From: Streptomyces sp. NBC_01267
GTDB lineage: Bacteria > Actinomycetota > Actinomycetes > Streptomycetales > Streptomycetaceae
Direction of reading: 5' to 3'
Length of the DNA: 64,000 bases
Assembly: GCF_036241575.1 (NCBI RefSeq)
Contig: NZ_CP108455.1
Coordinates: 124,001 to 188,000, forward strand
Shown one piece after another: positions 1 through 64,000 of the stretch (within the stretch, counting starts at the first letter, position 1; each line of letters opens with the position of its first letter). The position numbers were made by a program, and so were the translations under genes. Below the pieces are notes generated by a model. That model searched no databases and had not been told where the DNA came from. It saw nothing but the letters and a program-made list of their open reading frames with translations.

Positions 1-27
1 GGTGGTCATCGGACAGCCCCCGCCGCG

Positions 28-237
28 TCAGCGGCCGGAATCAGAGATACCGGAGACGAGCTGGCCCAGAAAACTCATGATCCCCTGGCCCACCGGAGTA
101 GGAGCGATGACCAGGCCCAGGGCGAGAACGATGACGACGGTGAACTTCTCGTCGACCCTGCTACGAGCCTCGGTCCGGCGGCGCAGCCGGAAGAAAACGA
201 CGACAGCGAGCAGCAGTCCCACATTGATCGTCAGCAT
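28..237 (-). CDS. Small membrane protein of plasmid/ICE type
   Basis: Encodes 69 residues. A hydrophobic N-terminal segment (about residues 3-17, NVGLLLAVVVFF) is followed by a basic stretch and a second hydrophobic segment (about 32-60), so two membrane passes are likely. Small proteins of this shape are common beside FtsK/TraB-type transfer genes in Streptomyces plasmids and integrative elements. That fits the relaxase fragment about 4.6 kb away. The function is unknown, and the assignment rests on hydropathy and context only. Confidence 0.45.
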   Translation of the reverse strand: MLTINVGLLLAVVVFFRLRRRTEARSRVDEKFTVVIVLALGLVIAPTPVGQGIMSFLGQLVSGISDSGR

Positions 238-434
238 CCCGCCCAGCCCCCGGTCAGACCCACGCCCGGCCCGCGCACGGACGGGCTCCTCAGCCCCCTG
301 TGTATCCCGAACCCCTCACCCACACCGCTCAGTTACCAAGTGATGGCGCAAAGTGATCTGCTGGCCTGAATGGATCAAGAACACACAGCAAGTCCCGGAC
401 CGACACCGCTCTCTCAGTCCAGTAGTCGGCAAGC

Positions 435-749
435 TCACTGAACGGTGGCGTACCAGGTGATGTCGTCGGCGTACACGCGGTCGCCCAGCCGGGAGATGCT
501 GATGTCCTGGGCCGGGTCGTATTTCTCCTGCTGAAGGATCCGAAGCCATTCGTGAGCCTGCTGCACGTTGAAGGCGAGCAGGTCTTCCGCGGCTTGGCGC
601 CAACGGTCCCAGTCCTCGGCCGATCCTGTCTCCAGGCGGGCGATGTCCGTGATGCGCAAGTGGTAGTGCCTGCCGGAGTCGACCGCCAGGGGGCGAACGC
701 TCCGCAGCTGCTCGGAATGCTGCCCGAGGAGGGCGGCGACGTCGGCCAT
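435..749 (-). CDS. Hypothetical protein, 104 aa
   Basis: A complete ATG-to-stop frame with normal soluble-protein composition, rich in Trp, Asp and charged residues (for example AEDWDRWRQAAEDLL). I recognise no family. It is probably helical in the middle and ends DDITWYATVQ. The overlapping long frames on both strands are Arg/Pro-rich GC shadows, so this is the best coding candidate here. Confidence 0.5.
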   Translation of the reverse strand: MADVAALLGQHSEQLRSVRPLAVDSGRHYHLRITDIARLETGSAEDWDRWRQAAEDLLAFNVQQAHEWLRILQQEKYDPAQDISISRLGDRVYADDITWYATVQ

Positions 750-1176
750 CGGCAGCCGGCGGACGCGACGGCCAGGCGGCGGTCATCGACTACGCCCTCG
801 CCTGACGGCCTGGACTGTCTACCGCGCCGACGGCGACGCCGAAGCCGTCCAGGCGGACCTCTTCCACGTGGGCGCCCAACCCGCGGAGTGGCTGCGGCCC
901 TTGCTGAACCGGCCCCACGGCCTCCTGCGGTGCGAGAACATCGTCCTGTTGGGCGAAGTGCCCGGCACACCAGCCGGAGACCGCCCGCCGGTGACCACCA
1001 GCAGCAACGGCGCTGCCGCCCGCAGCAGGCTGGCCGGCGGTCTCCTGGCACAGGGCCACGTAGGCGGGGGTGCCGAGCTGCTCGTGCCACGCCTTGTCCA
1101 CGGCCGGGGAGAACATCTGGGTGTGAGGGCTGGGGGCGGTACTGTTGCTTCCCCACAACTGACGGATTGGGGTGGG
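750..1176. other. Decayed coding remnants, no intact gene
   Basis: Two protein-like stretches lie here on opposite strands without proper starts. On the plus strand (about 802-960) a frame reads TAWTVYRADGDAEAVQADLF and continues to NIVLLGE. On the minus strand (about 1040-1135) FSPAVDKAWHEQLGTPAYV resembles the conserved segment of actinobacterial glycine-rich-domain proteins. Both are cut off by unrelated sequence, so I read this as a rearrangement scar. Confidence 0.3.
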
Positions 1177-1863
1177 GTGTTGGAATACGTGGTGGCCCTG
1201 TTGGGCTTAGTTGTTGCCTCCGCCGTGGCGATTGTGATCGGGTTTGTTGTCCGCAAGACCTTGGAGCGCGACCGGGAGAAGGTGGCGTCGAGGCTGCGAG
1301 TTGCCGTGAACACCGCCTCCGAGAGCATCTCTGCAACTGGGGTGGGATCGGAACCCGTCGGCGTTCTGGAAGCGCAAGTTGAAGGCGCTGCACGAGAGCG
1401 CTCCTTGTCAGCTCAACAGCGGGTTGACGACGACCGTTTCGCCGAGCTACTCGTGCAGCGTTATGCATACGGTCTGACGCAGTCACAACGAAGCTTCATC
1501 ACAAGTCAGGTTTTCTCAGCACTCGGCGGCGCTGTGCTGCTGCTCGGGGTTGGGCTTGCGATCTGGCGGGCTGAGACGCACGGCAATCTGGATGCATCCA
1601 TCGTGACGACGTCTGCTGGGGTCGTGACCACAGTGATCGGGCGTCTGTTTCATCGTGAGTCGGACAAGGCTTTGAACCACATGGCGTCGGAGACGGATGG
1701 GCTTCGGGATGACATGCGCGCCGAACGGTCGACAGAGCAAGCGATCTCGCTTCTCTCCGAGGTTAACGATCCGAAGATCAAGGCGCGGCTGCAGGCCGGT
1801 CTGATCATGAGGTTCGCAGGCTCGGAGATGCCGATGGTTCACAATGATCAAGTTTCATCCTGA
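1177..1863 (+). CDS. Two-TM membrane protein resembling TRADD-N-associated domain
   Basis: I chose the GTG at 1177 because the predicted N-terminal membrane helix (VLEYVVALLGLVVASAVAIV) starts there; the frame is open further upstream but composition changes. The 228-residue protein has that helix, a charged coiled linker, a segment FAELLVQRYAYGLTQSQRSF followed by two closely spaced hydrophobic helices (about residues 115-165), then a charged C-terminal tail. The pattern 'YxxxLxQSxxSF + 2 TM' resembles the TRADD-N-associated membrane domain known mostly from bacterial conflict or signalling proteins. That family call is from memory of the pattern. No enzymatic domain is visible. Confidence 0.5.
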   Translation: MLEYVVALLGLVVASAVAIVIGFVVRKTLERDREKVASRLRVAVNTASESISATGVGSEPVGVLEAQVEGAARERSLSAQQRVDDDRFAELLVQRYAYGLTQSQRSFITSQVFSALGGAVLLLGVGLAIWRAETHGNLDASIVTTSAGVVTTVIGRLFHRESDKALNHMASETDGLRDDMRAERSTEQAISLLSEVNDPKIKARLQAGLIMRFAGSEMPMVHNDQVSS

Positions 1864-1892
1864 AATGGGTCTGTACAGCGAGTGGCTCTGTC

Positions 1893-2187
1893 TCATAATC
1901 GGTGGTAGCGAATAGTGAGCGTTTTCAGCGTTTGCCTCTCCAGGGTGAGGACGGCTGCGGCGATTGACGTCATGCGATTGGGGCTTACGCGGGACCGGCG
2001 GAAGATGCGCCAGGACTTCAGTCGTGCCATCCCTCGTTCGACGGGTACCCGGGCCAGTGCTTGGTTGACCGTGCGCGGAGTCGGAGACAGTTCACCGCCT
2101 GGAGGTCGTTTGCGTCCGGTGGCCACCCACTGTCCGGCTCCCTGGTAGGCCCGGTCGGCCAGGACGGGGACGCCCTGGCGTGCGCAG
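1893..2187 (-). pseudogene. IS5-like DDE transposase, C-terminal fragment
   Basis: Encodes the last part of a DDE transposase: VPVLADRAYQGAG (the 'D-Y-G' region carrying a catalytic Asp), then a basic region ending ERGMARLKSWRIFRR and TLERQTLKTLTIRYHRL. The N-terminal catalytic part is missing. The frame runs on without a stop into the unrelated DUF6415-like sequence, so an intact 197-residue chimeric frame exists. The TCTCAT tract just beyond the stop (about 1889-1894) may be the element end. Confidence 0.75.
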
Positions 2188-2189
2188 AT

Positions 2190-2676
2190 CAAGATAATTC
2201 GGTGCTCGGGGACGGCGCTGACGAGGCGGTCCAGGCGCGTGTAGAGGGCTCGAACGAGGCGGGCGCGGTTCTGGGCGCAGAGGGCGGTGCGCTCCAGCGG
2301 TGCGGACAGGCGGCCGTCGGCTTCAGGGAGGACGACTTCAGCGAAGGCGCCGCGGCCGTCGTTCTTGGGCAGGGCGGCGGCGTGGCGCCGGACGTCGGCG
2401 GCCACGGCGCGGGCGTGCCCGGTGAGTTGGAGGGCGATCTGCTCGTCGTCGCGGGGTTCGAGGTCCGGGTCCGTCCATGCGAGCACGGCGGTGACGAGTG
2501 CTTCGTACGGGGCGCGGTCCAGGGGTGTTCGGCCTCGATCAGCCCGGGGGGTCGTAGAGCACGGTGTAGGTGCTGCTCGTCGGGCACCCGCCGCATCGCT
2601 GTCGTCAGGGGCCTGGATGGTCTGGGCGAGGAAGCGGGCATAGCCGCGATCAGGTCCTCAAAGCTGGGGTTGCCGT
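2190..2676 (-). pseudogene. DUF6415-like gene, decayed and joined to IS fragment
   Basis: The segment YEALVTAVLAWTDPD through QLTGHARAVAADVRRHAAAL to NRARLVRALYTRLDRLV matches the DUF6415 pattern of Streptomyces (helical protein with 'L.GH...L..DV...A...P.' core). Upstream, protein-like pieces alternate between frames (LHGNPSFEDLIAA, YARFLAQTIQAPDDSD, STYTVLYDPPG), so the 5' half has accumulated frameshifts. The 3' end is replaced by a transposase tail. It follows the HExxH gene on the same strand and was probably part of the same operon. Role unknown. Confidence 0.5.
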
Positions 2677-2681
2677 GCAGT

Positions 2682-3585
2682 TCACAGAGTGAGGGCCTCG
2701 TCGTGAACGGCGCGAAGGCGCTGGCGCAGTGTGGAGTTGGTGATCAGGGCGAGTGCGCGGGTGTGGTCTTCGGTAGTGGTGACGAGCAGACCACGCTGCT
2801 GTTCCAGGTAGGCGGCCAGGAAGTCGTGGGTGGGTCCGTCGGTGTCCGGGAGGATGCGGGCGGTGTAGATCATGGTGAGGGGGAAGGCCCAGCAGGCATG
2901 GAGGAAGCCGAACACTGGGCGCTTGGTCTTTCTCCACGGGGAGTAGAACCTCGTCTCGTCGCTGATCTTGCAGGCGGCTGCGGTCAGGGCGTCGTTCAGC
3001 CAGTTGTGCCCCGCCTCGTGGACGAGGTCCCGGCCCAGCACGGCGGGGTCGCCGACGTGGTCGCAGAAGACGGTGCCCGGAAGCCTGGTAATGGACCAGC
3101 TGATGAGAGGGTGCCGCCTAGGTTCTTGCGCCGCAGCAGGCAGGCGACGACGGCGTGGCCAGCCAGAAGGTTGGCGAACCCAGCCCGGGCGCCCATGGCG
3201 TACGCGACGGCCGCCAGTTCCTGCTGCTCCCCCACGGCAGCCGCAGTGTCGGGCCCCAGGAGGTAGTACGGGTCTCCGAGAGCGGCGAGCGGAGCATGCC
3301 GTCCGGGCCCGGGGAGACCACAACGCGCAGCCCCACGACAGTGGGCGTGCTCAGCGCGGAGGCGTTGGCGTCGGGGTGGGCGCGGTACCGGTCGAAGGTG
3401 GCAGTGTCCTTGGCGCGCGCGGCGGTTTCGACGCCTTCGAGGGCGTGGTGGGCCAGACAGTAGACGGTGGCCGCACCGTGCGCAGGGGCGCTGCCGGCCT
3501 TCAGGACGGTGTGGATCCGGCTGGTCCGGTCCTGGTGCAGGTCCTGGATCGGGGCGAGGACGAAATCTATGGCGGGCATGAGCAC
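2682..3585 (-). pseudogene. aKG-HExxH-type peptide beta-hydroxylase, two frameshifts
   Basis: The family name refers to 2-oxoglutarate-dependent enzymes that hydroxylate RiPP precursor peptides and carry an HExxH metal motif. The protein reads across three frames: residues from the GTG at 3585 (or ATG at 3579; GGAAGGA upstream) through VVVSPGPDGMLRSPLS (break near 3290), then DPYYLLGPDTAAAVGEQQEL through GFANLLAGHAVVACLLRRKN (break near 3070-3130), then VFCDHVGDPAVLGRDLVHEAGHNWL to the stop. HEAGH is the HExxH motif, in the typical 'LVHExxHnxLN' context. About 300 residues in all, near full length. The breaks are either real decay or assembly errors in GC-rich sequence. It lies downstream of a short peptide gene and a kinase gene. 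Confidence 0.75.
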
Positions 3586-3613
3586 GAGAGGGGTCCTTCC
3601 GACGGGGCTGGGC

Positions 3614-3644
3614 CTGGGGCCGGACCTGACGGGTCCGGCCCCAG
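3614..3644 (-). terminator. 13-bp hairpin between peptide gene and hydroxylase
   Basis: CTGGGGCCGGACC (3614-3626) and GGTCCGGCCCCAG (3632-3644) are perfect inverted repeats with a 5-nt loop. There is no U-tract. It sits after the stop of the candidate precursor (3687) and just before the HExxH gene start (3585), where RiPP operons often carry an attenuator that keeps precursor mRNA in excess over enzyme mRNA. Confidence 0.7.
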
Positions 3645-3686
3645 GCGGTGCTCACCGGCAGTTCACCGCCGGCGCGGTGGTGCCGC

Positions 3687-3842
3687 TCAGGCGTTGCTAC
3701 CCGTGGCAGGCTCGGCCGCCTCGGTGGTCGTCCAGCCCTCGGCGGAGACGCTGGAGGTGTGGGCGGTGGCGCGGACGGTCTCGTCCTCGCCGCGCAACTC
3801 GCCGACGGCGTCGAGGAATTCGGTGATCCGGGGCTCGTCCAG
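3687..3842 (-). CDS. Candidate RiPP precursor peptide, 51 aa, CTG start
   Basis: The frame reads DEPRITEFLDAVGELRGEDE, then AEGWTTTEAAEPATGSNA and a stop. An acidic, helix-prone N-terminal part (leader-like) is followed by a Thr/Ala/Gly-rich tail. AAAGGA lies about 8 nt ahead of the CTG taken as start; no ATG or GTG is in frame nearby, so either CTG is used or an ATG has mutated. The gene sits between a kinase gene (97 bp upstream) and a hairpin plus peptide hydroxylase. Context makes it a plausible modified-peptide precursor; no known family is recognised, and the other two frames are Arg/Pro-rich shadows. Confidence 0.5.
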   Translation of the reverse strand: MDEPRITEFLDAVGELRGEDETVRATAHTSSVSAEGWTTTEAAEPATGSNA

Positions 3843-3938
3843 GGTGCTCGTCCTTTCCGAACGCGGATAGTGGGCCGTGCACGTACGGGGCTCGGGGATA
3901 CGGGGGCGATCGGGCAGTGGGCACCGGCCTCTCCGTCC

Positions 3939-4859
3939 TCACAGGGTGGTGTCGGTGACCGCGCGGTGGGGCGCGGTGGTCGGTGTGGCCGGGTGCCGCA
4001 GGCCGTCGCGCAGCTCGCCCATCTCGGGCCGGTCCTTCGGCTCGGGGACAAGGGCCGCCGACAGCAGCGGGCGCAGTGCGGCAGGTGCGGTCTCCAGGCG
4101 CGAGTGCCTGTGCCGGAGGATGTCGGCGCAGAGGTAGCGGTAGGTGAGGACCGCGAGGCTGAAGACGTCGGCGGCCGGGGTGGCCGTGCTGTAGGAGGTC
4201 GCGTACTCGGGGGGCCAGTGGACTTCGGGGCCGCGGGCGGCGGGCCCGCGGGGGGTGTCGAGGCGGCGGGCGGCGCCGAGGTCGGTGATCAGGCCGCGGT
4301 CTTCGTGGAGGAGGACGTTCTCCTGGTAGACGTCGCGGTGCACGATGCCGCGCTCATGCAGGGTGGCCAGGCCGTCGGCAACGTCGGCCAGCACCCGCAG
4401 GCCGACCGCCTGGCTGCCGCCGGCCTTGGTCAGCAGGGGGCGAAAGCTGCCGTCGGTGCAGTGGGGCATCGTGTACCAGTCGAACTGCTCGGTGCTGCCC
4501 TCCTCGATCGGCGGCACGATGTGCTCGGCGTCGGTGGCGGTGCGCGCGACGGCGATCTCGTGCCGGAAGTCCTCGCGGGTCAGGTCGCGTTCGGCCTCGG
4601 TCATCTCCGCGTACCAGTAGAAGCCGTAGGCGGCCGGCCGGGTCTCCTCGTCGAGTTCGGCCAGGACGTGGTTGCTTCTGAACCCGGCCTTGAGGACCAC
4701 CGGGGCGGTGCCGTCGTGGTGGGCGAGGACCAGGGTGCTGACGCGGGTGAAGGCGAGCAGGTCGTCGATGTGCCATCCGGCGTCGCGGTCCGCCCCCTCC
4801 CCGGGCCGCCACGTCCCAACCGCGAGTTCTGGCAGCAGCACCGTGGACCTGAGCTCCAC
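3939..4859 (-). CDS. Ser/Thr protein kinase-like protein next to peptide gene
   Basis: 306 residues. VVLKAG (about residue 54) supplies the ATP-binding lysine; HRDVYQENVLL is the catalytic loop (HRDxxxxN) with the usual Lys replaced by Tyr; TDLGAARR is the Mg-binding loop (DLG for DFG). Further conserved spots are PEYA and DVFSLAVLTYRYL. There is no membrane segment, so it is probably cytoplasmic. The GTG start abuts the relaxase fragment, so a few N-terminal residues may have been lost or replaced at that junction. Its position ahead of the short peptide and HExxH genes suggests it acts on, or regulates, that peptide system. The Tyr in the catalytic loop is unusual. Confidence 0.75.
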   Translation of the reverse strand: MELRSTVLLPELAVGTWRPGEGADRDAGWHIDDLLAFTRVSTLVLAHHDGTAPVVLKAGFRSNHVLAELDEETRPAAYGFYWYAEMTEAERDLTREDFRHEIAVARTATDAEHIVPPIEEGSTEQFDWYTMPHCTDGSFRPLLTKAGGSQAVGLRVLADVADGLATLHERGIVHRDVYQENVLLHEDRGLITDLGAARRLDTPRGPAARGPEVHWPPEYATSYSTATPAADVFSLAVLTYRYLCADILRHRHSRLETAPAALRPLLSAALVPEPKDRPEMGELRDGLRHPATPTTAPHRAVTDTTL

Positions 4860-4869
4860 CCCAAAAATT

Positions 4870-5264
4870 CAGGATCGCGCTCGCCTTCCACCACGCGCGC
4901 AGCTGCGCGAGCGGGCGGGCCTTCTGCTTGGGCGGCCGGGTCTTGTGGGCGGCCATCCGCATCAGTTCCACCCGGGCCCCCTCGGAGACCGCGGGCAGGT
5001 ACTTCAGCTCGCCGTCGTCGTTGACGGCGGTGACGTACTCGTGCTCCAACTCGGTGAGGCAGGCGGCGATCTGCCCGCCGCGCTTCGCGGTCCAGCCGAT
5101 CAGCTCGTGCGGCACCCCAGCAATCTCCATGACGGGTCGTCGGCCCGCGGTAACGGTACGCGGCTCGGTCGCGAGCCCCAGTTCCTCACAGACCTCAGCG
5201 GCCACGACTTCGTTGTAGAGCGAGGACGCGGCGACCGTGTTCTCGAACAGGACCTCGGAATGGA
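4870..5264 (-). pseudogene. MobF/TrwC-type conjugative relaxase, internal fragment
   Basis: About 130 residues running from HSEVLFENTVAASSLYNEVV through GVPHELIGWTAKRGGQIAAC to KTRPPKQKARPLAQLRAWWK are the standard middle of relaxases from Streptomyces linear plasmids (TraA-like). The N-terminal catalytic tyrosines lie upstream of what remains and the helicase part is absent. It is truncated at both ends, and at the 3' side the sequence switches directly into the kinase gene. This is evidence that plasmid DNA recombined with the peptide locus. Confidence 0.75.
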
Positions 5265-5477
5265 TCGGCCCTGTAGGCCCGCAATCAGAATGTCCCATTC
5301 CTCTGTAACGACCTGGGTCTTTCCGGCTGTCTCATCCAAGGGTCACGGCGCATCTGTCTCACGATCTTGTCCCTGCCGATGTGAGGTCTCAGGAGGGGCC
5401 TTGGACACTGGCCAGCACACTCGATGCCTTGTACCCACACTCACCTTGCATACCGGCTGATCGCTCCGGAGAACGGC

Positions 5478-6362
5478 TCAGTCAACGGCGTCGCGCAGCA
5501 GATCCCGCAGTTTCAGTGCCGCCGGTAGCGGGGCGGCAGGCAGCGCCACGTGTACGGTCCGGCGCAGGGCTGGGTCGGTGAGGCTGCACAGGACGAGTTC
5601 GTCGGGGACCGCCCAGGCGGCCAGCGAGGGGACCAGCGCCACCCCCAGCCCGGCGGCCACGTAGCCGAACTTCCCGGACCACTCCGCGATCCGGGTGATC
5701 TTCCTGGGGGTGAAGGCCGCCCTGGCGAAGGCGTCGGCGAGCATCGTGGGACGGTCGCCGTACGCGTTCTGGAGCCAGGCTTCGTCGCGCAGTTCACGCA
5801 GGTCGATCGTCCCGGCTCCGGCCAGGCGGTGCCCCCGTGGGAGAGCGACGAACAGCTCGTCCTCGCACAACGCGGTCGTCGTGACACCGTCGGCCGACGG
5901 CAGACCGGACGGGTAGTCGCTGACGATGGCGAGGTCCAGCACCCCGTCCGCGAGGCGCGCCATCAGCGTGTCGGTCGGGCCCTCGACCGCGACGACCTCG
6001 ACATCCGGCCTGGTGTCCTGGAGTGCCCTCAGGGCGGTAGGTACCAGCGAGATGTTGGCGGTGGCGAACGCGCCGATGTGCAGCAGCCCGCCGTGGCCCG
6101 CGTGCAGCACGGCCAGTTCCCGTTCCGCCCGCGACAGCCGGTCGAGCACCTCCATGGCGTGCCGATGCACGGTACGGCCTGCGGGATTCAGCCGTACGCC
6201 CCGAGGGAGCCGTTCCAAGAGCGGCCCGCCCGTCTGCTGTTCCAGCGCGGCGATTCGCCGGGACACCGCGGACTGCGTGTAGTTGAGCCGGGCCGCCGCT
6301 TTCGTGAACGATCCGGTCTCGGCCACGGCCACGAGCAGCCGCAGCGCGTCGATCTCGAACAC
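5478..6362 (-). CDS. LysR-family transcriptional regulator
   Basis: 294 residues from the GTG at 6362, which has an excellent site (GGAGGGAGGA) just ahead; the frame is open further upstream but without family similarity. Residues 1-60 form the winged HTH (LRLLVAVAETGSFTKAAARL, QSAVSRRIAALE). The rest is the LysR substrate-binding fold, including DELFVALPRGHRLAG and KFGYVAAGLGVALVP. It is divergent from the M20 peptidase gene at 6595, with about 230 bp between the two starts, the usual arrangement for a LysR regulator and its target. The effector is unknown; a small peptide or amino-acid conjugate would fit. Confidence 0.9.
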   Translation of the reverse strand: MFEIDALRLLVAVAETGSFTKAAARLNYTQSAVSRRIAALEQQTGGPLLERLPRGVRLNPAGRTVHRHAMEVLDRLSRAERELAVLHAGHGGLLHIGAFATANISLVPTALRALQDTRPDVEVVAVEGPTDTLMARLADGVLDLAIVSDYPSGLPSADGVTTTALCEDELFVALPRGHRLAGAGTIDLRELRDEAWLQNAYGDRPTMLADAFARAAFTPRKITRIAEWSGKFGYVAAGLGVALVPSLAAWAVPDELVLCSLTDPALRRTVHVALPAAPLPAALKLRDLLRDAVD

Positions 6363-6594
6363 GTTCCTCCCTCCTCCGAGGTCCTCTCCTCCGGCCTCGC
6401 CATCTTGCCGCATGTATTCCTCAGATGCATAGATCCCATGCAATCCAGTCGCTGGTGGAATGCCTTGCCTCGCCCTAACGTCGTTCACGCGGCGGTGCTT
6501 TGAGGGGGGACAAGCACCGCCGCACTCCAACGAACTGCGAGATCCGAGGGGTAAATGTGTTGGTGCGAAAGGGAGTTGAGATGGGGCAGGACCG

Positions 6595-7731
6595 ATGACC
6601 CGCGGGGCCGCGCTCGCGTTGCCGGCGATGCTGGCCGATCTGGAGGACCTCGTACTCTGCGAGTCCTTCTCGGCGGACCACGCGGCGGTGGCGCGCAGCG
6701 CCGAGGTGGTCGGCGCCCTGGGGGCCAGGCTGTTGGGGGCCAGGCCGGAGGTGATCGTGATCGACGGTGTGACTCATCTGCGGTGGAGCTTCGGCACTCC
6801 ACGGGTCCTGTTGGTGGGACACCACGACACGGTGTGGTCCATGGGCTCGCTTCAGAACCACCCCTGGTCGGTGGCCGACGGGATCGCCCGCGGCCCCGGG
6901 GTCCTGGACATGAAGGCGGGCCTGGTGCAGATGTTCCACGCGCTGGCCTCCCTGTCCTCCCCGGAGGGGGTGTGCGTTGTGGTCAACGGGGACGAGGAAG
7001 TCGGCTCCGCGACCTCCCGGCAGCTGATCGAGGAATCCGTGCGGGGGTGCGCGGCCGCCTTGGTACTGGAGGCGTCCGCGGACGAGGAAGGCGCGCTCAA
7101 GACCGCCCGCAAGGGCACTTCGCGGTACGAGGTCGTAGTGCACGGCCGTGCCGCACACGCGGGCTTGGAACCGCAAAAGGGGGTCAACGCCGCTATCGAG
7201 GCCGCTCACCAGGTCCTGGCCGTCGCCGACCTCGCAGGCTCGATGGGCGCCACGGGAGCCACCTGCCCCGTCCTGGGGGCGCCGACCATCACGCCCACAC
7301 TCCTGACGGCCGGCACCACTCTCAACACAGTGCCCGCACTGGCGAAGGTGTCGGTGGATGTGCGCGTACCGACCCTGGCGGCGCAGGACCGGATAGACAA
7401 GTTCATGCGGGGGCTCGTCGCCCGGCTACCCGGAGCCCGACTGGAGGTACTGGGCGGCAGGAGAAGGCCGCCGATGGAACCGGAGTCCTCCGCCGAACTG
7501 TTCGCCCTCGCCTCCCGAATCGCCGCGGAACTGGGCCAGGAACCGATGCGGGGGATCGCCGTCGGCGGCGCCTCGGACGGCAACTACACTGCGGCGGCGG
7601 GCTGTCCGACGCTGGACGGCCTGGGCGCCGTGGGCGGTGGCGCGCACGCGGACACCGAGTACGTCGAGATCGCCCAGATGGTCCCCCGCAGTCGTCTGCT
7701 CGCTCGACTCATTGACCACGTGACCAACTGA
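6595..7731 (+). CDS. M20-family metallopeptidase (glutamate carboxypeptidase-like)
   Basis: 378 residues, cytoplasmic with no signal peptide. Metal-site motifs appear in order: GHHDTV (His and Asp ligand region), GVLDMKAG (bridging Asp), NGDEEVGS (catalytic Glu and ligand Glu), VVLEAS, and the C-terminal GGAHADTEYVE (last His). The dimerisation lid starts around RYEVVVHGRAAHAG. Family members (M20A, CPG2-like) remove C-terminal residues or N-acyl groups from amino-acid conjugates. ATG 6595 is preceded by GGGGCAGGA. Probably controlled by the divergent LysR gene. Intact. Confidence 0.9.
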   Translation: MTRGAALALPAMLADLEDLVLCESFSADHAAVARSAEVVGALGARLLGARPEVIVIDGVTHLRWSFGTPRVLLVGHHDTVWSMGSLQNHPWSVADGIARGPGVLDMKAGLVQMFHALASLSSPEGVCVVVNGDEEVGSATSRQLIEESVRGCAAALVLEASADEEGALKTARKGTSRYEVVVHGRAAHAGLEPQKGVNAAIEAAHQVLAVADLAGSMGATGATCPVLGAPTITPTLLTAGTTLNTVPALAKVSVDVRVPTLAAQDRIDKFMRGLVARLPGARLEVLGGRRRPPMEPESSAELFALASRIAAELGQEPMRGIAVGGASDGNYTAAAGCPTLDGLGAVGGGAHADTEYVEIAQMVPRSRLLARLIDHVTN

Positions 7732-7860
7732 AGCGGCCTTGACAAGTGTCGCTCCGAAACGAAACCGAGGCCCCTGTTTGAGCGTGCCGGGTTCCCCTGG
7801 GCTTGATCCGCTTTGACGGACATTCGAGATCTGGGGTTCAGCCCCGGGAGGATGTCCATC

Positions 7861-8087
7861 ATGGAGAGCACGGGGAAGAAGAAGCCTCGCCGCCCTCGTC
7901 GTTCGTTCACGCCCGGAGTTCAAGGCCGAGATCGTCGGTCTGTGCCGACGAGGTGACCGCTCGGTCGGGCAAGTCGCCAGAGACTCGAACTGACCGAGAC
8001 CGCGGTGCGGGACTGGGTGAAGCAGGCCGAGGTCGACGCCGGGCGAGCGCAACGGGCTGACCAGCAGTGAGCGCGAGGAACTGGCCC
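7861..8087 (+). pseudogene. IS3-family transposase OrfA remnant, frameshifted
   Basis: The HTH protein of an IS3 element can be followed across frames: MESTGKKKPRRPRRSFT, then PEFKAEIVGLCRRGDRSVGQ, then LTETAVRDWVKQAEVDAG, then NGLTSSEREELA. At least three single-base breaks, and no OrfB follows. Sequence just ahead (from about 7805) appears to be the element's left end. Inactive remnant. Confidence 0.7.
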
Positions 8088-8295
8088 CGTTCCCACACCC
8101 CAACCCACACCGGGAATCGATACCCGCCCGCCCGGAGGTAACCCGGCCTCTCCCTGTCCCGAGGAAGACACCTCATGCAGTTAAGCCGTCAAGCCGTGGG
8201 TTGTTAGGCCGTCCCTTTCTGATCTTGCCGAGGGTCCTTCCTCGGGCCCCAGCCAGCGCACGAGGCCGACTGACGGTGGAGGCCGGGCGGGCGGG

Positions 8296-8760
8296 TCACC
8301 AGAGGCCGAAGAACCGTGTCCACCAGGTGGGCCGTGCCGCGAAGTGCTCCAGCGCGCTGGGGCCCTCGTAGTCGCTCTCCAACAGTTCCTCGGGGACACT
8401 CACGTAGCCGAGGTCGGCCAGCGCCCGCTCCACGATGGCGAGGTCGCCGAGGTCCAGCGCCCCCTCCTCGTGGGCCTCGTCCGTGCCGAGGAAGGCCCCC
8501 GGCTTGTCGGCGCAGACCTCGGCGAGGGAGCCGAACTTGTTCACGCAGACCACGATCCGCGTCCCGTAGACCGTCGCGTCCGCAGGCACGTGGACACGCC
8601 CGTACTCGCTGGAGTCCTGGGTGTCCCGCTCGGACTCGCACGAGGCACCAAAGTCTGCTGCGAGCCGACGCACCAGCCTGCCGAACTTGAGGCCGACCGC
8701 CGCGCGGTCGTAGTGCAGCGGCCGTAGTGCAGCGGCCGTTCCAGTCGTTCCGGTCATCAA
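8296..8760 (-). CDS. Hypothetical protein, probably frame-broken at 5' end
   Basis: 154 residues in the annotated frame, with YGRVHVPADATVYGTRIVVC and a C-terminus WWTRFFGLW; no family recognised. A second, strongly protein-like N-terminus (MAKSEIELLALLRELDDRND, ATG about 8803) enters from another frame and reaches the same point, where a perfect 14-bp tandem duplication (8710-8737) lies. The original protein was probably longer. Removing one repeat copy does not by itself rejoin the frames, so one further base change is implied. Confidence 0.5.
   Translation of the reverse strand: MMTGTTGTAAALRPLHYDRAAVGLKFGRLVRRLAADFGASCESERDTQDSSEYGRVHVPADATVYGTRIVVCVNKFGSLAEVCADKPGAFLGTDEAHEEGALDLGDLAIVERALADLGYVSVPEELLESDYEGPSALEHFAARPTWWTRFFGLW
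8710..8737. repeat. Perfect 14-bp tandem duplication
   Basis: GTAGTGCAGCGGCC occurs twice back to back (8710-8723 and 8724-8737) inside the preceding hypothetical gene, exactly where its reading frame changes. One of three short tandem duplications in this window that sit at frame breaks. Confidence 0.9.
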
Positions 8761-8851
8761 GTTCGCGCAGCAGGGCCAGCAGTTCTATCTCGCTCTTCGC
8801 CATCCGCACATCCTGCCGCCCGCCAGGCGAGAGCAGAGAGACAGGGCCGTC

Positions 8852-10096
8852 CTATTCACGCAGTAGCTGTCGCTGCTGCCTGGGGCTCTGAAGGGAAGGC
8901 GATTGCTTCACGCATGGGACGCGTGCCAGGAGGCAGTGGTGGAGCTGGCCGAGCATCCGGTTGAACAGGTGCCGCAGGGCCTGGGCATGCCAGTCCCCTG
9001 TCTCGCGTCGTCGCCGGTAGTGGGCGTTGGCGCCCTTGGAGTGGGTGAGGGTGGCGAAGGCCCACAGGTAGCCGGCGTGGTTGAGCCGGTTGTTCTTCAC
9101 GAAGCGCCGTCCGACGTATTTGCGTTTGCCGGAGGCTCGGATGATCGGCGCCGCTCCCGCGTATGCCTTGAGTCCACCGGCGGTAGCGAAGCGTTTGCGG
9201 TCGTCGCCGATCTCGGCCAGGAGGCGTGCGCCGACTCCGGGACCGATACCGGGGAAACTGAGCATCACTGGTGCGTCGGGGTGGCTCCGGAAGGTCCGCT
9301 CGGCCGCCTTCGCGAGCTCGTCAACGGCCCTGCAGACCGCGTTCAGCTGAACCAGCAGCGCCTTGGCCTGGGTACCCATGGCCTCCTCCACCGTCGGCAA
9401 CTGCCGGGCGGCCGACTGCCGGAACAGCGTCTGGATCCGCTCGGCGTCCTCGTCGATGCCGCGCTTGCGGCCGGCGCTGTGCATCATCACCTTGAGCCTC
9501 CAGAGCGGCAGCTCGGCGGCCATGGTCGGGGTCGGTGCCGCAGCGAGGATCTTCCGCGCGTCGGCCCGCACCAGTCCGCCCGCCTTGTGCCGCCACGCGT
9601 CCAGGGCAGCCGGGAAGTACTCGCGCAGCAGCGAGCGGAGCTGATTGGCGATCTGCTGCCGGTTCCAGACCGCGTCCTGGTGAGCGCGGGCGAGAACAGC
9701 GACGGCCTGGGCCACGTCGCTGTCATCGGCCAGCGGCCGGTGCATCGGCATGTCCGTGCGGATGATGTTCGCCAGGACCAGGGCGTCGCCGGGGTCTGAC
9801 TTCTCGCGGCTCACGCCGTGCCGGTCGCGGTAGCGGGAGGCCCCCATCGGGTTGATGGCGAAGATCTGCCGGTCGCCGGTTCGCAGGGTGGCGACCAGCA
9901 GGCCGCGGCTGGTCTCGATCGCAACAGGGATCGGCCTCTCGGCGCTGTCGCCGTGCCCGGCCATCAGGTCGAGCAGGAGCTGGTAGCCGTCCAGGTCGTC
10001 GTCGATGCGGCACTTCGCCAGCAGCTTGCCGGTGTTGTCGATGATCGCGACGTCGTGGTGCCCTTCCGCCCAGTCGATCCCGCAGAACACATCCAT
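8852..10096 (-). CDS. IS110-family transposase
   Basis: 414 residues from ATG 10096 (AAGGGGCGGG upstream). The N-terminal DEDD (RuvC-like) domain starts DVFCGIDWAEGHHDV (first Asp) and includes KSDPGDALVLA (Asp cluster). The C-terminal Transposase_20 domain carries the serine region MLSFPGIGPGVGARLLAEIG and KAYAGAAPIIRASGKRKYVG. Full length and uninterrupted, so it may be active. IS110 elements have no conventional inverted repeats, and I could not fix their ends. Elements of this family encode a structured guide (bridge) RNA next to the transposase gene. Confidence 0.92.
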   Translation of the reverse strand: MDVFCGIDWAEGHHDVAIIDNTGKLLAKCRIDDDLDGYQLLLDLMAGHGDSAERPIPVAIETSRGLLVATLRTGDRQIFAINPMGASRYRDRHGVSREKSDPGDALVLANIIRTDMPMHRPLADDSDVAQAVAVLARAHQDAVWNRQQIANQLRSLLREYFPAALDAWRHKAGGLVRADARKILAAAPTPTMAAELPLWRLKVMMHSAGRKRGIDEDAERIQTLFRQSAARQLPTVEEAMGTQAKALLVQLNAVCRAVDELAKAAERTFRSHPDAPVMLSFPGIGPGVGARLLAEIGDDRKRFATAGGLKAYAGAAPIIRASGKRKYVGRRFVKNNRLNHAGYLWAFATLTHSKGANAHYRRRRETGDWHAQALRHLFNRMLGQLHHCLLARVPCVKQSPSLQSPRQQRQLLRE

Positions 10097-10492
10097 GGAT
10101 CCCGCCCCTTCGCCGGTGCTGTTCTCGAACGCGAGCACGCGGGACCGCACGGCGCACTAATTCCAGGGCTCCAAGGCCCGCCACCTCATCAGCCGTGCGC
10201 GGCACAGCCGGACCGCACGGGCGCACGCCGTGTCCAGAGCTCAAGGCTCGTGAGGAAAAACGCGTCACTGTACGACAGCTCATCCATCGAGGATCCCGAA
10301 CCCGACGGGCCCGTGGGGGCAGAACGTGCGAGGACCGGCCGGCACCACAGCGCCACCGGTCTTTCCACAGACCTGATCGGTCGGAGGTGTCGTAGGGGTC
10401 ACCACAGCACCGACCGGACCACACACGTCCTGCCCGAACGGAACACGCCGCCCCGGGCCTCTCAGAGATCCAGAACCTCTAATTACTGACGA
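10097..10492. other. Gene-free flank of IS110, candidate guide-RNA region
   Basis: No convincing protein frame. In IS110-group elements the non-coding stretch upstream of the transposase encodes the bridge RNA that pairs with donor and target DNA. This tract is in the right place and could contain it, but I could not fold it or locate the element end. Confidence 0.25.
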
Positions 10493-10600
10493 ATTAGCCC
10501 GAGGATGTCCCGCCGGCCCTCGGCCGTGACGGCCAGGGCCACACAAATGGGCCGGTTGGCGACCGCGCCGTCGCGGATCTTGGTTCTGTCGACAATCTTG
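10493..10600 (-). pseudogene. IS256 (mutator) transposase fragment
   Basis: About 35 codons reading KIRDGAVANRPICVALAVTA then EGRRDILGLIRQ and a stop. This is the conserved centre of IS256 transposases (usual form 'K.RDG.VANRPIYVA.GV...G.RDILGLW'). Nothing else of the element remains, and the stop replaces the usual continuation. Confidence 0.65.
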
Positions 10601-10649
10601 TGATCCGGACGGTTGAGCGGTCCGTACGGACCGTTCGCGATCATGCATC

Positions 10650-11178
10650 GTGTGCTCTCGCGATGTGCTTCTGGAGCTGCTTCCGTATCTGTCGGCGTTG
10701 CTCGTTGAGGAGGTCGAGCGACGGCCGGACAAGGTGGTGCTGAGAACGCGGGTGCGAGCGAAGAGCGGTTGCTGCCGGTACGGTCAGAGATCTGCTCGGG
10801 TGCACGGCCGGTACGTACGCACGTTGCGTGATGTCGCGGTAGGCGGGCTGAGCGTGGTGATCGAGTTACACATACGTCGGTTCCGCTGCGAGAACACTGC
10901 CTGCACGGCGATGACGTTCGCCGAGCACATCGTGGGACTGACGACCCCGCACAGCCGGCAGACCCCGCTGTTGCGCGTGGTTCTGACGCGGATCGGGCTG
11001 GCGCTGGCCGGCAGGGCAGGAGCCCGGCTGGCTTCCGCGGTCGGCATCACCGTGGGCAGGGACACACTGCTGCGGCTGGTCAGGGCTCTGCCCGAGCCGG
11101 AGGTGGGCCAGGTGGAGGTTCTCGGCGTCGACGACTTCGCTTTCCGCAGGGGCCGTCACTACGGCACGGTGCTGAACT
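10650..11178 (+). pseudogene. ISL3-family transposase, N-terminal fragment
   Basis: Residues 1-175 are typical ISL3: zinc-finger-like region (with CRYG in place of the usual CP.CG), RRFRCENTACTAMTFAEHI, the HTH segment, then VEVLGVDDFAFRRGRHYGTV containing the first catalytic Asp. After HYGTVLN the sequence changes abruptly near 11178 into the 3' flank of the NUDIX gene, losing about two thirds of the protein. The first finger also lacks a cysteine. Confidence 0.8.
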
Positions 11179-11211
11179 GCCTTCCTGGGCGTATTTGGCG
11201 AAGGCGGACTT

Positions 11212-11886
11212 TCAGACGTTCTGCTGTCGGGCGAAGGGTCCGCACAGGGCTGCCCATTGCAGGAGCAGGATGGTCTTGCCGTCGGTGATGCGTCCGTCGC
11301 GGGTCATGGCGAGGGCCTCGGCAAAGGGAAGCTCGAGGACTTCGATGTCCTCGCCCTCTTCCTCTAATCCTCCGCCCGTGCCGGTCCGGTCGGCCGGGGT
11401 GTAGGGGGCGGCGAAGAAGTGGAGGCGCTCGGTGACGGAGCCCGGGCTCATGTAGGCGTCGAGCACGTGGATGAGCGGGCCGAGTCTGATGCCGAGTTCT
11501 TCGGCGCTCTCGCGGTGGATCGCGGTGTGCGGGTCTTGCGCGTCGAGCAGTCCGGCCGCCGCCTCGATGAGCATGCCGTCGAGGTGGTCGTTCACGTAGG
11601 CCGGGTAGCGGAACTGGCGGGTGAGCAGGACGCGGCTGCGTTCGGTGTCGTAGGGCAGGACGACGGCGCCGTTGCCGCGGTCGTAGGTCTCGCGCTGCTG
11701 GGTCTCCCACCTTCCGTCGCGGCGCCGGTAGTCGAAGGTGGTGCGGCGCAGGACGTGCCAGCCCTGGGAGGTGAGTTCGACGTCGCGTATCCGGACGTCG
11801 GGGTTGCGGCCGAGGTCGCGTCCGGCGAGGTGGAGACCGGTGCGTCCGCGGTGATCGGGGGTGTCGACACCCGGGCTGCTCGTCAC
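11212..11886 (-). CDS. NUDIX hydrolase, NudK/ADP-ribose pyrophosphatase type
   Basis: 224 residues from GTG 11886, which overlaps the stop of the upstream DUF4406 gene, indicating coupled translation. The NUDIX box lies around IEAAAGLLDAQDPHTAIHRE followed by SAEELGI; ARTT-like features precede it (AVVLPYDTERSRVLLTRQFR), and EEGEDIEVLELPFAEAL is typical of GDP-mannose/ADP-ribose pyrophosphatases. It probably hydrolyses a nucleoside-diphosphate sugar. It shares an operon with a deoxyribosyltransferase-like protein and is divergent from a DeoR regulator, consistent with nucleotide-sugar or nucleoside turnover. Confidence 0.8.
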   Translation of the reverse strand: MTSSPGVDTPDHRGRTGLHLAGRDLGRNPDVRIRDVELTSQGWHVLRRTTFDYRRRDGRWETQQRETYDRGNGAVVLPYDTERSRVLLTRQFRYPAYVNDHLDGMLIEAAAGLLDAQDPHTAIHRESAEELGIRLGPLIHVLDAYMSPGSVTERLHFFAAPYTPADRTGTGGGLEEEGEDIEVLELPFAEALAMTRDGRITDGKTILLLQWAALCGPFARQQNV

Positions 11887-12266
11887 ATGGTCTCCTGCGG
11901 AGTGCGGCGCGGAATCTCGGCGATGTCGTGGTAGACGGGCAGGCCGCGGTGGCGGGCGGTGGCGACGTCCTGGTCGGCGCCGACGGATCCGCCCGGCAGG
12001 CGCAGCACGGCGTCGCAATGGGCGAGCAGCCGGTCGGCGGTCGGGTAGAGCACCTGGTCGGCGAGGGGGTCGGTGGGGCCCGCGCCGGCGGAGTGGAGGA
12101 CGGGCAGGGCGATCCACTCGCCGATCACGGGGAGATGTCCGGCCGCGAAAACGGGCCAGGCCGCGGTTTCCAGGCGGGCGAGGTTGGCGGCCATGGCCTG
12201 CGGGTCGCCGTCGGTGCCGGAACGGTAGGGACCTGCGATGAGGATGAGCAGGGGCTTGTCGGTCAT
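11883..12266 (-). CDS. DUF4406 / nucleoside deoxyribosyltransferase-like protein
   Basis: 127 residues. ATG 12266 is chosen because the conserved start LLILIAGPYRSG follows directly; upstream codons are the shadow of the divergent DeoR gene. The fold is Rossmann-like with AGPYRSG (substrate loop), CDAVLRLPGGSVGADQDVA and a C-terminal DIAEIP. The N-deoxyribosyltransferase/DUF4406 family cleaves or transfers nucleoside glycosidic bonds, though many members are uncharacterised. It overlaps the downstream NUDIX gene by 4 nt. Confidence 0.7.
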   Translation of the reverse strand: MTDKPLLILIAGPYRSGTDGDPQAMAANLARLETAAWPVFAAGHLPVIGEWIALPVLHSAGAGPTDPLADQVLYPTADRLLAHCDAVLRLPGGSVGADQDVATARHRGLPVYHDIAEIPRRTPQETM

Positions 12267-12314
12267 GGCGGCTAAGATACATGCAGAATCGTGCAAGAAC
12301 GGGAAGGAATGCGA
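12267..12314. promoter_or_regulatory. Divergent control region of DeoR and DUF4406 genes
   Basis: Only 48 bp separate the two start codons, so both promoters and any operator must overlap the coding starts. ATGCAgaatcGTGCA forms a short direct repeat here (about 12281-12295), a possible DeoR-type half-site pair. GGAAGGA at 12303-12309 serves the DeoR start. Confidence 0.4.
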
Positions 12315-13070
12315 ATGCTGGCTGCTGAACGACGCGAGCACCTGCTCGATCTGCTCGCCCGGCGGGGCAAGATCGTGGCCAAGGACGTCGCCGCCGAACT
12401 GGGCATTTCCGAGGACAGCGTGCGACGTGACCTTCGCGATCTCGCCGCCGAGGGGTTGTGCCAAAGGGTGTACGGTGGCGCGCTGCCCGCGTCTCCCGCA
12501 GTGGTGGACTACGACGCCCGGCAGGCGGTGGCCCCGGACGGCAAGCGGAAGGTCGCCTCAGTGGCCGCCGCACTGGTGCGGCCGGGCGGCTCGGTGATCC
12601 TCGACGGCGGCACCACCGCCCTCGCCGTGGCGCGGGCGCTCCCGAAGGACCTCGCCTGCACGGTGATCACCCACAGCCCGACGATCGCCACGGCTCTGAT
12701 CAACCACCCGCGGGCGGAGCTCTTGCTCCTCGGGGGGCGCGTCTTCAAGCACTCGGCGGTCACCTGCGGCGCCGCCGCGGTCGAGGCCGCGCAGAACGTC
12801 TACGCCGACCTGTGCCTGCTCGGCATCACCGGCGTCCACCCCGAGGCCGGACTGACCACAGGGGACGCCGAGGAGGCGGCGATGAAGCGTGCCCTGTCCG
12901 CGCGGGCCGCGGACACCTACATCCTCGCCTCCTGCGAGAAGATCGGTACGGCGTCGCCGTACCGCGTCCTGCCGTGGGAGAAGATCACCGGGCTGATCAC
13001 CGACGCCGATCCTCACGACACGGTCATCGAGCAACTCAAGATACTCGGCGTGGAGGTCCTCGTAGCCTGA
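12315..13070 (+). CDS. DeoR/GlpR-family transcriptional regulator
   Basis: 251 residues. ATG 12315 is preferred over the earlier GTG 12291 and ATG 12309, because the family starts MLAAERR and GGAAGGA is at the right distance. The N-terminal HTH reads RGKIVAKDVAAELGISEDSV then RRDLRDLAAEGLCQRVYGGA. The C-terminal sugar-phosphate sensor domain includes SVILDGGTTALAVARALP (phosphate loop), AELLLLGGRV and YADLCLLGITGVHPEAGLTT. Probably represses the divergent DUF4406-NUDIX pair and responds to a phosphorylated sugar or nucleoside. Confidence 0.9.
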   Translation: MLAAERREHLLDLLARRGKIVAKDVAAELGISEDSVRRDLRDLAAEGLCQRVYGGALPASPAVVDYDARQAVAPDGKRKVASVAAALVRPGGSVILDGGTTALAVARALPKDLACTVITHSPTIATALINHPRAELLLLGGRVFKHSAVTCGAAAVEAAQNVYADLCLLGITGVHPEAGLTTGDAEEAAMKRALSARAADTYILASCEKIGTASPYRVLPWEKITGLITDADPHDTVIEQLKILGVEVLVA

Positions 13071-13315
13071 TGAGAGCCGAATCCGGGATCTCTGACCGGC
13101 AGGAGCGCCCTCTGAGGCGCTGAGCCCATAGCGAATCGAACAACCTCCACGCGCAGTGCCTACCGAAGTGGTGAACATCTGCTGTCCGTTCTGAGGTTCT
13201 GGCTCAGGTTGTGTGATCTATGCACTGTGAGTAGCGGCTGAACTCTCCGTGGGGTCTCGGAAAGTTGCCTCAAAACGAGCAGTGGCAGAAGTGACTGGGC
13301 CGACAGTTCGGAACT

Positions 13316-14913
13316 GTGAATAAGATCTTGCTCCGGCTGGACGAGTTGTTGTTCCCGTCGATCGCGGACGTCGCGGTGTTGTCGGTAGACGTGAATATCG
13401 CGATAGTGCGTGTTGATGTGCGGTGCACCGCCGCGGGCGCCCCGTGTCCGGGTTGTGGAGCGTGGTCCGCCCGGGTTCACGGCTCCTACGTTCGGTTTCC
13501 CGCTGATGTTCCGAGCGGGGGACGAAGCGTCGTACTCCGGCTGCGGGTCCGCCGGTTCACCTGCCGGAACGCCGAGTGTGGACGTCGCACGTTCGTCGAG
13601 CAGATACCCGGCCTGACCCGAAGGCACGGCCAGCGGACCGAGCGGCTCCGCTCGACCCTGGCCGCGATCAGTCTCGCCCTCGCGGGTCGGGCCGGCGCCC
13701 GCCTGGCCAACATATTCGGTGCGCCGGTCAGCCGCAGCACGGTCCTGCGGCTGGTCGACGCACTTCCCGAACCGGAAGTGCCCGCTCCGCGCGTGCTCGG
13801 CGTCGACGAGTACGCCACCCGCAAGGGCGCTACTACGGAACTGTCCTCGTGGACGTCGAAACCCGCCGGCCCGTCGACCTGCTGCCCGACCGGGAGTCCT
13901 CGAGCCTGGCCGCTTGGCTGGCCCAGCGGCCAGGAATCGAGGTGGTGTGCCGTGACCGTGCGCCGTTCTTCGCCGAGGGCGCCGCCGTCGGCGCCCCGCA
14001 GGCCGTGCAGGTCGCGGACCGGTGGCACCTCTGGCACAACCTCAGCGAGGCCGCCGAGCGGAGCATCGCCCAGCACCGCCAATGCGCGTCCTGGTTCCCG
14101 AGACACCTGGAACCCCCGAGACGGAGTCCGACCCTGCGGAGGAGTCGTCCGGCTCGCCGCGGCCGACCAGCCACCGGTTCGCCGACCGAACCCGGACTAT
14201 GCATGTCACGATCCATGACCTGGTGAAGGCAGGGCACAGCCGCCGCGCGATCCAGAGGCAGCTCGGCAATGACAAGCCGAACCGTCAAACGGTACGCGGA
14301 CGCCGCCAGGCCGGAAGACCTCTTCACCGGCCCGTGGCAGGCCCGGACCTCGGTCCTCGACAAGTACAAGACATACCTTGACGACCGCTGGAACGAGGGC
14401 TTCACCAACGCCTGGAAACTGTGGGAAGAGATCGTGCCGCTCGGCTATCAGGGCAGCTACCAGCGCGTTCGCGCCTACCTCCGCCTGAAACGCACCTCGC
14501 CGCGGCCCGTTACAGCCCGGCCGCCCTCGCCTCGTGTCGTCGCCGGATGGGTCCTCCGCCGCCCAGAAACCCTCTCCGAGACCGAACACCTCCATCTGAA
14601 GAACGTCCGGGCCAACTGCCCCGAGATCGACGCGCTCACCAGGCGCGTCCGGTCCTTCGCGACCATGCTCACCGAGCGCCAGGGCGAGCGACTGCCGGGC
14701 TGGCTCGACGTCGTGCGACAGGACGGCCTCCCCAGCCTCCACACGCTTGCCGCGGGCATCGACCGCGACCGTGACGCCGTCATCGCCGGCCTCACTCTTC
14801 CGTGGAACTCAGGTGTCGTCGAAGGGCATGTCAACCGGATCAAAATGCTCAAGCGCCAGATGTTCGGCCGAGCCGGCTTCGCACTCCTGCGAAAACGAGT
14901 CCTGCTCGCCTGA
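13316..14913 (+). pseudogene. ISL3-family transposase, multiple frameshifts
   Basis: A nearly full-length ISL3 transposase in pieces: frame 1 from GTG 13316 with the zinc motif PCPGCGAWSARVHGSY to [12 protein letters not shown] (break about 13830); frame 2 [20 protein letters not shown] to [20 protein letters not shown] (break about 14100); frame 3 [20 protein letters not shown] (break about 14270); frame 4 RTVKRYADAARPEDLFTGPW to LPWNSGVVEGHVNRIKMLKR and the stop. DDE residues are present (D of GVDEYA, D of VADRWH, E of VVEGHVN). Three breaks make it inactive. It is related to, but distinct from, the fragment at 10650. Confidence 0.85.
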
Positions 14914-14963
14914 TGTTGTCCATCAAATGAGTCATCCAGGCCAGGGCAGCCGCCCTCCCCATA

Positions 14964-15533
14964 TCAGATTGCGGGGCGACGCAGCACGTCAGTGGGCTCC
15001 CAATCGCTCTTCCAAAAGGCTTCAAGCCCGTGCTCGTTGATGAACTGCCGCTCCACCTCGTGGATGGGGTACATCCCTTGGATGTTGATCACGTCGTAAC
15101 CCGCGTGTCCCGGAACGCCAACGTCGATGCCCAGGCAGTCGTCTCTTTCGAGGACCATCGGCGTAAACACGCAGAATGCCGTCATCTCCGACTCCGGCAC
15201 GATTCGCTCGCCGAAATCGATGGTGCTGCCGTAGCTGAAGGGACAGGTGCCACGGAGCTGCTCGGCAAGGAAGCCCACTGCGTGGGCCCAGATCACGTTG
15301 GTCGAGTTCACGCTGAGACAGAGCTCCGGCGAGCCATGCTGCCAGTCCGGATGTTCTGCCAGCGACAAGCCGTAGGTGAGCGCCGTGAGAAGCCCGTCCG
15401 GCAGGTCCTCGTACACGACCTCCGTCACACCACGAAGCCCGGGTTTGGACGACTCAACAGGGAAGAACCTCGGCTCAAGCCCCCCGGAGAGCCGATCAAG
15501 ATGGGCGAGGTACTTCTCTACGCGACTGTCCAT
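14964..15533 (-). CDS. Suppressor-of-fused (SUFU) domain protein
   Basis: 189 residues from ATG 15533 (a start at 15560 is also possible). Features fit bacterial SUFU-domain proteins: a long mixed alpha/beta domain with GVTEVVYEDLPDGLLTALTY, then CLSVNSTNVIWAHAVGFLAE and GYDVINIQGMYPIHEVERQF. In bacteria these are commonly immunity proteins against polymorphic toxins. No toxin gene lies next to it, so it may be an orphan. Family call is moderate. Confidence 0.6.
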   Translation of the reverse strand: MDSRVEKYLAHLDRLSGGLEPRFFPVESSKPGLRGVTEVVYEDLPDGLLTALTYGLSLAEHPDWQHGSPELCLSVNSTNVIWAHAVGFLAEQLRGTCPFSYGSTIDFGERIVPESEMTAFCVFTPMVLERDDCLGIDVGVPGHAGYDVINIQGMYPIHEVERQFINEHGLEAFWKSDWEPTDVLRRPAI

Positions 15534-15662
15534 ATAACCAGCCTGCACGATCACCCACACGCGGACGCCATCGGGGCAGCACCAGGAACGGTGTGCAACG
15601 GGTCCACAGAAGGTGAGCCAGAACCCGCTTCTAACCTACGCAGCCACACGCGAGACAAAACC

Positions 15663-15817
15663 GGAAACCATCCGCGCATCACGCGGGGAACACGGCGCGT
15701 CGGTCGCTTCCGTCGCTGCCGGACGGGAACCATCCCCGCGTCACGCGGGGAGCACCCCATGGCGAGCAGCGCGTACGCATCGGCCTGGGGACCATCCCTG
15801 CATCCCTTGGGAGTCAC
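15663..15817 (-). CRISPR. Degenerate type I-E-like CRISPR remnant, 3 repeats
   Basis: Three related units start at 15663, 15725 and 15787, exactly 62 bp apart. The middle unit contains CCATCCCCGCGTCACGCGGG; read on the minus strand it begins GTGCTCCCCGCG and ends GGATGGTTCCC, very close to actinobacterial I-E repeats (GTGGTCCCCGCG...GGGATGGTCCC). The outer two are diverged, the one at 15787 most. Two spacers of about 31 bp lie at 15694-15724 and 15756-15786. No cas gene is in the window, so this is an orphan or decaying array. Confidence 0.5.
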
Positions 15818-16074
15818 GGAGAACTCGTTCCTCAGGAAGTGAACACGCCAACACTGCCAGGCGGCACCGAGCATGATCAGGTCGAGGAGGAGCAGGCGGA
15901 GGTGAACACAACGACGGCCGCGGCACAGACGAAAACGAGTCGACGCAACGCCCCCCGGATCGTTCAGATCAGGACCCCGCAGGTAACGGTCGAATCGCAA
16001 GGGCCGCAATCGAACCCCTCTTGCCAGCTCGATCTCGCTACTCTGGCGCCCCTGTCGAATCTGAGGAGGAGGCC

Positions 16075-16440
16075 GTGAGGCGAGGGACATCTGAGTACGA
16101 GGCGGCCCAGGAGGCCATGGCAGAGATCCTGCTGGAGCGGGCCCGTAACGGGGACTGGCCGATCCAGTACGGGAAGCTGAGCAAGCTCCTGGAGGACGAG
16201 GGCCATAACATCCCGGCACACAGCGTGGAGATGGATCATCTCTTGGCCGACGTCTCCCACCAGGAGAGCACGGACGGCACGAAGGCGATGCTCTCTGCCA
16301 TGGTCGTGCTGAAGGAGAAGGGGGAGCCCGGTGCGGGGTTCTACCGCCTGGCCCGAGAGGAGTTCGGCCGCAAAGGCGACAACGTGACCATCTGGGGCGA
16401 GGAGATGAAACTCCTGGCCCATGACTTCAGGCAGTGCTGA
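16075..16440 (+). CDS. Hypothetical protein, 121 aa
   Basis: GTG 16075 has a perfect site GAGGAGGAGG just upstream. The protein is mostly helical and charged: TSEYEAAQEAMAEILLERAR, WPIQYGKLSKLLEDEGHNIP, then a segment EPGAGFYRLAREEFGRKGDN. The arrangement suggests a winged-helix-type domain of the sort seen in phage and mobile-element proteins, but no function can be given. Confidence 0.6.
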   Translation: MRRGTSEYEAAQEAMAEILLERARNGDWPIQYGKLSKLLEDEGHNIPAHSVEMDHLLADVSHQESTDGTKAMLSAMVVLKEKGEPGAGFYRLAREEFGRKGDNVTIWGEEMKLLAHDFRQC

Positions 16441-16515
16441 AGGCAGTCACCGAGCAGGTTTCACGCAGACCGGCAACCGGGGAGGGATCGGGGCCTGTGG
16501 GGTCTCCCGGGGGAG

Positions 16516-16611
16516 CTAGAGCAACTCGATCGCGGGCTCTCCGCAGAACTCGCAGTCTTCGCTGGGGACCCATAGGGCCTCGGTAATTCCCGGCATGGTC
16601 CCACGGATCAC
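16516..16611 (-). CDS. Possible tiny CxxC protein, 31 aa
   Basis: GTG 16611 overlaps the stop of another short frame ending DRWAENPVSSL (ctGTGA), which suggests coupled small genes. The peptide contains EDCEFCGEP. The upstream frame (QWLQGFLDYLGEVDRW, about 16609-16690) lacks a clear start. Nothing else is seen in 16441-16712. Confidence 0.25.
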   Translation of the reverse strand: MIRGTMPGITEALWVPSEDCEFCGEPAIELL

Positions 16612-16712
16612 AGACTGGACACGGGGTTCTCGGCCCACCGGTCGACCTCCCCCAGGTAGTCAAGGAAGCCTTGGAGCCATTGGCTCAACGGATCCGGCTC
16701 GTGGGATGAAAA

Positions 16713-17337
16713 TCATCTGGAGCCGAACTGAAGAGACTTGATGGCGGCGGGCTGCACGACGTCCGGCTCACGCTCGGCGATCTTCACGATTTGACACCAC
16801 ACCGTGTCCAGCGGCACCTGGGCGAGTGAGACCGTCTCGGAGTAGCCGCGGTAGCGCATGTCTGAGGCGGCGACGGCAGGACGGAGCCCTTTGTCCTTGG
16901 CCCATTGCTTGATCTGACGCTCGACCGCGCGTGCTTCAGTGCCCGTCGCGGAGTTCCAACGTGCAAGCACCGCCCAGCCGCCATACCCATGGTTGATGAT
17001 GCGACGCTCGCTGTTCGCGATCCCCCACTTCAGCGCGCGGAGGCTCTCGTGCCCGAGGAGGTAGACATATGCAGGGGCCGTCGGGTTGAAGCCGTAGGTG
17101 GCACAGTTGCCACAACCACCCTGACCCCGCTCTATGTTCGCCAGCGAGGGGCCCGGATCAAGGATGGACCGGCACTCGCGGCAGCGCGACTTCCATGCAC
17201 CCCGTCGGCTTCCGCTGTACGGTGCCAGGGGCTCGACTCCGGCTTCCACCATCCGACGACGGGCTTCCTCGTTCGACAGGGCTCGACCGGAGCAACTGGT
17301 GCACCTGCCGAGCCCGTTCTTCACGACGTAGTACGTC
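16713..17337 (-). pseudogene. Zinc-finger / GIY-YIG-like protein split by IS5
   Basis: About 207 residues remain. The N-terminal part has repeated cysteine pairs: CTSCSGRALSNEEARRR, then KSRCRECRSILDPGP, then GGCGNCATYG. It is followed by YVYLLGHESLRALKWGIAN, which resembles the start of a GIY-YIG nuclease fold. The IS5 copy at 17342-18228 interrupts the frame. If the IS and one TTAA copy are removed, the same frame continues upstream for at least 30 codons (RQHCERSENQIPAASP and beyond), so the insertion is within the gene. Probably a defence or DNA-processing endonuclease; that is inference. Confidence 0.6.
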
Positions 17338-17341
17338 TTAA

Positions 17342-18228
17342 CTGATGGTTTCAGAATGAGGTTCGGAGTCGTCTCAAGCAGATGATGCTGCAGGCGAGTT
17401 GGAGCAGACCGAGGTGGAGGTCGGCGCGTATCTCGTAGCGGATGCGGAGTCGTTTGAACTGGTGAAGCCAGGCGAAGGTGCGCTCGACCACCCAGCGGGT
17501 CTTGCCCAGGCCGGAGCCGTGCGGGGCCCCGCGGCGGGCGATCTTCGGTGTGATCCCGCGAGCCCGGACCAGGCGGCGGTATTTGTCGTAGTCGTAGCCG
17601 CGGTCGGCGAACAGTTGCCGGGGCCGGTGGCGGGACCGGCCGCGCAGGCCCCGGATGTGGGGAATCTTGTTCAGCAGAGGCATGAGCTGGGTGACGTCGT
17701 GACGGTTTCCGCCGGTCAGAGAGACGGCGAGTGGGGTTCCGTACCGGTCGACGATGATGTGGTGCTTGCTCCCCGGGCGTGCACGGTCGACCGGCGAAGG
17801 TCCGGTGTGATCCCCCCTTTGAGCGCCCTGACGTGCGAGCCGTCGATCGCGGCATCGTCCATCTCCAGTAGGCCGCCCTTGCGGAGTTCTGCCAACAGGA
17901 CCTCGTGGAGGCGGGGCCATATCCCCGCTTCGGTCCAGTCCCGCAGACGCCTCCAGGCCGTCACTCCGCTGCAGCCGATCTGTTCCCCGGGGACATCCCG
18001 CCAGCTCACACCCGTGCGCAACACATAGACGATGCCCCGAAGCGCGGCACGGTCATCCGTCGGCAACCGGCCGGGATACCGGTGGCGCCGGGGCGGACGA
18101 ACCGGCAATAGTGGGACAACGCGTTCCCACAGGCCATCAGGTACGAGATCAGCAGGCACACAGCAGATCCTGCCGACGCACCACCCAACTGACAACCCGC
18201 CAGACAAAGTTCATTCTGACGCGATCAG
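17342..18228 (-). mobile_element. IS5-family insertion sequence, 887 bp
   Basis: Ends are imperfect inverted repeats (left CTGATGGTTTCAGAATGA, right inverse CTGATCGCGTCAGAATGA). Both sides are flanked by TTAA (17338-17341 and 18229-18232), a 4-bp target duplication or target-site symmetry. It carries a two-frame transposase on the minus strand and splits a zinc-finger/GIY-YIG-like gene. Confidence 0.85.
17351..18159 (-). CDS. IS5-family transposase, OrfA/OrfB joined by frameshift
   Basis: OrfA (from GTG about 18159) has the DUF4096-type N-terminus LVPDGLWERVVPLLPV and reaches LEMDDAAIDGSHVRALKGG, the first catalytic Asp. The reading then shifts frame at a run AAAGGGGGG (about 17815), where IS5 elements of this group use programmed frameshifting. 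OrfB continues GPSPVDRARPGSKHHIIVDR, ADRGYDYDKYRRLVRARG (second Asp) and GKTRWVVERTFAWLHQFKRL (Glu). All three DDE residues are present, so the element may be active. Confidence 0.85.
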
Positions 18229-18318
18229 TTAATAGCTGCGGCGGTCCCGCACGCGGGTGCCGGCGAAGCTGCCGGGATCTGATTTTCCGAGCGTTCGCAG
18301 TGCTGCCGATCCAACTGG

Positions 18319-18972
18319 CTAACCGGCAGGCCAATGTGGGTTCGGCGTGCCGTCGTCGCTCATGTGCGCCCGTTGCCAGATTTCGTTCCAGTTGAACGGG
18401 GTCTCCGGCACGAACCGGTGCCGCTGCCCGCACGGACATGGCGCCAGCGCCCGCGCGCACCTACCGCACAGCTCGACCCAACCGTGCCCGGTCGAGTTCA
18501 GCACTCGTGGTCCCTCATCCCCGCAAGCCGGGCAGCCGGGCAGCTCGGCACCGTCCAAAATCGCGTTCTGCCGCCGGACGTACTCGGACAGTCGCAGCGA
18601 CGGGTGGCGAAACGGGTCTTCGAACCAGGCATGGTCGGGGCTTTCCCGCCAGCTCTGCAGCCACCACGGCCGAGGGTTCGGTACAGCCCGCCGCCCAGCC
18701 TGCTTCTCCGCCCGGCGCTGCGCGGCGTACCCGTCTGCCCGCACGAGCCATAGCACCCGCGCCTCGTGCAGTTCCTCCACCGCCCGCGCCAGCGCATCCG
18801 GGTCCGCCTCCAACCGACGGGGGATCGCGGCGCTGAGCGTGAGGTGGTGGTATGTCGCCCGCAAGCCGTAAGGAGCAAAAACGGTGAGGCAAGTGCGCAA
18901 CGCGCTGTGCCGCCGGTGGAGGGGGAGCCGGGCGTCGTACACGCGCGCTCGGTGGGTCAGGAAGCTGGTCAT
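18319..18972 (-). CDS. Hypothetical protein with C-terminal Cys cluster
   Basis: 217 residues. Residues 1-90 are helical (AVEELHEARVLWLVRADGYA). A proline/tryptophan-rich linker follows, and the C-terminal third has four CxxC-like pairs (GCPACGDE, ELCGRCARAL, APCPCGQRH) that could bind zinc. The start overlaps the upstream gene's stop (ATGA at 18969-18972), so the two are co-translated. No known family recognised. Confidence 0.6.
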   Translation of the reverse strand: MTSFLTHRARVYDARLPLHRRHSALRTCLTVFAPYGLRATYHHLTLSAAIPRRLEADPDALARAVEELHEARVLWLVRADGYAAQRRAEKQAGRRAVPNPRPWWLQSWRESPDHAWFEDPFRHPSLRLSEYVRRQNAILDGAELPGCPACGDEGPRVLNSTGHGWVELCGRCARALAPCPCGQRHRFVPETPFNWNEIWQRAHMSDDGTPNPHWPAG

Positions 18973-19598
18973 GGTGTAGGCACCAGGTCCAGTGCCCGTG
19001 CCAGGGCGGCAGTGACGGCGGCAGCGTGTGCCGGCAGGTGTTGCTCAGCCCAGGTTTCGGCAAGGCTGAGGAAGTCCTGCACATCCTGCTGGACGCCGGT
19101 GACGAGCGTGCGTATCTGGTCTACCGACAGCTCGATCACCGGGCTGCTGTCCGTCTCGTGGGCGTCGAGCGTCATCCGGACGATGTCGCCAAGACGTTCG
19201 GCCATCGAGGACGGATCGTGGCCGAAGTAGAAGCAGCCGGTGCCGTTGAGCACCTCCAGCCAGTCGCGCCAGGTCTCCAGGCCGTTGCAGCAGCCCGGCT
19301 CGACGAAGACGATGTCGGTGGCGTTGTCGGTCACCCGGAAGCCGCCGGCAGCGAACAAGTCAGGCATGGTGAGCAAGCCGTGCAGGAAGGTGCCGAGCGG
19401 GTCGGTCGGGCACGGCCCGTGCTCCTCCTCCGGCTCGAAGTCGTTGCAGTCGGCGATCTGCATAACCGCCGTGCCGACCTCCGCCGGAGTGAGCTCCCCG
19501 TTCAGCACGAGGTAGCCATATGACTCGTGCTCGCGAACAGGCCAGAGCGCGAAGTCGTCGGCTGCGGAGATCTCCAGAACGGGTTGCATCACAATCAC
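18969..19598 (-). CDS. Hypothetical protein, 209 aa
   Basis: An acidic globular protein, with YGYLVLNGELTPAEVGTAVM near the start, a central ATDIVFVEPGCCNGLETWRD and a helical C-terminus. The length and regular composition argue for a real gene. It overlaps the downstream Cys-cluster gene by 4 nt. Unknown function; probably cargo of an integrative element. Confidence 0.6.
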   Translation of the reverse strand: MIVMQPVLEISAADDFALWPVREHESYGYLVLNGELTPAEVGTAVMQIADCNDFEPEEEHGPCPTDPLGTFLHGLLTMPDLFAAGGFRVTDNATDIVFVEPGCCNGLETWRDWLEVLNGTGCFYFGHDPSSMAERLGDIVRMTLDAHETDSSPVIELSVDQIRTLVTGVQQDVQDFLSLAETWAEQHLPAHAAAVTAALARALDLVPTP

Positions 19599-19671
19599 AT
19601 GGGGATGATGCCGGACCCACTGCTACACCGCCACGGGCTTTCAGCTGGCATGTGGCTGGGAACGGGGCCCG

Positions 19672-19850
19672 CTACCTGGGCAGTTTCGCGGTGCGCTCCG
19701 GGCAGGCGGCGCTGACATAGCGCATGGCGGTCTGCGCGGTGACCCCGAAAAGCCGCATCAGCTTGAGGAAATCACCGGTGGCAAACGCCTCGTTGAGTTT
19801 ACCGACCGCGGGAGCTCGTGATTCGGCTCTGACCGGCGGCGATTCATAGA
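19672..19850 (-). pseudogene. Possible tyrosine-recombinase C-terminal remnant
   Basis: A short protein-like frame reads VGKLNEAFATGDFLKLMRLF, then GVTAQTAMRYVSAACPERTA and a stop. This pattern (helix, 'LFGvtxxTAmRYv') resembles the last helices of actinobacterial integrases. No start and no catalytic residues are present. Nothing else is evident between 19599 and 19954. Confidence 0.35.
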
Positions 19851-19954
19851 CTACATGTCCGTGACGCCGAGTTGGGGTCGATGCTGTCGCTCGTCCGAGT
19901 GATCCGGGTGGCGACCATGGCTCGGCGGACTCTCATGCGTTGTGCTGCCGAGGA

Positions 19955-20365
19955 TCAGTCGGTGGCGCCTGCCGAGCGGAGCGAGCGGCCGAGATCGCCG
20001 ACGAGCAGGCGAGGGTGGCGCCGCCACCACCACATGTCGATGGGGTCGAAGCCGCTGATCCGGTGGAACTGCGACAACGCGATGCCGTCGTCGAAGACGG
20101 TGGCAGCCCGAAAGCGGTCGTCGAGGGCTTTGATCTGCGGGGTCCATAGGACGATCTCGCGCTCAGTGAGGATCGGCCATGCCTCGTGCAGCCAGTTCCG
20201 GCTGTAGAGGTCGTTGGTGTACTCGTCGACCAGGTCGCTGTAACCGTCATCGACTTTGCCCACGAGCCAGGCCCACTTGTCGACCATCTCTTGGACGGTG
20301 AATGCCTGGCGCCAGCCGCGTTGATGCAGAACCTCGCCTGCGGCCTGTTTGTTGTGGGGCTCCAT
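19955..20365 (-). CDS. Hypothetical protein, 136 aa
   Basis: Compact, Trp-rich protein (VDKWAWLVGKVDDGYSDLVD; ISGFDPIDMWWWRRHPRL). It lies just downstream of the DUF6262/TnpC-like gene and may be a passenger of that element. No family recognised. Confidence 0.55.
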   Translation of the reverse strand: MEPHNKQAAGEVLHQRGWRQAFTVQEMVDKWAWLVGKVDDGYSDLVDEYTNDLYSRNWLHEAWPILTEREIVLWTPQIKALDDRFRAATVFDDGIALSQFHRISGFDPIDMWWWRRHPRLLVGDLGRSLRSAGATD

Positions 20366-20448
20366 ATGCTGGAGCCTGGCATACGGAACGGTCCGGTGAC
20401 CACGGGTTTCCCCTGGTCACGGGACCGGACTGAGCGGTCCCCGGGTTG

Positions 20449-20939
20449 TCAGGTGCCCGCGATCTGGGCTTCGAGGTCGGCGACGCGCCGGTCTTGGAAG
20501 CGGAGGTTGGAGCGGGCGGCCTTGAGCCGTTCGTCGAGGGTGCGGTTGTCGGTGGTGAGCTGGCGGACTCGCTGCTTGAGTGTGGTGTTCTCGGTGGTGA
20601 TCCGCTGGATGGCTTCCTCGGTCCATTCGGCCTGCAAGTCGCGGAGCTGGCCGAGTAGTTCGCCGATGCGGGTGCGCTGGGCGAGGATCTCGGCGTGAGC
20701 AGCCTTGAGGGCGTCCTCAGCGTTGAGTGCGCGCTCACGCCAGGTCGCCTCGCGCTCGTCGTCCTGGTCGGTGAGCGTCCGGGACCGGCGGTCTCCGGCG
20801 TCGGCCGTAGCGGAGGCGACTGCGGCTCTAGCCTCAGGATTGTCGTAGAGGAAGGTGCGGGGAGGGGGGTCTCGGTCTTGCGGCGGCGGGCTGCCAGGGC
20901 AGCGGCCGTGCGGGGCTCGGGGACGGCGGCGCTCGTCAT
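20449..20939 (-). pseudogene. DUF6262 (TnpC-like) gene with internal deletion/frameshift
   Basis: The N-terminus RTAAALAARRRKTET (start ATG 20939) is in one frame. The rest, RTFLYDNPEARAAVASATAD through RTRIGELLGQLRDLQAEWTE to RFQDRRVADLEAQIAGT, is in another. In intact DUF6262 proteins about 30 residues (the HTH ahead of 'SRTFLYDN') separate these parts, so an out-of-frame internal deletion near 20880 is likely. The C-terminal two thirds is a long coiled coil. DUF6262 genes accompany Tn554-type tyrosine recombinase pairs. The start overlaps the recombinase stop (ATGA). Confidence 0.65.
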
Positions 20940-21352
20940 GCGACGTCCTGTTCAGGGTCGACGTCCTCGCCTGTGCAGGTATCGCTGTACTCGCCCTCCT
21001 CGCCCTCGCTGCCCGCGTCGACGAGGTCGGCGGCGCGGAAGACGGTGGACCACACGCGGTGGAAGTAGTCCTGGGGTTTGCGCAGGTCCAGAGCGAGGGC
21101 GTCGTCGAGGAGGCCGAGGCCGGCCAGGGCCTTTTCCAGGCCGTCGATGGCGCGGGCTGTGGGCTCGAAGTAGCGGTGGAGGTAGTCGGCGGTGGCGTCG
21201 TCCGGGGCGCCCTCGGCCAGCAGCCGCCACTGCTCGCGCTTGCGCCGCCAGTAGAGCAGGTCAGCGCCGGACAGCACCAACTTGTCGCAGTTGTGGCAGT
21301 CGAGGTTCCAGGGGCAGGCGCCGCCATCGACGACTGGCTTTATCGAGCAGCA
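20936..21352 (-). pseudogene. Tn554-type TnpB recombinase, C-terminal fragment
   Basis: About 138 residues including VVDGGACPWNLDCHNCDKLV (zinc-binding region after the recombinase core), LSGADLLYWRRKREQWRLLA and YFHRVWSTVFRAADLVDAGS. This is the C-terminal extension of TnpB-like tyrosine recombinases in Streptomyces. The catalytic core is missing, cut at about 21352 by the neighbouring gene. Confidence 0.6.
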
Positions 21353-21353
21353 G

Positions 21354-21873
21354 CTACAGGTACTGAGCGAAGGTCTCGCAGTGCCCGAGCCCTGTTGCCG
21401 CCACCTCGAAGTCGCCCTTGGCCGCAGACCGCCGGGCCGACGCGATCGACGGCAGCAGGTTCCGCAGCGGGCTGTCCTCGCCGGAGGCCGCGGCCTCTTC
21501 GATCTGGGCTCGCAGCGCGCGGTGGGCCTGGTCCAGGACCTCAGACCACACACCGCCGTACTCAGCCGGGTCGACTCCGGTCAGCCGTGTGAGCCAGAGG
21601 TCGGCGTGCGACTGAAGCCGTTCTTCCCCGGAGCGGTAGTCGAACACGGTGCCCGCACGGGTTCGTGTCGTCGTCCGGGTGGTCCGCGATGCCGGGCCAG
21701 CCGTCCAGGTCCACGGTGTGGACGGGGCACAGATACGCGAGCCAGCCCGCGCCCGGCCCGGAGACCTGTGCGGGGCCTTGGCAGAGCACGGTGGCCTTGA
21801 AGGGGCAGTCCAGCAGGACGCGGAGCCCTCCGAGGTCGCGGTGGCCGGAGAGCTCCTGGACGATGGACGGCAC
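21354..21873 (-). CDS. Hypothetical protein, frame change near 21650
   Basis: The first part (from 21873) reads VQELSGHRDLGGLRVLLDCP to DHPDDDTNPCG. A second frame then continues smoothly as FDYRSGEERLQSHADLWLTR through LDQAHRALRAQIEEAAASGE to CETFAQYL and a stop at 21354. Either one gene with a 1-nt frameshift, or two genes with the second starting at GTG 21647. The first frame's own continuation to 21562 is Arg-rich and looks non-coding. Unknown function. Confidence 0.5.
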
Positions 21874-22019
21874 TGCGGCTCCTTCGCGGGTCAGACCTCG
21901 ATGTACGCGACGACGACCGGCACTATCTCGGGTTGCGGCGTGTTCTCTGCAGGTCGGGTTGATCTGGCAGCGTGAGGGACGTTAGGCATGTAGCCGGTGT
22001 CGGCTGAGCAGGACAACTG

Positions 22020-22364
22020 TCATGGGCCAACTTGGCGGACTCCCGTGCAGGCCAAGACGACGCTGGCATCCTTGGCGAGGAAGAGCATGAAGGCCCAGGA
22101 TCTGTCGCGCGCGAAGATGCAGCCGATTCGCAACGGCGTGGTGCCGTACTGGGTGCGAATGTCGACGGTGGCTGACAAGGCGAGTGTCTCGGTGCCCCGT
22201 TTCCTTGCGCGCCGGTGGCGAGCGGCGTAGATGCTGGCAAGTTGCTGACCGGGGACATTGCCGTCCCAGATGACGAAGTCGCCTCCGCCGAGAAGTGCTG
22301 CCTTCGCCGGTTCGCAGGCTGCGGTCTGTTCGTTGAGCATCTCGGCCAGGGCTGCCCGGTTCAT
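22020..22364 (-). CDS. Hypothetical protein, 114 aa
   Basis: ATG 22364 follows a strong site (AGGAAGGGGG). The protein has a helical N-terminus (ALAEMLNEQTAACEPAKAAL), then a beta-rich part with TLALSATVDIRTQYGTTPLR and WAFMLFLAKDASVVL. Last gene of a minus-strand run of closely spaced unknown genes (24145 down to 22020). Confidence 0.6.
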   Translation of the reverse strand: MNRAALAEMLNEQTAACEPAKAALLGGGDFVIWDGNVPGQQLASIYAARHRRARKRGTETLALSATVDIRTQYGTTPLRIGCIFARDRSWAFMLFLAKDASVVLACTGVRQVGP

Positions 22365-22399
22365 CTGCCCCCTTCCTGCCCTTGGTGCCGGAGCTCCAC

Positions 22400-22993
22400 T
22401 CAGTCGTTGTAGTGGAGCCGCTGGCGGGTCCAGAGAGTGAGGTCGCTGCTGGTGGCGACGGCCAGGGTGAGGCCGGAGGGTGAGAATCCGGCGGTGCGAA
22501 GTTCTGAGTACTCCGAGTGGAAGACGTGCCACCATGCCTCTCCTGCTGGGCCTTTGTGGGTCCCGCCGTCTGCGGAGAGGATGACGCGGTCGTGGGGCCA
22601 TTCTGGGCTGACGACGTCCAGGGTCCAGCCGTCGGGGGTGGTGCTGTGGAGGCCGCCACCGAAGATACCGGCGATGCGGACCTGGGTGCCTTCGATCGGC
22701 CCGAGACCGGGGCAGGTGAGGTCTGGGTGGGCGTCGGGGGTGCTGGTGTCGGGGTTGGGGTCCCGGTCGCGGGCGATCTTCTCGCCGGTGACCGCGGTGA
22801 AGAGCCCGTGGCCGTCGCTGGAGACGACCATGACGAGGTCGTGCCCGCTGTCGGGGTGGACTGCGAAGCCGATGCCGAGCAGGCCGCCGATGGGGGTTCT
22901 GCGGTCAAGTACCGGCTGCCATGGCTCCGGGGCCGGCATGACGGGGGCGGCGAGGTAGCGCTCGCGCAGCTTCTGCTGGTACTCCGTGATCAA
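22400..22993 (-). CDS. Hypothetical beta-rich protein, 197 aa
   Basis: The sequence has repeated short beta segments (IGFAVHPDSGHDLVMVVSSD; DRVILSADGGTHKGPAGEAW; SELRTAGFSPSGLTLAVATS), reminiscent of a propeller or sandwich fold. No signal peptide. The start overlaps the stop of the upstream gene (22990-22993). Function unknown. Confidence 0.6.
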   Translation of the reverse strand: MITEYQQKLRERYLAAPVMPAPEPWQPVLDRRTPIGGLLGIGFAVHPDSGHDLVMVVSSDGHGLFTAVTGEKIARDRDPNPDTSTPDAHPDLTCPGLGPIEGTQVRIAGIFGGGLHSTTPDGWTLDVVSPEWPHDRVILSADGGTHKGPAGEAWWHVFHSEYSELRTAGFSPSGLTLAVATSSDLTLWTRQRLHYND

Positions 22994-23328
22994 CTCGTCT
23001 CCTCGGTGCGATTCGCGTCGAGGGTCTCTCGCGCAGCGGCCCAGGTCGACTCAAATTCATGCTCGGTGATCTCGGTAGGGCCGTCAAAGTCTTGCCACCC
23101 GTGCAGACTGCCCTCCGCGAGGACTCCATACTTCCGCTCGTAGGTGGTCATCGCCGCGAGGTCGGCGTGGTCCCGGACCTCGATGACCTCCGTCAGGGAA
23201 GCCGCAGCCACGGGCCGGCGCTGAGGTCCTTGCAGGTCGACCTGCCGTAGCGCCCATCCGTTGTCGTCGAGTTCGATGTACGACCAGGTGTCGCTCTCGT
23301 CGTCGTAGGCGCGGATCCAAGGGGTCAC
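22990..23328 (-). CDS. Hypothetical protein, 112 aa
   Basis: GTG 23328 overlaps the stop of the upstream gene (GTGA). The start WIRAYDDESDTWSYIELDDN and later LRQVDLQGPQRRPVAAASLT resemble small SMI1/immunity-like hypothetical proteins that bind ligands or toxins, but the match is too weak to assign. It is translationally coupled on both sides. Confidence 0.6.
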   Translation of the reverse strand: MTPWIRAYDDESDTWSYIELDDNGWALRQVDLQGPQRRPVAAASLTEVIEVRDHADLAAMTTYERKYGVLAEGSLHGWQDFDGPTEITEHEFESTWAAARETLDANRTEETS

Positions 23329-24145
23329 GTTGGCATGATCTCGCGGCGGGAAGATGCAGGCGCCGGCGGGTCGACGGCCTGGGTTCCTTCGACGCGGGTG
23401 AGGAACGCGGCGAGCGCGCCAGCGGCTTCGGGCTCGGTGCTGGCGATCCGGGCCGTGAACGCCAGCTCGTCGACGTCGGCGCCGGGGGCCAGGCGGGCGA
23501 GTTCGGCGAGCAGCGCGGCGTGCGCGAGGACCGGCGGCGTCAGAAGGCCGGTTGCTTCCTCGCGGGCGGCCGGGTCGCGGTAGTGCCCGAGGTGCGCGGC
23601 CAGTACGTGCGCGAGCCAGGCGTCGACGTCGGCCTGGACGTACCCGCCGGCTCGCCGGGTGAGTTCGTCACGGACGGCTTCGTCGCCGTCGCGGGGCTCG
23701 GTCCGCTCCAGGGTGCCGAGCTCGCGCAGCGCCTGGAGCCCGTCGGCGCGGGCCGTGATCCGCATCGCTTCGCGCAGCTCGGCTTCCCGGGCGGCGGCCG
23801 CGGCGTCGGCGGCGAGCTCGGCCTGGACGACGTCGTCGGAGTCCGGGTCGTAGACGGTGCCCGCGGGCGCGGCGGCGAGCAGCTGGTCGATGCGTTCCCA
23901 CTCCGCGAGCTCCGTCGGGCCGCGGGCGTCGTCGGCCAGGTCCTCGTGCCGGGAAGCCTGTCGGGCGTCGAACCGAACCGGGCGGCATCGAGGGCCGCCG
24001 CGATGGCACCGGCGTCCATGCCGTTCGCCCGGCGCCGTACGACGCGACGGCCGATGCGGGCGGGGTCGACCGGCTCTCGGGGCGAGGCAACGCGCGGGGC
24101 GGGCGGTCGACGGGTGCCGTCGCCGAGCGGCCACATCCTGGTCAT
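23325..24145 (-). pseudogene. Hypothetical plasmid-type gene, one frameshift
   Basis: The N-terminal frame (ATG about 24145) reads MWPLGDGTRRPPAPRVASPR to ANGMDAGAIAAALDAARF. A break near 23975 moves the reading to ASRHEDLADDARGPTELAEW through VYDPDSDDVVQAELAADAAA to LTRVEGTQAVDPPAPASSR. The joined protein would be about 270 residues, Ala-rich and helical. First gene of the coupled string down to 22020. No family recognised. Confidence 0.5.
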
Positions 24146-24231
24146 CTTCGGCCTCGTATTCGTGGGACGGATTCGGAGCGGGCCACTGCCAGAGCGCTGT
24201 ACGGCGGCCCGCAGATCTGTGCCGACGCACG

Positions 24232-24349
24232 GTTGTTGTCACCCCCGGGCCACGCCAGCCTGCGGACTCCCGTGGACGAGGCACCGTAGTTGTCATTGGA
24301 GAAGCAAGCTACTTGTCACCAGTCCGCTCAAAGCAGGTCAGTTGTCACC
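24232..24349 (-). repeat. Four GTGACAAC repeats: left transposon-like end
   Basis: On the minus strand four units carry GTGACAAC or close variants followed by a TGC(n)T tract: at about 24349, 24320, 24296 (ATGACAAC) and 24243. The same unit occurs twice in inverse orientation at 26707-26735, on the far side of the HEAT-repeat gene. Repeated transposase-binding sites of about 20 bp are typical of IS21, Tn5053 and Tn7-like ends. Confidence 0.6.
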
Positions 24350-24495
24350 ACTCAATCTCGTAGAGCGTCGCGTTGGCTTTGCGGACGGCGCCGAGAGGGC
24401 AGACGGGCAGCCGGTCCAGCGATCCTGCAAAGGCCGCCCTCCGATGACAGGATGTCCGTCGGGGAGCCGATTCGCGAGGTCACGGGGGGGTATGA

Positions 24496-26490
24496 GTGGC
24501 AGGCATAGTGCTTGAGACGCTGGACGATGTGCCGTGGGAGCGGCTGGAGTCGGCGCTCGGGCAACACCCGGCCAAGGAGATGCGGCGAGCGCTGCGTCGC
24601 CTGGCGCTCAAGGGCGGTGCAGCGACCGAGGAAGACTGCTATCCCCTGTTCGACTGCTTCGCGCTGAGCACCGGACGCGTGGCCTCCGTCGCAACCGCCG
24701 CGCTGCCGTTCGTCGTTGCACTCGCCGACGATCCGGACATGGGCGCCCGGGCCACGCTGGTCCAGCTGTTGGCGAGTTTATCCAAGGCGGCGGCCGAAGC
24801 CGACCCGGGCCTGGTGGACGCGGGGTGGCATGAGGCATGGCGGGCCCAGCATCCCCGGATCCGGGCGCTGCTCGCGGATCCCCTGCCCGAGGTACGGAGG
24901 GAAGCCCTTCCCCTCGGAGAGGGGATCGGCGTGCTGCTGGAGCGGTGGCACGCCGAGACGGACCCGACGGTGCGGCTGCCTGTGCTGCTCGCGCTGGGGA
25001 CCGCCGCAGCCGACTCCGACGAAGCCGGGCCGGTGCACCGGGTGCGGGCGGTGGTGGCCGAGGCGTTGCGGACGGACGGCCCCCTCATGCGGGTCGCGGC
25101 CGTGCACGCCCAGGCCGCGTTCGATCCCCAGGCGTCGGTCCGTGAACTGGACCTGCTGGTGGCAGTCCTGTCCGACCCGGCCGTGCGTCCGCAGTTCGCG
25201 GCGGTCTGGTACGTGCCTGATATCGACAGTGCCTTCACCCGTGAGGATGTCATCTCCTGGACGGCCCACTTGTTCGAGGGTGCGCCACGGACGGCACTCG
25301 CCTTCGTCGTCCGGCTCATCGGCGCGGCGCGCCGGAACGGGGACACCCTGCTGTGCCGCGCCGCGCTGGACGAGGGATGGCAGCTGTTGATGGTCCGGCC
25401 GTCCGCGGCATCATCGCTGTTGCCGCTCGCGGGCGCGTTGCTCGCCGAGCCGGACGACGGCGTAAGGTACCGGGCGGCCCACCTGCTGGCCGTGCTCGGT
25501 TCGCGTGCGGCTCCGTACGCCGACGAGTTGGCCGCCCTCATCGACGACCCGGGCGAGGCCAAGTTTCTTGAGGGCACCATCGGCGACCACGCCCGCTGGG
25601 CGCTGACCCGCATCGGCGACGAGCGCGCCCTGCCGGGGCTGGTCGAGCGACTGTACGCGCCGTACCGGGGCCAGTACTCCCGCGGGTACGTCTCGGGCGA
25701 CCCACACCTGCCAGCGGTCGAGGACGTCCTGACCCCGCTACGGGCGCACGCGGAGGACCTGCTGCCCGCGGTGCGGAAGCTGCTCCGGGATGACGACGTG
25801 GGCGGCTCGCTGACTTGCTGCTTCTTGGAAGTCCTCAAAGCGTGGGGGCCGGCCGCGGCGCCCGCGCTGCCGGAAGTGGTGGCCCTGCTGGACGACACCC
25901 GGTACTCGTTGCACGCAGTCGATGCGCTGGTGGCGATGGGGCCAGCTGCAAAGTCAGCCGAGCCCGCCGTGCGCCGCTGCACAGTCCTCGACTCCCCCGG
26001 CAACCATCACAAGGCGGCGTGGGCAGCCTGGCGCCTGGGCGCCGACCGCGACGCGGCGCTGCAGCTCATCGGCGAGGCGGTGCTGACTGAGGAGGGGCCG
26101 CTTTACGGCCCGGTCGGCCTCCTCGGCGATTTCGGACCGGCGGCCGCGCGCTACGCCGACCGGGTGCGGCGTGTCATGGAGCACGGTGACAGTTGGCTGC
26201 GGCTGCGCGCGGCGGTCGCGCTGTGGTCGATCACTGGCGATCCGGAGCCGAGTGGATCCGTCCTGGAGGAGTATCTCCTTCCCGTCGCCGATGGCGGCGA
26301 CGCCTACGGCTTCTTCCTCGACGCGCTGCGCGCCCTCGCCAGGATCGGCACGGTCTCTCCGGCGGCACGCGCAACCTTGCGTACGGTGCGGGGATCCGAC
26401 CAGCGGCTGTCGACGTACCGGGACTACCGGGCCTTCATTCAGCACGAGGAGATCCGGTCCGCGATCGACGACGTCCTCGCCCTGCCGTGA
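24496..26490 (+). CDS. HEAT-repeat protein, 664 aa
   Basis: GTG 24496 has a G-rich site just upstream. The protein is a succession of paired helices with the HEAT pattern, such as EDLLPAVRKLLRDDDVGGSL, WGPAAAPALPEVVALLDDTR, YSLHAVDALVAMGPAAKSAE and RYADRVRRVMEHGDSWLRLR. No catalytic domain, signal peptide or membrane segment is visible. HEAT solenoids serve as protein or nucleic-acid binding scaffolds. It is the only cargo between the inverted GTGACAAC repeat sets, so it may have moved with that element. Confidence 0.8.
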   Translation: MAGIVLETLDDVPWERLESALGQHPAKEMRRALRRLALKGGAATEEDCYPLFDCFALSTGRVASVATAALPFVVALADDPDMGARATLVQLLASLSKAAAEADPGLVDAGWHEAWRAQHPRIRALLADPLPEVRREALPLGEGIGVLLERWHAETDPTVRLPVLLALGTAAADSDEAGPVHRVRAVVAEALRTDGPLMRVAAVHAQAAFDPQASVRELDLLVAVLSDPAVRPQFAAVWYVPDIDSAFTREDVISWTAHLFEGAPRTALAFVVRLIGAARRNGDTLLCRAALDEGWQLLMVRPSAASSLLPLAGALLAEPDDGVRYRAAHLLAVLGSRAAPYADELAALIDDPGEAKFLEGTIGDHARWALTRIGDERALPGLVERLYAPYRGQYSRGYVSGDPHLPAVEDVLTPLRAHAEDLLPAVRKLLRDDDVGGSLTCCFLEVLKAWGPAAAPALPEVVALLDDTRYSLHAVDALVAMGPAAKSAEPAVRRCTVLDSPGNHHKAAWAAWRLGADRDAALQLIGEAVLTEEGPLYGPVGLLGDFGPAAARYADRVRRVMEHGDSWLRLRAAVALWSITGDPEPSGSVLEEYLLPVADGGDAYGFFLDALRALARIGTVSPAARATLRTVRGSDQRLSTYRDYRAFIQHEEIRSAIDDVLALP

Positions 26491-26706
26491 CGATCAACCA
26501 GTGGCCGGTGCCGACAGCAGGAGGACGTTACCAAGCCGAACGCTGAGCTAGGCGCCCAGTTCGTGGAACCCCAGAGCTGCAGCGACAGGGCCGTGATGGA
26601 TAGGGCCGTGCTCTCCACTGCGGAAGCAACCCGGCATCGAGGGCATGGGCCACTGCTGCGGACGCCACGGCCCTGGGCCCACTGCACACGCCGAGCAGCC
26701 CTGCCC

Positions 26707-26735
26707 GTGACAACAAGCGTGCCTGTGTGACAACT
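26707..26735 (+). repeat. Two GTGACAAC repeats: right transposon-like end
   Basis: CGTGACAACAAGCGTGCCTG and TGTGACAACTATCTTGCTTC lie in tandem, in inverse orientation to the set at 24232-24349. The likely outer tip (TGTCAACAACGCTCG, about 27648-27662) is separated from them by the IS5 inserted at 26764-27630. Confidence 0.6.
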
Positions 26736-26763
26736 ATCTTGCTTCGGCTCAAGATCTGGTTTA

Positions 26764-27630
26764 GAAGCCATCTCAATTGGCTCGGTACTCTGTTGACCAT
26801 GGTGGGGATTGTTGAACGGCTGGTGCCGGAAGAGTTGTGGGAGCTGTTTCAGCGGGTGGTGCCAGAGGCGCCGTCGCGGCCTCAGGGTGGCGGTCGGCGC
26901 CGTCACAGTGACCGCGAGGTGCTGGCCGCGATCGTGTTCGTGGCGACGTCGGGATGCACGTGGCAGCAGGTGCCCTCGGCAGCGTTCGGTCCGTCGGGGG
27001 CTACGGCTCACCGCCGGTTCACCGAGTGGACGAGAGCCCGGGTGTGGGCCAAGCTGCACCGCCTGGTCCTCGATGAACTGGGCTCCCGCGGTGACCTGGA
27101 CTGGTCCCGGTGTGCGATTGACTCAGTGAATATGCGGGCTCTGAAAAGGGGGATCTGACAGGTCCGGATCCTGTCGACCGGGGTAAGTACGGGTCGAAGA
27201 TCCACCTGATCACAGAGCGGACCGGTCTGCCCTTGTCCGTCGGGATTTCCGGTGCCACCGTCCACGACAGCCAGGCGCTGATCCCACTCGTGAAGGGCAT
27301 ACCGCCGATCCGGTCCCGCCGCGGCCCTCGCCGGCGCAGGCCCGCCAAGCTCCACGCCGACAAGGGCTACGACTATCGCCACCTGCGGCGATGGTTACGT
27401 GAGCGCGGCATCCAACAACGCATCGCACGCAAAGGGATCGAGTCTACGCAGCGACTTGGCCGCCACCGCTGGACTGTCGAACGCACCATGTCCTGGCTCG
27501 CCAGTCCTGGCTCGCCGGCTGCCGCCGACTCCACCGACGCTACGAACGCAAAGCCGACCACTTCCTCGCCTTCACCAGTATCGCCTGCACCCTCATCTGC
27601 TACCGCAGACTCACCAATTGAGATGACTTC
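26764..27630 (+). mobile_element. IS5-family insertion sequence, 867 bp (IS427-like)
   Basis: Inverted ends GAAGCCATCTCAATTGG (left) and GAAGTCATCTCAATTGG (right, inverse). The 3-bp duplication TTA (26761-26763 and 27631-27633) fits the TNA target of the IS427 subgroup. It is inserted inside the right transposon-like end described above. Confidence 0.85.
26799..27621 (+). pseudogene. IS5-family transposase disrupted by 14-bp duplication
   Basis: OrfA from ATG 26799 reads VGIVERLVPEELWELFQRVV to CAIDSVNMRALKRG (first Asp). The reading changes frame at AAAAGGGGGG, as in the IS5 copy at 17.3 kb, and OrfB continues YGSKIHLITERTGLPLSVGI, HADKGYDYRHLRRWLRERG (second Asp) and GRHRWTVERTMSWL (Glu). 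Right after this, TCCTGGCTCGCCAG/TCCTGGCTCGCCGG is a tandem 14-bp duplication (27491-27518). Removing one copy restores GCRRLHRRYERKADHFLAFT and an ending LICYRRLTN. The programmed shift is normal for the family; the duplication is a lesion. Confidence 0.85.
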
Positions 27631-27678
27631 TTAGATCAAGACCCCCGTGTCAACAACGCTCGTGATCAATACATCTAG

Positions 27679-29518
27679 CTTGACTCTGTCGGGGATCTTG
27701 GAGCTGTCGAGGTCAGGTGCGCAGGGTTCGCCAGGATTTCGGTCGGGGTAGCTCGCGCTGGTCGAGGTAGTTCTGGAAGGCAGTCGGTCGGCGGGGTGCA
27801 GGTGCTTCCTCAGCCGGTGGCAATCTGCTGAGGCGCTCGATGTTGACGGCGATGGCCGTCAGGACGTGTTGGATGGGGGCTTTTCCCTGTCCGCGGTAGC
27901 GGCAGCGTCGCATGCCGTGTCCGTGGGCGAACTCGTTGACCGTGCCCTCCACACCGGAGCGGACCGCATAGCGCGTCTTCCACTCGGGCGTCTGTTGCTC
28001 GGTACGGACGCGGAGTTGCAGGTCTCGGAGTTCTCGTGGGGGAAATCCCACGGTGCGGGCACTGTCGGCGCTGATGGTGCACTGGAAGCGGGCCGGGCAG
28101 GGCTGGCACTGGCTCTTGGTGAACCTGGCAACGATCAGCGGGGCCGCGGTGGGTGAGGAGGTCGGGTAGGGGCCGTGCCAGCCCTGGCTGACCTGGCCCT
28201 GAGGGCAGGTGACCTGCTCGCGGTCGTAATCGATGTGGAAGTCGTCCCGGGCGAAGCCCTCGCCTCGGCGGTGCTGGCGGGTGGGGTTGCCTGGCCGTGG
28301 TCCGGTGACGGTGACCTTGTGTTCTCGGGCGGCTTGTTCCAGGTGGGGCAGGGAGGTGTAGCCGCTGTCGACGAGATGCTCGGCGGGCTGCAGGCCGCGA
28401 CGGGCCAGGCGTGTGTGGATGCCGGGCAGGACCTTGCTGTCGTGGGTGGTGGCTGCGGTGGTGGCCACGTCCGTGATCACGTTGGGGCTGTCGGGAGCAC
28501 AGGTCTCGGTCAGGTGAGCGGAGAACCCCTTCCAGCTGATGATGTGTCCATGGCGCGCGTAGCGGGCCGAGGTGTCGTAGGGAGAGACGACCGCCCGGGA
28601 CGAGGGCGGCAGCCCGGCCCGCCTTCCGGCTCGGCGGTGTGCCAGCGCAGGTGTCCTGCGGCGTCATGGTGGTAGTTCTGCACGATGATCTGGCGCAGGG
28701 CCTGGACGCGAGGGCCGGACGCGCGGCCTGCTCCGTGCTGGTAGAGGTGTTCCAGGAGCCGGACGGCGTCGTTTCCGGTGGCAAGGATCCTGGTCTTGGG
28801 CTTGGTGGGGTTCTTGCCCAGGCGGACTGGCCGCCCGTAGCGGCGTCCCCAGTCCTCGTCGACCAGCTCGTCCAGCAGGTGAGGGGCTGTGTCGGCAACT
28901 TCTTCCAGTGCGGCGCGGACCGCCTCGGTGATCAGCTCCAGGCGGGTCAGGTCGCGTACCGCGGCCAGGACGTGGGTGGAGTCGGTTCGCTGCGTGGTGC
29001 GCTCGCGCACCAGTCCGGCCGCCTTGAGGCGGGCCAGCGCGAGGTCGAGGAGTCTGTCAGCACGGTCATCTTCGGCGAGACGGTCGCGGAAATCGGCCAG
29101 CACACTGTGGTGGAAGCCGGGGTCGTCCAGCTCCGTGGCCATCGTGTACTTGAAGTCGATGCGGCAGCGGACCGCCTCGGCGGCCTGCCGGTCCGACAGG
29201 CCGAGCAGGAACTGCAGCACACAGACGGTGGCCAGTTGAGCAGGCGAGAGTCCCGGACGTCCGTCACGTGGGTACCAGTCGGCGAAGTCCTCGTCGCACC
29301 ACAGCCCGTCCAGCCGATCGCGCACCCATATCGCCGTCGTACCACCCGGGTTGCTCGCCCGCGCGATCCGCGCGGTCAGAGACGGTACGTGCTCACCGGA
29401 ACGCGGGCGCAGGGACAACGGGCACCTCGACAGCTGCATCGGTCATCGGAACCACCCGAGCATGCCTGCTGATCATGCTGGCCCACTGGGAAACTCCAAG
29501 ATCCCCGACAGAGTCAAG
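27679..29518 (-). mobile_element. IS1182-family insertion sequence, 1840 bp
   Basis: Long inverted repeats: left CTTGACTCTGTCGGGGATCT (then TGGAG) and right its inverse ending GATCCCCGACAGAGTCAAG. Both sides are flanked by CTAG (27675-27678 and 29519-29522), the palindromic 4-bp target typical of IS1182. It is complete at both ends and carries a frameshifted transposase. Confidence 0.9.
27713..29439 (-). pseudogene. IS1182-family transposase, one frameshift
   Basis: The N-terminal half reads IWVRDRLDGLWCDEDFADWY, QLATVCVLQFLLGLSDRQAA and TTQRTDSTHVLAAVRDLTRL (first catalytic Asp), up to [16 protein letters not shown] break near 28625 shifts the frame; the C-terminal half has [20 protein letters not shown] (second Asp region), [20 protein letters not shown] and [20 protein letters not shown] (Glu). 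The catalytic set is complete, so a single base restores the gene. Confidence 0.85.
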
Positions 29519-29579
29519 CTAGAGCGCGTATCTCCCGTTGGCTGGCAGCTTCCCCCGCGCGCCGTATCTGATTCCTGGT

Positions 29580-30053
29580 CCCTTCAGTCCCTCCTGGCCT
29601 CCCTTCGCACCCTCCAACACATCGAAATCAGACGTTACATACCGATTTCTTCAGGGTCTGGAACACCACCATCGCGGCGTGGAACCTCCCGCGAGCGCGC
29701 CGGGCGCGGCTCATGGGGTCTTCGGTTCTACACGGGGTGCAATCTCTGCCAGCCATCTCGACAGGGGCCGAGGGACGGAACGCGGGCATCAGCCCCTCCC
29801 TTCAGTCCCTCGGCGTATCTGCAGGTCAGAGCAGGACGACTAGCTCGGAAGGGACTGAAGGGACTCAAATCTCTCATTATGAGCCAGTCTCCATAAGCCA
29901 GTAGGACGAGTAGGACAGGGTTCACGTGCCTGCGTACACCCGCACACGTAGTGGCGTTATAACTCAGGATTTGAGTCCCTTCAGTCCCTGAAGCAGGCCC
30001 CACATGTCCTCTGACCTTGCGTTTTACGCAGGGACTGAAGAGGAGGGACTGAA
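29580..30053. repeat. Cluster of GGGACTGAAG repeats in gene-free tract
   Basis: The core AGGGACTGAAGGGACT or its inverse occurs at 29580-29592, 29798-29810, 29851-29870, 29969-29990 and twice at 30031-30053. GGGACTGAAGGGACTCAAAT (29851-29870) and its exact inverse (29969-29988) form a 20-bp perfect inverted repeat with a 98-bp gap. The whole stretch 29523-30449 has no convincing gene. Iteron-like: a replication origin, partition site or recombination site of a mobile element are possibilities. Confidence 0.7.
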
Positions 30054-30449
30054 AGCGATCCGGTCCCTGTGCCCGGGCAACAGACAGCCCCCAGTGGGCC
30101 AAGCTCCTGGAACAGTCGACTGGATCAAGCTGATTCAGTCGTGCCCGTTGACCTGTCTCTCCAGAGCGGGGAGAAGTGACTCTTGCCTTGCTCGCAGGGC
30201 TTCCGATGCGACTGTCAGCGAGAACCCTCTCGGGATGGCTCAGGCAAGGGCAGTCGCCGCTCAGGGCAGTCATTTCCAACCGAGTTACACAGCAGAGCCC
30301 AGCGGTAGCCACGAAAAGTAGTGCATAGATGCATCACCTGTCCTGCCCGGAAAGCGAGCTGACTGCCGGTCCGGAACTCACCTTCTTGGGGACCTGACGC
30401 AGGGTATGCATCGCGGTCGGTGCCGCGTCTTCGGGTCTGATGCACGATC

Positions 30450-31679
30450 GGGTGACATCTGAACTGGCTTGCCCTGTAGGGCAGGTGGGAAGGATGTCGC
30501 TGTGCCCAAGCCTTATCCGGAAGAGTTCCGCGAGGATGTCGTGCGGGTCGCGAGGAACCGCGCCCCGGGTGTGACGGTCGAGCAGGTGGCCGCCGACTTC
30601 GGCGTTCACGCGATGACGCTGTGGAAGTGGATGCGCCGGGCGGACGGCGACGCCGGGACGAAGCCCGGTACGACCGGCCAGGAGAGCACGGAACTGCGCG
30701 AAGCACGTCGGCGGATCAAGCTGCTGGAGCAGGAGAACGAGGTCCTGCGCCGGGCTGCGGCCTACCTGTCGCAGGCGTATTTGCCGGGAAAAGGATCTAC
30801 CCGCTCGTAAGGGAGCTGGCCGTGGACGGGGTTCCCGTCACGGTCGCGTGCCGGGTCCTGAAGCTCGCCAGACAGCCCTACTATCGCTGGCTCGACAAGC
30901 CGGTGACCGACGCTGCGGTCGAGGAGGCGTATCGCTCAAACGCGTTGTTCGACGCCCACCGCGAGGACCCGGAGTTCGGTTACCGCTTCCTGGCTGACGA
31001 AGCACGAGTCACGGGAGCCGGCATGGCGGACCGGACCGCGTGGCGGATCTGCCGGGACAACCGCTGGTGGAGCGTGTTCGGCAAAAAACGCGGCAGGGTC
31101 AAGAAGTCCGGTCCGCCGGTGCACGACGACCTCGTCCGCCGCGACTTCACCGCGGATGGCCCGAACAGGCTCTGGCTCACCGACATCACCGAACATCCCA
31201 CAGCGGAAGGGAAGCTGTATCTCTGCGCGATCAAGGACGTCTTCAGCAAGAGGATCGTGGGCTACTCGATCGACGAGCGGATGAAGTCCCGCCTGGCCGT
31301 CGCCGCCCTGGACAACGCTGTTGCCCGGCGTGACAGCGTCGCCGGGTGCGTCCTGCACAGCGATCGCGGGTCGCAGTTCCGGTCCCGGAAATTCGTCCGC
31401 GCACTCGGCCACCACCAGATCGTCGGCTCGATAGGACGGGTCGGCGCGGCGGGCGACAACGCAGCCATGGAGTCCTTCTTCAGCCTGCTGCAGAAGAACG
31501 TCCTCGACCGCCGCACGTGGGCCACCCGCCAGGAACTGCGGATCGCCATCGTGACCTGGATCGAGAAGACCTACCACCGGCGCCGTCGACAAGCCGCACT
31601 CGGCCGACTGACCCCTGTCGAATTCGAAACCGTCATGACCACACCGGCCCTCCAGGCCGCGTGACTGAACTTGTCACCC
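30450..31679 (+). mobile_element. IS3-family insertion sequence, about 1.23 kb
   Basis: Outer ends are marked by GGGTGACA (30450) and its inverse TGTCACCC (ending 31679), bracketing an apparently intact OrfA/OrfB pair. The repeat match inward is imperfect, so exact ends are approximate. No target duplication was resolved. Confidence 0.7.
30502..31664 (+). CDS. IS3-family transposase OrfA/OrfB (programmed frameshift)
   Basis: OrfA from GTG 30502 (PYPEEFREDVVRVARNRAPG) is a HTH protein with a leucine-zipper tail (ARRRIKLLEQENEVLRRAAA). Its stop lies at 30808, and OrfB enters by a shift at a GGGAAAAGG slippery run (about 30786). OrfB carries the integrase core: NRLWLTDITEHPTAEGKLYL (first Asp), GCVLHSDRGSQFRSRKFVRA (second Asp), GDNAAMESFFSLLQKNVLD (Glu). 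All conserved residues are present, so the element is probably functional. Confidence 0.88.
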
Positions 31680-31789
31680 AACCCTGCATCAGACCCTTCC
31701 CAGATGGCCAGGCTTTGGTTGAGAGGGCGCCAGCAGGGCAGTCGAAGCGCAGGAGTTGCCGCCGGACAGGCAGGCAGAAAGTCCCCACC

Positions 31790-31941
31790 CAGCCCCCCGG
31801 GGCTTTTCGCACGACGATGTCGAGGCGACGTTCTTTCTCCCCGACCTGGACAAGGAGATCTACGTGGAGCCGGTACCAGCCGGTGACCTCGTTCCACGCG
31901 ACAAGCCGCCGCCACCACGTCATGCCCGAACCGAAGCCCAG
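31790..31941 (-). pseudogene. IS5-type OrfA fragment
   Basis: GFGSGMTWWRRLVAWNEVTG, then WYRLHVDLLVQVGEKERRLD, match the central OrfA segment of IS5 elements ('SGMTCWRRLrdWneaGvW..LH..LL..L......D'). The flanks are unrelated. Only about 50 codons remain. Confidence 0.5.
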
Positions 31942-31988
31942 CTCCTGCGGCAGTATTCCCACGGGTCACTTGAGGGTGGGAGCAGGCG

Positions 31989-32807
31989 CTATTCCAGCCC
32001 GGCCGCGTGATCCGGTACGTACGTCTGCAGGTCCCGGGGCGGCCGCTGATAGCCGGTGGCCGGCGGCCGGGGAGGCAGCGTGAGGGCCGCCGGGGTGACG
32101 TTGTAATAGGGCATGGTGGACAGCAGATGGGCGATCATGTTCAGCCGGGCCCGGCGTTTGTCATCGCTTTCCACGACGTACCACGGTGACTCCGAGATGT
32201 CCGTGTGCACGAACATCTCGTCCTTGGCGCGTGAGTAGTCCTCCCACCGGGTCAGCGACTCGAGGTCGATGGGGGAGAGCTTCCAGCGGCGGGTCGGGTC
32301 CTTGAGCCGGCGCCGGAAACGCCGCTCCTGCTCCTCGTCGCTCACCGAGAACCAGTATTTGCGCAGCAGGATCCCGTCCTCCACCAGCATCCGCTCGAAA
32401 GCCGGGCACTGCCGTAGAAACAGTTGGTACTCGGAGGGGGTGCAGAAGCCCATGACCCTTTCGACGCCGGCCCGGTTGTACCAGCTGCGGTCGAACAGGA
32501 CCATCTCGCCGGCCGCGGGCAGGTGCTCCATGTAGCGCTGGAAGTACCACTGAGTCCGCTCACGCTCGGTGGGCCGGGGAAGTGCCACGATCCGGGCCGC
32601 CCGGGGATTCAGATACCGGGTGACACGTTTGATCGCGCTTCCCTTGCCGGCCGCGTCGCGCCCCTCGAAGACCACCACGAGCCGGGCGCCCTCGGCACGC
32701 ACCCACTCCTGTAGCTGTACCAGCTCAGTCTGAAGCCGGTGCAGCTCCCGCTCGTATACGGGTCGCGGCAAACGTGCACGCTTCCCGTTGCCCGGTGACT
32801 CCGCCAT
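31989..32807 (-). CDS. ppk2: Polyphosphate kinase 2
   Basis: 272 residues, class I PPK2 length. GRDAAGKGS is the Walker A loop, FDRSWYNRAGVERVMGF contains Walker B and the lid region, and RWEDYSRAKDEMF is the conserved C-terminal motif. The enzyme transfers phosphate between polyphosphate and nucleotides (usually making NTP from NDP and polyP, or the reverse) in the cytoplasm. It is intact and stands alone, divergent from the dehydrogenase gene. With the neighbouring dehydrogenase and universal stress protein it fits a dormancy/low-oxygen energy set; that is inference. Confidence 0.93.
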   Translation of the reverse strand: MAESPGNGKRARLPRPVYERELHRLQTELVQLQEWVRAEGARLVVVFEGRDAAGKGSAIKRVTRYLNPRAARIVALPRPTERERTQWYFQRYMEHLPAAGEMVLFDRSWYNRAGVERVMGFCTPSEYQLFLRQCPAFERMLVEDGILLRKYWFSVSDEEQERRFRRRLKDPTRRWKLSPIDLESLTRWEDYSRAKDEMFVHTDISESPWYVVESDDKRRARLNMIAHLLSTMPYYNVTPAALTLPPRPPATGYQRPPRDLQTYVPDHAAGLE

Positions 32808-33119
32808 GGGACGACCCTACGAAGGATTGCCGTCCCTGGCTCAGGCAGGAGGGCCGAACGGGGTCCGTGAAGCTCGCCTTCAGACACAGGTCTCCCAGTT
32901 ACGAGAGACCCCGCCCGTCAACAAGGCTCGTCCGTTCTGTACGTGTGTGCGGTGTATCCCTTGGCAGAGCGGGAACGACGGACGCGTTTCACTGAACCCA
33001 CGCTCGGACAGCGAAGCCGAGCACGGCGTGGCTGACGCGTTTTCACCCGCCCGGTGAAGAGGTCCCGACACCACCGGCCCCCGTTTGCCCCCGGCCGGCA
33101 GCCACCGCACAGTTGAGTC
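32808..33119. promoter_or_regulatory. Divergent promoter region of ppk2 and dehydrogenase
   Basis: 312 bp with no supported gene between two divergent starts, so promoters for both lie here. GTTTTCACCCGCCCGGTGAA (about 33038-33057) contains an inverted TTCACC/GGTGAA pair close to the dehydrogenase side that could be an operator. No RBS is obvious for ATG 33120. Confidence 0.4.
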
Positions 33120-34151
33120 ATGACGTTCGCCGCCTCCGCCGCGGAGGTACAGAGTGGCTGGACCGTCGAGACACCGGGGCCGATCAGCGGTGGTCCTCTG
33201 ATCCGCAGCCGAAAGCCAACACCCGTCCCGGGCCCAGGTGATCTGCTGCTGCGGGTGGAGGCCTGCGGTGTCTGCCGAACGGACCTTCATCTGGCTGAGG
33301 GGGACCTCCTGCCGCGCCGGCCATCGACCGTGCCCGGCCATGAAATCGTTGGCCGGGTGGTCGCCGTGGGCGAAGCAGTGACCTCGTTCCGTACCGGTGA
33401 CCGAGCGGGCGGGGCGTGGCTTCGTGGCACCTGCCAGAGGTGCCGCTACTGCCGGTCCGGCAGGGAGAACCTGTGTCCCGGGTCCACCTACACCGGGTGG
33501 GACGCGGACGGTGGCTTTGCCGAACTGGCCTTGGTGCCAGCAGCCTTCGCGTACTCCCTCCCGGAAGCTCCGGATGCCACTGCGCTGGCACCGCTCCTGT
33601 GCGCCGGGATCATCGGCTATCGTGCGCTTCGTCGCAGCGCACTGCCCCAAGGCGGGCGGTTGGGTATCTACGGCTTCGGGGCATCGGCCCATCTGGCGGC
33701 CCAGGTGGCCATGGCCGAGGGGGCCACCGTCCATGTGCTGACGCGGTCGGCGCAGGCACGCACGCTTGCGCTGGAACTCGGTGCAGCTTCCGCGGGCGAG
33801 GCGTACGACCTCCCTCCCGAGCCCCTGGACTCAGCGATCCTGTTCGCCCCCGTGGGCGACCTGGTGCCGGTGGCGCTGGAGGCGCTGGACCGCTCCGGCA
33901 CGCTTGCGATCGCCGGGATCCACCTCACCGACGTTCCGGTACTCAACTACCAGCGCCACCTCTTTCAGGAGCGGAATCTGTGCAGCGTCACGTCCAACAC
34001 CCGGCAGGACGGCCGTGACTTCCTGGCCCTGGCCGAACGCATCGGTATCCAGGTCACCGTGAGCCCCTACCCGCTGAGCCAGGCAGATCTGGCGCTCGCC
34101 GACCTGGCGGCCGACCGTGTCCACGGTGCCGCCGTGCTCGTTCCCGACTGA
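33120..34151 (+). CDS. Zinc-dependent alcohol dehydrogenase family protein
   Basis: 343 residues, full length for the MDR superfamily. The GroES-like domain has [18 protein letters not shown] (catalytic Cys), [15 protein letters not shown] (His-Glu) and the structural zinc set [15 protein letters not shown]. The Rossmann domain has [16 protein letters not shown], binding NAD(P). It oxidises or reduces an alcohol/aldehyde whose identity cannot be read from sequence. Similar genes in Streptomyces sit beside universal stress proteins in a DevR/OsdR-type dormancy regulon. Confidence 0.9.
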
Positions 34152-34343
34152 GCCGGCTTCCGGGCAGATCGGGCCATCAGGCGCTGCCCGGTGGGTGGTG
34201 AACCGGTGGCCCCCCGGTCTCACCCGCGGGTGGCATCACCGGCGAGGACGGTTCGACGTCGCCTGCGATTTTCACCGAGCCCCACTCAGGCCCCTTGGCT
34301 TTGTGGGCAACATGGACGTCCGTACGACGGCGCCCACAAGCGA

Positions 34344-34820
34344 TCACGTCTTCGACCGGAACGATTGTGACGGTGCAGCCGGCGCGATGGAGCCAGCGCG
34401 ATGGAGCACCCGATGACCGACGTTTTTCAGTTGTCCGGCCGTCCCCGCATGCCGGGAGTGTCCACCGATCACCAACAATCCTGCCTCCCGACTGGCCTCC
34501 GCGAGGACATCGCCGGCCGGCCCCTCCACCCCATAGCTACGGACGGGGACGCCTTCGTGACGCTCGGCGGCCCCGGCGACCGTCCCGTCAAGCCACTGCT
34601 GAGCCTGACGACGATGGGCGTCGCGCGCCTCGTCGTACTGCCCGGTGTGGGCCGTGGCGCTCTCGGTACGCGGGCAAATCCACGCATGCACCACCGCCAC
34701 ACCCCTGTCACGCCGGCGTGCCTCGCCGAAGGCGTAGTCCAGAACCTCGAGGAATGCGGTGCTGCGCCCCAACCCGACCACGACCCCACCCTGTTCGTCC
34801 CGCCGATGCCGTCGGACCAC
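34344..34820 (-). CDS. Universal stress protein (single domain, probably truncated)
   Basis: About 158 residues from GTG 34820 (GTG 34781 also possible). The UspA fold shows in VVVGLGRSTAFLEVLDYAFG, GVAVVHAWICPRT and the C-terminal nucleotide loop GLLVIGGHSRHAGTAGQL. Actinobacterial members near dehydrogenases normally have two tandem domains; only the second is here. The upstream side runs into a broken ATPase gene on the other strand, so the first domain was probably lost. Binds ATP in the family; role in stress survival is inferred. Confidence 0.65.
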   Translation of the reverse strand: MVRRHRRDEQGGVVVGLGRSTAFLEVLDYAFGEARRRDRGVAVVHAWICPRTESATAHTGQYDEARDAHRRQAQQWLDGTVAGAAERHEGVPVRSYGVEGPAGDVLAEASREAGLLVIGGHSRHAGTAGQLKNVGHRVLHRAGSIAPAAPSQSFRSKT

Positions 34821-34840
34821 CCTGACGGCCCGTCGTAGGG

Positions 34841-35065
34841 ATGCCGGGGGCAGGGAAGACCACGAGGGCTCGCCAGCTGGCCAAGGAGCACAACGCGCTT
34901 CGGCTGACGCCTGATGAGTGGATGATTCCGTTGCCCGTCGCCAGGCGCTCACTCCGGATCAGACCTTCCCGATGAACGAGGCGGACCTCTTGAACTGGAG
35001 GATGCTGTTCGAGGAGCCGGTTGCCGCAGAAGAACTCGATGGGGATGAGATTGGCCCCCGCCTCC
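34841..35065 (+). pseudogene. P-loop ATPase/kinase remnant with internal deletion
   Basis: MPGAGKTTRARQLAKEHNAL, then RLTPDEWMIPL, are the start of a zeta-toxin/AAA-like nucleotide kinase (Walker A GAGKTT; the 'DEW' motif). The frame then ends; a second frame gives NEADLLNWRMLFEEPVAAEE followed by LDGDEIG, like the C-terminus of the same family. About 100 middle residues are missing. Confidence 0.5.
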
Positions 35066-35213
35066 TGATTGGCCAAGTGGGCCCGAGTGGGCCGCCGATC
35101 GGTGGCCATCTTTCACTGCCCGCTCCTGAGGCAGGAATTCGTGGGAAAGTGGGTTCCTGGACGGGACTCTGGGCCGGTCCGGGTGAAGTTGCCGACCGTG
35201 AACTTGAGAACGA

Positions 35214-35830
35214 TCAGTCCCGGTTGGCCTCGCGGGAGGCGGGCTGTCCGCTCCTTCGGGAGGACCGCCGGGTGATGCGCCTGGTCATCAGCGTGATCGC
35301 GGCCCAGGTGATCAACGATTCCGAGTGCTGGATGAGCCGTTCGTAGTCGCGGGTATGACGGCGGGCATGCATGATCCACGCCAGCGACCTCTGGACGACC
35401 CACCGACAAGGCAGGATGACGAACCCGACGGCGTCCTTCGGCCGACTGATGGTCTTGAGCGTCAGGTTCAGATGTTTCTTCGCACAAGTCACCAGCTGTC
35501 CGGCGTAACCGGAATCGGCCCAGACGATCGTGATCTCGGGGTACATCAGCCGCAGCCGGAACAGCACTTCCTTGGCCGCTTCGCGATCGGTCATGCCGAC
35601 CGGGGTGACCATGACGAACAGCGGCAGGCCCTTTGCAGCCGGTGTCGACGACGTAGCGGATCGCGTCGACGATCTCGCGGCGAGAGTGCTTCTCAGGGCG
35701 TCCCCCTTTGGGGGGACTCGCAGGCCGGCGGCGGGAGAAGGGGTTCGATGAGGGCCCATTCGTCGGGGAAGGTGTCGGAGGGGTAGCAGCGGCTCCGGGA
35801 CAACTCGAACCTCCCTTCCAGAGACGGGAG
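35214..35830 (-). pseudogene. IS5-family transposase with deletion and frameshift
   Basis: N-terminal pieces DTFPDEWALIEPLLPPPACE and KHSRREIVDAIRYVVDTGCK are in two frames, broken at a CCCCCCAAAGGGGG run near 35705. They join directly to GLPLFVMVTPVGMTDREAAK and the DDE C-terminus (EITIVWADSGYAGQLV; RPKDAVGFVILPCRWVVQRS). The first catalytic part is deleted. Inactive. Confidence 0.75.
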
Positions 35831-35863
35831 TTGGGGAACGGCCGCGCCGTCTCCCAACCCCGG

Positions 35864-36175
35864 TCAGGTGTCGATGAAGTCGGAGATGATGTCGAGCGTG
35901 GACTCGACCGAGCTGAGCTGGGTGTTCAGGTGCTTGATCCACCGTCCCTTCGGCTGGAGAACGGCGTGCGGGCCGACGACGGCGGTGATGAACCGGCGGA
36001 TCTCCGTCAGCTCCTCCCTCACGAACCCGAGTTCGTATGCCTGGAGCTCGGCGGTGTCGGTGCAGAACCGGTAGCCGTCCTTCTTCGTCCAGATCAGGGG
36101 CGGCCAGCCCCGTTCGGAGATGATGTCGCGCAGGCAGGCCAGGCCCGCGCGGGTCTGGCTGGGTGTCAGTGCGGG
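35864..36175 (-). pseudogene. RacP-like plasmid gene, N-terminally truncated
   Basis: About 100 codons: LTPSQTRAGLACLRDIISER, then GWPPLIWTKKDGYRFCTDTA, then FVREELTEIRRFITAVVGPH and a stop. This matches the RacP-type proteins found on Streptomyces plasmids and integrative elements, whose first 35-40 residues are missing here. The coding start is replaced by the end of the TetR gene. Another sign of plasmid DNA. Confidence 0.6.
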
Positions 36176-36185
36176 CTGAGCGGGG

Positions 36186-36836
36186 TCACGGGGCGTTCCA
36201 GAGATCCCTCAGCTCCGCCCAGGTGGGCGGGCCGACCGATTGGATGCCGGTGTTCGCGGGGTTGCGAAGACCGCTCAGGACGAGGTCCAGGTAGCGCAGG
36301 TGCAGTTCGACCGCGCGCTCGGTGGTCGTGGGCAGGCGGGCGTTGAGGTGAGCGAGCAGCAGCAGGAGGTCTGCCGAGCTGAAGTCCGGGCGTAGTGCGC
36401 CGGACCGGTGGGCGGCGTCGACCAGGACGTCGAGTGCTGCCCGGAGGCAGTCGTCCGCGGCGTCCACTTCGTCGGTGGCTGGCAGGCGGCCCCCTATGAG
36501 AGGGAGGAGGGAGCCGGTGCCGGTGGTGGACAGCGTTGCTCGCAGGAAGGCGACGAGTGCGGCCCAGGGGTCGGGGTGGTCGGCCATGGCGGTGCCGGCC
36601 AGGGATGCCAGGTCGTTCATGCCCTCCACACGCAGCGCCTGGGCCAAGTCCTCTTTGGCGGGGTAGCGCCGGTAGAGACTGCCCATGCCTACGCCGGCAC
36701 GGCGGGCGACCTCCGAGACGGGGGCGTCCCAGCCGTGTTCGGCGAAGACTTCACGTGCCGCACGCAGGATCCGCTCGTCGTTGCGGTCGGCTTCCTTCTG
36801 GCGTCCGCGGGGCGGTTCGGTGCGGTCGGCGCGCAT
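36186..36836 (-). CDS. TetR/AcrR-family repressor
   Basis: 216 residues. The N-terminal HTH is RILRAAREVFAEHGWDAPVS then RRAGVGMGSLYRRYPAKEDL. The C-terminal ligand domain is helical, with LLLLAHLNARLPTTTERAVE near the end. It is encoded on the same strand 62 bp downstream of the MFS gene, so it probably represses that transporter; the 12-bp palindrome at 38613 is a candidate operator. Intact from ATG 36836. Confidence 0.9.
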   Translation of the reverse strand: MRADRTEPPRGRQKEADRNDERILRAAREVFAEHGWDAPVSEVARRAGVGMGSLYRRYPAKEDLAQALRVEGMNDLASLAGTAMADHPDPWAALVAFLRATLSTTGTGSLLPLIGGRLPATDEVDAADDCLRAALDVLVDAAHRSGALRPDFSSADLLLLLAHLNARLPTTTERAVELHLRYLDLVLSGLRNPANTGIQSVGPPTWAELRDLWNAP

Positions 36837-36897
36837 GCTCGTGCTCCTTCGGTGCGGCAGTCAACGCGGGTGCTGCCACGTGGGCGGGCTGACTGGG

Positions 36898-38397
36898 TCA
36901 GTGTGGGTTGCTGAGGACGGAAACCGGTGCTGCCAGTGCTGCCACGGTGGGCTCGGGTGTGGGCTCCTCGTGGTGCGGGCGGATGCGCAGGGCCCCGACG
37001 AGCAGGATACCGAGGGCGCCGAGCGCGGCGGCGACCCAGAAACCCACCGTGAAGGCCTTCTCGGCGGGCACGGGCGTGCCGTCCACGGTGAAGGTCTGCA
37101 GGAAGCCGACGGAGAGCTGGCTGCCCACGGCGCTGCCGACCGTCCGGATGACGGTGTTCAGCCCGTTGCCTGCGGCGATCTCGCGGCGCGGCACGAGGGC
37201 CGCGACCAGGTCGGCGAGCGCTGCGTACCCGTAGCCCGCACCGAGGCCGATCAGGCAGAACCACAGCGCGAGCTGCGTCGGGGAGCCGTGGAAGAACGCG
37301 GTGAGCACGGCTCCCGACGTCATCAGCGTCATGCATGCGGCCAGGGGTGCCCGGGCTCCGAGCCGCCCACGCAGCCAGTGCGCGGTCCGCCCGGCCAGGA
37401 CGACGCAGACCGAACTCGGCAGCACCAGCAGTGCGGCCTGGACGATGGTCAGGCCGCCTCCGTAGGAGGCCGCCGGGCGGAGCGCAGGCGGCAGGCCGTT
37501 GGGCAGCTGCAGCAGTTGCGGGACCAGGACGTAGAAGAAGAACGGCACGACACCGATCAGCAGCGCCGCGAGGTTGGTGACGAGCATCGGCAGATGGGTG
37601 ATGTGCCGGAGGTCGAGGATCGGGTCGGACCGGCGGGCCGACACCACGCCGAGTACGGCGAAGAGCGCCACGGCGGCCGCGAAGAGCGACAGCACTCCGG
37701 CGGAGAGCCAGCCCCACTTCGTGCCTTCGGTGATCGCCAGGAGCAGGGCGACGAGCCCGCCGGCCAGGAGAACGGCCCCGGGCACGTCGACGCGCTTGCT
37801 GTGGCGTTCGGGGCTTTCCGGCACCCAGGCGATGACCATGAGGGTCGCCAGCGCGATGAACACCGCTTCGACGCCGAACATCCAGCGCCACGAGGTGTGC
37901 TGGATGATCAGGGCGCCCAGGACCAGCCCGATACCCGCGCCGCCGCCGAGCATGGCGGCGGTGGTGCCGAAACTGGAGGCGATCCGTTCCCGGGGCATCG
38001 CTTCGCGGACGATGGCGAGGGCCAGTGGGAGCGAGGCCATGGAGGCGCCTTGCACCGCGCGCATCGCGATGAGGAAGCCGATGTTCGGGGCGGCGGTGCC
38101 CCCGAGGGTGCTCGCGAGGAATATGAGCAGGACGATCACGAGGAGTCGTCGGTGGCCGTACTTGTCGCCGAGCAGGCTCAGTACGGGGGTGAGGACGGCC
38201 CCGCCGAGCAGGAATGCGGTGATCAGCCATCCGGCCGTGGCGGTGTCGGTGTGCAGGCGTTGCGCGAGCACGGACATCGCGGGAATGACCAGGGTCTGCA
38301 TTAGCGAGAAGCAGCCCACCGCGGCAAGCAGTGCCGCCAGCACCAAGTTCGGTCGCGATGCCATCGCGCCACGGTGCTGGGTTCTGTTGTCGTCCAC
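36898..38397 (-). CDS. MFS drug-efflux transporter (DHA2 type, 14 TM)
   Basis: 499 residues from GTG 38397, preceded by AGAAGGAG. Fourteen hydrophobic segments are visible. The conserved motif A appears as LLGDKYGHRRLLVIVLLIFL, motif C-like glycines as GGGAGIGLVLGALI, and GLGAGYGYAALADLVAALVP marks a later segment. DHA2 members export hydrophobic drugs using the proton gradient. Co-directional with the TetR gene that follows it. The substrate is not deducible. Confidence 0.9.
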   Translation of the reverse strand: MDDNRTQHRGAMASRPNLVLAALLAAVGCFSLMQTLVIPAMSVLAQRLHTDTATAGWLITAFLLGGAVLTPVLSLLGDKYGHRRLLVIVLLIFLASTLGGTAAPNIGFLIAMRAVQGASMASLPLALAIVREAMPRERIASSFGTTAAMLGGGAGIGLVLGALIIQHTSWRWMFGVEAVFIALATLMVIAWVPESPERHSKRVDVPGAVLLAGGLVALLLAITEGTKWGWLSAGVLSLFAAAVALFAVLGVVSARRSDPILDLRHITHLPMLVTNLAALLIGVVPFFFYVLVPQLLQLPNGLPPALRPAASYGGGLTIVQAALLVLPSSVCVVLAGRTAHWLRGRLGARAPLAACMTLMTSGAVLTAFFHGSPTQLALWFCLIGLGAGYGYAALADLVAALVPRREIAAGNGLNTVIRTVGSAVGSQLSVGFLQTFTVDGTPVPAEKAFTVGFWVAAALGALGILLVGALRIRPHHEEPTPEPTVAALAAPVSVLSNPH

Positions 38398-38612
38398 TGA
38401 CGACTCCTTCTGAGGTTGAGGGCGGCGGCAGCACGCCGCGTGGGAGCGGGGGCGGTACGCCCGGCATAGGTCCGGCCGCCGTCCCGGGCGCCGATGTGAT
38501 GGCGGCTGGGCAGGAGACGCGGAGGCGTCACGACCGCGCGTGAACCGCGTGCGCCGTACTCGCACGCCGCGAGTGTCATGCCGCCCGGCCGGTGAATGTA
38601 AATCTATCGGAG

Positions 38613-38624
38613 CGGAGCGCTCCG
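38613..38624. promoter_or_regulatory. Palindromic candidate TetR operator
   Basis: CGGAGCGCTCCG is a perfect 12-bp palindrome in an AT-richer stretch (flanks ATCTATCGGAG and TTCAAATTT), about 215 bp upstream of the MFS start and just ahead of the rightward gene at 38632. Palindromes of this type (CGGAGCGCTCCG) are common binding sites of AcrR-like repressors. Confidence 0.5.
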
Positions 38625-38631
38625 TTCAAAT

Positions 38632-39902
38632 TTGCCCGGTCAGCCGGGCGCCGAGGAGATCGTCGACGCGTACGCGAAAAACTCGGCGTACAGCGATGTC
38701 CGCCGGTTCGCCCGTCTGCCCGACCGCAAGCGGGAGATGCGCGCGGCCTACGAGCAATCGGCCGAAGCAGGACTGGGACGGCCTGTCGGCTGGGCATGGG
38801 CGCAGGGCGCGGCCGCTCTGCAGGATCTAGACCATGAGCGGGACGGCGAGCCGGGCTGGGTGTTGTGTCTGGTGGCCGGATATCCTCCGGTCGCCGTCGC
38901 CGCGCCCGTCTGGCAGGCGATCGCCGAAGCCGGCCGGCATGCACCGGGCCAGGGTCCACTCGCGGCCATCGGCTTTCCCTGCCCGCCCGAGGGCATGGAC
39001 ACGCCGTGGGTGATCGCGGCCGACTCACGGAGTGTGGACCTCGACGGCGGATCGTGGGGCGCGGGCCGCCTGACGTGTTCGGAGCGCGGCGTGTGGCGGT
39101 GGCAGCCGCTCCCCCGCTTCAGCCTCAACCAGGGCCGGTCGGCCGAGAACTGGACTGCCGGGCAAACGCCGACGCTGCGCCTGCGCGCCGTGGTGAACCT
39201 GCCCTGGGCCAAGGCTGGCCGGCTGGAGATCAGCAAACCCCGGCGCGCTCTGCTCGAGCAGCAGCTTCCGCACAGCCCGGTGGCCGGGGCGGTGACGATG
39301 CCGTCCAAGCGCCGGGGCTCCAATCTGCCCGCCACTCGCTGGGAACGGGGGCCCTTCGGTAACTCGGCCCGCTGCGTCGGCTACTCGTGCACGATCGCCG
39401 GACCGGACGGCGGCCCGGCCCTGAAGACGTCCGTCATGCTCGCCCTGCCCACCACGATGGAGTCCACCGGGGTCGCCTGCGCGGACGTTCTGATCGAGAA
39501 CCCGCAGGCGTGGGCGGCAGCCGTTGGCCCCGGCCGGGACACGCGGCTGGGCTTCGAAGAGGTCCAGGCCGTGCTGCTGAACACGTGGGAGACGGCTACC
39601 GAGCTGCTGCCCGACATTGTCGGTGACCCAGCCGGGCTGTCGTTTGCCGCCCCGCCCACCACCGAACTGCGGATCACGTGCGAACAGCCCGCCGACAACG
39701 GCGTCCTGCCGACCCTGGACTCGCTCGTCGACCTGGCGTCGCTCGGCACGAGCGACGGTGGCACCCTGTCGCGGATGGCTGTCACCATCACGGCCGCGCC
39801 GACCATGGGCCGGGGGCGGAGCGCCAGAGCCTGCTGCGGGAGGCGCTGATGCACATGGCCCGCGAGTTCGGGTACGTCGACGCGGAGGTGGACCTGCTGT
39901 AG
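38632..39902 (+). CDS. Hypothetical protein, frameshifted near C-terminus
   Basis: Reads from about 38640 (AEEIVDAYAKNSAYSDVRRF) through VVNLPWAKAGRLEISKPRRA and WETATELLPDIVGDPAGLSF. Near 39812, in a GGGGGC run, the frame changes and the natural ending SLLREALMHMAREFGYVDAE VDLL lies in the next frame. TTG 38632 is the only near start, and the N-terminus may be missing, as the upstream sequence is the TetR/MFS promoter. About 420 residues, no family recognised. Confidence 0.5.
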
Positions 39903-40121
39903 GTGGGATACCGCGCCCCTGGGAGAAGGCGGCCAGGTCCGCTGGATGCGCGGGTCGAGTGGCCCCGTAGCCGCGCAGCGCGGGACTTGCGCCGACCCCA
40001 GGTCACCCGGTGGCGTCCCAGGCCTGTTCTTCGTCGGCAACAGCGAGCCGATCGTGTTCCGATCGGGCGGCTTCCAGCAGGCGCCGCCAGGACGTGACCA
40101 GAGGGCGACGTCGCAGCAGAG

Positions 40122-40250
40122 CCCGCCGTTCGCGCTCACTTCGCCCCAGATTCCGTGCTCGATGCGGTTATCGCGAGCGTAGGCGCGGCATTCGGTGCGC
40201 ACCGGGCAGCCGGTGCAGAGTGCCTTGGCTCTGCGTCCGGCCCGTGGACC
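40122..40250 (-). pseudogene. WhiB-family regulator fragment
   Basis: AKALCTGCPVRTECRAYARD then NRIEHGIWGEVSANGG carries the C-x2-C-x5-C part of the WhiB iron-sulfur motif and the GI/VWGG turn (here GIWGE). The first cysteine, the N-terminal helix and the basic C-terminal tail are absent. A relic with no complete cluster. Confidence 0.55.
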
Positions 40251-40424
40251 CCGGAGCCACCGCATAGACCCGTCCCGACGGTGAACTGCCCGCGACTGTG
40301 GCGGGCTACAGCTCGGAACGCGGGCCCGTGACCATGTCTGGTCCGTCCGGATGATCAGGGGCCGCAACTCCGGTGTTCGAACGGTCCCCCGGGCCGAGTC
40401 GGTCCGGGTAGCCCGCCGGTCAGG

Positions 40425-41474
40425 TCACTCCCACTCCACCCTGACCTCCGAGACCTCCATCAGGCCGTCGAGTTCGACCCGGCCGACGGTCTGGGCGGGG
40501 CTCACCGTGAGGCCGTCCCGGCGCACCAGATCGAGGAGGCGCTCGGCGAGCGGCAGCACCATGTGGCGGCCCCAGCAGCGCTCGTTGGCGTGGCCGAACG
40601 GCAGGTATCCGGGGTGGTCGTCCGGGTCCAGATCCGCCCACCGCTCGGGGAGGAAGGCATCGGGCTCCTCCCACAGGGCGGGGTCGCGGTGGCTGAGGAG
40701 GGGCAGCAGCAGGACGTCGTCCGCCGGGCCGATCCGGGGGTCCACCGCGGTGAATTCGGGCGAGGCCACCCGGAGGATGTTCCAGGAAGGCGGCAGCAGC
40801 CGGAGCGCCTCCGCGATGAGATGCCGGTTCGGGACGGCGTCGTCGAACGGTGCGCCCAGCCAGACCGCGTTGGTGACCAGCGCGGCCACCGTGAAGCAGA
40901 TCGGCGCCGCCACCCGCCGGTAGAGGTACATGGCGTACCGGCGGTCCGGGTAGGCGGCGGCGTCGAGGACGAGAGTGGCCAGCTTCGAGAGGGGTTCCGT
41001 GTGGCTGGGGCGGCGCAGCAGGGCGGCGCCCGACGTGACGGCGGACCAGGTCAGTTTCGGGGTGAGTTCCAGCCGGCGGTCCACCAGGACCCGGAAGCGC
41101 CCGAGCTCCCGCCCGAAGACCAGGTCCCGGAGGTAGTCGTGCGGCACCTGCGGCCACAGGCCGGTCAGGTCGGCCGGCGTCTCCAGGGGGCGCTGGAGCG
41201 CCTGCCGCACATCTGCCGCCACCGCCTGCATGTAGGCGGACGCGTCGGCCCGCTCGACGTTCCGGCCGCGGACGGGTTTGAAGGTCGGCCGCTCCTCGGT
41301 GTTGGCGGGCCGGCTGCGGAGCAGGGCGTCCAGCAGGTCGGCGCCCGCGACGCCGATCGTGTCGGGTTCCAGCCGGAACAGATCCTGGCCGGTGTGGCGG
41401 CTGAGCAGCGCGTCGATCTTGGGTGCGAAGCGCACCTGCCGGCCGCGGTGGCTGACGATCGGTCGCTGGGACAT
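40425..41474 (-). CDS. Cytochrome P450 of an atropopeptide-like locus
   Basis: 349 residues from ATG 41474 (GGAGG 9 nt upstream), shorter than the usual 400. The heme loop is FGHANERCWGRHMV (FGxxxxxCxG); the ExxR motif is EALR with RLLPPSW after it; ERWADLDPDDHPGYLPFG is the usual stretch before the heme Cys. The I-helix reads TVAALVTNAVW, without the acidic residue of the common AGxET motif. It is the only enzyme gene beside the 25-residue AWYGWI peptide gene 85 bp upstream. In tryptorubin-type atropopeptides one P450 installs all Trp/Tyr crosslinks, so this one is inferred to do the same. Confidence 0.88.
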   Translation of the reverse strand: MSQRPIVSHRGRQVRFAPKIDALLSRHTGQDLFRLEPDTIGVAGADLLDALLRSRPANTEERPTFKPVRGRNVERADASAYMQAVAADVRQALQRPLETPADLTGLWPQVPHDYLRDLVFGRELGRFRVLVDRRLELTPKLTWSAVTSGAALLRRPSHTEPLSKLATLVLDAAAYPDRRYAMYLYRRVAAPICFTVAALVTNAVWLGAPFDDAVPNRHLIAEALRLLPPSWNILRVASPEFTAVDPRIGPADDVLLLPLLSHRDPALWEEPDAFLPERWADLDPDDHPGYLPFGHANERCWGRHMVLPLAERLLDLVRRDGLTVSPAQTVGRVELDGLMEVSEVRVEWE

Positions 41475-41558
41475 CGGGAACCTCCGGGAGCGCGGGCCGG
41501 TGGCGGGCCATCGGGTCAGGCCCCCCACCGGCTTCCAGAACCTACGGGCGTGGGCCGG

Positions 41559-41636
41559 TCAGATCCAGCCGTACCAGGCGTACGCCTTGAGGCTCTTGTC
41601 GCTGCGCATCCGCTTCACGAGACGAACGAACTTCAT
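41559..41636 (-). CDS. Atropopeptide-like (tryptorubin-type) precursor peptide
   Basis: A 25-residue gene, too short for most gene callers. ATG 41636 has GGAGG 6 nt ahead; ATG 41648 in the same frame lacks a site. The basic leader (FVRLVKRMRSDKSLK) is followed by AYAWYGWI and a TGA. The last six residues, AWYGWI, line up with the tryptorubin A core AWYIWY (known sequence Ala-Trp-Tyr-Ile-Trp-Tyr), keeping both Trp and the first Tyr. It is followed directly by a P450 gene on the same strand, the two-gene layout of atropopeptide clusters. The final residue is Ile, not Tyr, so the crosslink pattern must differ or be smaller. I checked every codon. Confidence 0.85.
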   Translation of the reverse strand: MKFVRLVKRMRSDKSLKAYAWYGWI

Positions 41637-41856
41637 CCGGACCTCCATGGCGGGGAAGGTTCTGTTCCCCAGTTGCAGGCCGCCGAACGGTCTTCGGCTG
41701 CGGCAGAAGTGAATGCCGAGGCTCCCACGGCGTCAAGTGACCTGCGTCACCGCAAAGAACAGCCACCCGATGTTTGGCAGTAGTTCAGAGTGTGCGGTGG
41801 CAATATGCCCGCGGCAAGGCGGTCGATTGATCCCGATGTAGTGGATGCACATCCCA

Positions 41857-41872
41857 AGTTCCGTATAGAACT
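41857..41872. promoter_or_regulatory. Inverted repeat upstream of the peptide gene
   Basis: AGTTCcgtataGAACT is a 5-bp inverted repeat around an AT-rich centre, about 220 bp ahead of the precursor start, in the only AT-rich stretch nearby (41800-41915). It could be an operator or part of a promoter. No gene is supported in 41649-42114. Confidence 0.25.
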
Positions 41873-42114
41873 GCAGTATTGGCGGTTGCGATGTAGCAGC
41901 GGAGATTTTACGGAACGGGGGCCCCTGGCGCCTGCGGACGCGACCCGACCTGCCGAGCACGCGGCCCGTCACGGGGTGTCGGTGGAGACGACATACACCC
42001 TTCTGGCATGCGACAGGGTCCGGTCCACCGTGATGTCCACGGTCGGCTGCGGCTGCTTCTGGGTGAAGGTGGTGGGACCTTGACCCAAGGCCGGGTGGTT
42101 AGCGTTTTCGCTGG

Positions 42115-42650
42115 TCACGCAAGTGGGGCTGGGGACCATGGTATTGCGGCGTAGAGGCCGGGGCCGAGCTTGCGGACGAGCCCACCGACGGCCCACCGAT
42201 TCAGTTGTCCGTACATGGCTTCCAGGGTGATGTCGCCGAAGTGGGCGGCGATGTCGCGGGGTTGCCAGAGGCGCCTGCGGTCTTCCTGGAGGAGTGCCAG
42301 GATGCGGTGTCGGCGCCGCCCGGCGGGGTTGGCGTGCCGGTCGTCCCGGGATGCTGTGGGCAGCGCGGGTGACGGGTCCACGGGTTCGAGGACGGTGACG
42401 TCGAGGCGGGTGACGGTGCGGCTGGTGTCGGGCCGGCCGTCGGCGTGGCGCTCGCTGTAGCGGGACATCGGTGACTTGACCTTGCGGGTACTGACCCGCT
42501 GCCGGCGGGGCGGGAGCAGGCCGGTCAGGATCCGGCGGCCGATTGTCCCGAGAAGAGTCTCCCGATCGGTGTCCGCGCTGACGATGCCCGCGGCCTGCAT
42601 CACCTGGTCGCGGGCGGTGTGGAGCGCGATGCTGAAACAGCAGCGGTGGC
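42115..42650 (-). pseudogene. IS4-family transposase, C-terminal fragment
   Basis: Reads HRCCFSIALHTARDQVMQAA, RRQRVSTRKVKSPMSRYSER and a C-terminal winged-helix tail (RRLWQPRDIAAHFGDITLEA; GLVRKLGPGLYAAIPW). This is the end of the IS4 transposases common in Streptomyces. The catalytic DDE part is absent; the cut at about 42650 coincides with the Tn3 fragment on the other strand. Confidence 0.75.
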
Positions 42651-42654
42651 TTCG

Positions 42655-44020
42655 TTGATCTCCAAAGGTTCTGGCACAGATCTTGGGGAGATCTGCGACG
42701 CGTACGGCTACCACCCGTTCGAGGGCCATGCCCAGGGCCGGAGGTTCCGGGCGTTCCTGCACGGTCGGGCGTGGACGGCGCACGCCGAGGGGCCAAAGCG
42801 TTGTTCGACCACTCGGTGGGCTGGCTGCGCCGGCACCGGGTGCTGTTGCCGGGGGTGAGCGTGCTGGCCCGGCAGGTGTCCGAGGTCCGCGTCATCGCGG
42901 AGAAGCGGCTGCACACCACCGGCGCGAAGGCCGCCCGGCAGGCCGACCCCGCGCTGCCCGGTGATCTGGTCGCCACGCTGAAGACGCCGGAGGGCAAGCG
43001 GTACTCGGAGCTGGAGCGGATGCGCCAGCCGCCGACGCGGACCACTGGTACCGCGATGAAGGGCGCGTTGCAGCGAGTTGAGGACGTCGCCGCCTTCCAG
43101 CTGGGCCGCCTGGAGCTGGAGCTGATCGAGCAGAGCGGCTGCGATGTGGACGTGGCCGCGCTGTGGGCGGCACTGGAGGAGGTCGCGCCCCGTGCGGCGC
43201 TGTCCAGCTTTCGCGGCCAGCGTGGTGGTGAGCCTGGTCCCCGAGGACGACGGCACGGCCGAGAGTGCGCCGCGCGGGGCGCTGGCGTTGCGCTACAACA
43301 CCGTCAAGCCGTTCCTGTCGCTGCTGGGCGAGTCGAGGGCGCTCGGGGCGGCGACCGGCGGGATGCGCGTCCTGACCGGGGTGAAGCGGCTCCCGGCGCT
43401 GTCGCGTCGGAAGGTGGGCGAGAAGCCTCTGCTGCCGCGGGAGGTCGACGACAAGCTGGTGCCGGGACACTGGCGCAAGGCGGTGTACGCGAACGCCGAG
43501 CTGCCGCAGGGAGCGGTCGACCGTGACGCGTATGTGGTGTGCGTGCTGGAGCAGCTGTTCCGCACGCTCCAGCGCCGTGACATCTTCGCTTCCCCCTCGC
43601 ACCGCTGGTCCGACCCGCGCGCCCGCCTGCTGGACGGCAAGGACTGGGAGGCGGTGCGCGAGGACGTCCTGGCCGGGCTGAGCCTGGAGGAGGACACCGA
43701 GGAGCACCTGCGGGAGCTGACGGAGGTTCTGGACGCGAGGTGGAAGCAGATGGCCGAGCACCTGGAGGAGGCTGGCACGGACGCGAAGATCAGCATCGAG
43801 GTCCAGCCCAACGGGCGGGCGAAGCTGAACGTGGAGAAGCTCCATGCGCTCGGCGAGCCGAAGTCCCTGGCCTGGCTGCGCAGCCGGGTGGAAAAGATGC
43901 TTCCGAAGATCGACCTGCCGGACTTGCTGTTCGAGGTCCACGCCTGGACCGGGTTCCTGGACGCCTTCGTGCACCTGGGTAACGGCCGGACCCGTATGAA
44001 GGACCTGACCACCTCGCCCG
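42655..44020 (+). pseudogene. Tn3-family transposase, internal part with frameshifts
   Basis: Pieces in order: DLGEICDAYGYHPFEGHAQG, ALFDHSVGWLRRHRVLLPGV, EKRLHTTGAKAARQADPALP, SSFRGQRGGEP (frame break near 43215), ALRYNTVKPFLSLLGESRAL and LPDLLFEVHAWTGFLDAFVH. This is the N-terminal DUF4158 and middle region of a Tn3 TnpA. It stops at RTRMKDLTTS (about 44020), just before the catalytic DDE domain, and has at least two breaks. Non-functional. Confidence 0.8.
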
Positions 44021-44024
44021 CCTC

Positions 44025-44266
44025 GCGTCCATCAATCCTGACCGGGTCAAGATCCCCGACACCGGGGAAGGGCGTCGTCTGCGAGCCGCCCTCCGGCGCG
44101 TGCCCGCGGCTGCCAACAGGTGGCTCTGCGTCGTCTTCTGCTCCTCGATCGTGGCGTGGCCGGGGGCCAGGGCTGTACGTGAACGGGCCAGGAGCACCGT
44201 GCCAACGGCACCAGCAGCTGTCGTGACGCCGAGCACCACGGTGGCGGCTTCGTAGATCGCAGTCAC
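44025..44266 (-). CDS. Possible membrane-anchored protein cut by Tn3
   Basis: From GTG 44266 the frame starts with a hydrophobic helix (IYEAATVVLGVTTAAGAVGT) followed by basic residues, then enters the antisense of the Tn3 remnant. Only the first 40-80 codons could be genuine. Weak support. Confidence 0.25.
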
Positions 44267-44900
44267 GGGGAAGGTCCTCGGGGAATTGGAGCCGGGTCTC
44301 TGGACGTCGAGCGGGATGGCCAGGGCACCCCACGCGGGGATATCTGACGTCCGCAGACTCGACGGCTAGAGGTGGACGGAACGGGGGAAGCTCAGGTGCT
44401 CTTGCCAACCGGGCGGGATAGAGCTCATGTGGTGGTGGGGGCGTCAAACTGCCTTCAGATCCAACGGTTTGGAGCCTGATCACCAGCCTGCCCTGGCCGT
44501 CATCCGTCGGACCAGACGGCCGAAGGCTTCGGGGGTCATTCAGATGAGCCTTCGAACTCTCGACTCAGTCACCAGATGCGGGCATTTCCGGACGAGTCGA
44601 GTCGACACGGCATGTTCTCGCCCGGGAAATGACCCCCGATATGAGCCGCTGGGCAACGGGACGTCACCTTCGGACAAATGCCACGGCAGGAACGGGGTTG
44701 GCCAAGCCGCCGCACACCGCCCCATTTCTCTTTCAACCTCCCCGGGCTCTCGCCTCGATGCCGTTCCACACCGCAACGGGCCGAGTCGCCGCCCCAGTCT
44801 TCGCGATGAGAGCGAGCCCGTCGTGACTTCTCACTTGCCCCGGTGACGCCTGATCGCTGGATGGGACGAGCATCCCCTCGGTGTCGGCTGCCACCCCATC
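44267..44900. other. No supported gene
   Basis: Mixed-composition DNA with only short frames on both strands. A fragment MTPEAFGRLVRRMTARAGW (minus, about 44482-44541) looks faintly protein-like but cannot be assigned. I see no RNA gene, repeat or IS end. Confidence 0.4.
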
Positions 44901-44904
44901 GGGG

Positions 44905-45270
44905 GGGCAGCGATCAACCAGGGCCACGCAGCAGGGTGGGCGCCCGTTGCTGACGACAACGCGGTCGATGCCCTCCTCAGCACCCACGCACAGGGGGCAA
45001 CTGTCTACGACACCTCCGACGTCTACGGTCTCGGCCACTCTCTGAGACTGCTGGGCCGGATTCTTGCCCAAGTGTCGTAAGGAAGTTCGGATCACGTGCT
45101 CGATCGGGGCCTACAGAGGTACCGGCCCTCAACGCATACAGCCCTCTCAACCTGCACAGCCAGGCGGAGCAAAGCCTGGAGAACCTGGGCGTGGAGTACC
45201 TCGGCCTACTCACCTTGAACCACACCGACTTCGGACCGCACGACTGCTACCTGGAGGACGGGTGCCACGC
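44905..45270 (+). pseudogene. Aldo/keto reductase remnant
   Basis: DALLSTHAQGATVYDTSDVYG then LGHSLRLLGRILAQVS resembles the N-terminal AKR segment with the catalytic Asp and Tyr of D-x4-Y. After a stop and a frame change, YSPLNLHSQAEQSLENLGVE then YLGLLTLNHTDFGPHDCYLE is the next conserved AKR block. Sequence between and after is lost, so only about 40 percent of the enzyme remains. Confidence 0.6.
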
Positions 45271-45517
45271 CGACCCATCCTGTTCCGGCCCGCAGCGAGG
45301 GTCCGACACCAACCGCGCAAGAGCCTGATCGGGTGCCGCCCAACCCGCGTCCACTCGAACGTGTGAGTTCAAAAGCGTCCAGGCCCACAGGCACTGCCCT
45401 GTACATCATGACCGTATTCACGTTCGAAGAATTCGTCCGTCCGAGGCCGTGACGGCCCCGGACGGACGGCGTTTCTTAGAGCACCAGTACCCCTCGCGCG
45501 CCCAGATGGAGGATGAA

Positions 45518-45661
45518 ATGAATCCTGTACTCGCCCCCGTGCATCAGCCTCTTGGATTCGAACAACGACAGCCTGCTGCGGACCATCTCTCTGTCGATAC
45601 GCAGAGGGCCGACGCCGACGTCTGCCGCTCATCACAACCGGATACGGAGTGGGCAGCATGA
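45518..45661 (+). CDS. Short peptide gene coupled to ABC exporter, 47 aa
   Basis: ATG 45518 follows GGAGG (GATGGAGGATGAA) and the stop overlaps the ABC transporter start (ATGA at 45658-45661). The peptide reads VLAPVHQPLGFEQRQPAADH, then LSVDTQRADADVC and QPDTEWAA. No signal peptide or membrane helix. As the first gene of an exporter-plus-modification operon it could be a precursor peptide; equally it may be a leader for translational coupling. No precursor family recognised. Confidence 0.5.
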   Translation: MNPVLAPVHQPLGFEQRQPAADHLSVDTQRADADVCRSSQPDTEWAA

Positions 45662-47685
45662 GCGAGCCCACCGATGCAGCAGCCGACAACATCCCCAGTC
45701 CGCGCACCACCCCGGCCGCGGTACCACCGCCTGGACCGCAGCACGAACCTGACGGCTCATGCGCAGCCGAGGCAGTTGAGGAGGTCTCCCCCTCGGAGAC
45801 GACTGGCCCCGAGCCCCAGATGCGGTTCGTCGACCTGACCGGCAGCCGAGAAGCGGCCGGCCGCTCCATCCGCATGCGCGACATGGCCCGGCGCCTGCCC
45901 CAGCTGGTCCGGCGGTCGCTGGCACTCGCCTGGCGGGTCGACCGGCGGGCCACCACCGGCCTGCTGCTGTGCCAGACGGTGGCCGGCATGATGCAAGCCC
46001 TGGGCCTGATTGCGATCAGCGGTACCCTCACCGCACTGCTGACCAGCGGAGATGTCTACCACCGGCTCCTTCAGGCATGGCCGTCCGTAGCCCTGTTGGC
46101 CACCGCTTCCGGAGTGCGGGCCCTGTTGGGGATTACCGTCAGTTGGCTCTCCTCCCGGCTGAGCCCTCTCATGTCGCGCGAGGCCGAGCAGATGCTGCTC
46201 ACCGGCTGCGCCGAGGTGGAGCTCGCCGCCTATGACGACCCCGACTTCAACCGTGACCGGGAGGCCGCCGACCGCGGAGCGCAGGTCACCGGTGATTTGA
46301 TCAACGAGGGCCAGGACCTGATCGCCTCGGCTGCCTCTTTCCTGGCCGGGGCCATCGTGCTCGCCGGTGTGAGCTGGGTGCTCCTTCCCCTCCTGGTCGC
46401 GGCCAGCCTGCCGCAGGCCCTTGCCCAGGTCAGCGCCGCCCGGGTCCGCTACCTGGCGAACCTGCGGAGCAACGGCGACAACCGCATTCTGTCGGTGCTG
46501 CGTTGGCACATCTTCACCCGCGAGGCAGCCGACCAGATCCGCGCCGGCACGATGGCCGGTTTCCTGTCCGGCCGGTACCGGCAGACGGTGACCCGGATCA
46601 ACCGCGAGGACCGGACCGCGGCCGACAAGGGTGCCCGCATGTCGCTGGTCGGCGCGCTGTGCGGCGGCCTCGGATCGGGAGTGGTGTGGGCGGCGGTGGT
46701 GTGGCTGCTGGCCACCGGCCGCATCAGCGTCGGGCACGCCGGCACGGCCGTCTTCGCTCTGCAGACGGCGGGCCAATCGGTGCGCGGGCTGGTCGCCGTC
46801 GGGGCCCGTGCTGTGCGCACCGGCCTGTACATGGACGACTGGAGCAGGTTCCTCGACTTGGCCGGCGGATACACCATGCGCCGCGGCGAGCACCGGCCGA
46901 CGCCACCCGATGAGATCGAGATCAAGTCGGTCTCGCACCGCTACGCAGGGAAGGACCAGGACGCGCTGTCCGACGTATCGCTCACTCTGCGCCGGGGCGA
47001 GGTCACCGCACTGGTCGGCTTCAACGGCTCAGGAAAGTCAACGCTGTCGAAGCTGGTCAGCGGCCTGTACTTGCCCACGGGCGGGCAGGTGTTGTGGGAC
47101 GGCGTCCCCACCGACGATGCCGACCCGCAGTCGCTGTGGCAGCAGGTCGCCCTGGTACCGCAGGACTACGCGCACTGGCCGCTGACGGTGCGCGAGAACG
47201 TGACCCAGGGGCAGCCCACGGCCCGCGGTGACGCGGCGGTGCGTGAAGCGTGCGAGGCCGCCGACGCGGACGAGGTCGTCGACAAGCTCGGCGCCGGCCT
47301 GGACACCCTCCTGGCCCGCGAGTGGCTGAACGGGGAGGAGCTGAGCGGCGGCCAGTGGCAGCGCATCGCGCTCGCCAGGGCGTTCTTCCGCGAGGCAGGG
47401 CTCCTGGTCCTCGACGAGCCGACCGCGAACCTCGATCCCCGTGCCGAGTTCCGGATCTTCCAGCGGCTGCGGAACCTGGCCCAGGACCGGGTGGTGTTGC
47501 TGGTGACACACCGCATCACCAACGTGGCCGTCGCCGACCGGATCGTGGTCCTCGACGAGGGCCGAGTCGTGCAAGAGGGCACCTACAAGGACCTCGCCGG
47601 ACAAGAGGGCGGCCTGTTCCAGCAGTTGCTGTCCTACCAAGTCACCTCGGAGCCGGACGGCGAAAGGCACGGGACCCGCGCATGA
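45658..47685 (+). CDS. ABC transporter, fused permease and ATPase
   Basis: About 675 residues from ATG 45658. An acidic 75-residue N-terminal extension precedes a six-helix ABC exporter domain (helices from TGLLLCQTVAGMMQALGLIA to about residue 390), then the ATPase: Walker A GFNGSGKST, Q-loop VALVPQDYAHWPL, signature LSGGQWQRIALARAF, Walker B GLLVLDEPTANLD, H-loop LLVTHR. As a half-transporter it probably works as a homodimer at the membrane to export a product. The stop overlaps the next start (ATGA at 47682-47685). Confidence 0.92.
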   Translation: MSEPTDAAADNIPSPRTTPAAVPPPGPQHEPDGSCAAEAVEEVSPSETTGPEPQMRFVDLTGSREAAGRSIRMRDMARRLPQLVRRSLALAWRVDRRATTGLLLCQTVAGMMQALGLIAISGTLTALLTSGDVYHRLLQAWPSVALLATASGVRALLGITVSWLSSRLSPLMSREAEQMLLTGCAEVELAAYDDPDFNRDREAADRGAQVTGDLINEGQDLIASAASFLAGAIVLAGVSWVLLPLLVAASLPQALAQVSAARVRYLANLRSNGDNRILSVLRWHIFTREAADQIRAGTMAGFLSGRYRQTVTRINREDRTAADKGARMSLVGALCGGLGSGVVWAAVVWLLATGRISVGHAGTAVFALQTAGQSVRGLVAVGARAVRTGLYMDDWSRFLDLAGGYTMRRGEHRPTPPDEIEIKSVSHRYAGKDQDALSDVSLTLRRGEVTALVGFNGSGKSTLSKLVSGLYLPTGGQVLWDGVPTDDADPQSLWQQVALVPQDYAHWPLTVRENVTQGQPTARGDAAVREACEAADADEVVDKLGAGLDTLLAREWLNGEELSGGQWQRIALARAFFREAGLLVLDEPTANLDPRAEFRIFQRLRNLAQDRVVLLVTHRITNVAVADRIVVLDEGRVVQEGTYKDLAGQEGGLFQQLLSYQVTSEPDGERHGTRA

Positions 47686-47954
47686 GGGACCCCGACATTA
47701 CTTCACAAGCTTCGCCCGGGTCCGCTACCCCGGCTGCCCCGCACACCGTTGCCCCATCCACCAGTCCTTCCATGTTCCTCCGAGGTGTTGACGTGCCGAT
47801 CGCTCGCCCCCGCGTCCGCGCGACCGTCGGCAGCTATCCGACTCGGCATCCGTATGAGCGAGAGTCTCTTGCCGGGCTGCTTGCCGCCCTGGACAGCCCT
47901 GACGATCCGTCCAACCGCACGACGCTTCCCGGCAGCTCGGAGGTGGGGCGATGA
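47682..47954 (+). CDS. NUDIX N-terminal extension as free-standing small protein
   Basis: 90 residues from ATG 47682 (overlapping the ABC stop), or 53 from GTG 47793. The last 50 residues (RVRATVGSYPTRHPYERESL, ALDSPDDPSNRTTLPGS) are clearly homologous to the first 50 of the triple-NUDIX protein at 49921 (HIRATVEAYLSRHAEERGAL, VLDGTEEPSSRATLPG). Both copies share CGAGGTG(n3)ACGTGCCG around their GTG. The NUDIX domain itself is missing, so this is a partial duplication or a deletion remnant, still in frame and overlapping the next gene. Confidence 0.6.
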   Translation: MRDPDITSQASPGSATPAAPHTVAPSTSPSMFLRGVDVPIARPRVRATVGSYPTRHPYERESLAGLLAALDSPDDPSNRTTLPGSSEVGR

Positions 47955-48985
47955 GCGCCCGGTCCGGCGACATGGTCGTGGCGGGAGTCTTGGAGCTGCA
48001 CTACCGCATCATCCCGACCGACGTCTCCGAGGGGCCGTCAGGGACGGCCACCTGCAACTACGTGGCCCGGGATACCGACGGCCGGCGATGGTTCGTGAAG
48101 GCCTATCCGGTGAGCGCTGATCTGGGCGCCGAGCGGCGCTCCATCGAGCTGGCCGAGTTCGCCGCGCTCGGCAGCGCCCCGGTGCCGGTGATGCGCCGCA
48201 CCCTCGACGGTGATCTCATCGCGACGGGCGGCGGGTTGTCAGTGTCCGTCGCCGCGTTCGTCGAGGGTGCCGAGACAGCGGAAGGCGGTCTGTCCGGCAA
48301 GCGGTGGGCCGCTGTCGGCGAGACCGTGGGCCGGCTGCACCGCACGCTCGCCCGCCACCCGGCCGGACCGCCGTGTCGCGTGCCCGTCCGGCAGGTCTGC
48401 GATGTAAAACGGGCCCGGCAGCGCCTTGAAAGACTGCTCGCCTGTTTCAGCAAGAGGCCGCCCACCTCGGAGTTTCCCACCTGGGCACGGGAGACCGCCG
48501 TCCGACGGAACGAGGCGCTGCCTGCCGTGGCCGCCATGCTCGAAGAGCTCCCGGCGTCCTTGACCGTGCAGACCGTCCACGGCGATCTGGCCTCGCCCAA
48601 CCTGCTCCTGCGCGGACAGCAGGTAGCGGCATTGATCGACTTCCGGCCGCCCGGTCACCGGAGCCCCGCTTGGGAGCTCGGGCGGATCGTCCTCGACCCG
48701 CGCACCGTTCTGGCAGAGCCGCACTGGCCCACCGGCCTGGCCGAAGCGATCACCGCATACCGGGCAGCCAACCCAGCGTTGCCGGCCGAAGAACTCCTCG
48801 CCGTACCTCGGGTCGCCGCCGGATATCTGGCGTGTTCGGTGTATCCCCTGTCCGAGGCCGTCGATGACCCGGCCGCTGTCACCCCGGAGCTCGCGGCGTA
48901 CGGCCGGAACCGGCATGCGGCCATGGTCGAGCTGCGCGAGCGCCTGACGGAAGCCGAGGAGGTGCTCCATGACCTCCTCCATTGA
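47951..48985 (+). CDS. APH-type phosphotransferase (aminoglycoside/choline kinase fold)
   Basis: 344 residues. RWFVKAYP contains the ATP-binding Lys; VQTVHGDLASPNLLLRGQQV is the HGDxxxxN catalytic loop; VAALIDFRPPGHRSPAWELG holds the Mg-binding Asp (IDF). Such kinases phosphorylate a small-molecule hydroxyl in biosynthesis or self-resistance. The start overlaps the previous stop and the end overlaps the MFS start by 17 nt. Intact. Confidence 0.85.
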   Translation: MSARSGDMVVAGVLELHYRIIPTDVSEGPSGTATCNYVARDTDGRRWFVKAYPVSADLGAERRSIELAEFAALGSAPVPVMRRTLDGDLIATGGGLSVSVAAFVEGAETAEGGLSGKRWAAVGETVGRLHRTLARHPAGPPCRVPVRQVCDVKRARQRLERLLACFSKRPPTSEFPTWARETAVRRNEALPAVAAMLEELPASLTVQTVHGDLASPNLLLRGQQVAALIDFRPPGHRSPAWELGRIVLDPRTVLAEPHWPTGLAEAITAYRAANPALPAEELLAVPRVAAGYLACSVYPLSEAVDDPAAVTPELAAYGRNRHAAMVELRERLTEAEEVLHDLLH

Positions 48986-49916
48986 CCCCTCGTCCTCTCT
49001 CGCCACCCGGCCCTCGCTGTGGCGACAGCGCAACTTTCGGCGCTACCTGACCGGGCAGGCAGCCAGCGTGACCGGCAGCTCGATCAGCACCATGGTGATC
49101 CCCGTGCTGGCGGTGCTCGAACTGGACGCGACCACCGCCGAGGTCGCCTGGCTGACGTTCCTGGGCCAACTGCCCCCCGCGCTGCTGGCCTTGCCCGCCG
49201 GGGCCCTCGCCGACCGCCATTCCAAGCGGAAGCAGATGATCACCGGTGATCTCATCAGCGCCGCCGCGCTGGCCAGCGTGCCGGTGGCGGCCGCGCTGAA
49301 CCGGCTGTCCCTGGGTCAGCTGATGGTGGTCGCGGCCGTACAGGGCGCGGCGGGCGTACTGCACGACGCTGCCGCGATCAGTCTCCTGCCCAGCCTGGTC
49401 GACCGGTCCCTGATCAAGCGGAGCAACAGCCGCGTCGGCGGGCTCTTCGCCGTCGCCGCCACCGCGGGCAGCAACCTCGGCGCCGCCCTGACCGCGCTCC
49501 TCGGCCCGGCCTGGGCGCTTCTCGGGGACGTCCTCTCCTACCTCGTCAGCGCTTGGTGCACCGCCCGCATTCGGGCCCCCAAAAGCCCCCGGTCGGCAGC
49601 GGAAAGCCGCCGACTGCACACCGAGATCGGTGAGGGCCTGCGCTACGTGCACGGCGACCGCCGGCTGCGCACACTGACCCTCGTCAACGCCACGACGTCG
49701 GCCGCCCTGGCACTCCTCAACACCCTCTGGGCGCTCCACCTTTTCCGGTCCCTTGCGATGAGCGCGACCGCCTTCGGCGTGGTCCTGGGACTCGGAGCTC
49801 TGGGCGCGGCGGCCGGCGGACCCGGCCCCTGGCCCGGAGCCGTCATCGGCGGGCCCGCCGCCGGGCGCGCCCCTCTCGCCCCGTACCTACTTCCTGCCCA
49901 CCAACATTCGAGGTGA
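48969..49916 (+). pseudogene. MFS exporter, C-terminal half missing
   Basis: From ATG 48969: SLWRQRNFRRYLTGQAASVT, then LAGALADRHSKRK-type motif A (ALPAGALADRHSKRKQMITG). About seven membrane helices run to AFGVVLGLGALGAAAG. At about 49825 the sequence turns into a Pro/Gly-rich tail with no helices, so 5-6 helices are lost, apparently by deletion fused to the upstream region of the NUDIX gene. Unlikely to transport. Confidence 0.75.
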
Positions 49917-49920
49917 TCAC

Positions 49921-51408
49921 GTGCCGCCCTCCCGCTCTCACATCCGCGCGACCGTCGAGGCCTATCTCAGCCGGCACGCCGAGGAACGGGGCGCTCTGGA
50001 AGGGCTGCTGGCTGTCCTCGACGGCACCGAGGAGCCGTCCAGCCGCGCCACGCTGCCCGGTCACGTCACCTGCAGCGCGGTGGTCATCGACCGCGACCGT
50101 CGGGTGCTCCACATCGGTCATCGGGTGACAGGGCTGCTCCTCGCTCCAGGCGGCCACGCTGAGGCGGGTGACCGTACGCTCCTGGCCGCGGCCGTGCGCG
50201 AGGTATGCGAAGAGGCCGGGCTGTGTCCCGGCGACCTGTGCCTGACTCCGCAGTTCCTCGACGAGCCGATCGACGTGGACGTCCATGACATCGACGCCGA
50301 TGCGGCCAAAGGCGAGCCTGCTCACCAGCACTTCGACTTCCGTTTCGCGTTCTACCTCACCGCCGAGCAACCGCCCGCGGTCGCTCTCCAGGACGAGGAA
50401 GTCGCCGGGGCCCAGTGGCTTCCGTACACCGACGTGCGCTCCCCTACGCTGCGGGCCAAGCTCCTCGCTGCCGAGCCGCACGGCCTGGATGGGCGCCCGG
50501 AGCCCGTCAGCGCCAACGCCCTGATCCACGACGGAGCTGGCCGTTACCTCCTTCATCTACGAGATGACCGCGAAGGCATCTGGGAGCCGTGGGTCCTGGC
50601 CCTCGTGGGAGGCAAACGGTCGCGGGACGATGCCGGCCTCGAGGCGACACTGCGGCGCGAGCTGGCAGAGGAGACGCCGGGCCTGGAGCCCACGGGCCTG
50701 ATGCCTTTCGCCGTCCAGGAGGCGACGAGCGTCGACGGCCTGGCGGTGCCCATCAGCGTCTACGCCGGGCACTGGAGCGGTGATGCCGAGGCAGTGGATC
50801 TCCGCGAAGGTGTCCTGCTGACGTGGTGCACCGTGGACATGCTCGACCGGCTGCGCCTGAGCCCCGGGCTTGAGGCGCTGATCCGGCGGCACGCCGCCGA
50901 GCACCTCGCGGCGGAGGAGCCGGCGGTCGGCACTGGGCCGCTGGCCGACGAGGTCCCGCCGGGAACCCAGCTGCACATCGTGGGTGTCCACCTGCACCTT
51001 CAGGACGACCAAGGCCGGATCCTCCTGGGGCTTCGCCACCCGAACTCGGCCTATGCGCCGGACACCTGGCACTTCCTGGCCGGCCACTGCGAGCGGGAGA
51101 CGGCGATCGACTGCCTGGTACGCGAAGCGAAAGAGGAAGCGGGCCTTACCATCGCGCCCGAGGACGTCGATCTCGTCCACACGGTGCACCACGTCGACTC
51201 CCCAGACGCCCGGCCGAGGATCGGGCTCGTCTTCCAGGCCCGCTCCTGGACCGGCGACCCGGAGGTCCTGGAGCCCGACCGGTGCGTGGAGTGGCGGTGG
51301 TGGAAGCCGCAGGACCTGCCGGAAGCGGTCGTGCCGTACACCCGCATGGCGATCGACGGAATCCTTTGGGGGCGCCTGTACTCCGAGCAGGGCTGGGGCG
51401 AGCGATGA
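49921..51408 (+). CDS. Protein with three tandem NUDIX domains
   Basis: 495 residues from GTG 49921. After a 45-residue helical extension come three complete NUDIX modules. Domain 1 (about 46-180) has GGHAEAGDRTLLAAAVREVC then EEAG. Domain 2 (about 195-330) has LVGGKRSRDDAGLEATLRRE then LAEETPG. Domain 3 (about 345-490) has LAGHCERETAIDCLVREAKE then EAG. Each keeps the RExxEE core. NUDIX enzymes hydrolyse nucleoside diphosphates linked to another group. Three in one chain is unusual. It overlaps the methyltransferase gene that follows (ATGA). Confidence 0.85.
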   Translation: MPPSRSHIRATVEAYLSRHAEERGALEGLLAVLDGTEEPSSRATLPGHVTCSAVVIDRDRRVLHIGHRVTGLLLAPGGHAEAGDRTLLAAAVREVCEEAGLCPGDLCLTPQFLDEPIDVDVHDIDADAAKGEPAHQHFDFRFAFYLTAEQPPAVALQDEEVAGAQWLPYTDVRSPTLRAKLLAAEPHGLDGRPEPVSANALIHDGAGRYLLHLRDDREGIWEPWVLALVGGKRSRDDAGLEATLRRELAEETPGLEPTGLMPFAVQEATSVDGLAVPISVYAGHWSGDAEAVDLREGVLLTWCTVDMLDRLRLSPGLEALIRRHAAEHLAAEEPAVGTGPLADEVPPGTQLHIVGVHLHLQDDQGRILLGLRHPNSAYAPDTWHFLAGHCERETAIDCLVREAKEEAGLTIAPEDVDLVHTVHHVDSPDARPRIGLVFQARSWTGDPEVLEPDRCVEWRWWKPQDLPEAVVPYTRMAIDGILWGRLYSEQGWGER

Positions 51409-52673
51409 GCACTCTGGACACCTGTTCCGCCGCCGGCCCGGTCGGCGGGGCCACGCCGACGGATGCGGAAACGGATTCGGCAGCCGCGCGGGCGGTGATG
51501 GTCGCCCGGCTCGAGGAGGAAGGGACTCTGGGGCCGGGCCCGGTCCGCGACGCTCTCCTCGCGCTGCCCCGCGAAGTGCTGATGCCGCAGGCGTACATAC
51601 GGCGCAGCGGGCCGGGAGAGGAGGTGCCGCGGTGGGATCTGCTGGACTGGTCGGCGCCGCTGGACCGCCCCGAGCTGCTCGGGCTGCTGTACGGCGGGGC
51701 CAGTGTGCTCGTCCAGCATGACGGGGAGCCGTTGCTGGGCCGGGCGCGCGGGACGCGGTCGGGGGCGTCGATCACGTCGATGTCGACGGTGATGGGTTTG
51801 ACCGTCGAGCTGCTGGAGGAGCTGGATCTGCGCCCGGGTCTGCGGGTGCTGGACGTCGGGACGGGCGCGGGGGTGACCGCCGCAGTGGCCTGCCAGGTCT
51901 GCAGCGACCAGGGGGTGGTCACCCTTGATCGGGACCAGCACCTCACCGACGCGGCCGCCGCCCGCCTGGCCGATCTCGGCTTCCGGCCGCAGGTGGTGTG
52001 CGGTTCGGGCGAACAGGGCCTCCCGGGCCGGGAGTTCGATCGGATCTTCCTGTCGTACACGGTGGAGTGCGTGCCGACGGCCCTGGTGGAGCAACTCGCG
52101 CCAGGCGCCGAGCTGCTGGCGCACGTGACCAGCGCGTCCCCGTCGTGGCCCGGCCTCGCCGTCGTCCGGCGCACCGCAGACGGGTATGTCACTGCGGAGC
52201 TGCGGGCCGTGGAGTTCGCCCACCGTGCCGGGCACGGCATGGCGCGGATCTGGCTCAGCGAGGAGTTCCGGCAGCGCATGGCCGCCGAGTCCGGCGCGTG
52301 GACCCAGCGGAGCATGCTGGCGCCGCCCGCGGACAGCGACCGCGGATTCTGGCTGGCGGCCGATCATCTCCTCGGCGGAGGTCTGGTGCGGGACTTCGGC
52401 GCTGAGCACCTGGCGATCGGCGCACCCAGCTGCGGATCCTGGATGCGCGCGGAGCCGGTGGGCCACCGGCGCTGGAGCGTCACCGTCGACGGCCCACGGG
52501 ACATCTGGAAAGAGATCCAGGACCTCGCCGACCGGTGGCGGGCCGCATGCTCTCCCGACCGCTACCGCCTCTACTTCGACGCGGACGGCGGGCAGCGCGC
52601 CGCGTCCGAGTGCGGACGCCTGGCATGGCAACTACCCGCCCCCCGGCCGCTCGATGAGGGAGCCACCTCGTGA
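51405..52673 (+). CDS. Protein-L-isoaspartate O-methyltransferase-like (PIMT) protein
   Basis: 422 residues. The N-terminal part has the PIMT pattern (VRDALLALPREVLMPQAYIR). The SAM site is RVLDVGTGAGVTAAVACQVC, VTLDRDQHLTDAAAARLADL and PGREFDRIFLSYTVECVP. The extra 170-residue C-terminus is typical of PIMT homologues in peptide clusters rather than housekeeping repair enzymes. PIMT homologues in RiPP clusters methylate Asp to form aspartimide or isoaspartate. ATG 51405 overlaps the NUDIX stop and the end overlaps the next start. Confidence 0.8.
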   Translation: MSTLDTCSAAGPVGGATPTDAETDSAAARAVMVARLEEEGTLGPGPVRDALLALPREVLMPQAYIRRSGPGEEVPRWDLLDWSAPLDRPELLGLLYGGASVLVQHDGEPLLGRARGTRSGASITSMSTVMGLTVELLEELDLRPGLRVLDVGTGAGVTAAVACQVCSDQGVVTLDRDQHLTDAAAARLADLGFRPQVVCGSGEQGLPGREFDRIFLSYTVECVPTALVEQLAPGAELLAHVTSASPSWPGLAVVRRTADGYVTAELRAVEFAHRAGHGMARIWLSEEFRQRMAAESGAWTQRSMLAPPADSDRGFWLAADHLLGGGLVRDFGAEHLAIGAPSCGSWMRAEPVGHRRWSVTVDGPRDIWKEIQDLADRWRAACSPDRYRLYFDADGGQRAASECGRLAWQLPAPRPLDEGATS

Positions 52674-53539
52674 CCTACCCCGACGGGCCCCTTCCGGGCC
52701 TTGCACCGGATCAGGAATCCATGTTCGACGGCGCGGCGTTGACCTACGCCCGCCACCGCCCCGGCCTGCCGGAGGCAGCGGTGCGCCTACTCGCCGGCAC
52801 GCTGCGGGGCCGGCCGTCCCCGGTGCTGCTCGACCTGGGTACCGGAACCGGGCAGGTGCCCTTCGCGCTCCTGTCCGCCGGCGCTGCCCTGACGCACATC
52901 GAAGTGGTCGACGTCAGCCAGCAGATGCTGCATCAGGCCAGGCAGGCCCTCCAGCCTGTGCTCGGTCACTGCACCCTCACCCTCGTCCACGCGGCGGCCG
53001 ACGCCTATGAGCCGCTCGCGACGCTGCCGGGCGAACCGGACTGCGGCCCGGACCTGATCACCTTCTGCCGGTCCTACCACTGGATGAACGGTGAGGCGGT
53101 CCTGGAGATGGCCGACCGGGTTGCCACACCGGGTGCCGCAGTGGCGATCATGGGCGACGGGAGCCTGTGGACCCACGACGCGGCCTGGACCCGTGCGCTG
53201 CGCGAGTTGATCCAGCGCTGCCTGGGCGCCGGGCGCCGGGCGGGCGCCCGCCGTTCCTACGCCGAGCCCCGCCGCTCGTACGAGGAGGACCTCGCCGACT
53301 CGGCGTTCAACGACGTCACCGAGCACCTCTTCCCGGTGACCCGCGCGTGGGCGCCGCAGGAGGTACTCGGCTACCTGCGCACCACGTCCTTCGCCGCTCC
53401 TGAGCTCTTCGCAGAGCGGCACCAGGCGTTCGAGGACGAGGCCCTCGCCCTTCTCCACGCGCAGGCGGTGGACGGGTCTCTGGTCGAGGACGCGATGTTC
53501 AGGGTTCTGCTCGCCCGCCGTCCGGAGGGAGCGCGGTGA
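52670..53539 (+). CDS. Class I SAM-dependent methyltransferase
   Basis: 289 residues. The start region MFDGAALTYARHRPGLPEAA and motif I VLLDLGTGTGQVPFALLSAG are typical of small-molecule methyltransferases (UbiE/Coq5-like), with DVSQQMLHQARQAL (SAM ribose) and DLITFCRSYHWM. The substrate is unknown. GTG 52670 overlaps the PIMT stop, and the end overlaps the NUDIX-kinase fusion. Confidence 0.85.
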   Translation: MTYPDGPLPGLAPDQESMFDGAALTYARHRPGLPEAAVRLLAGTLRGRPSPVLLDLGTGTGQVPFALLSAGAALTHIEVVDVSQQMLHQARQALQPVLGHCTLTLVHAAADAYEPLATLPGEPDCGPDLITFCRSYHWMNGEAVLEMADRVATPGAAVAIMGDGSLWTHDAAWTRALRELIQRCLGAGRRAGARRSYAEPRRSYEEDLADSAFNDVTEHLFPVTRAWAPQEVLGYLRTTSFAAPELFAERHQAFEDEALALLHAQAVDGSLVEDAMFRVLLARRPEGAR

Positions 53540-54984
53540 GCGGCGGGCAGCGGCACACCGAGCCGGTGGACGTCCACTTGATCCTGCGCCGGGAGACCGC
53601 CGACGGGCCTCAGGTTCTGCTGTCCCGGCGGGCCGGGCAGGTGTACGCCACCGGCCTGTGGCACCTGCCGTCGGGGCATCTGGACGGTCCGCACGAGGAC
53701 GTGGTCACCGCCCTGATCCGCGAGGCACGGGAGGAGACCGGGGTCGTCATCGACCCGGCCGACGTGCGGGCCGCCGTGACCGTGCACCACCGAAGCCCAG
53801 GAGGCGCCTCTCGTACCGGGCACTTCTTCGAGGTTCGGCGGTGGAAGGGCGAGCCCGAGATCGCCGAGCCGGACGTCTGCGACGCGATGGACTGGGCGCC
53901 CCTTACCGCCCTGCCCGCCCAGATGGTGGCGTACTGCCGTGCGGGCCTGGACGCCTACAGCGCCGGCGCGCCGCTCGCCGTGCACTTCCAACTGCCCGGC
54001 GACAGCATCGCCTTCGACTCCGGCGCCGACCGGCTGCGCCTTGTGCCGGACGTGACCGGCCAGGCGTCTGCCGCCCGTCCCGACGCTGCGGTCGTGCAGT
54101 TCGCGGAGCGGGCGGTCGGCCGGATCGCGCAGTGGACGGATACCTCATGGGCGCGCGAGGAGAGCCGCGTGTGGCGGGTCCACGGCGTCCAGAGCGGCAC
54201 CTGGTACGTGAAGGTGCACCAGAGCGAGCGGTTCCACGGCAGGGAAGTGCGGGGGCTACGGACGTGGGCGCCGGAGCTGGGGGCGGCCGCGCCCCGGCTG
54301 GTCGCGGCCGACGAGACACTGCGGGCGGTGGTCCTCACCGCGGTGCCGGGCCGCCCGCTGCACGGTGCCGTCCTTGCCCCGGACCGGGAGAGGGTGGTCT
54401 TCCAACGGATCGGCGCGCTGGCGCGCCGCATCCACCAGTCCTCTCCCCCACGGCCCGCTCCTGCCGGCAGCGGCCCGGCCGTGGCCAAGGCCGACCGGCA
54501 TCTGGCCGGGGCACGGTCTCATCTGCTCCCGGGTGATGAGGAGTTCGTCCGCGACCTCGTCCGGAAGGCCGAAGATCTGCAACCGTTGGAGTGGGTGGAG
54601 ACCCACGGAGATTTCCAGCTCCGCAACATCCTCCTCTACACCCCTGACGCCGCGAACGGCCCGGCCGATCCCGACGTCTTCGTAGCGGTGATCGACCTTG
54701 AGCGCAGTGAGCCGGGACCGGCCGTACGGGATCTGGTCCGCCTGTCCGACGCCTGGGCCGGCCGCCCTGACCTGTTCGAGGCATTTCTGGCCGGGTACGG
54801 CAGGTCCCTGACCGCCGCCGAGGAGGCCCGCCTCGTCATCGACGCAGCTCTCGATTCCGTGAGCGGGATCTCGTACGGCGCCGCCCACGGTGACCCCGAG
54901 CTGGTCGAACGCGGCCGCCGGACGCTGGCCCGCCTACGCGCCGAACATCATGCAGCCCTCTCACCGACAGGAGATGCGACATGA
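53536..54984 (+). CDS. NUDIX hydrolase - APH phosphotransferase fusion
   Basis: 482 residues. The NUDIX domain (about 10-150) has LPSGHLDGPHEDVVTALIRE then AREETG. The kinase domain (about 175-480) has TWYVKVHQSERFHGREVRGL (Lys), WVETHGDFQLRNILLY (HGDxxxxN) and FVAVIDLERSEPG (Mg-binding Asp). Joining a diphosphate hydrolase to a small-molecule kinase suggests the two act on successive intermediates or opposite directions of one reaction. GTG 53536 overlaps the upstream gene, and the end overlaps the next by 4 nt. Confidence 0.85.
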   Translation: MSGGQRHTEPVDVHLILRRETADGPQVLLSRRAGQVYATGLWHLPSGHLDGPHEDVVTALIREAREETGVVIDPADVRAAVTVHHRSPGGASRTGHFFEVRRWKGEPEIAEPDVCDAMDWAPLTALPAQMVAYCRAGLDAYSAGAPLAVHFQLPGDSIAFDSGADRLRLVPDVTGQASAARPDAAVVQFAERAVGRIAQWTDTSWAREESRVWRVHGVQSGTWYVKVHQSERFHGREVRGLRTWAPELGAAAPRLVAADETLRAVVLTAVPGRPLHGAVLAPDRERVVFQRIGALARRIHQSSPPRPAPAGSGPAVAKADRHLAGARSHLLPGDEEFVRDLVRKAEDLQPLEWVETHGDFQLRNILLYTPDAANGPADPDVFVAVIDLERSEPGPAVRDLVRLSDAWAGRPDLFEAFLAGYGRSLTAAEEARLVIDAALDSVSGISYGAAHGDPELVERGRRTLARLRAEHHAALSPTGDAT

Positions 54985-56022
54985 ACGCCGACACGGCACC
55001 CACTGCCGAGGCCGAGCCGCACGACGCCGCCGGACGAACACCGGTCCGCGCAGCAACGCCCGCTGACGCCGAGGCCATCATCCGGATCCGTTCCGAATAC
55101 GTCCTATCCTCACCGTTGACCGAGGAGTGGGTCCGGCGGTGCACGGACGAGCTGGCGCCACGGCTGACGCCGGAGGGAGACGCGCGGGCCTTCGCCGTCG
55201 ACGCCCCGGACGGCACGATGGCCGCCTGCGCCCTCGGCCTGATCCACCCCGTCCTGGCGGGGCCGGCCTACCCCCGGGGCCGGGCCGCCCGCGTGCACGT
55301 GGTCGCCACGCACCCGGACCACCGGCGCCGCGGCTATGCCCGGGCCGTCGTCTCCACACTCCTCGACCACCTCGCCGACGTCACTCTGTTCGAGCTGCAT
55401 ACCAGCACGGAGGCCGCGCTCCTGTACCGGGAGTTGGGCTTCAGCGGCAGTCCGGCACTGATGCGGATGACCCGTCGCAGCCAGCCCGTCGTTGGAGCGG
55501 CCGGTGCGCAGCCGGACTCGACGTGGGTGCCGCCGCAGCAGTATGCCGACTCACTGCCCCGGGCGGCCGCGTTCGTGTGCCTCTACGCCACCGACGAGGA
55601 CGACCGGCCGCTCCAGCTGCACTCCGTCTACTCCCCCGGCCACCCCTGGCCATCCCTGGCACATGATCGGCGGCGCGATGGATCTGGGCGAGCGGCCCTG
55701 GGACGCGGTGGTGCGTGAGTGCCGGGAAGAGACCGGCATGACCGCCGTGGGTCCGCCCCGGCTGCTGGCCACTGTGTACGGGCAGCCCCGGGCGCAGCGT
55801 CCGTACAGCACGCTGCAGCTGATCTTCGATGGCGGTCGCCTCACCGATGAACAGATCCGCGGCCTCACTCTCGACGCGCGCGAGCACGACGAGGCCCGCG
55901 TCCTGCCCCTGGCCGAGTGGGAGGCATTGATGCCGGCCCGCGATTTCGCGCGGCTGCGCGCTGTGGAGGACGCCCGCCGTACCGGCGTGGCCGCATACGT
56001 CGACACCTGGGGGGACGCATGA
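54981..56022 (+). pseudogene. GNAT acetyltransferase - NUDIX fusion, frameshifted by duplication
   Basis: The first part is GNAT: RAATPADAEAIIRIRSEYVL, then VHVVATHPDHRRRGYARAVV (acetyl-CoA loop) and STEAALLYRELGFSG. The second part is NUDIX: QLHSVYSPGHPW, then in the next frame IGGAMDLGERPWDAVVRECR and EETGM. The break is a 10-bp tandem duplication (CACCCCTGGC/CATCCCTGGC, 55641-55660); removing one copy restores GHPWHMIGGA. Without repair the chain ends after about 245 residues with intact GNAT but no NUDIX box. Confidence 0.8.
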
Positions 56023-56623
56023 CCACCAGCAGCATCGTCTTGATGTCCGACCGGCGGGTCGCCGCGATCCCCGTCCAGGAGCGCGGCGAGGCTCTCGTCG
56101 ACGCCCGCAAACCGGACACGGCGGGCGCATGGCCCACGTCCGCCAGGGCGTGCTCACGCGGCTGCAGCAGGCGCAAGCGCTGCTCCCCGGCGGGCAGTTG
56201 CTGTTCATCGAGGGTTACCGGCCTCCGTCCCTGCAGCGCCGGTACTTCGAGGAGTACTCCGGCAAGCTCGCGCGTGTCCATCCGGGCTGGCGGGCCGCCG
56301 AGCTTCGGGAGGCCGTCAGCCGCTTCGTTTCACCGCCGGAGATCGCGCCGCACTCCGCCGGCACGGCCGTCGACGTGACGTTGATCGACGACCAGGGCCC
56401 GCGAGCTGGACATGGGCACGCGCATCAACGCCTCCCTCGAGGAGTCGCCCCCGACCTGGGCGCCCGGGCCCGCACGAACCGGGCCACTCCGGGCGGCGCG
56501 TTGTCCACCGCAGGCTTGATCAATTACGGGACTGAGGGGTGGCACTGGTCGTTCGGCGACCGGTACTGGGCGCTGCAGACCCAGCAGCCGGCCGTCCTCT
56601 ACGGCCTCGTGGAACTGCCCTGA
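56019..56623 (+). pseudogene. VanX-like D-Ala-D-Ala dipeptidase, frameshifted
   Basis: Start ATG 56019 (overlapping the previous stop) gives SSIVLMSDRRVAAIPVQERG. After a break near 56120 the next frame has LLPGGQLLFIEGYRPPSLQR and APHSAGTAVDVTLID, the HxxxxxxD zinc site of M15D peptidases. A second break (about 56396) displaces RELDMGTRIN, and a third returns to LINYGTEGWHWSFGDRYW with the catalytic Glu and last His. The enzymes cleave D-Ala-D-Ala-type dipeptides. Not functional as read. Confidence 0.75.
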
Positions 56624-56665
56624 CACCGCGCCACCACCCCGCCTTTCACGAACGAGGAGCGATCT

Positions 56666-58981
56666 GTGGGAATCACCCGGACCGACTGGTCCGAGCACTA
56701 CAACGACGGGCGAAGCTTCCGGCGGCTCGGGGACGAGGAGAAGGGCCTGCTCGTCGAGCACGCCCCGGCCCCCGAGGGCGGCCGCGCGCTCGACATCGGC
56801 TGTGGCACGGGCGAGTTGTCCGTCTACCTCGCCTCGCTCGGCTACACCGTCGACGGAGCGGACTTCGCCGAGGGCGCGCTCGAGCGGGCCCGCGCGGAGC
56901 ACGCCGAGATGGACGGGGTGCGCTGGCTGAGCCTGGACGTGGAGCGCGACGACCTGACCGGCCTCGCCGAGGACGGCTACGACCTGATCGTCCTGCGGCT
57001 GTCCATCGCGTTCATCCGCGATCGCACCCGTGTCCTTCGCAGTCTGGCCGCGCGGCTGCGCGAGGGCGGTGCGCTCGTCATCATCACACCGATCGTGGAG
57101 AACACCCCGGATGAGCGGCGCCGCATCGCCCTGGACGAGAACGAACTCGCCGCGCTCACCGATGGGTTCGAGCACGTCGAGCAGTGCAATGCGGAGGACC
57201 TGGCGGTGCTGGTCCTGCGTGGACCGGCCGGATCGTTCAGCGTGGAGGAGAAGCTGCGACCGGAGCCGCAGGCCGTCTTCGGTGCCGCAGTGGTGGTCAC
57301 CGACGCGTTCGGCCGGGTCCTGCTGGGCCGCTCCACCCGGGACATGTGGGAGCTGCCCGGCGGCCGCATCGAGACAGACGAGGCCGCACCCTTGGCCGCC
57401 GTGCGGGAGCTGAACGAGGAGACCGGGCTGACGGCGCGCGTGGAAGACGCTCACGTCATCACCGTGCTGCACGACGACCGCCTGGACGTACGCCGCATCA
57501 CCGCCGTGGTCCGCGTCTCCCGCTGGGACGGTGAACCCGGTCTGCCCGAGCCACACCGCTTCGTACGCTGGGAGTTCCACGACCTGAACACCCTGGCGAC
57601 CCTCGGGAAGATTTTCGCGCCCAGCGCCCAGGCCCTGACCGCGGTGTGGCCCGGGGTGCTGCCGGGCCTCCCGCCGGTCCACTCCTACCCGTGCTCCGCC
57701 GCCGTCCCGCCGGTGCCCGGGGAGCCGGCCGAGGCGGTCCGGCTGCGCGAGCGGATGGCGGACACCGTGATCAGCAGGGGCTGGGCACCCTCACCGCGGG
57801 TCCAAGTCGCGTTGCGCGAGGTGCCCCGGCACCGGTTCGTCCCCGAGACCCCGCTGGAGACGGCTTACCACGGCGACCACGCCGTGGTGACGGTCCGGGA
57901 GTCACCCCGGACCGCGCTCAGCTCCGTGTCCGCGGCCTGGCTGCAGGCCGACATGATCGAGCAACTCCGGCTGGAGCCGGGGACGACTGTGCTGGAGGTC
58001 GGCTCCGGCGGATACAACGGCGAGCTCCTGGCGCACGTCCTGGGACCGCTCGGACGCGTGGTGACCGTGGACATCGACCCGTACGTGGTGCACCGAACGC
58101 AACGGCTGTGCGCGGAAGCCGGCAGCGGCCGGGTCACCGCCGTCCTCGGCGACGGCGGACTCGGCGCGCCGGGCCACGTCCCCGCCGGCGGGTTCGAAGG
58201 GATTGTGGTCACGCACAACGTGTCCGACATCGCACCCGCATGGCGAGACCAACTCGCCGAAGGGGCCCGGCTGGTCGTGCCGCTGGAGATGGGCGGCTAC
58301 ACCCGCTCCCTCACCCTGGTCCGACGGGGCGACGTGCTGCGCTGCGACCACTGGACGTACTGCGGTTTCGTGCGGGACCGCGGCGCCGCCGCGCGCACCG
58401 CCCCCGCCGTCCGGCTGGCCGACGGTAAGGTCACCGTGCGGTGGGAAGACGGTGAACCTGGCGATGCCTCCGGGCTGGAGGAGGCGCTGCACGGGCCCCG
58501 GCACGAGCTCACCACCGGCCTCGTGGTCCGAGGCACCTTCAATTTTGAGACCTTGCAGATCTACGCCGCGACCACGCTGCCGGGGTTCTGCCGCCTGACC
58601 GTCCCGGACGGATGCACGCTGGTGGCGCAGCAGGACGCGGCGGCGATGCTGACGGATGGCTCCCTCGCCTACCTGACCTACCGCAAGGTCAAGGAGGCGC
58701 CGGATCCGGCCGACCGCCTTACCGAGTTCTTCATCCACGCCTACGGCCCGGCCGCCGACGAGTTGGCGGAGCGCTTCGCCGACTGTGTGCACACCTGGGA
58801 CCAGAAGGTACGCGAGAGCGGTTACCCGCAGATGACCGTCCACCCGGCCGGTACCCCCGACGAGCAGCTGCCGGCCGGTACCGTGCTCGACAAGCCCTCA
58901 GCACGCCTTGTCTTCCGGTGGCCCGGCCGCGTCCCCGACGGAGCACAGGCCCTGCTCGCGGCGGGCGGACAGCATGCCTGA
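56666..58981 (+). CDS. Methyltransferase - NUDIX - FxLD-system methyltransferase fusion
   Basis: 771 residues from GTG 56666 (GAGGAG upstream), with three parts. (1) Residues 1-195: class I methyltransferase, ALDIGCGTGELSVYLASLGY. (2) About 205-330: NUDIX, LPGGRIETDEAAPLAAVREL then NEETG. (3) About 360-771: PIM-type 'methyltransferase, FxLD system' with VPRHRFVPETPLETAYHGDH, LSSVSAAWLQADMIEQLRLE and VLEVGSGGYNGELLAHVLGP. Part 3 belongs to the family found in FxLD lanthipeptide clusters. It suggests methylation of Asp in a peptide, with the first two domains working on a nucleotide-linked partner. The end overlaps the deacetylase start by 8 nt. Confidence 0.88.
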   Translation: MGITRTDWSEHYNDGRSFRRLGDEEKGLLVEHAPAPEGGRALDIGCGTGELSVYLASLGYTVDGADFAEGALERARAEHAEMDGVRWLSLDVERDDLTGLAEDGYDLIVLRLSIAFIRDRTRVLRSLAARLREGGALVIITPIVENTPDERRRIALDENELAALTDGFEHVEQCNAEDLAVLVLRGPAGSFSVEEKLRPEPQAVFGAAVVVTDAFGRVLLGRSTRDMWELPGGRIETDEAAPLAAVRELNEETGLTARVEDAHVITVLHDDRLDVRRITAVVRVSRWDGEPGLPEPHRFVRWEFHDLNTLATLGKIFAPSAQALTAVWPGVLPGLPPVHSYPCSAAVPPVPGEPAEAVRLRERMADTVISRGWAPSPRVQVALREVPRHRFVPETPLETAYHGDHAVVTVRESPRTALSSVSAAWLQADMIEQLRLEPGTTVLEVGSGGYNGELLAHVLGPLGRVVTVDIDPYVVHRTQRLCAEAGSGRVTAVLGDGGLGAPGHVPAGGFEGIVVTHNVSDIAPAWRDQLAEGARLVVPLEMGGYTRSLTLVRRGDVLRCDHWTYCGFVRDRGAAARTAPAVRLADGKVTVRWEDGEPGDASGLEEALHGPRHELTTGLVVRGTFNFETLQIYAATTLPGFCRLTVPDGCTLVAQQDAAAMLTDGSLAYLTYRKVKEAPDPADRLTEFFIHAYGPAADELAERFADCVHTWDQKVRESGYPQMTVHPAGTPDEQLPAGTVLDKPSARLVFRWPGRVPDGAQALLAAGGQHA

Positions 58982-59753
58982 CCCCACCGGACCGATTCCC
59001 GCAGTGCTCGGCGTTTTCGCGCACCCCGACGACGAGAGCCTCCTGGCCGGCGGTGTACTCGCTCAGCACGCCGCCGCCGGTGCCCGTACGGCGGTCGTCA
59101 CTGCGACCTGGGCGCCTGACAACCCGCGGGCCGCCGAGCTCGCCGATGCTCTGGCTGTCCTGGGAGCGGGGGCGCCGAGGATGCTCGGGTTCAGCGACGC
59201 CCGCAACGAAGCATCGGCGCCTGGACGGCCCCGGTGGTGCGACGTGGCCCTGGACGAGGCCGTCGCCCAAGTAGTGCTTCACATCAGGCAGTTCCGTCCC
59301 GATGTCGTGGTGACCCATGACGTGCTCGGCCAGCTCACCGGGCACCCGGACCACCGGCGCACCCATCAGGTGGCACTGCTCGCGGTAGAGGCCGCCGCTC
59401 TCGCCGACCTCCATCCCGAGACCGGTGAGCCGTGGCAGACCAGCGCCCTCTACGCGGCCACACACCCCCACTCCGGGATCGGTGAACTGGGGCCACTCCT
59501 TGCAGGGGTCGGCAAAACGTTGCTGAGCGTGCCGGACGAGCACGCGACCGCCGCCGTGGACGTGACGACGTGGCTCGATCAGAAGTGGACCGCGATCCTC
59601 GCGCACTGCAGCCAAGTGGAGCGCGAACGGCCGCTCCCCGGGATTCTGTCGCGGCTTCCGGGCGACGCCCGTAACCAGATTCTTGCCACCGAGTACTACA
59701 CCCGCATCAACCTCGCGCCCGCCCCGGGCTGCTCGACACAACTGACCGCCTGA
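58974..59753 (+). CDS. PIG-L family deacetylase (MshB/BshB-like)
   Basis: 259 residues. VFAHPDDESLLAGGVLAQHA is the AHPDDE zinc motif, and HPDHRRTH (about residue 125) gives the remaining zinc ligand. The family removes N-acetyl groups from sugars such as GlcNAc-inositol or aminoglycoside precursors. Last gene of the NUDIX-rich operon; ATG 58974 overlaps the previous gene. Its presence suggests an N-acetylated sugar or amine intermediate in the pathway. Intact. Confidence 0.9.
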   Translation: MPDPTGPIPAVLGVFAHPDDESLLAGGVLAQHAAAGARTAVVTATWAPDNPRAAELADALAVLGAGAPRMLGFSDARNEASAPGRPRWCDVALDEAVAQVVLHIRQFRPDVVVTHDVLGQLTGHPDHRRTHQVALLAVEAAALADLHPETGEPWQTSALYAATHPHSGIGELGPLLAGVGKTLLSVPDEHATAAVDVTTWLDQKWTAILAHCSQVERERPLPGILSRLPGDARNQILATEYYTRINLAPAPGCSTQLTA

Positions 59754-59764
59754 CCCACCGCAGG

Positions 59765-59902
59765 TCAACCAGGACACGCCACCTCGATCTCCCGGGTTCT
59801 CGCCGCCAGCCGCACCACGCCGTGCTCGGAGAACACTCGCCCCACCAGCAACTCGCTGAGGTGCGGAAACAGGTCGCCCACCAGCTCGTCACACCGCGTC
59901 AC
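59765..59902 (-). pseudogene. ISL3-family transposase N-terminal remnant
   Basis: Forty-five codons: CDELVGDLFPHLSELLVGRV then RLAARTREIEVACPG and a stop. This is the start of an ISL3 transposase ('LFPHL...V..V......V.I.ARt....CPgC') cut within the first zinc motif. Unlike the other two ISL3 copies in sequence. Nothing else in 59754-60052. Confidence 0.55.
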
Positions 59903-60052
59903 GGTCCCAGATGACGTTGCGTCACCGAGGCCGGACACCATTGATCGTCCTCACGGAACGTGTGCCAGAACCGACTGTGGACAGCAGTTAGCGATCACCG
60001 GAGCACTGAGTATTCACGGGTTCTGACGCGCCCACGGCCGGTGGGGGCCTGG

Positions 60053-60301
60053 TTACCGCCGCCGTTCGTCTTCGGCGCCTCGGTACGTAAGCAGGTCGCC
60101 TGGCTGGCAGTCGAGGACCTCGCAGATGCGGGTCAGCGTGGTGAAGCGGATCGCGCGGGCCCGGCTGTTCTTCAGGATGGACAGGTTGACGTTGGTCACG
60201 CCGACCCTGGAGGCGAGCTCCGCGAGGGTCATGCCGCGCTCGCTGAGCATGCGGTCGAGATGGACCTCGATCCCATGGCTGTCGTTGTCGTCCGACGTCA
60301 T
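60053..60301 (-). CDS. XRE-family HTH regulator (YozG-like)
   Basis: 82 residues from ATG 60301. A single Cro/C1 HTH: LDRMLSERGMTLAELASRVG, then VTNVNLSILKNSRARAIRFT and ICEVLDCQPGDLL. Small regulators of this type are typically paired with DUF2975 membrane proteins. Start and the DUF2975 stop overlap (TGATG), so the pair is co-translated. Target unknown. Confidence 0.85.
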   Translation of the reverse strand: MTSDDNDSHGIEVHLDRMLSERGMTLAELASRVGVTNVNLSILKNSRARAIRFTTLTRICEVLDCQPGDLLTYRGAEDERRR

Positions 60302-60711
60302 CACACCGTCCCTTCCAGATCCTCCCGCATGGCCACCCCAGCGCGCATGACGCGGGCGTACGTAAGGATGCCAAGGGCCGTCAAGACGAGTGCATAGGGC
60401 GGCTGCCAAGCCCCCAGCCAACTCTCCACTGTGAAGGGGTAGTCCTGGGCCAGAGTCGCCAGCAGCGCCGCGTGCGCGCCGGCTTCTACCACCCCGGCGG
60501 CCAGACAGCCGAGCAGCAGCCACCAGCCCGCGACCCGTAGGTGCTTGGCGGTCCGGGTGGTGAAGACGCCCTCACGGGAGGCACCCCCTATCACGCGGTT
60601 GAGCAGGAACAGGATGCCAAGGACAAGCAGCAACGAGGGAAAGCCGCCGAGGAAGTCGAACAGCCGCTGGGCACCGCCGGCGTGATCCGTGCAGTAGGAC
60701 GGGCGGGTCAT
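60301..60711 (-). CDS. DUF2975-family membrane protein
   Basis: 136 residues with four hydrophobic segments: FPSLLLVLGILFLLNRVIGG (about 25-45), WWLLLGCLAAGVVEAG, a third around AHAALLATL and YALVLTALGILTYARVM. The residues between the first two are basic. The standard partner of YozG-like regulators; possibly senses a membrane signal. It overlaps the XRE gene. Confidence 0.8.
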   Translation of the reverse strand: MTRPSYCTDHAGGAQRLFDFLGGFPSLLLVLGILFLLNRVIGGASREGVFTTRTAKHLRVAGWWLLLGCLAAGVVEAGAHAALLATLAQDYPFTVESWLGAWQPPYALVLTALGILTYARVMRAGVAMREDLEGTV

Positions 60712-60911
60712 GACCTCGACCCCCGCATGGGGCCGGAACCTGCCGGTAGACCCGTCGGCGCTGAACGGCGGCGCGGTTCACGGTCTTCCAGGCGCTGGCC
60801 GCCGTCGGGATCGCGCACGAGCAGGCGGACGACATCGTGTCGAAGCTGGACCATTCGAGGGGCCCGCACCTGGGTCCGGCCCCTCGAATGGTCCGGAGAC
60901 GCACGGAGTGA
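60712..60911. other. Gene-poor spacer with a coding-like scrap
   Basis: A frame without start reads RFTVFQALAAVGIAHEQADD then IVSKL on the plus strand (about 60762-60850), similar to the C-terminus of small helical plasmid proteins. It runs into the terminator that follows. I would not annotate a gene. Confidence 0.25.
60848..60894 (-). terminator. 17-bp perfect inverted repeat (terminator)
   Basis: GGACCATTCGAGGGGCC (60848-60864) and its exact inverse (60878-60894) are separated by 13 nt. A very stable hairpin, 18 bp past the stop of the CU044_5270 gene on the minus strand. No U-run, as usual in high-GC actinobacteria. It works in both orientations and could also stop plus-strand transcription. 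Confidence 0.8.
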
Positions 60912-61982
60912 TCAGCCGGCCTGCTGCTTCCCGGTGGACTCGGGCGCCTTGCCCGGGACCTGTCCAGCCTTGTCGACGATGGCGTGCTCCATCTCGGCGG
61001 TGCTGTAGAGAAGGGTCCCGGCCTTCGCGTACGGGGCGTCCTTCGTTCGGTACTGGCGGGAGCCGAGGAAGGAGTAGTCGTCCTTGTCGAAAACCCATTC
61101 GGTGCGATCGCCGTGCTTGGTGTCCTCACGGGCGATGCCGAGGCCCGTGCGGCCTATGGCGTCCTTGGCGTCCGGCGCCTCCTTGACGCCCGGGATGTTC
61201 GCCGCCGCACGGTAGAGGGTCGCGGCCGTCTTCGGCGGCAGCACCCCGCTGAGAAGAACACCGATCTGCTCGAAGACTGTCTGGTCGATTTCCTGCTCGG
61301 CGTCCTTCCGGACGTGAGTGCGGAGGTAGGCCAGGAGTTCGTCCGGGTCGGTGGGCAGCGAGGCGAGCCAGTCGTAGGTCGGGCGGGACAGTCCGGCGGG
61401 GGTGCCATTGTCGTCCCCGAGCTGGGCGTTACTGACCTCATCCTTGCCATTGACCCGGGTCAGCCCGATCTTTTTGAGGGGGCGCGGGTCCTGCGGCGCC
61501 CAGCTCTCCGTCTCGGTCAGCGGGCTGAGTACAGTCTTGTCGCTGCGAATTTCAGCCTCCCGAACCTTGGAACGGGTGTAGAGGAACTGGTCGTCCCGTA
61601 CGACGGGCGCCTCACTCGTGAGGGCGACGGTCGAGAGATGGTGGAGAAGGCCGCCAGTGCCCTGGGTAGCCGTCGCCGTCGTCGTCCGGTCCTCGTTGTC
61701 CGTACCGAGGGCGAGACCGCCCGCGAGGATTCCGGCCAGTGCCATCGCCGACACGGGGACGAGAAGGGCGGGGCGCAGGAGTCGGCTGGTGGGGCGGGTG
61801 GTGGGCTGAGCCGGACGGTCACGACGGGAGTCGGCGTCGATGTGGTTCATCAAGAGTTCCTTCTGGTGACGGAATCGCTCGGGCGACAGGTCCTCGGTCA
61901 CCGGAGGGGGAAGTAGCCAGGCCAGGTGCCGGGCTTCGTCGTCGTTCCTGTTCTCAGGAGAGGCGGCGTCTTCGCGGTTCAT
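60912..61982 (-). CDS. CU044_5270 family membrane-anchored protein
   Basis: 356 residues from ATG 61982 (GGGAGGAAACCCC). A 70-residue cytoplasmic part is followed by one helix (LLVPVSAMALAGILAGGLAL, about 72-92), then an extracellular domain with TYDWLASLPTDPDELLAYLR and VLLSGVLPPKTAATLYRAAA. These proteins are encoded just downstream of an ECF sigma factor and probably act as its membrane partner or regulator. ATGA overlap with the sigma gene supports this. Confidence 0.8.
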   Translation of the reverse strand: MNREDAASPENRNDDEARHLAWLLPPPVTEDLSPERFRHQKELLMNHIDADSRRDRPAQPTTRPTSRLLRPALLVPVSAMALAGILAGGLALGTDNEDRTTTATATQGTGGLLHHLSTVALTSEAPVVRDDQFLYTRSKVREAEIRSDKTVLSPLTETESWAPQDPRPLKKIGLTRVNGKDEVSNAQLGDDNGTPAGLSRPTYDWLASLPTDPDELLAYLRTHVRKDAEQEIDQTVFEQIGVLLSGVLPPKTAATLYRAAANIPGVKEAPDAKDAIGRTGLGIAREDTKHGDRTEWVFDKDDYSFLGSRQYRTKDAPYAKAGTLLYSTAEMEHAIVDKAGQVPGKAPESTGKQQAG

Positions 61983-62680
61983 GGGGTTTCCTCCCGCACG
62001 GGCTGGGCCGCGATTGCGGCTGTATTCCTTACCTCTCCGCGGACTCTCGCGGGTTCCAGGTTTCTTCGCGGGCGTTCCGCGCGTTCCGTCTGTTCCGCGA
62101 TCCGGGCGAGTCTCTTGCGGGCGCGGGAGAGGCGGGAGCGCACCGTGCCCACCGGGATGCCGAGCGCGTCGGCGGTCTGCTCGTAGTCCAGTCCGGACCA
62201 CACGCACAGGGAGAGCACTTCCTTTTCCTGGCGGCGCAGTTGACCGAGGGCCGCCGAGACGGCGCGCAGACGACTCCGGTCGTCCAGCCGGGACGCTGCC
62301 TCCGCCGAGAAGTCCGCGACGTTGGCGGGCGGTGGCTGACGGGCCAGGAAGACCAGCCGCCGCCGCAGCCCCCGCCGGGTGTTCTCACACTTGTGCGTGG
62401 CGATGCCGAGGAGCCAGGGCAGGACGGAGCCCTGGCCCTCCTCCAGCTGCTCTCTGCCCTGCCAGGCGGCCAGGAAGGCGTCCGCCATGATGTCCTCGGC
62501 GGTCGACCAGTCACCTGTCAACCGCAACGCATGGCGATAGACAGCCTGGGCGCAGCTCTCGTACAACTCGGCGAAGGCCTCGCGGTCCCCTGCGCGCAGT
62601 CGTCGGCGCACCTCGTTCCCCGCGCTCTCCGGGGCCTTGGTGGGACTCTCCGGGGCCTCTGATTCTGGTGATTCCTTCAC
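61979..62680 (-). CDS. ECF RNA polymerase sigma factor
   Basis: 233 residues from GTG 62680 (GGAGA upstream). Region 2 is AFAELYESCAQAVYRHALRL then WSTAEDIMADAFLAAWQ; region 4 is LGQLRRQEKEVLSLCVWSGL then YEQTADALGIPVGTVRSRLS. The last 40 residues are a basic/Pro-rich tail. Probably of the SigE-like group coupled to CU044_5270 membrane proteins. Translation of the next gene overlaps by 4 nt. Confidence 0.88.
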   Translation of the reverse strand: MKESPESEAPESPTKAPESAGNEVRRRLRAGDREAFAELYESCAQAVYRHALRLTGDWSTAEDIMADAFLAAWQGREQLEEGQGSVLPWLLGIATHKCENTRRGLRRRLVFLARQPPPANVADFSAEAASRLDDRSRLRAVSAALGQLRRQEKEVLSLCVWSGLDYEQTADALGIPVGTVRSRLSRARKRLARIAEQTERAERPRRNLEPARVRGEVRNTAAIAAQPVREETP

Positions 62681-62764
62681 ACCCGGTATCTCTCCGCGAC
62701 CTTGCGCCCGTTCCTGTGACTCGCGCCACAACCGATTGCCTCAACTGGCGGGCGGCGGGGGCTG

Positions 62765-62959
62765 ATGGTGTCGTCCGCCCGGAAGACCGCCTCGCACGGC
62801 CGGTACGCGCTGATCGGGCAGCCCGAGACCCTGGTCATCGTGGAGCGGATGGAGACCAACCCTTTCGGTCTGCGCGGCCAGTGGGAGAAGGAGCAGGAGA
62901 CCATCCTGCTGGACGACCTCGAGTTCGTGTGGGGGCCGCGCATCCACCTCAGCCGGTGA
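62765..62959 (+). CDS. Hypothetical protein, 64 aa
   Basis: ATG 62765. ASHGRYALIGQPETLVIVER then METNPFGLRGQWEKEQETIL is well-formed, with beta-strand then helix alternation and no Arg/Pro bias. No family recognised. The start of the sigma gene lies close by on the other strand (about 85 bp apart), giving a divergent pair. Confidence 0.5.
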   Translation: MVSSARKTASHGRYALIGQPETLVIVERMETNPFGLRGQWEKEQETILLDDLEFVWGPRIHLSR

Positions 62960-63267
62960 GCAGCCAGGAACGGGAGAGCGCGGCCTGGTATCAGTACTTT
63001 GCCGTGTGACACAGACGTGCAGATGATCAAGGTCTTGCCCACCGTGTACTCCCCTCGTAGTGCTGTCGCGCCAGGGCCATCTGACCGCATGCGAGGGCCG
63101 GAACGCGGTGGGGATGGACGGTTCAACTGGCCGGTTCGTGACCGGTACACGGCGTGTTTTAGATCCCCGGGGGGCGGGTTTCTGAGGGAATCCTCCATTC
63201 CGGGTTCCGCCCCTCTACGCTCACCGAGCGCGATAGGAGATCCACAAGAACGACACAGAAAGCGATC

Positions 63268-64000
63268 ATGAGAAGACACATAAGAAGAGCCGCGAAACTG
63301 CTCACCGCGCCGGCTGTCGTCCTGGGCCTGCTCGTGCCCGCCCTCGCCGCGACCCCCGCAGCCGCCGCGACGGACCCCTACACGTTCACCAACACCGACG
63401 GCACGCTGAACGCGACCGGCAACGACGACGGAAACCAGATCTCCGTCACCCCCGACGGCACCAACTACACCGGCTTCCGCCTGATCACGCTGGGCGACCC
63501 GGGCCAGTTCGAGATCGCCAACACGTCCTCGGGGAAGTGTATTTACGCCTCCTCGTTCGCCACACAGAAGTCGTGCGGCCAGGACGGCGAGCAGTGGCAC
63601 TTCCGTCCGATCGACGGGAAGCCCAACAGCTTCGGCCTCGTGCGCCGCGACGCCAACTCCGGTGCCGAGTACTGCCTGGACAACGCTGGTGGCTTGCATC
63701 TGTGGGGGATCCTCGCCAACCCCAACCCCTGCAACGGCAGCCCGAGCCAGGAATGGACCATCCCGGCGTCGAAGGCGGCTGAGGCCAGGAGTCTGGCGCT
63801 CGACTACTACGCCGACCTGTGCGCCAAGCAGACGTCGACCTGTTCATGGACCGAAACCTCCGAAGGCCAGCCCGAAGCGCTGCCCCGCGAGAAAGCGTCC
63901 TCGGTCTGGTACAACGACACCTCCGACAAGGTCACCCAGGTCTTCACCACCGTCTACCACTCCGGTTGGTCGCAGTCGTTGTCGTCGGGCCTGTCCACGT
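63268..64000 (+). CDS. Secreted lectin-domain protein, possible pore-forming toxin (cut at edge)
   Basis: The frame from ATG 63268 is open to the window end (244 codons). A signal peptide is clear: basic start RRHIRRAAKLL, hydrophobic core and an Ala-rich cleavage region (residues 28-38). Residues 40-170 look ricin/lectin-like, with QW/EW motifs (GQDGEQWHF; SPSQEWTI) and Cys pairs. From about residue 210, SSVWYNDTSDKVTQVFTTVY then SGWSQSLSSGLST resembles the Ser/Thr-rich strands of aerolysin/ETX-MTX2 toxins. The C-terminus is outside the window. Lectin call moderate, toxin call tentative. Confidence 0.7.
   Translation, partial: MRRHIRRAAKLLTAPAVVLGLLVPALAATPAAAATDPYTFTNTDGTLNATGNDDGNQISVTPDGTNYTGFRLITLGDPGQFEIANTSSGKCIYASSFATQKSCGQDGEQWHFRPIDGKPNSFGLVRRDANSGAEYCLDNAGGLHLWGILANPNPCNGSPSQEWTIPASKAAEARSLALDYYADLCAKQTSTCSWTETSEGQPEALPREKASSVWYNDTSDKVTQVFTTVYHSGWSQSLSSGLST

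Follow-up and report, generated by a model that had tools for sequence, protein, structure and literature searches.

The 64,000-nucleotide stretch of Streptomyces sp. NBC_01267 DNA analysed here (the window) carries, with a probability that we put at about 0.92, a minimal two-gene cluster for an atropopeptide, a RiPP of the tryptorubin type, whose cytochrome P450 would cross-link the core of a short precursor peptide. Both genes lie on the minus strand. The precursor gene (41559..41636) consists of 25 codons (41562-41636) and a TGA stop (41559-41561), encodes MKFVRLVKRMRSDKSLKAYAWYGWI, and is preceded, 5 nt before its ATG, by a GGAGG ribosome-binding site (41642..41646). The leader contains the family-defining KSLK motif at residues 14-17 (41586..41597), and residues 20-25 (41562..41579) form the core AWYGWI, which follows the xWxxWx pattern, keeps Trp2, Tyr3 and Trp5, and has Gly and Ile at positions 4 and 6, respectively. 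An intergenic gap of 84 nt (41475..41558), with a second GGAGG at 41481-41485, separates the precursor stop codon from the ATG of a lone downstream P450 gene (40425..41474) on the same strand. The encoded protein of 349 aa has its ExxR motif at E222-R225 and the heme-ligand Cys300 within FGHANERCWG. Among the 120 relatives listed, P450 lengths are mostly 330-370 aa, and the window P450 is not truncated, a predicted model showing a whole P450 fold. A first-pass annotation had described the 25-codon gene with its own GGAGG, a core that keeps both Trp residues and the first Tyr, and the lone same-strand P450, and the sequence bears out all of this; only the gap, given there as 85 bp, is 84 nt from stop codon to ATG.

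Against the NCBIfam model NF038372, 'tryptorubin family RiPP precursor', whose curated cut-off is 33, the precursor reaches 51.2 bits (E 1.1e-13), and 48.7 bits in the genome search; this model matched 0 of 14 control genomes. The letter pattern alone is weaker evidence than NF038372: the degenerate pattern for WYGWI plus stop matches the window once, with 0 mismatches, and because 0.15 matches with up to 3 mismatches are expected in the window and 15 of 100 shuffles contain one, the pattern carries less weight. In the available text of PMC11450843, a class P450, a KSLK leader and a Trp at core position 2 are proposed as the genetic definition of atropopeptides, and all three are found in the window cluster. 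The P450 belongs to the class according to a tree of 89 P450s and its 58-70% identity to P450s of producer species; KSLK, which spans residues 17-20 in the precursors of that paper, is present in the leader; and the second residue of AWYGWI is Trp. The second Trp, at core position 5, agrees with the bitryptide subfamily (xWxxWx) as defined in the same text.

The IQ-TREE phylogeny of these 89 P450s was calculated without L059, which is almost identical to the window, and the 96-aa L134, and was midpoint-rooted for drawing only. In this tree, 86 rows, all except three P450s of the W-x-x-H type discussed below, form one supported clade, which includes the P450s beside AWYIWY precursors and that of Amycolatopsis xylanica, the placement of the latter being unsure because of its long branch. 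The window P450 falls in a 4-row clade (100/99) inside a 21-row clade (100/100), and the larger clade is made up of 18 rows labelled AWYGW[I/V], one from Amycolatopsis circi (AWYGWI, read by hand) and both Streptomyces varsoviensis P450s (P0070 and P0099). Four rows (L070, L119, L128 and L133) have no core label since the script missed or miscalled their precursors, which were read by hand. The window P450 is 70% and 66% identical to the two S. varsoviensis P450s and 58% identical to the A. xylanica P450. It is therefore not remote from the atropopeptide P450s but nested in their clade, and the family assignment made in the first-pass annotation holds by the NF038372 score, the three genetic features and this placement.

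The precursor-P450 pair is conserved in relatives. NF038372 matched 46 places in 44 of 392 genus genomes (the genome itself and a same-species genome included, with two places each); two of these places score below the cut-off, 42 genomes have a match above it, and a homologous P450 lies downstream on the same strand at 46 of 46. One precursor of the genus set (L049), for which the script gave no correct one, was read by hand. Exact AWYGWI followed by a stop was found beside homologous P450s in 7 of 384 genus genomes (the genome itself, the same-species genome and five others), and the backwards-read control pattern gave 0 in every row shown. In a named collection, from which the best 80 of 117 relatives were taken, the core is AWYGWI (13) or AWYGWV (1) at 14 of the 80 loci, which come from nine Streptomyces (one of the window's species), Kitasatospora purpeofusca, three Amycolatopsis and Nocardia pseudobrasiliensis. 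GGAGG precedes the precursor in the 13 AWYGW[I/V] loci with a script-called precursor (the same-species locus L059 included). The AYAWYGWI codons of 15 relatives contain 19 changes that are synonymous with respect to the window and 4 that are not. Three of these 4 replace Ala18, which precedes the core, by Ser or Lys, and the remaining one turns the terminal Ile into Val. Since the same pair and core recur in many relatives, the window cluster is genuine but unremarkable within the family, and the term 'undescribed member' used in the first-pass annotation does not fit so recurrent a core. Its remark that most annotation pipelines have a cut-off that excludes so short a peptide gene is likewise out of date, as both NF038372 and an antiSMASH 8 rule for the atropopeptide family (PMC12230676, in its available text) exist.

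In 11 relatives of other species, with 9-16 kb compared for each, the DNA that aligned to the window was limited to the P450 gene, the precursor gene (in 10 of the 11) and no more than about 0.3 kb of upstream sequence, so that the unit looks like a minimal two-gene cluster. It maps to roughly 165 kb of a 7.86-Mb contig, the genome totalling 8.07 Mb. The same-species genome (G358) aligns to window positions 33651-46583 at 99%, apart from one 3,064-bp insertion (site 44366-44369 in the window, L045 2219-5282, the two alignments sharing 4 bp there), and this insertion carries ORFs that resemble transposases as judged by eye. Just downstream of the P450, the ORF 39381-40367 contains a WhiB-like match of 37 residues (profile positions 22-58 of 65), which looks like a fragment; just upstream of the cluster, four long ORFs tested against Pfam gave no match. 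The region 45649-59753 contains an ABC exporter, APH-like kinases, NUDIX domains, methyltransferases and PIG-L, and at 56666-58981 a 771-aa fusion of methyltransferase, NUDIX and PCMT scores 370 bits against a cut-off of 320 for TIGR04364 (FxLD-system methyltransferase). The FxLD precursor model gave nothing above its cut-off in this genome, with weak matches also in 4 of 14 controls, and none of the small ORFs listed for 40-63 kb contains an FxLD motif. Transposase (DUF772) and integrase-core (rve) genes at 28510-31664 are probably mobile-element debris.

By analogy with characterised relatives, the basic leader would dock on the P450, with KSLK threading the core into the active site, before this one enzyme joins the aromatic side chains atropospecifically; host proteases would then remove the leader, often together with the N-terminal Ala. 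Leader docking, KSLK as an anchor and the installation of the bonds by one P450 are described in the available text of PMC11450843. The likeliest product would share the ring set of the varsorubins and tryptorubin, namely a Trp2-Trp5 C-C bond, a Trp2-Tyr3 C-N bond and a Trp5-backbone C-N bond, with a net loss of 4 H, and may be made with or without a monocycle that has lost 2 H; we somewhat favour such a three-bond ring set. The computed [M+H]+ values are 791.351 (loss of 4 H) and 793.367 (loss of 2 H) for AWYGWI, and 720.314 and 722.330, respectively, for WYGWI. Mass alone would not tell AWYGWI from the pentapeptide WYQWL of the varsorubins, because the two are isobaric at 794.375. As for the biological role of the product, signalling is a guess.

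The first-pass annotation had expected a new ring pattern because the last Tyr of tryptorubin A is missing. In PMC11450843, as far as its text is available, Tyr6 is the only residue that is not in the bicyclic ring system, and therefore its loss predicts no new rings; W2, Y3 and W5 are all kept here. In laurentirubin, the same text states, it takes a second P450 to bond the sixth residue, and a second P450 of this type is absent from the window cluster. A contrary point is that one sentence of that paper, on octapeptides, puts Y7 among the modified residues. Tryptorubin A (AWYIWY) resembles the window system in its KSLK leader, W2/Y3/W5 core and single P450, and differs at core positions 4 and 6, which are Ile and Tyr. 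The amyxirubins of A. xylanica have a homologous P450, the adjoining precursor ends in KSLKAYAWYIWW, and they differ by their aromatic last residue and by their distance from the window within the family tree.

By the P450 tree, the nearest characterised system is varsorubin. The varsorubins (sva cluster of S. varsoviensis) are, in the available text of PMC11450843, also products of a two-gene cluster with a W-Y-x-W core and an aliphatic sixth residue; their core SWYQWL is taken from that paper and not from DNA. The two S. varsoviensis P450s are linked to the varsorubins by species name, and the genome to which they belong was not found among the 384 genus genomes; either of them may be the characterised SvaB and stand beside SWYQWL. 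The same text reports that SWYQWL gives both varsorubin B1 (three bonds, loss of 4 H) and varsorubin B2a (one bond, loss of 2 H), so that a tryptorubin-like ring set is formed although no sixth aromatic residue is present. Varsorubin yield rose about 100-fold, by the same account, once an extra ribosome-binding site was placed before the P450 gene.

This second varsorubin bears on the alternative that the window cluster does make an atropopeptide, but one with a simple monocycle like those of scabrirubin, varsorubin B2a and cihunamide B, closed by just one bond between Trp2 and Trp5. We regard this as possible but clearly less probable than the three-bond set. Scabrirubin, from a KSLK-type precursor, and cihunamide B, both of the bitryptide type, are likewise Trp-x-x-Trp products of P450 macrocyclases; compared by their descriptions in the partial texts available, both have a single Trp-Trp C-N bond. 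The reading stays alive because the promiscuous enzyme ScaB turns many WxxW precursors, SvaA among them, into Trp-Trp monocycles with a loss of 2 H (PMC12352619, available text), and the Gly between Tyr3 and Trp5 may make the loop more flexible. On the other hand, the nearest characterised system also yields the three-bond B1, and Tyr3 is kept in 14 of 14 AWYGW[I/V] cores (best 80 of 117 loci), as would be expected if it is bonded. In the available text of PMC11450843, P450 phylogeny is said to be a possibly poor guide to structure, and one enzyme gave the different crosslink patterns of the varsorubins; the crosslink pattern is therefore not derivable from sequence.

More doubtful is the proposal that in the AWYGW[I/V] P450 clade, which spans Streptomyces, Kitasatospora, Amycolatopsis and Nocardia, enzyme chemistry and core changed jointly, Gly4 and the aliphatic residue 6 going with Tyr183 of the P450, and that the product now has a bond set unlike that of any characterised atropopeptide. 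A comparison of 84 P450s, from which, besides L059 and L134, L137 (short) and L040 (a copy of L061) were left out, shows Val68, Glu123 and Tyr183 in 18 of 18 AWYGW[I/V] P450s, and Leu, Asp and Gly at these positions in 64 of 64 other family P450s. In both P450s of S. varsoviensis these residues are Val, Glu and Phe, a difference from the window P450 at position 183. Judging from these alignments, Tyr183 could change the chemistry of the AWYGW[I/V] enzymes; however, as these enzymes form one clade, the pattern may reflect ancestry rather than function. In addition, a Xanthomonas vasicola P450 beside the core SWGLYM, which has a non-aromatic last residue, is one of the 64 with Gly183, which argues against a simple rule linking residue 6 and position 183.

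It is very improbable that the cluster has decayed or fallen silent and yields no product. No sigma-70-like promoter consensus was found in 40250-42050 (0 against 0.1 expected, in a type of scan that misses many Streptomyces promoters), but both reading frames are intact, the ribosome-binding sites, heme Cys and ExxR are kept, the core changes across species are mostly synonymous, and the P450 of the same-species genome is 99.7-100% identical. The least credible reading, a different P450-RiPP family (of the biarylitide, cittilin or aminopyruvatide type) that resembles atropopeptides, is in our view already refuted by the phylogeny and the precursor. Although ApyO is the best-matching NCBIfam model for the P450, it scores a weak 67.1 bits against a cut-off of 525; the 25-residue precursor with KSLK and xWxxWx lies above the tryptorubin-family cut-off, the P450 is nested among P450s beside AWYIWY-type precursors, and the biarylitide precursor has five residues (PMC13417212, available text).

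WYGWI and AWYGWI were not found in the freely searchable full-text literature or in two papers on the family, and the product and ring pattern of AWYGWI were not seen in the searchable texts. Published RefSeq surveys probably list AWYGWI strains, since many of these strains carry RefSeq-type contig names, and the published catalogue of 683 clusters (PMC11450843, available text) probably lists such cores. By mass alone, kitasatides 1019 and 1017 (so named in the available text of PMC12299652) would correspond to SAWYFWY less 2 H and 4 H, respectively, and if this is right, kitasatide is not the AWYGWI product.

The genome contains three paralogues, that of the window included, and so does the same-species genome. 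One is a second atropopeptide cluster (C1:1965764-1967041; L001, L033) with the tryptorubin A core AWYIWY in its precursor MKLIHSLKNKIRPEKNLKSYAWYIWY (C1:1966964-1967041); its P450 is 65% identical to the window P450, and its leader carries KNLK, a variant absent from the motif list in the available text of PMC11450843. The other (C1:7719190-7720230; L034/L139) has a P450 only 38% identical to that of the window, an upstream ORF, MKMIKALVSKFKKDEDLASHAWVLHVI, and a downstream JmjC_2 protein (PF08007, 70.1 bits). This precursor, of 27 aa, has EDLA instead of KSLK and a core of the form [A/S]W-x-x-H-[V/L]I. At an E-value limit of 1e-80, 3 of 246 genus genomes encode a P450 of the W-x-x-H type, and at 1e-70, 19 of 297 family genomes do so; the genome itself is included in both counts. 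In the tree, the three P450s of this type are sister, under the midpoint root, to the 86-row atropopeptide clade. Precursor, P450 and JmjC gene stand together at 21 of 21 distinct loci (69-100% identity; relatives L140, L141 and L149-L166). The cores at these loci are AWVLHVI (12), AWILHVI (4), SWILHVI (2), SWIAHVI, AWENHLI and AWPLHVI (1 each), encoded by 12 distinct DNA sequences, and about the position of KSLK they have EDLA (18), EDLS, DDLA and EELA (1 each).

NCBIfam gave no match for the W-x-x-H precursor or the JmjC protein, and no description of W-x-x-H cores or Trp-His P450 RiPPs was found in the literature, although a subscription survey might list them. The only literature match for JmjC, P450 and RiPP, in the text available, was biphenomycin, which has JmjC hydroxylases of another cluster type, and JmjC hydroxylation of a RiPP therefore has precedent. 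AWVLHVI minus 2 H (834.475) has the nominal mass of gristide 834, a match treated as a probable coincidence because gristide 834 is described as a biarylitide in the available text of PMC12951456. Taken together, the W-x-x-H cluster is a candidate for an undescribed sister RiPP family, with a predicted Trp-His crosslink and hydroxylation.

The W-x-x-H/JmjC paralogue is more novel than the window cluster, and it is the larger opportunity, because its precursor has no NCBIfam match and the KSLK rule, as published in the available text, would miss it. With the window cluster itself, a family in which few products have been solved gains a core that recurs but is apparently uncharacterised, and the cluster offers a clean test of whether residue 6 of the core and position 183 of the P450 set the ring pattern.
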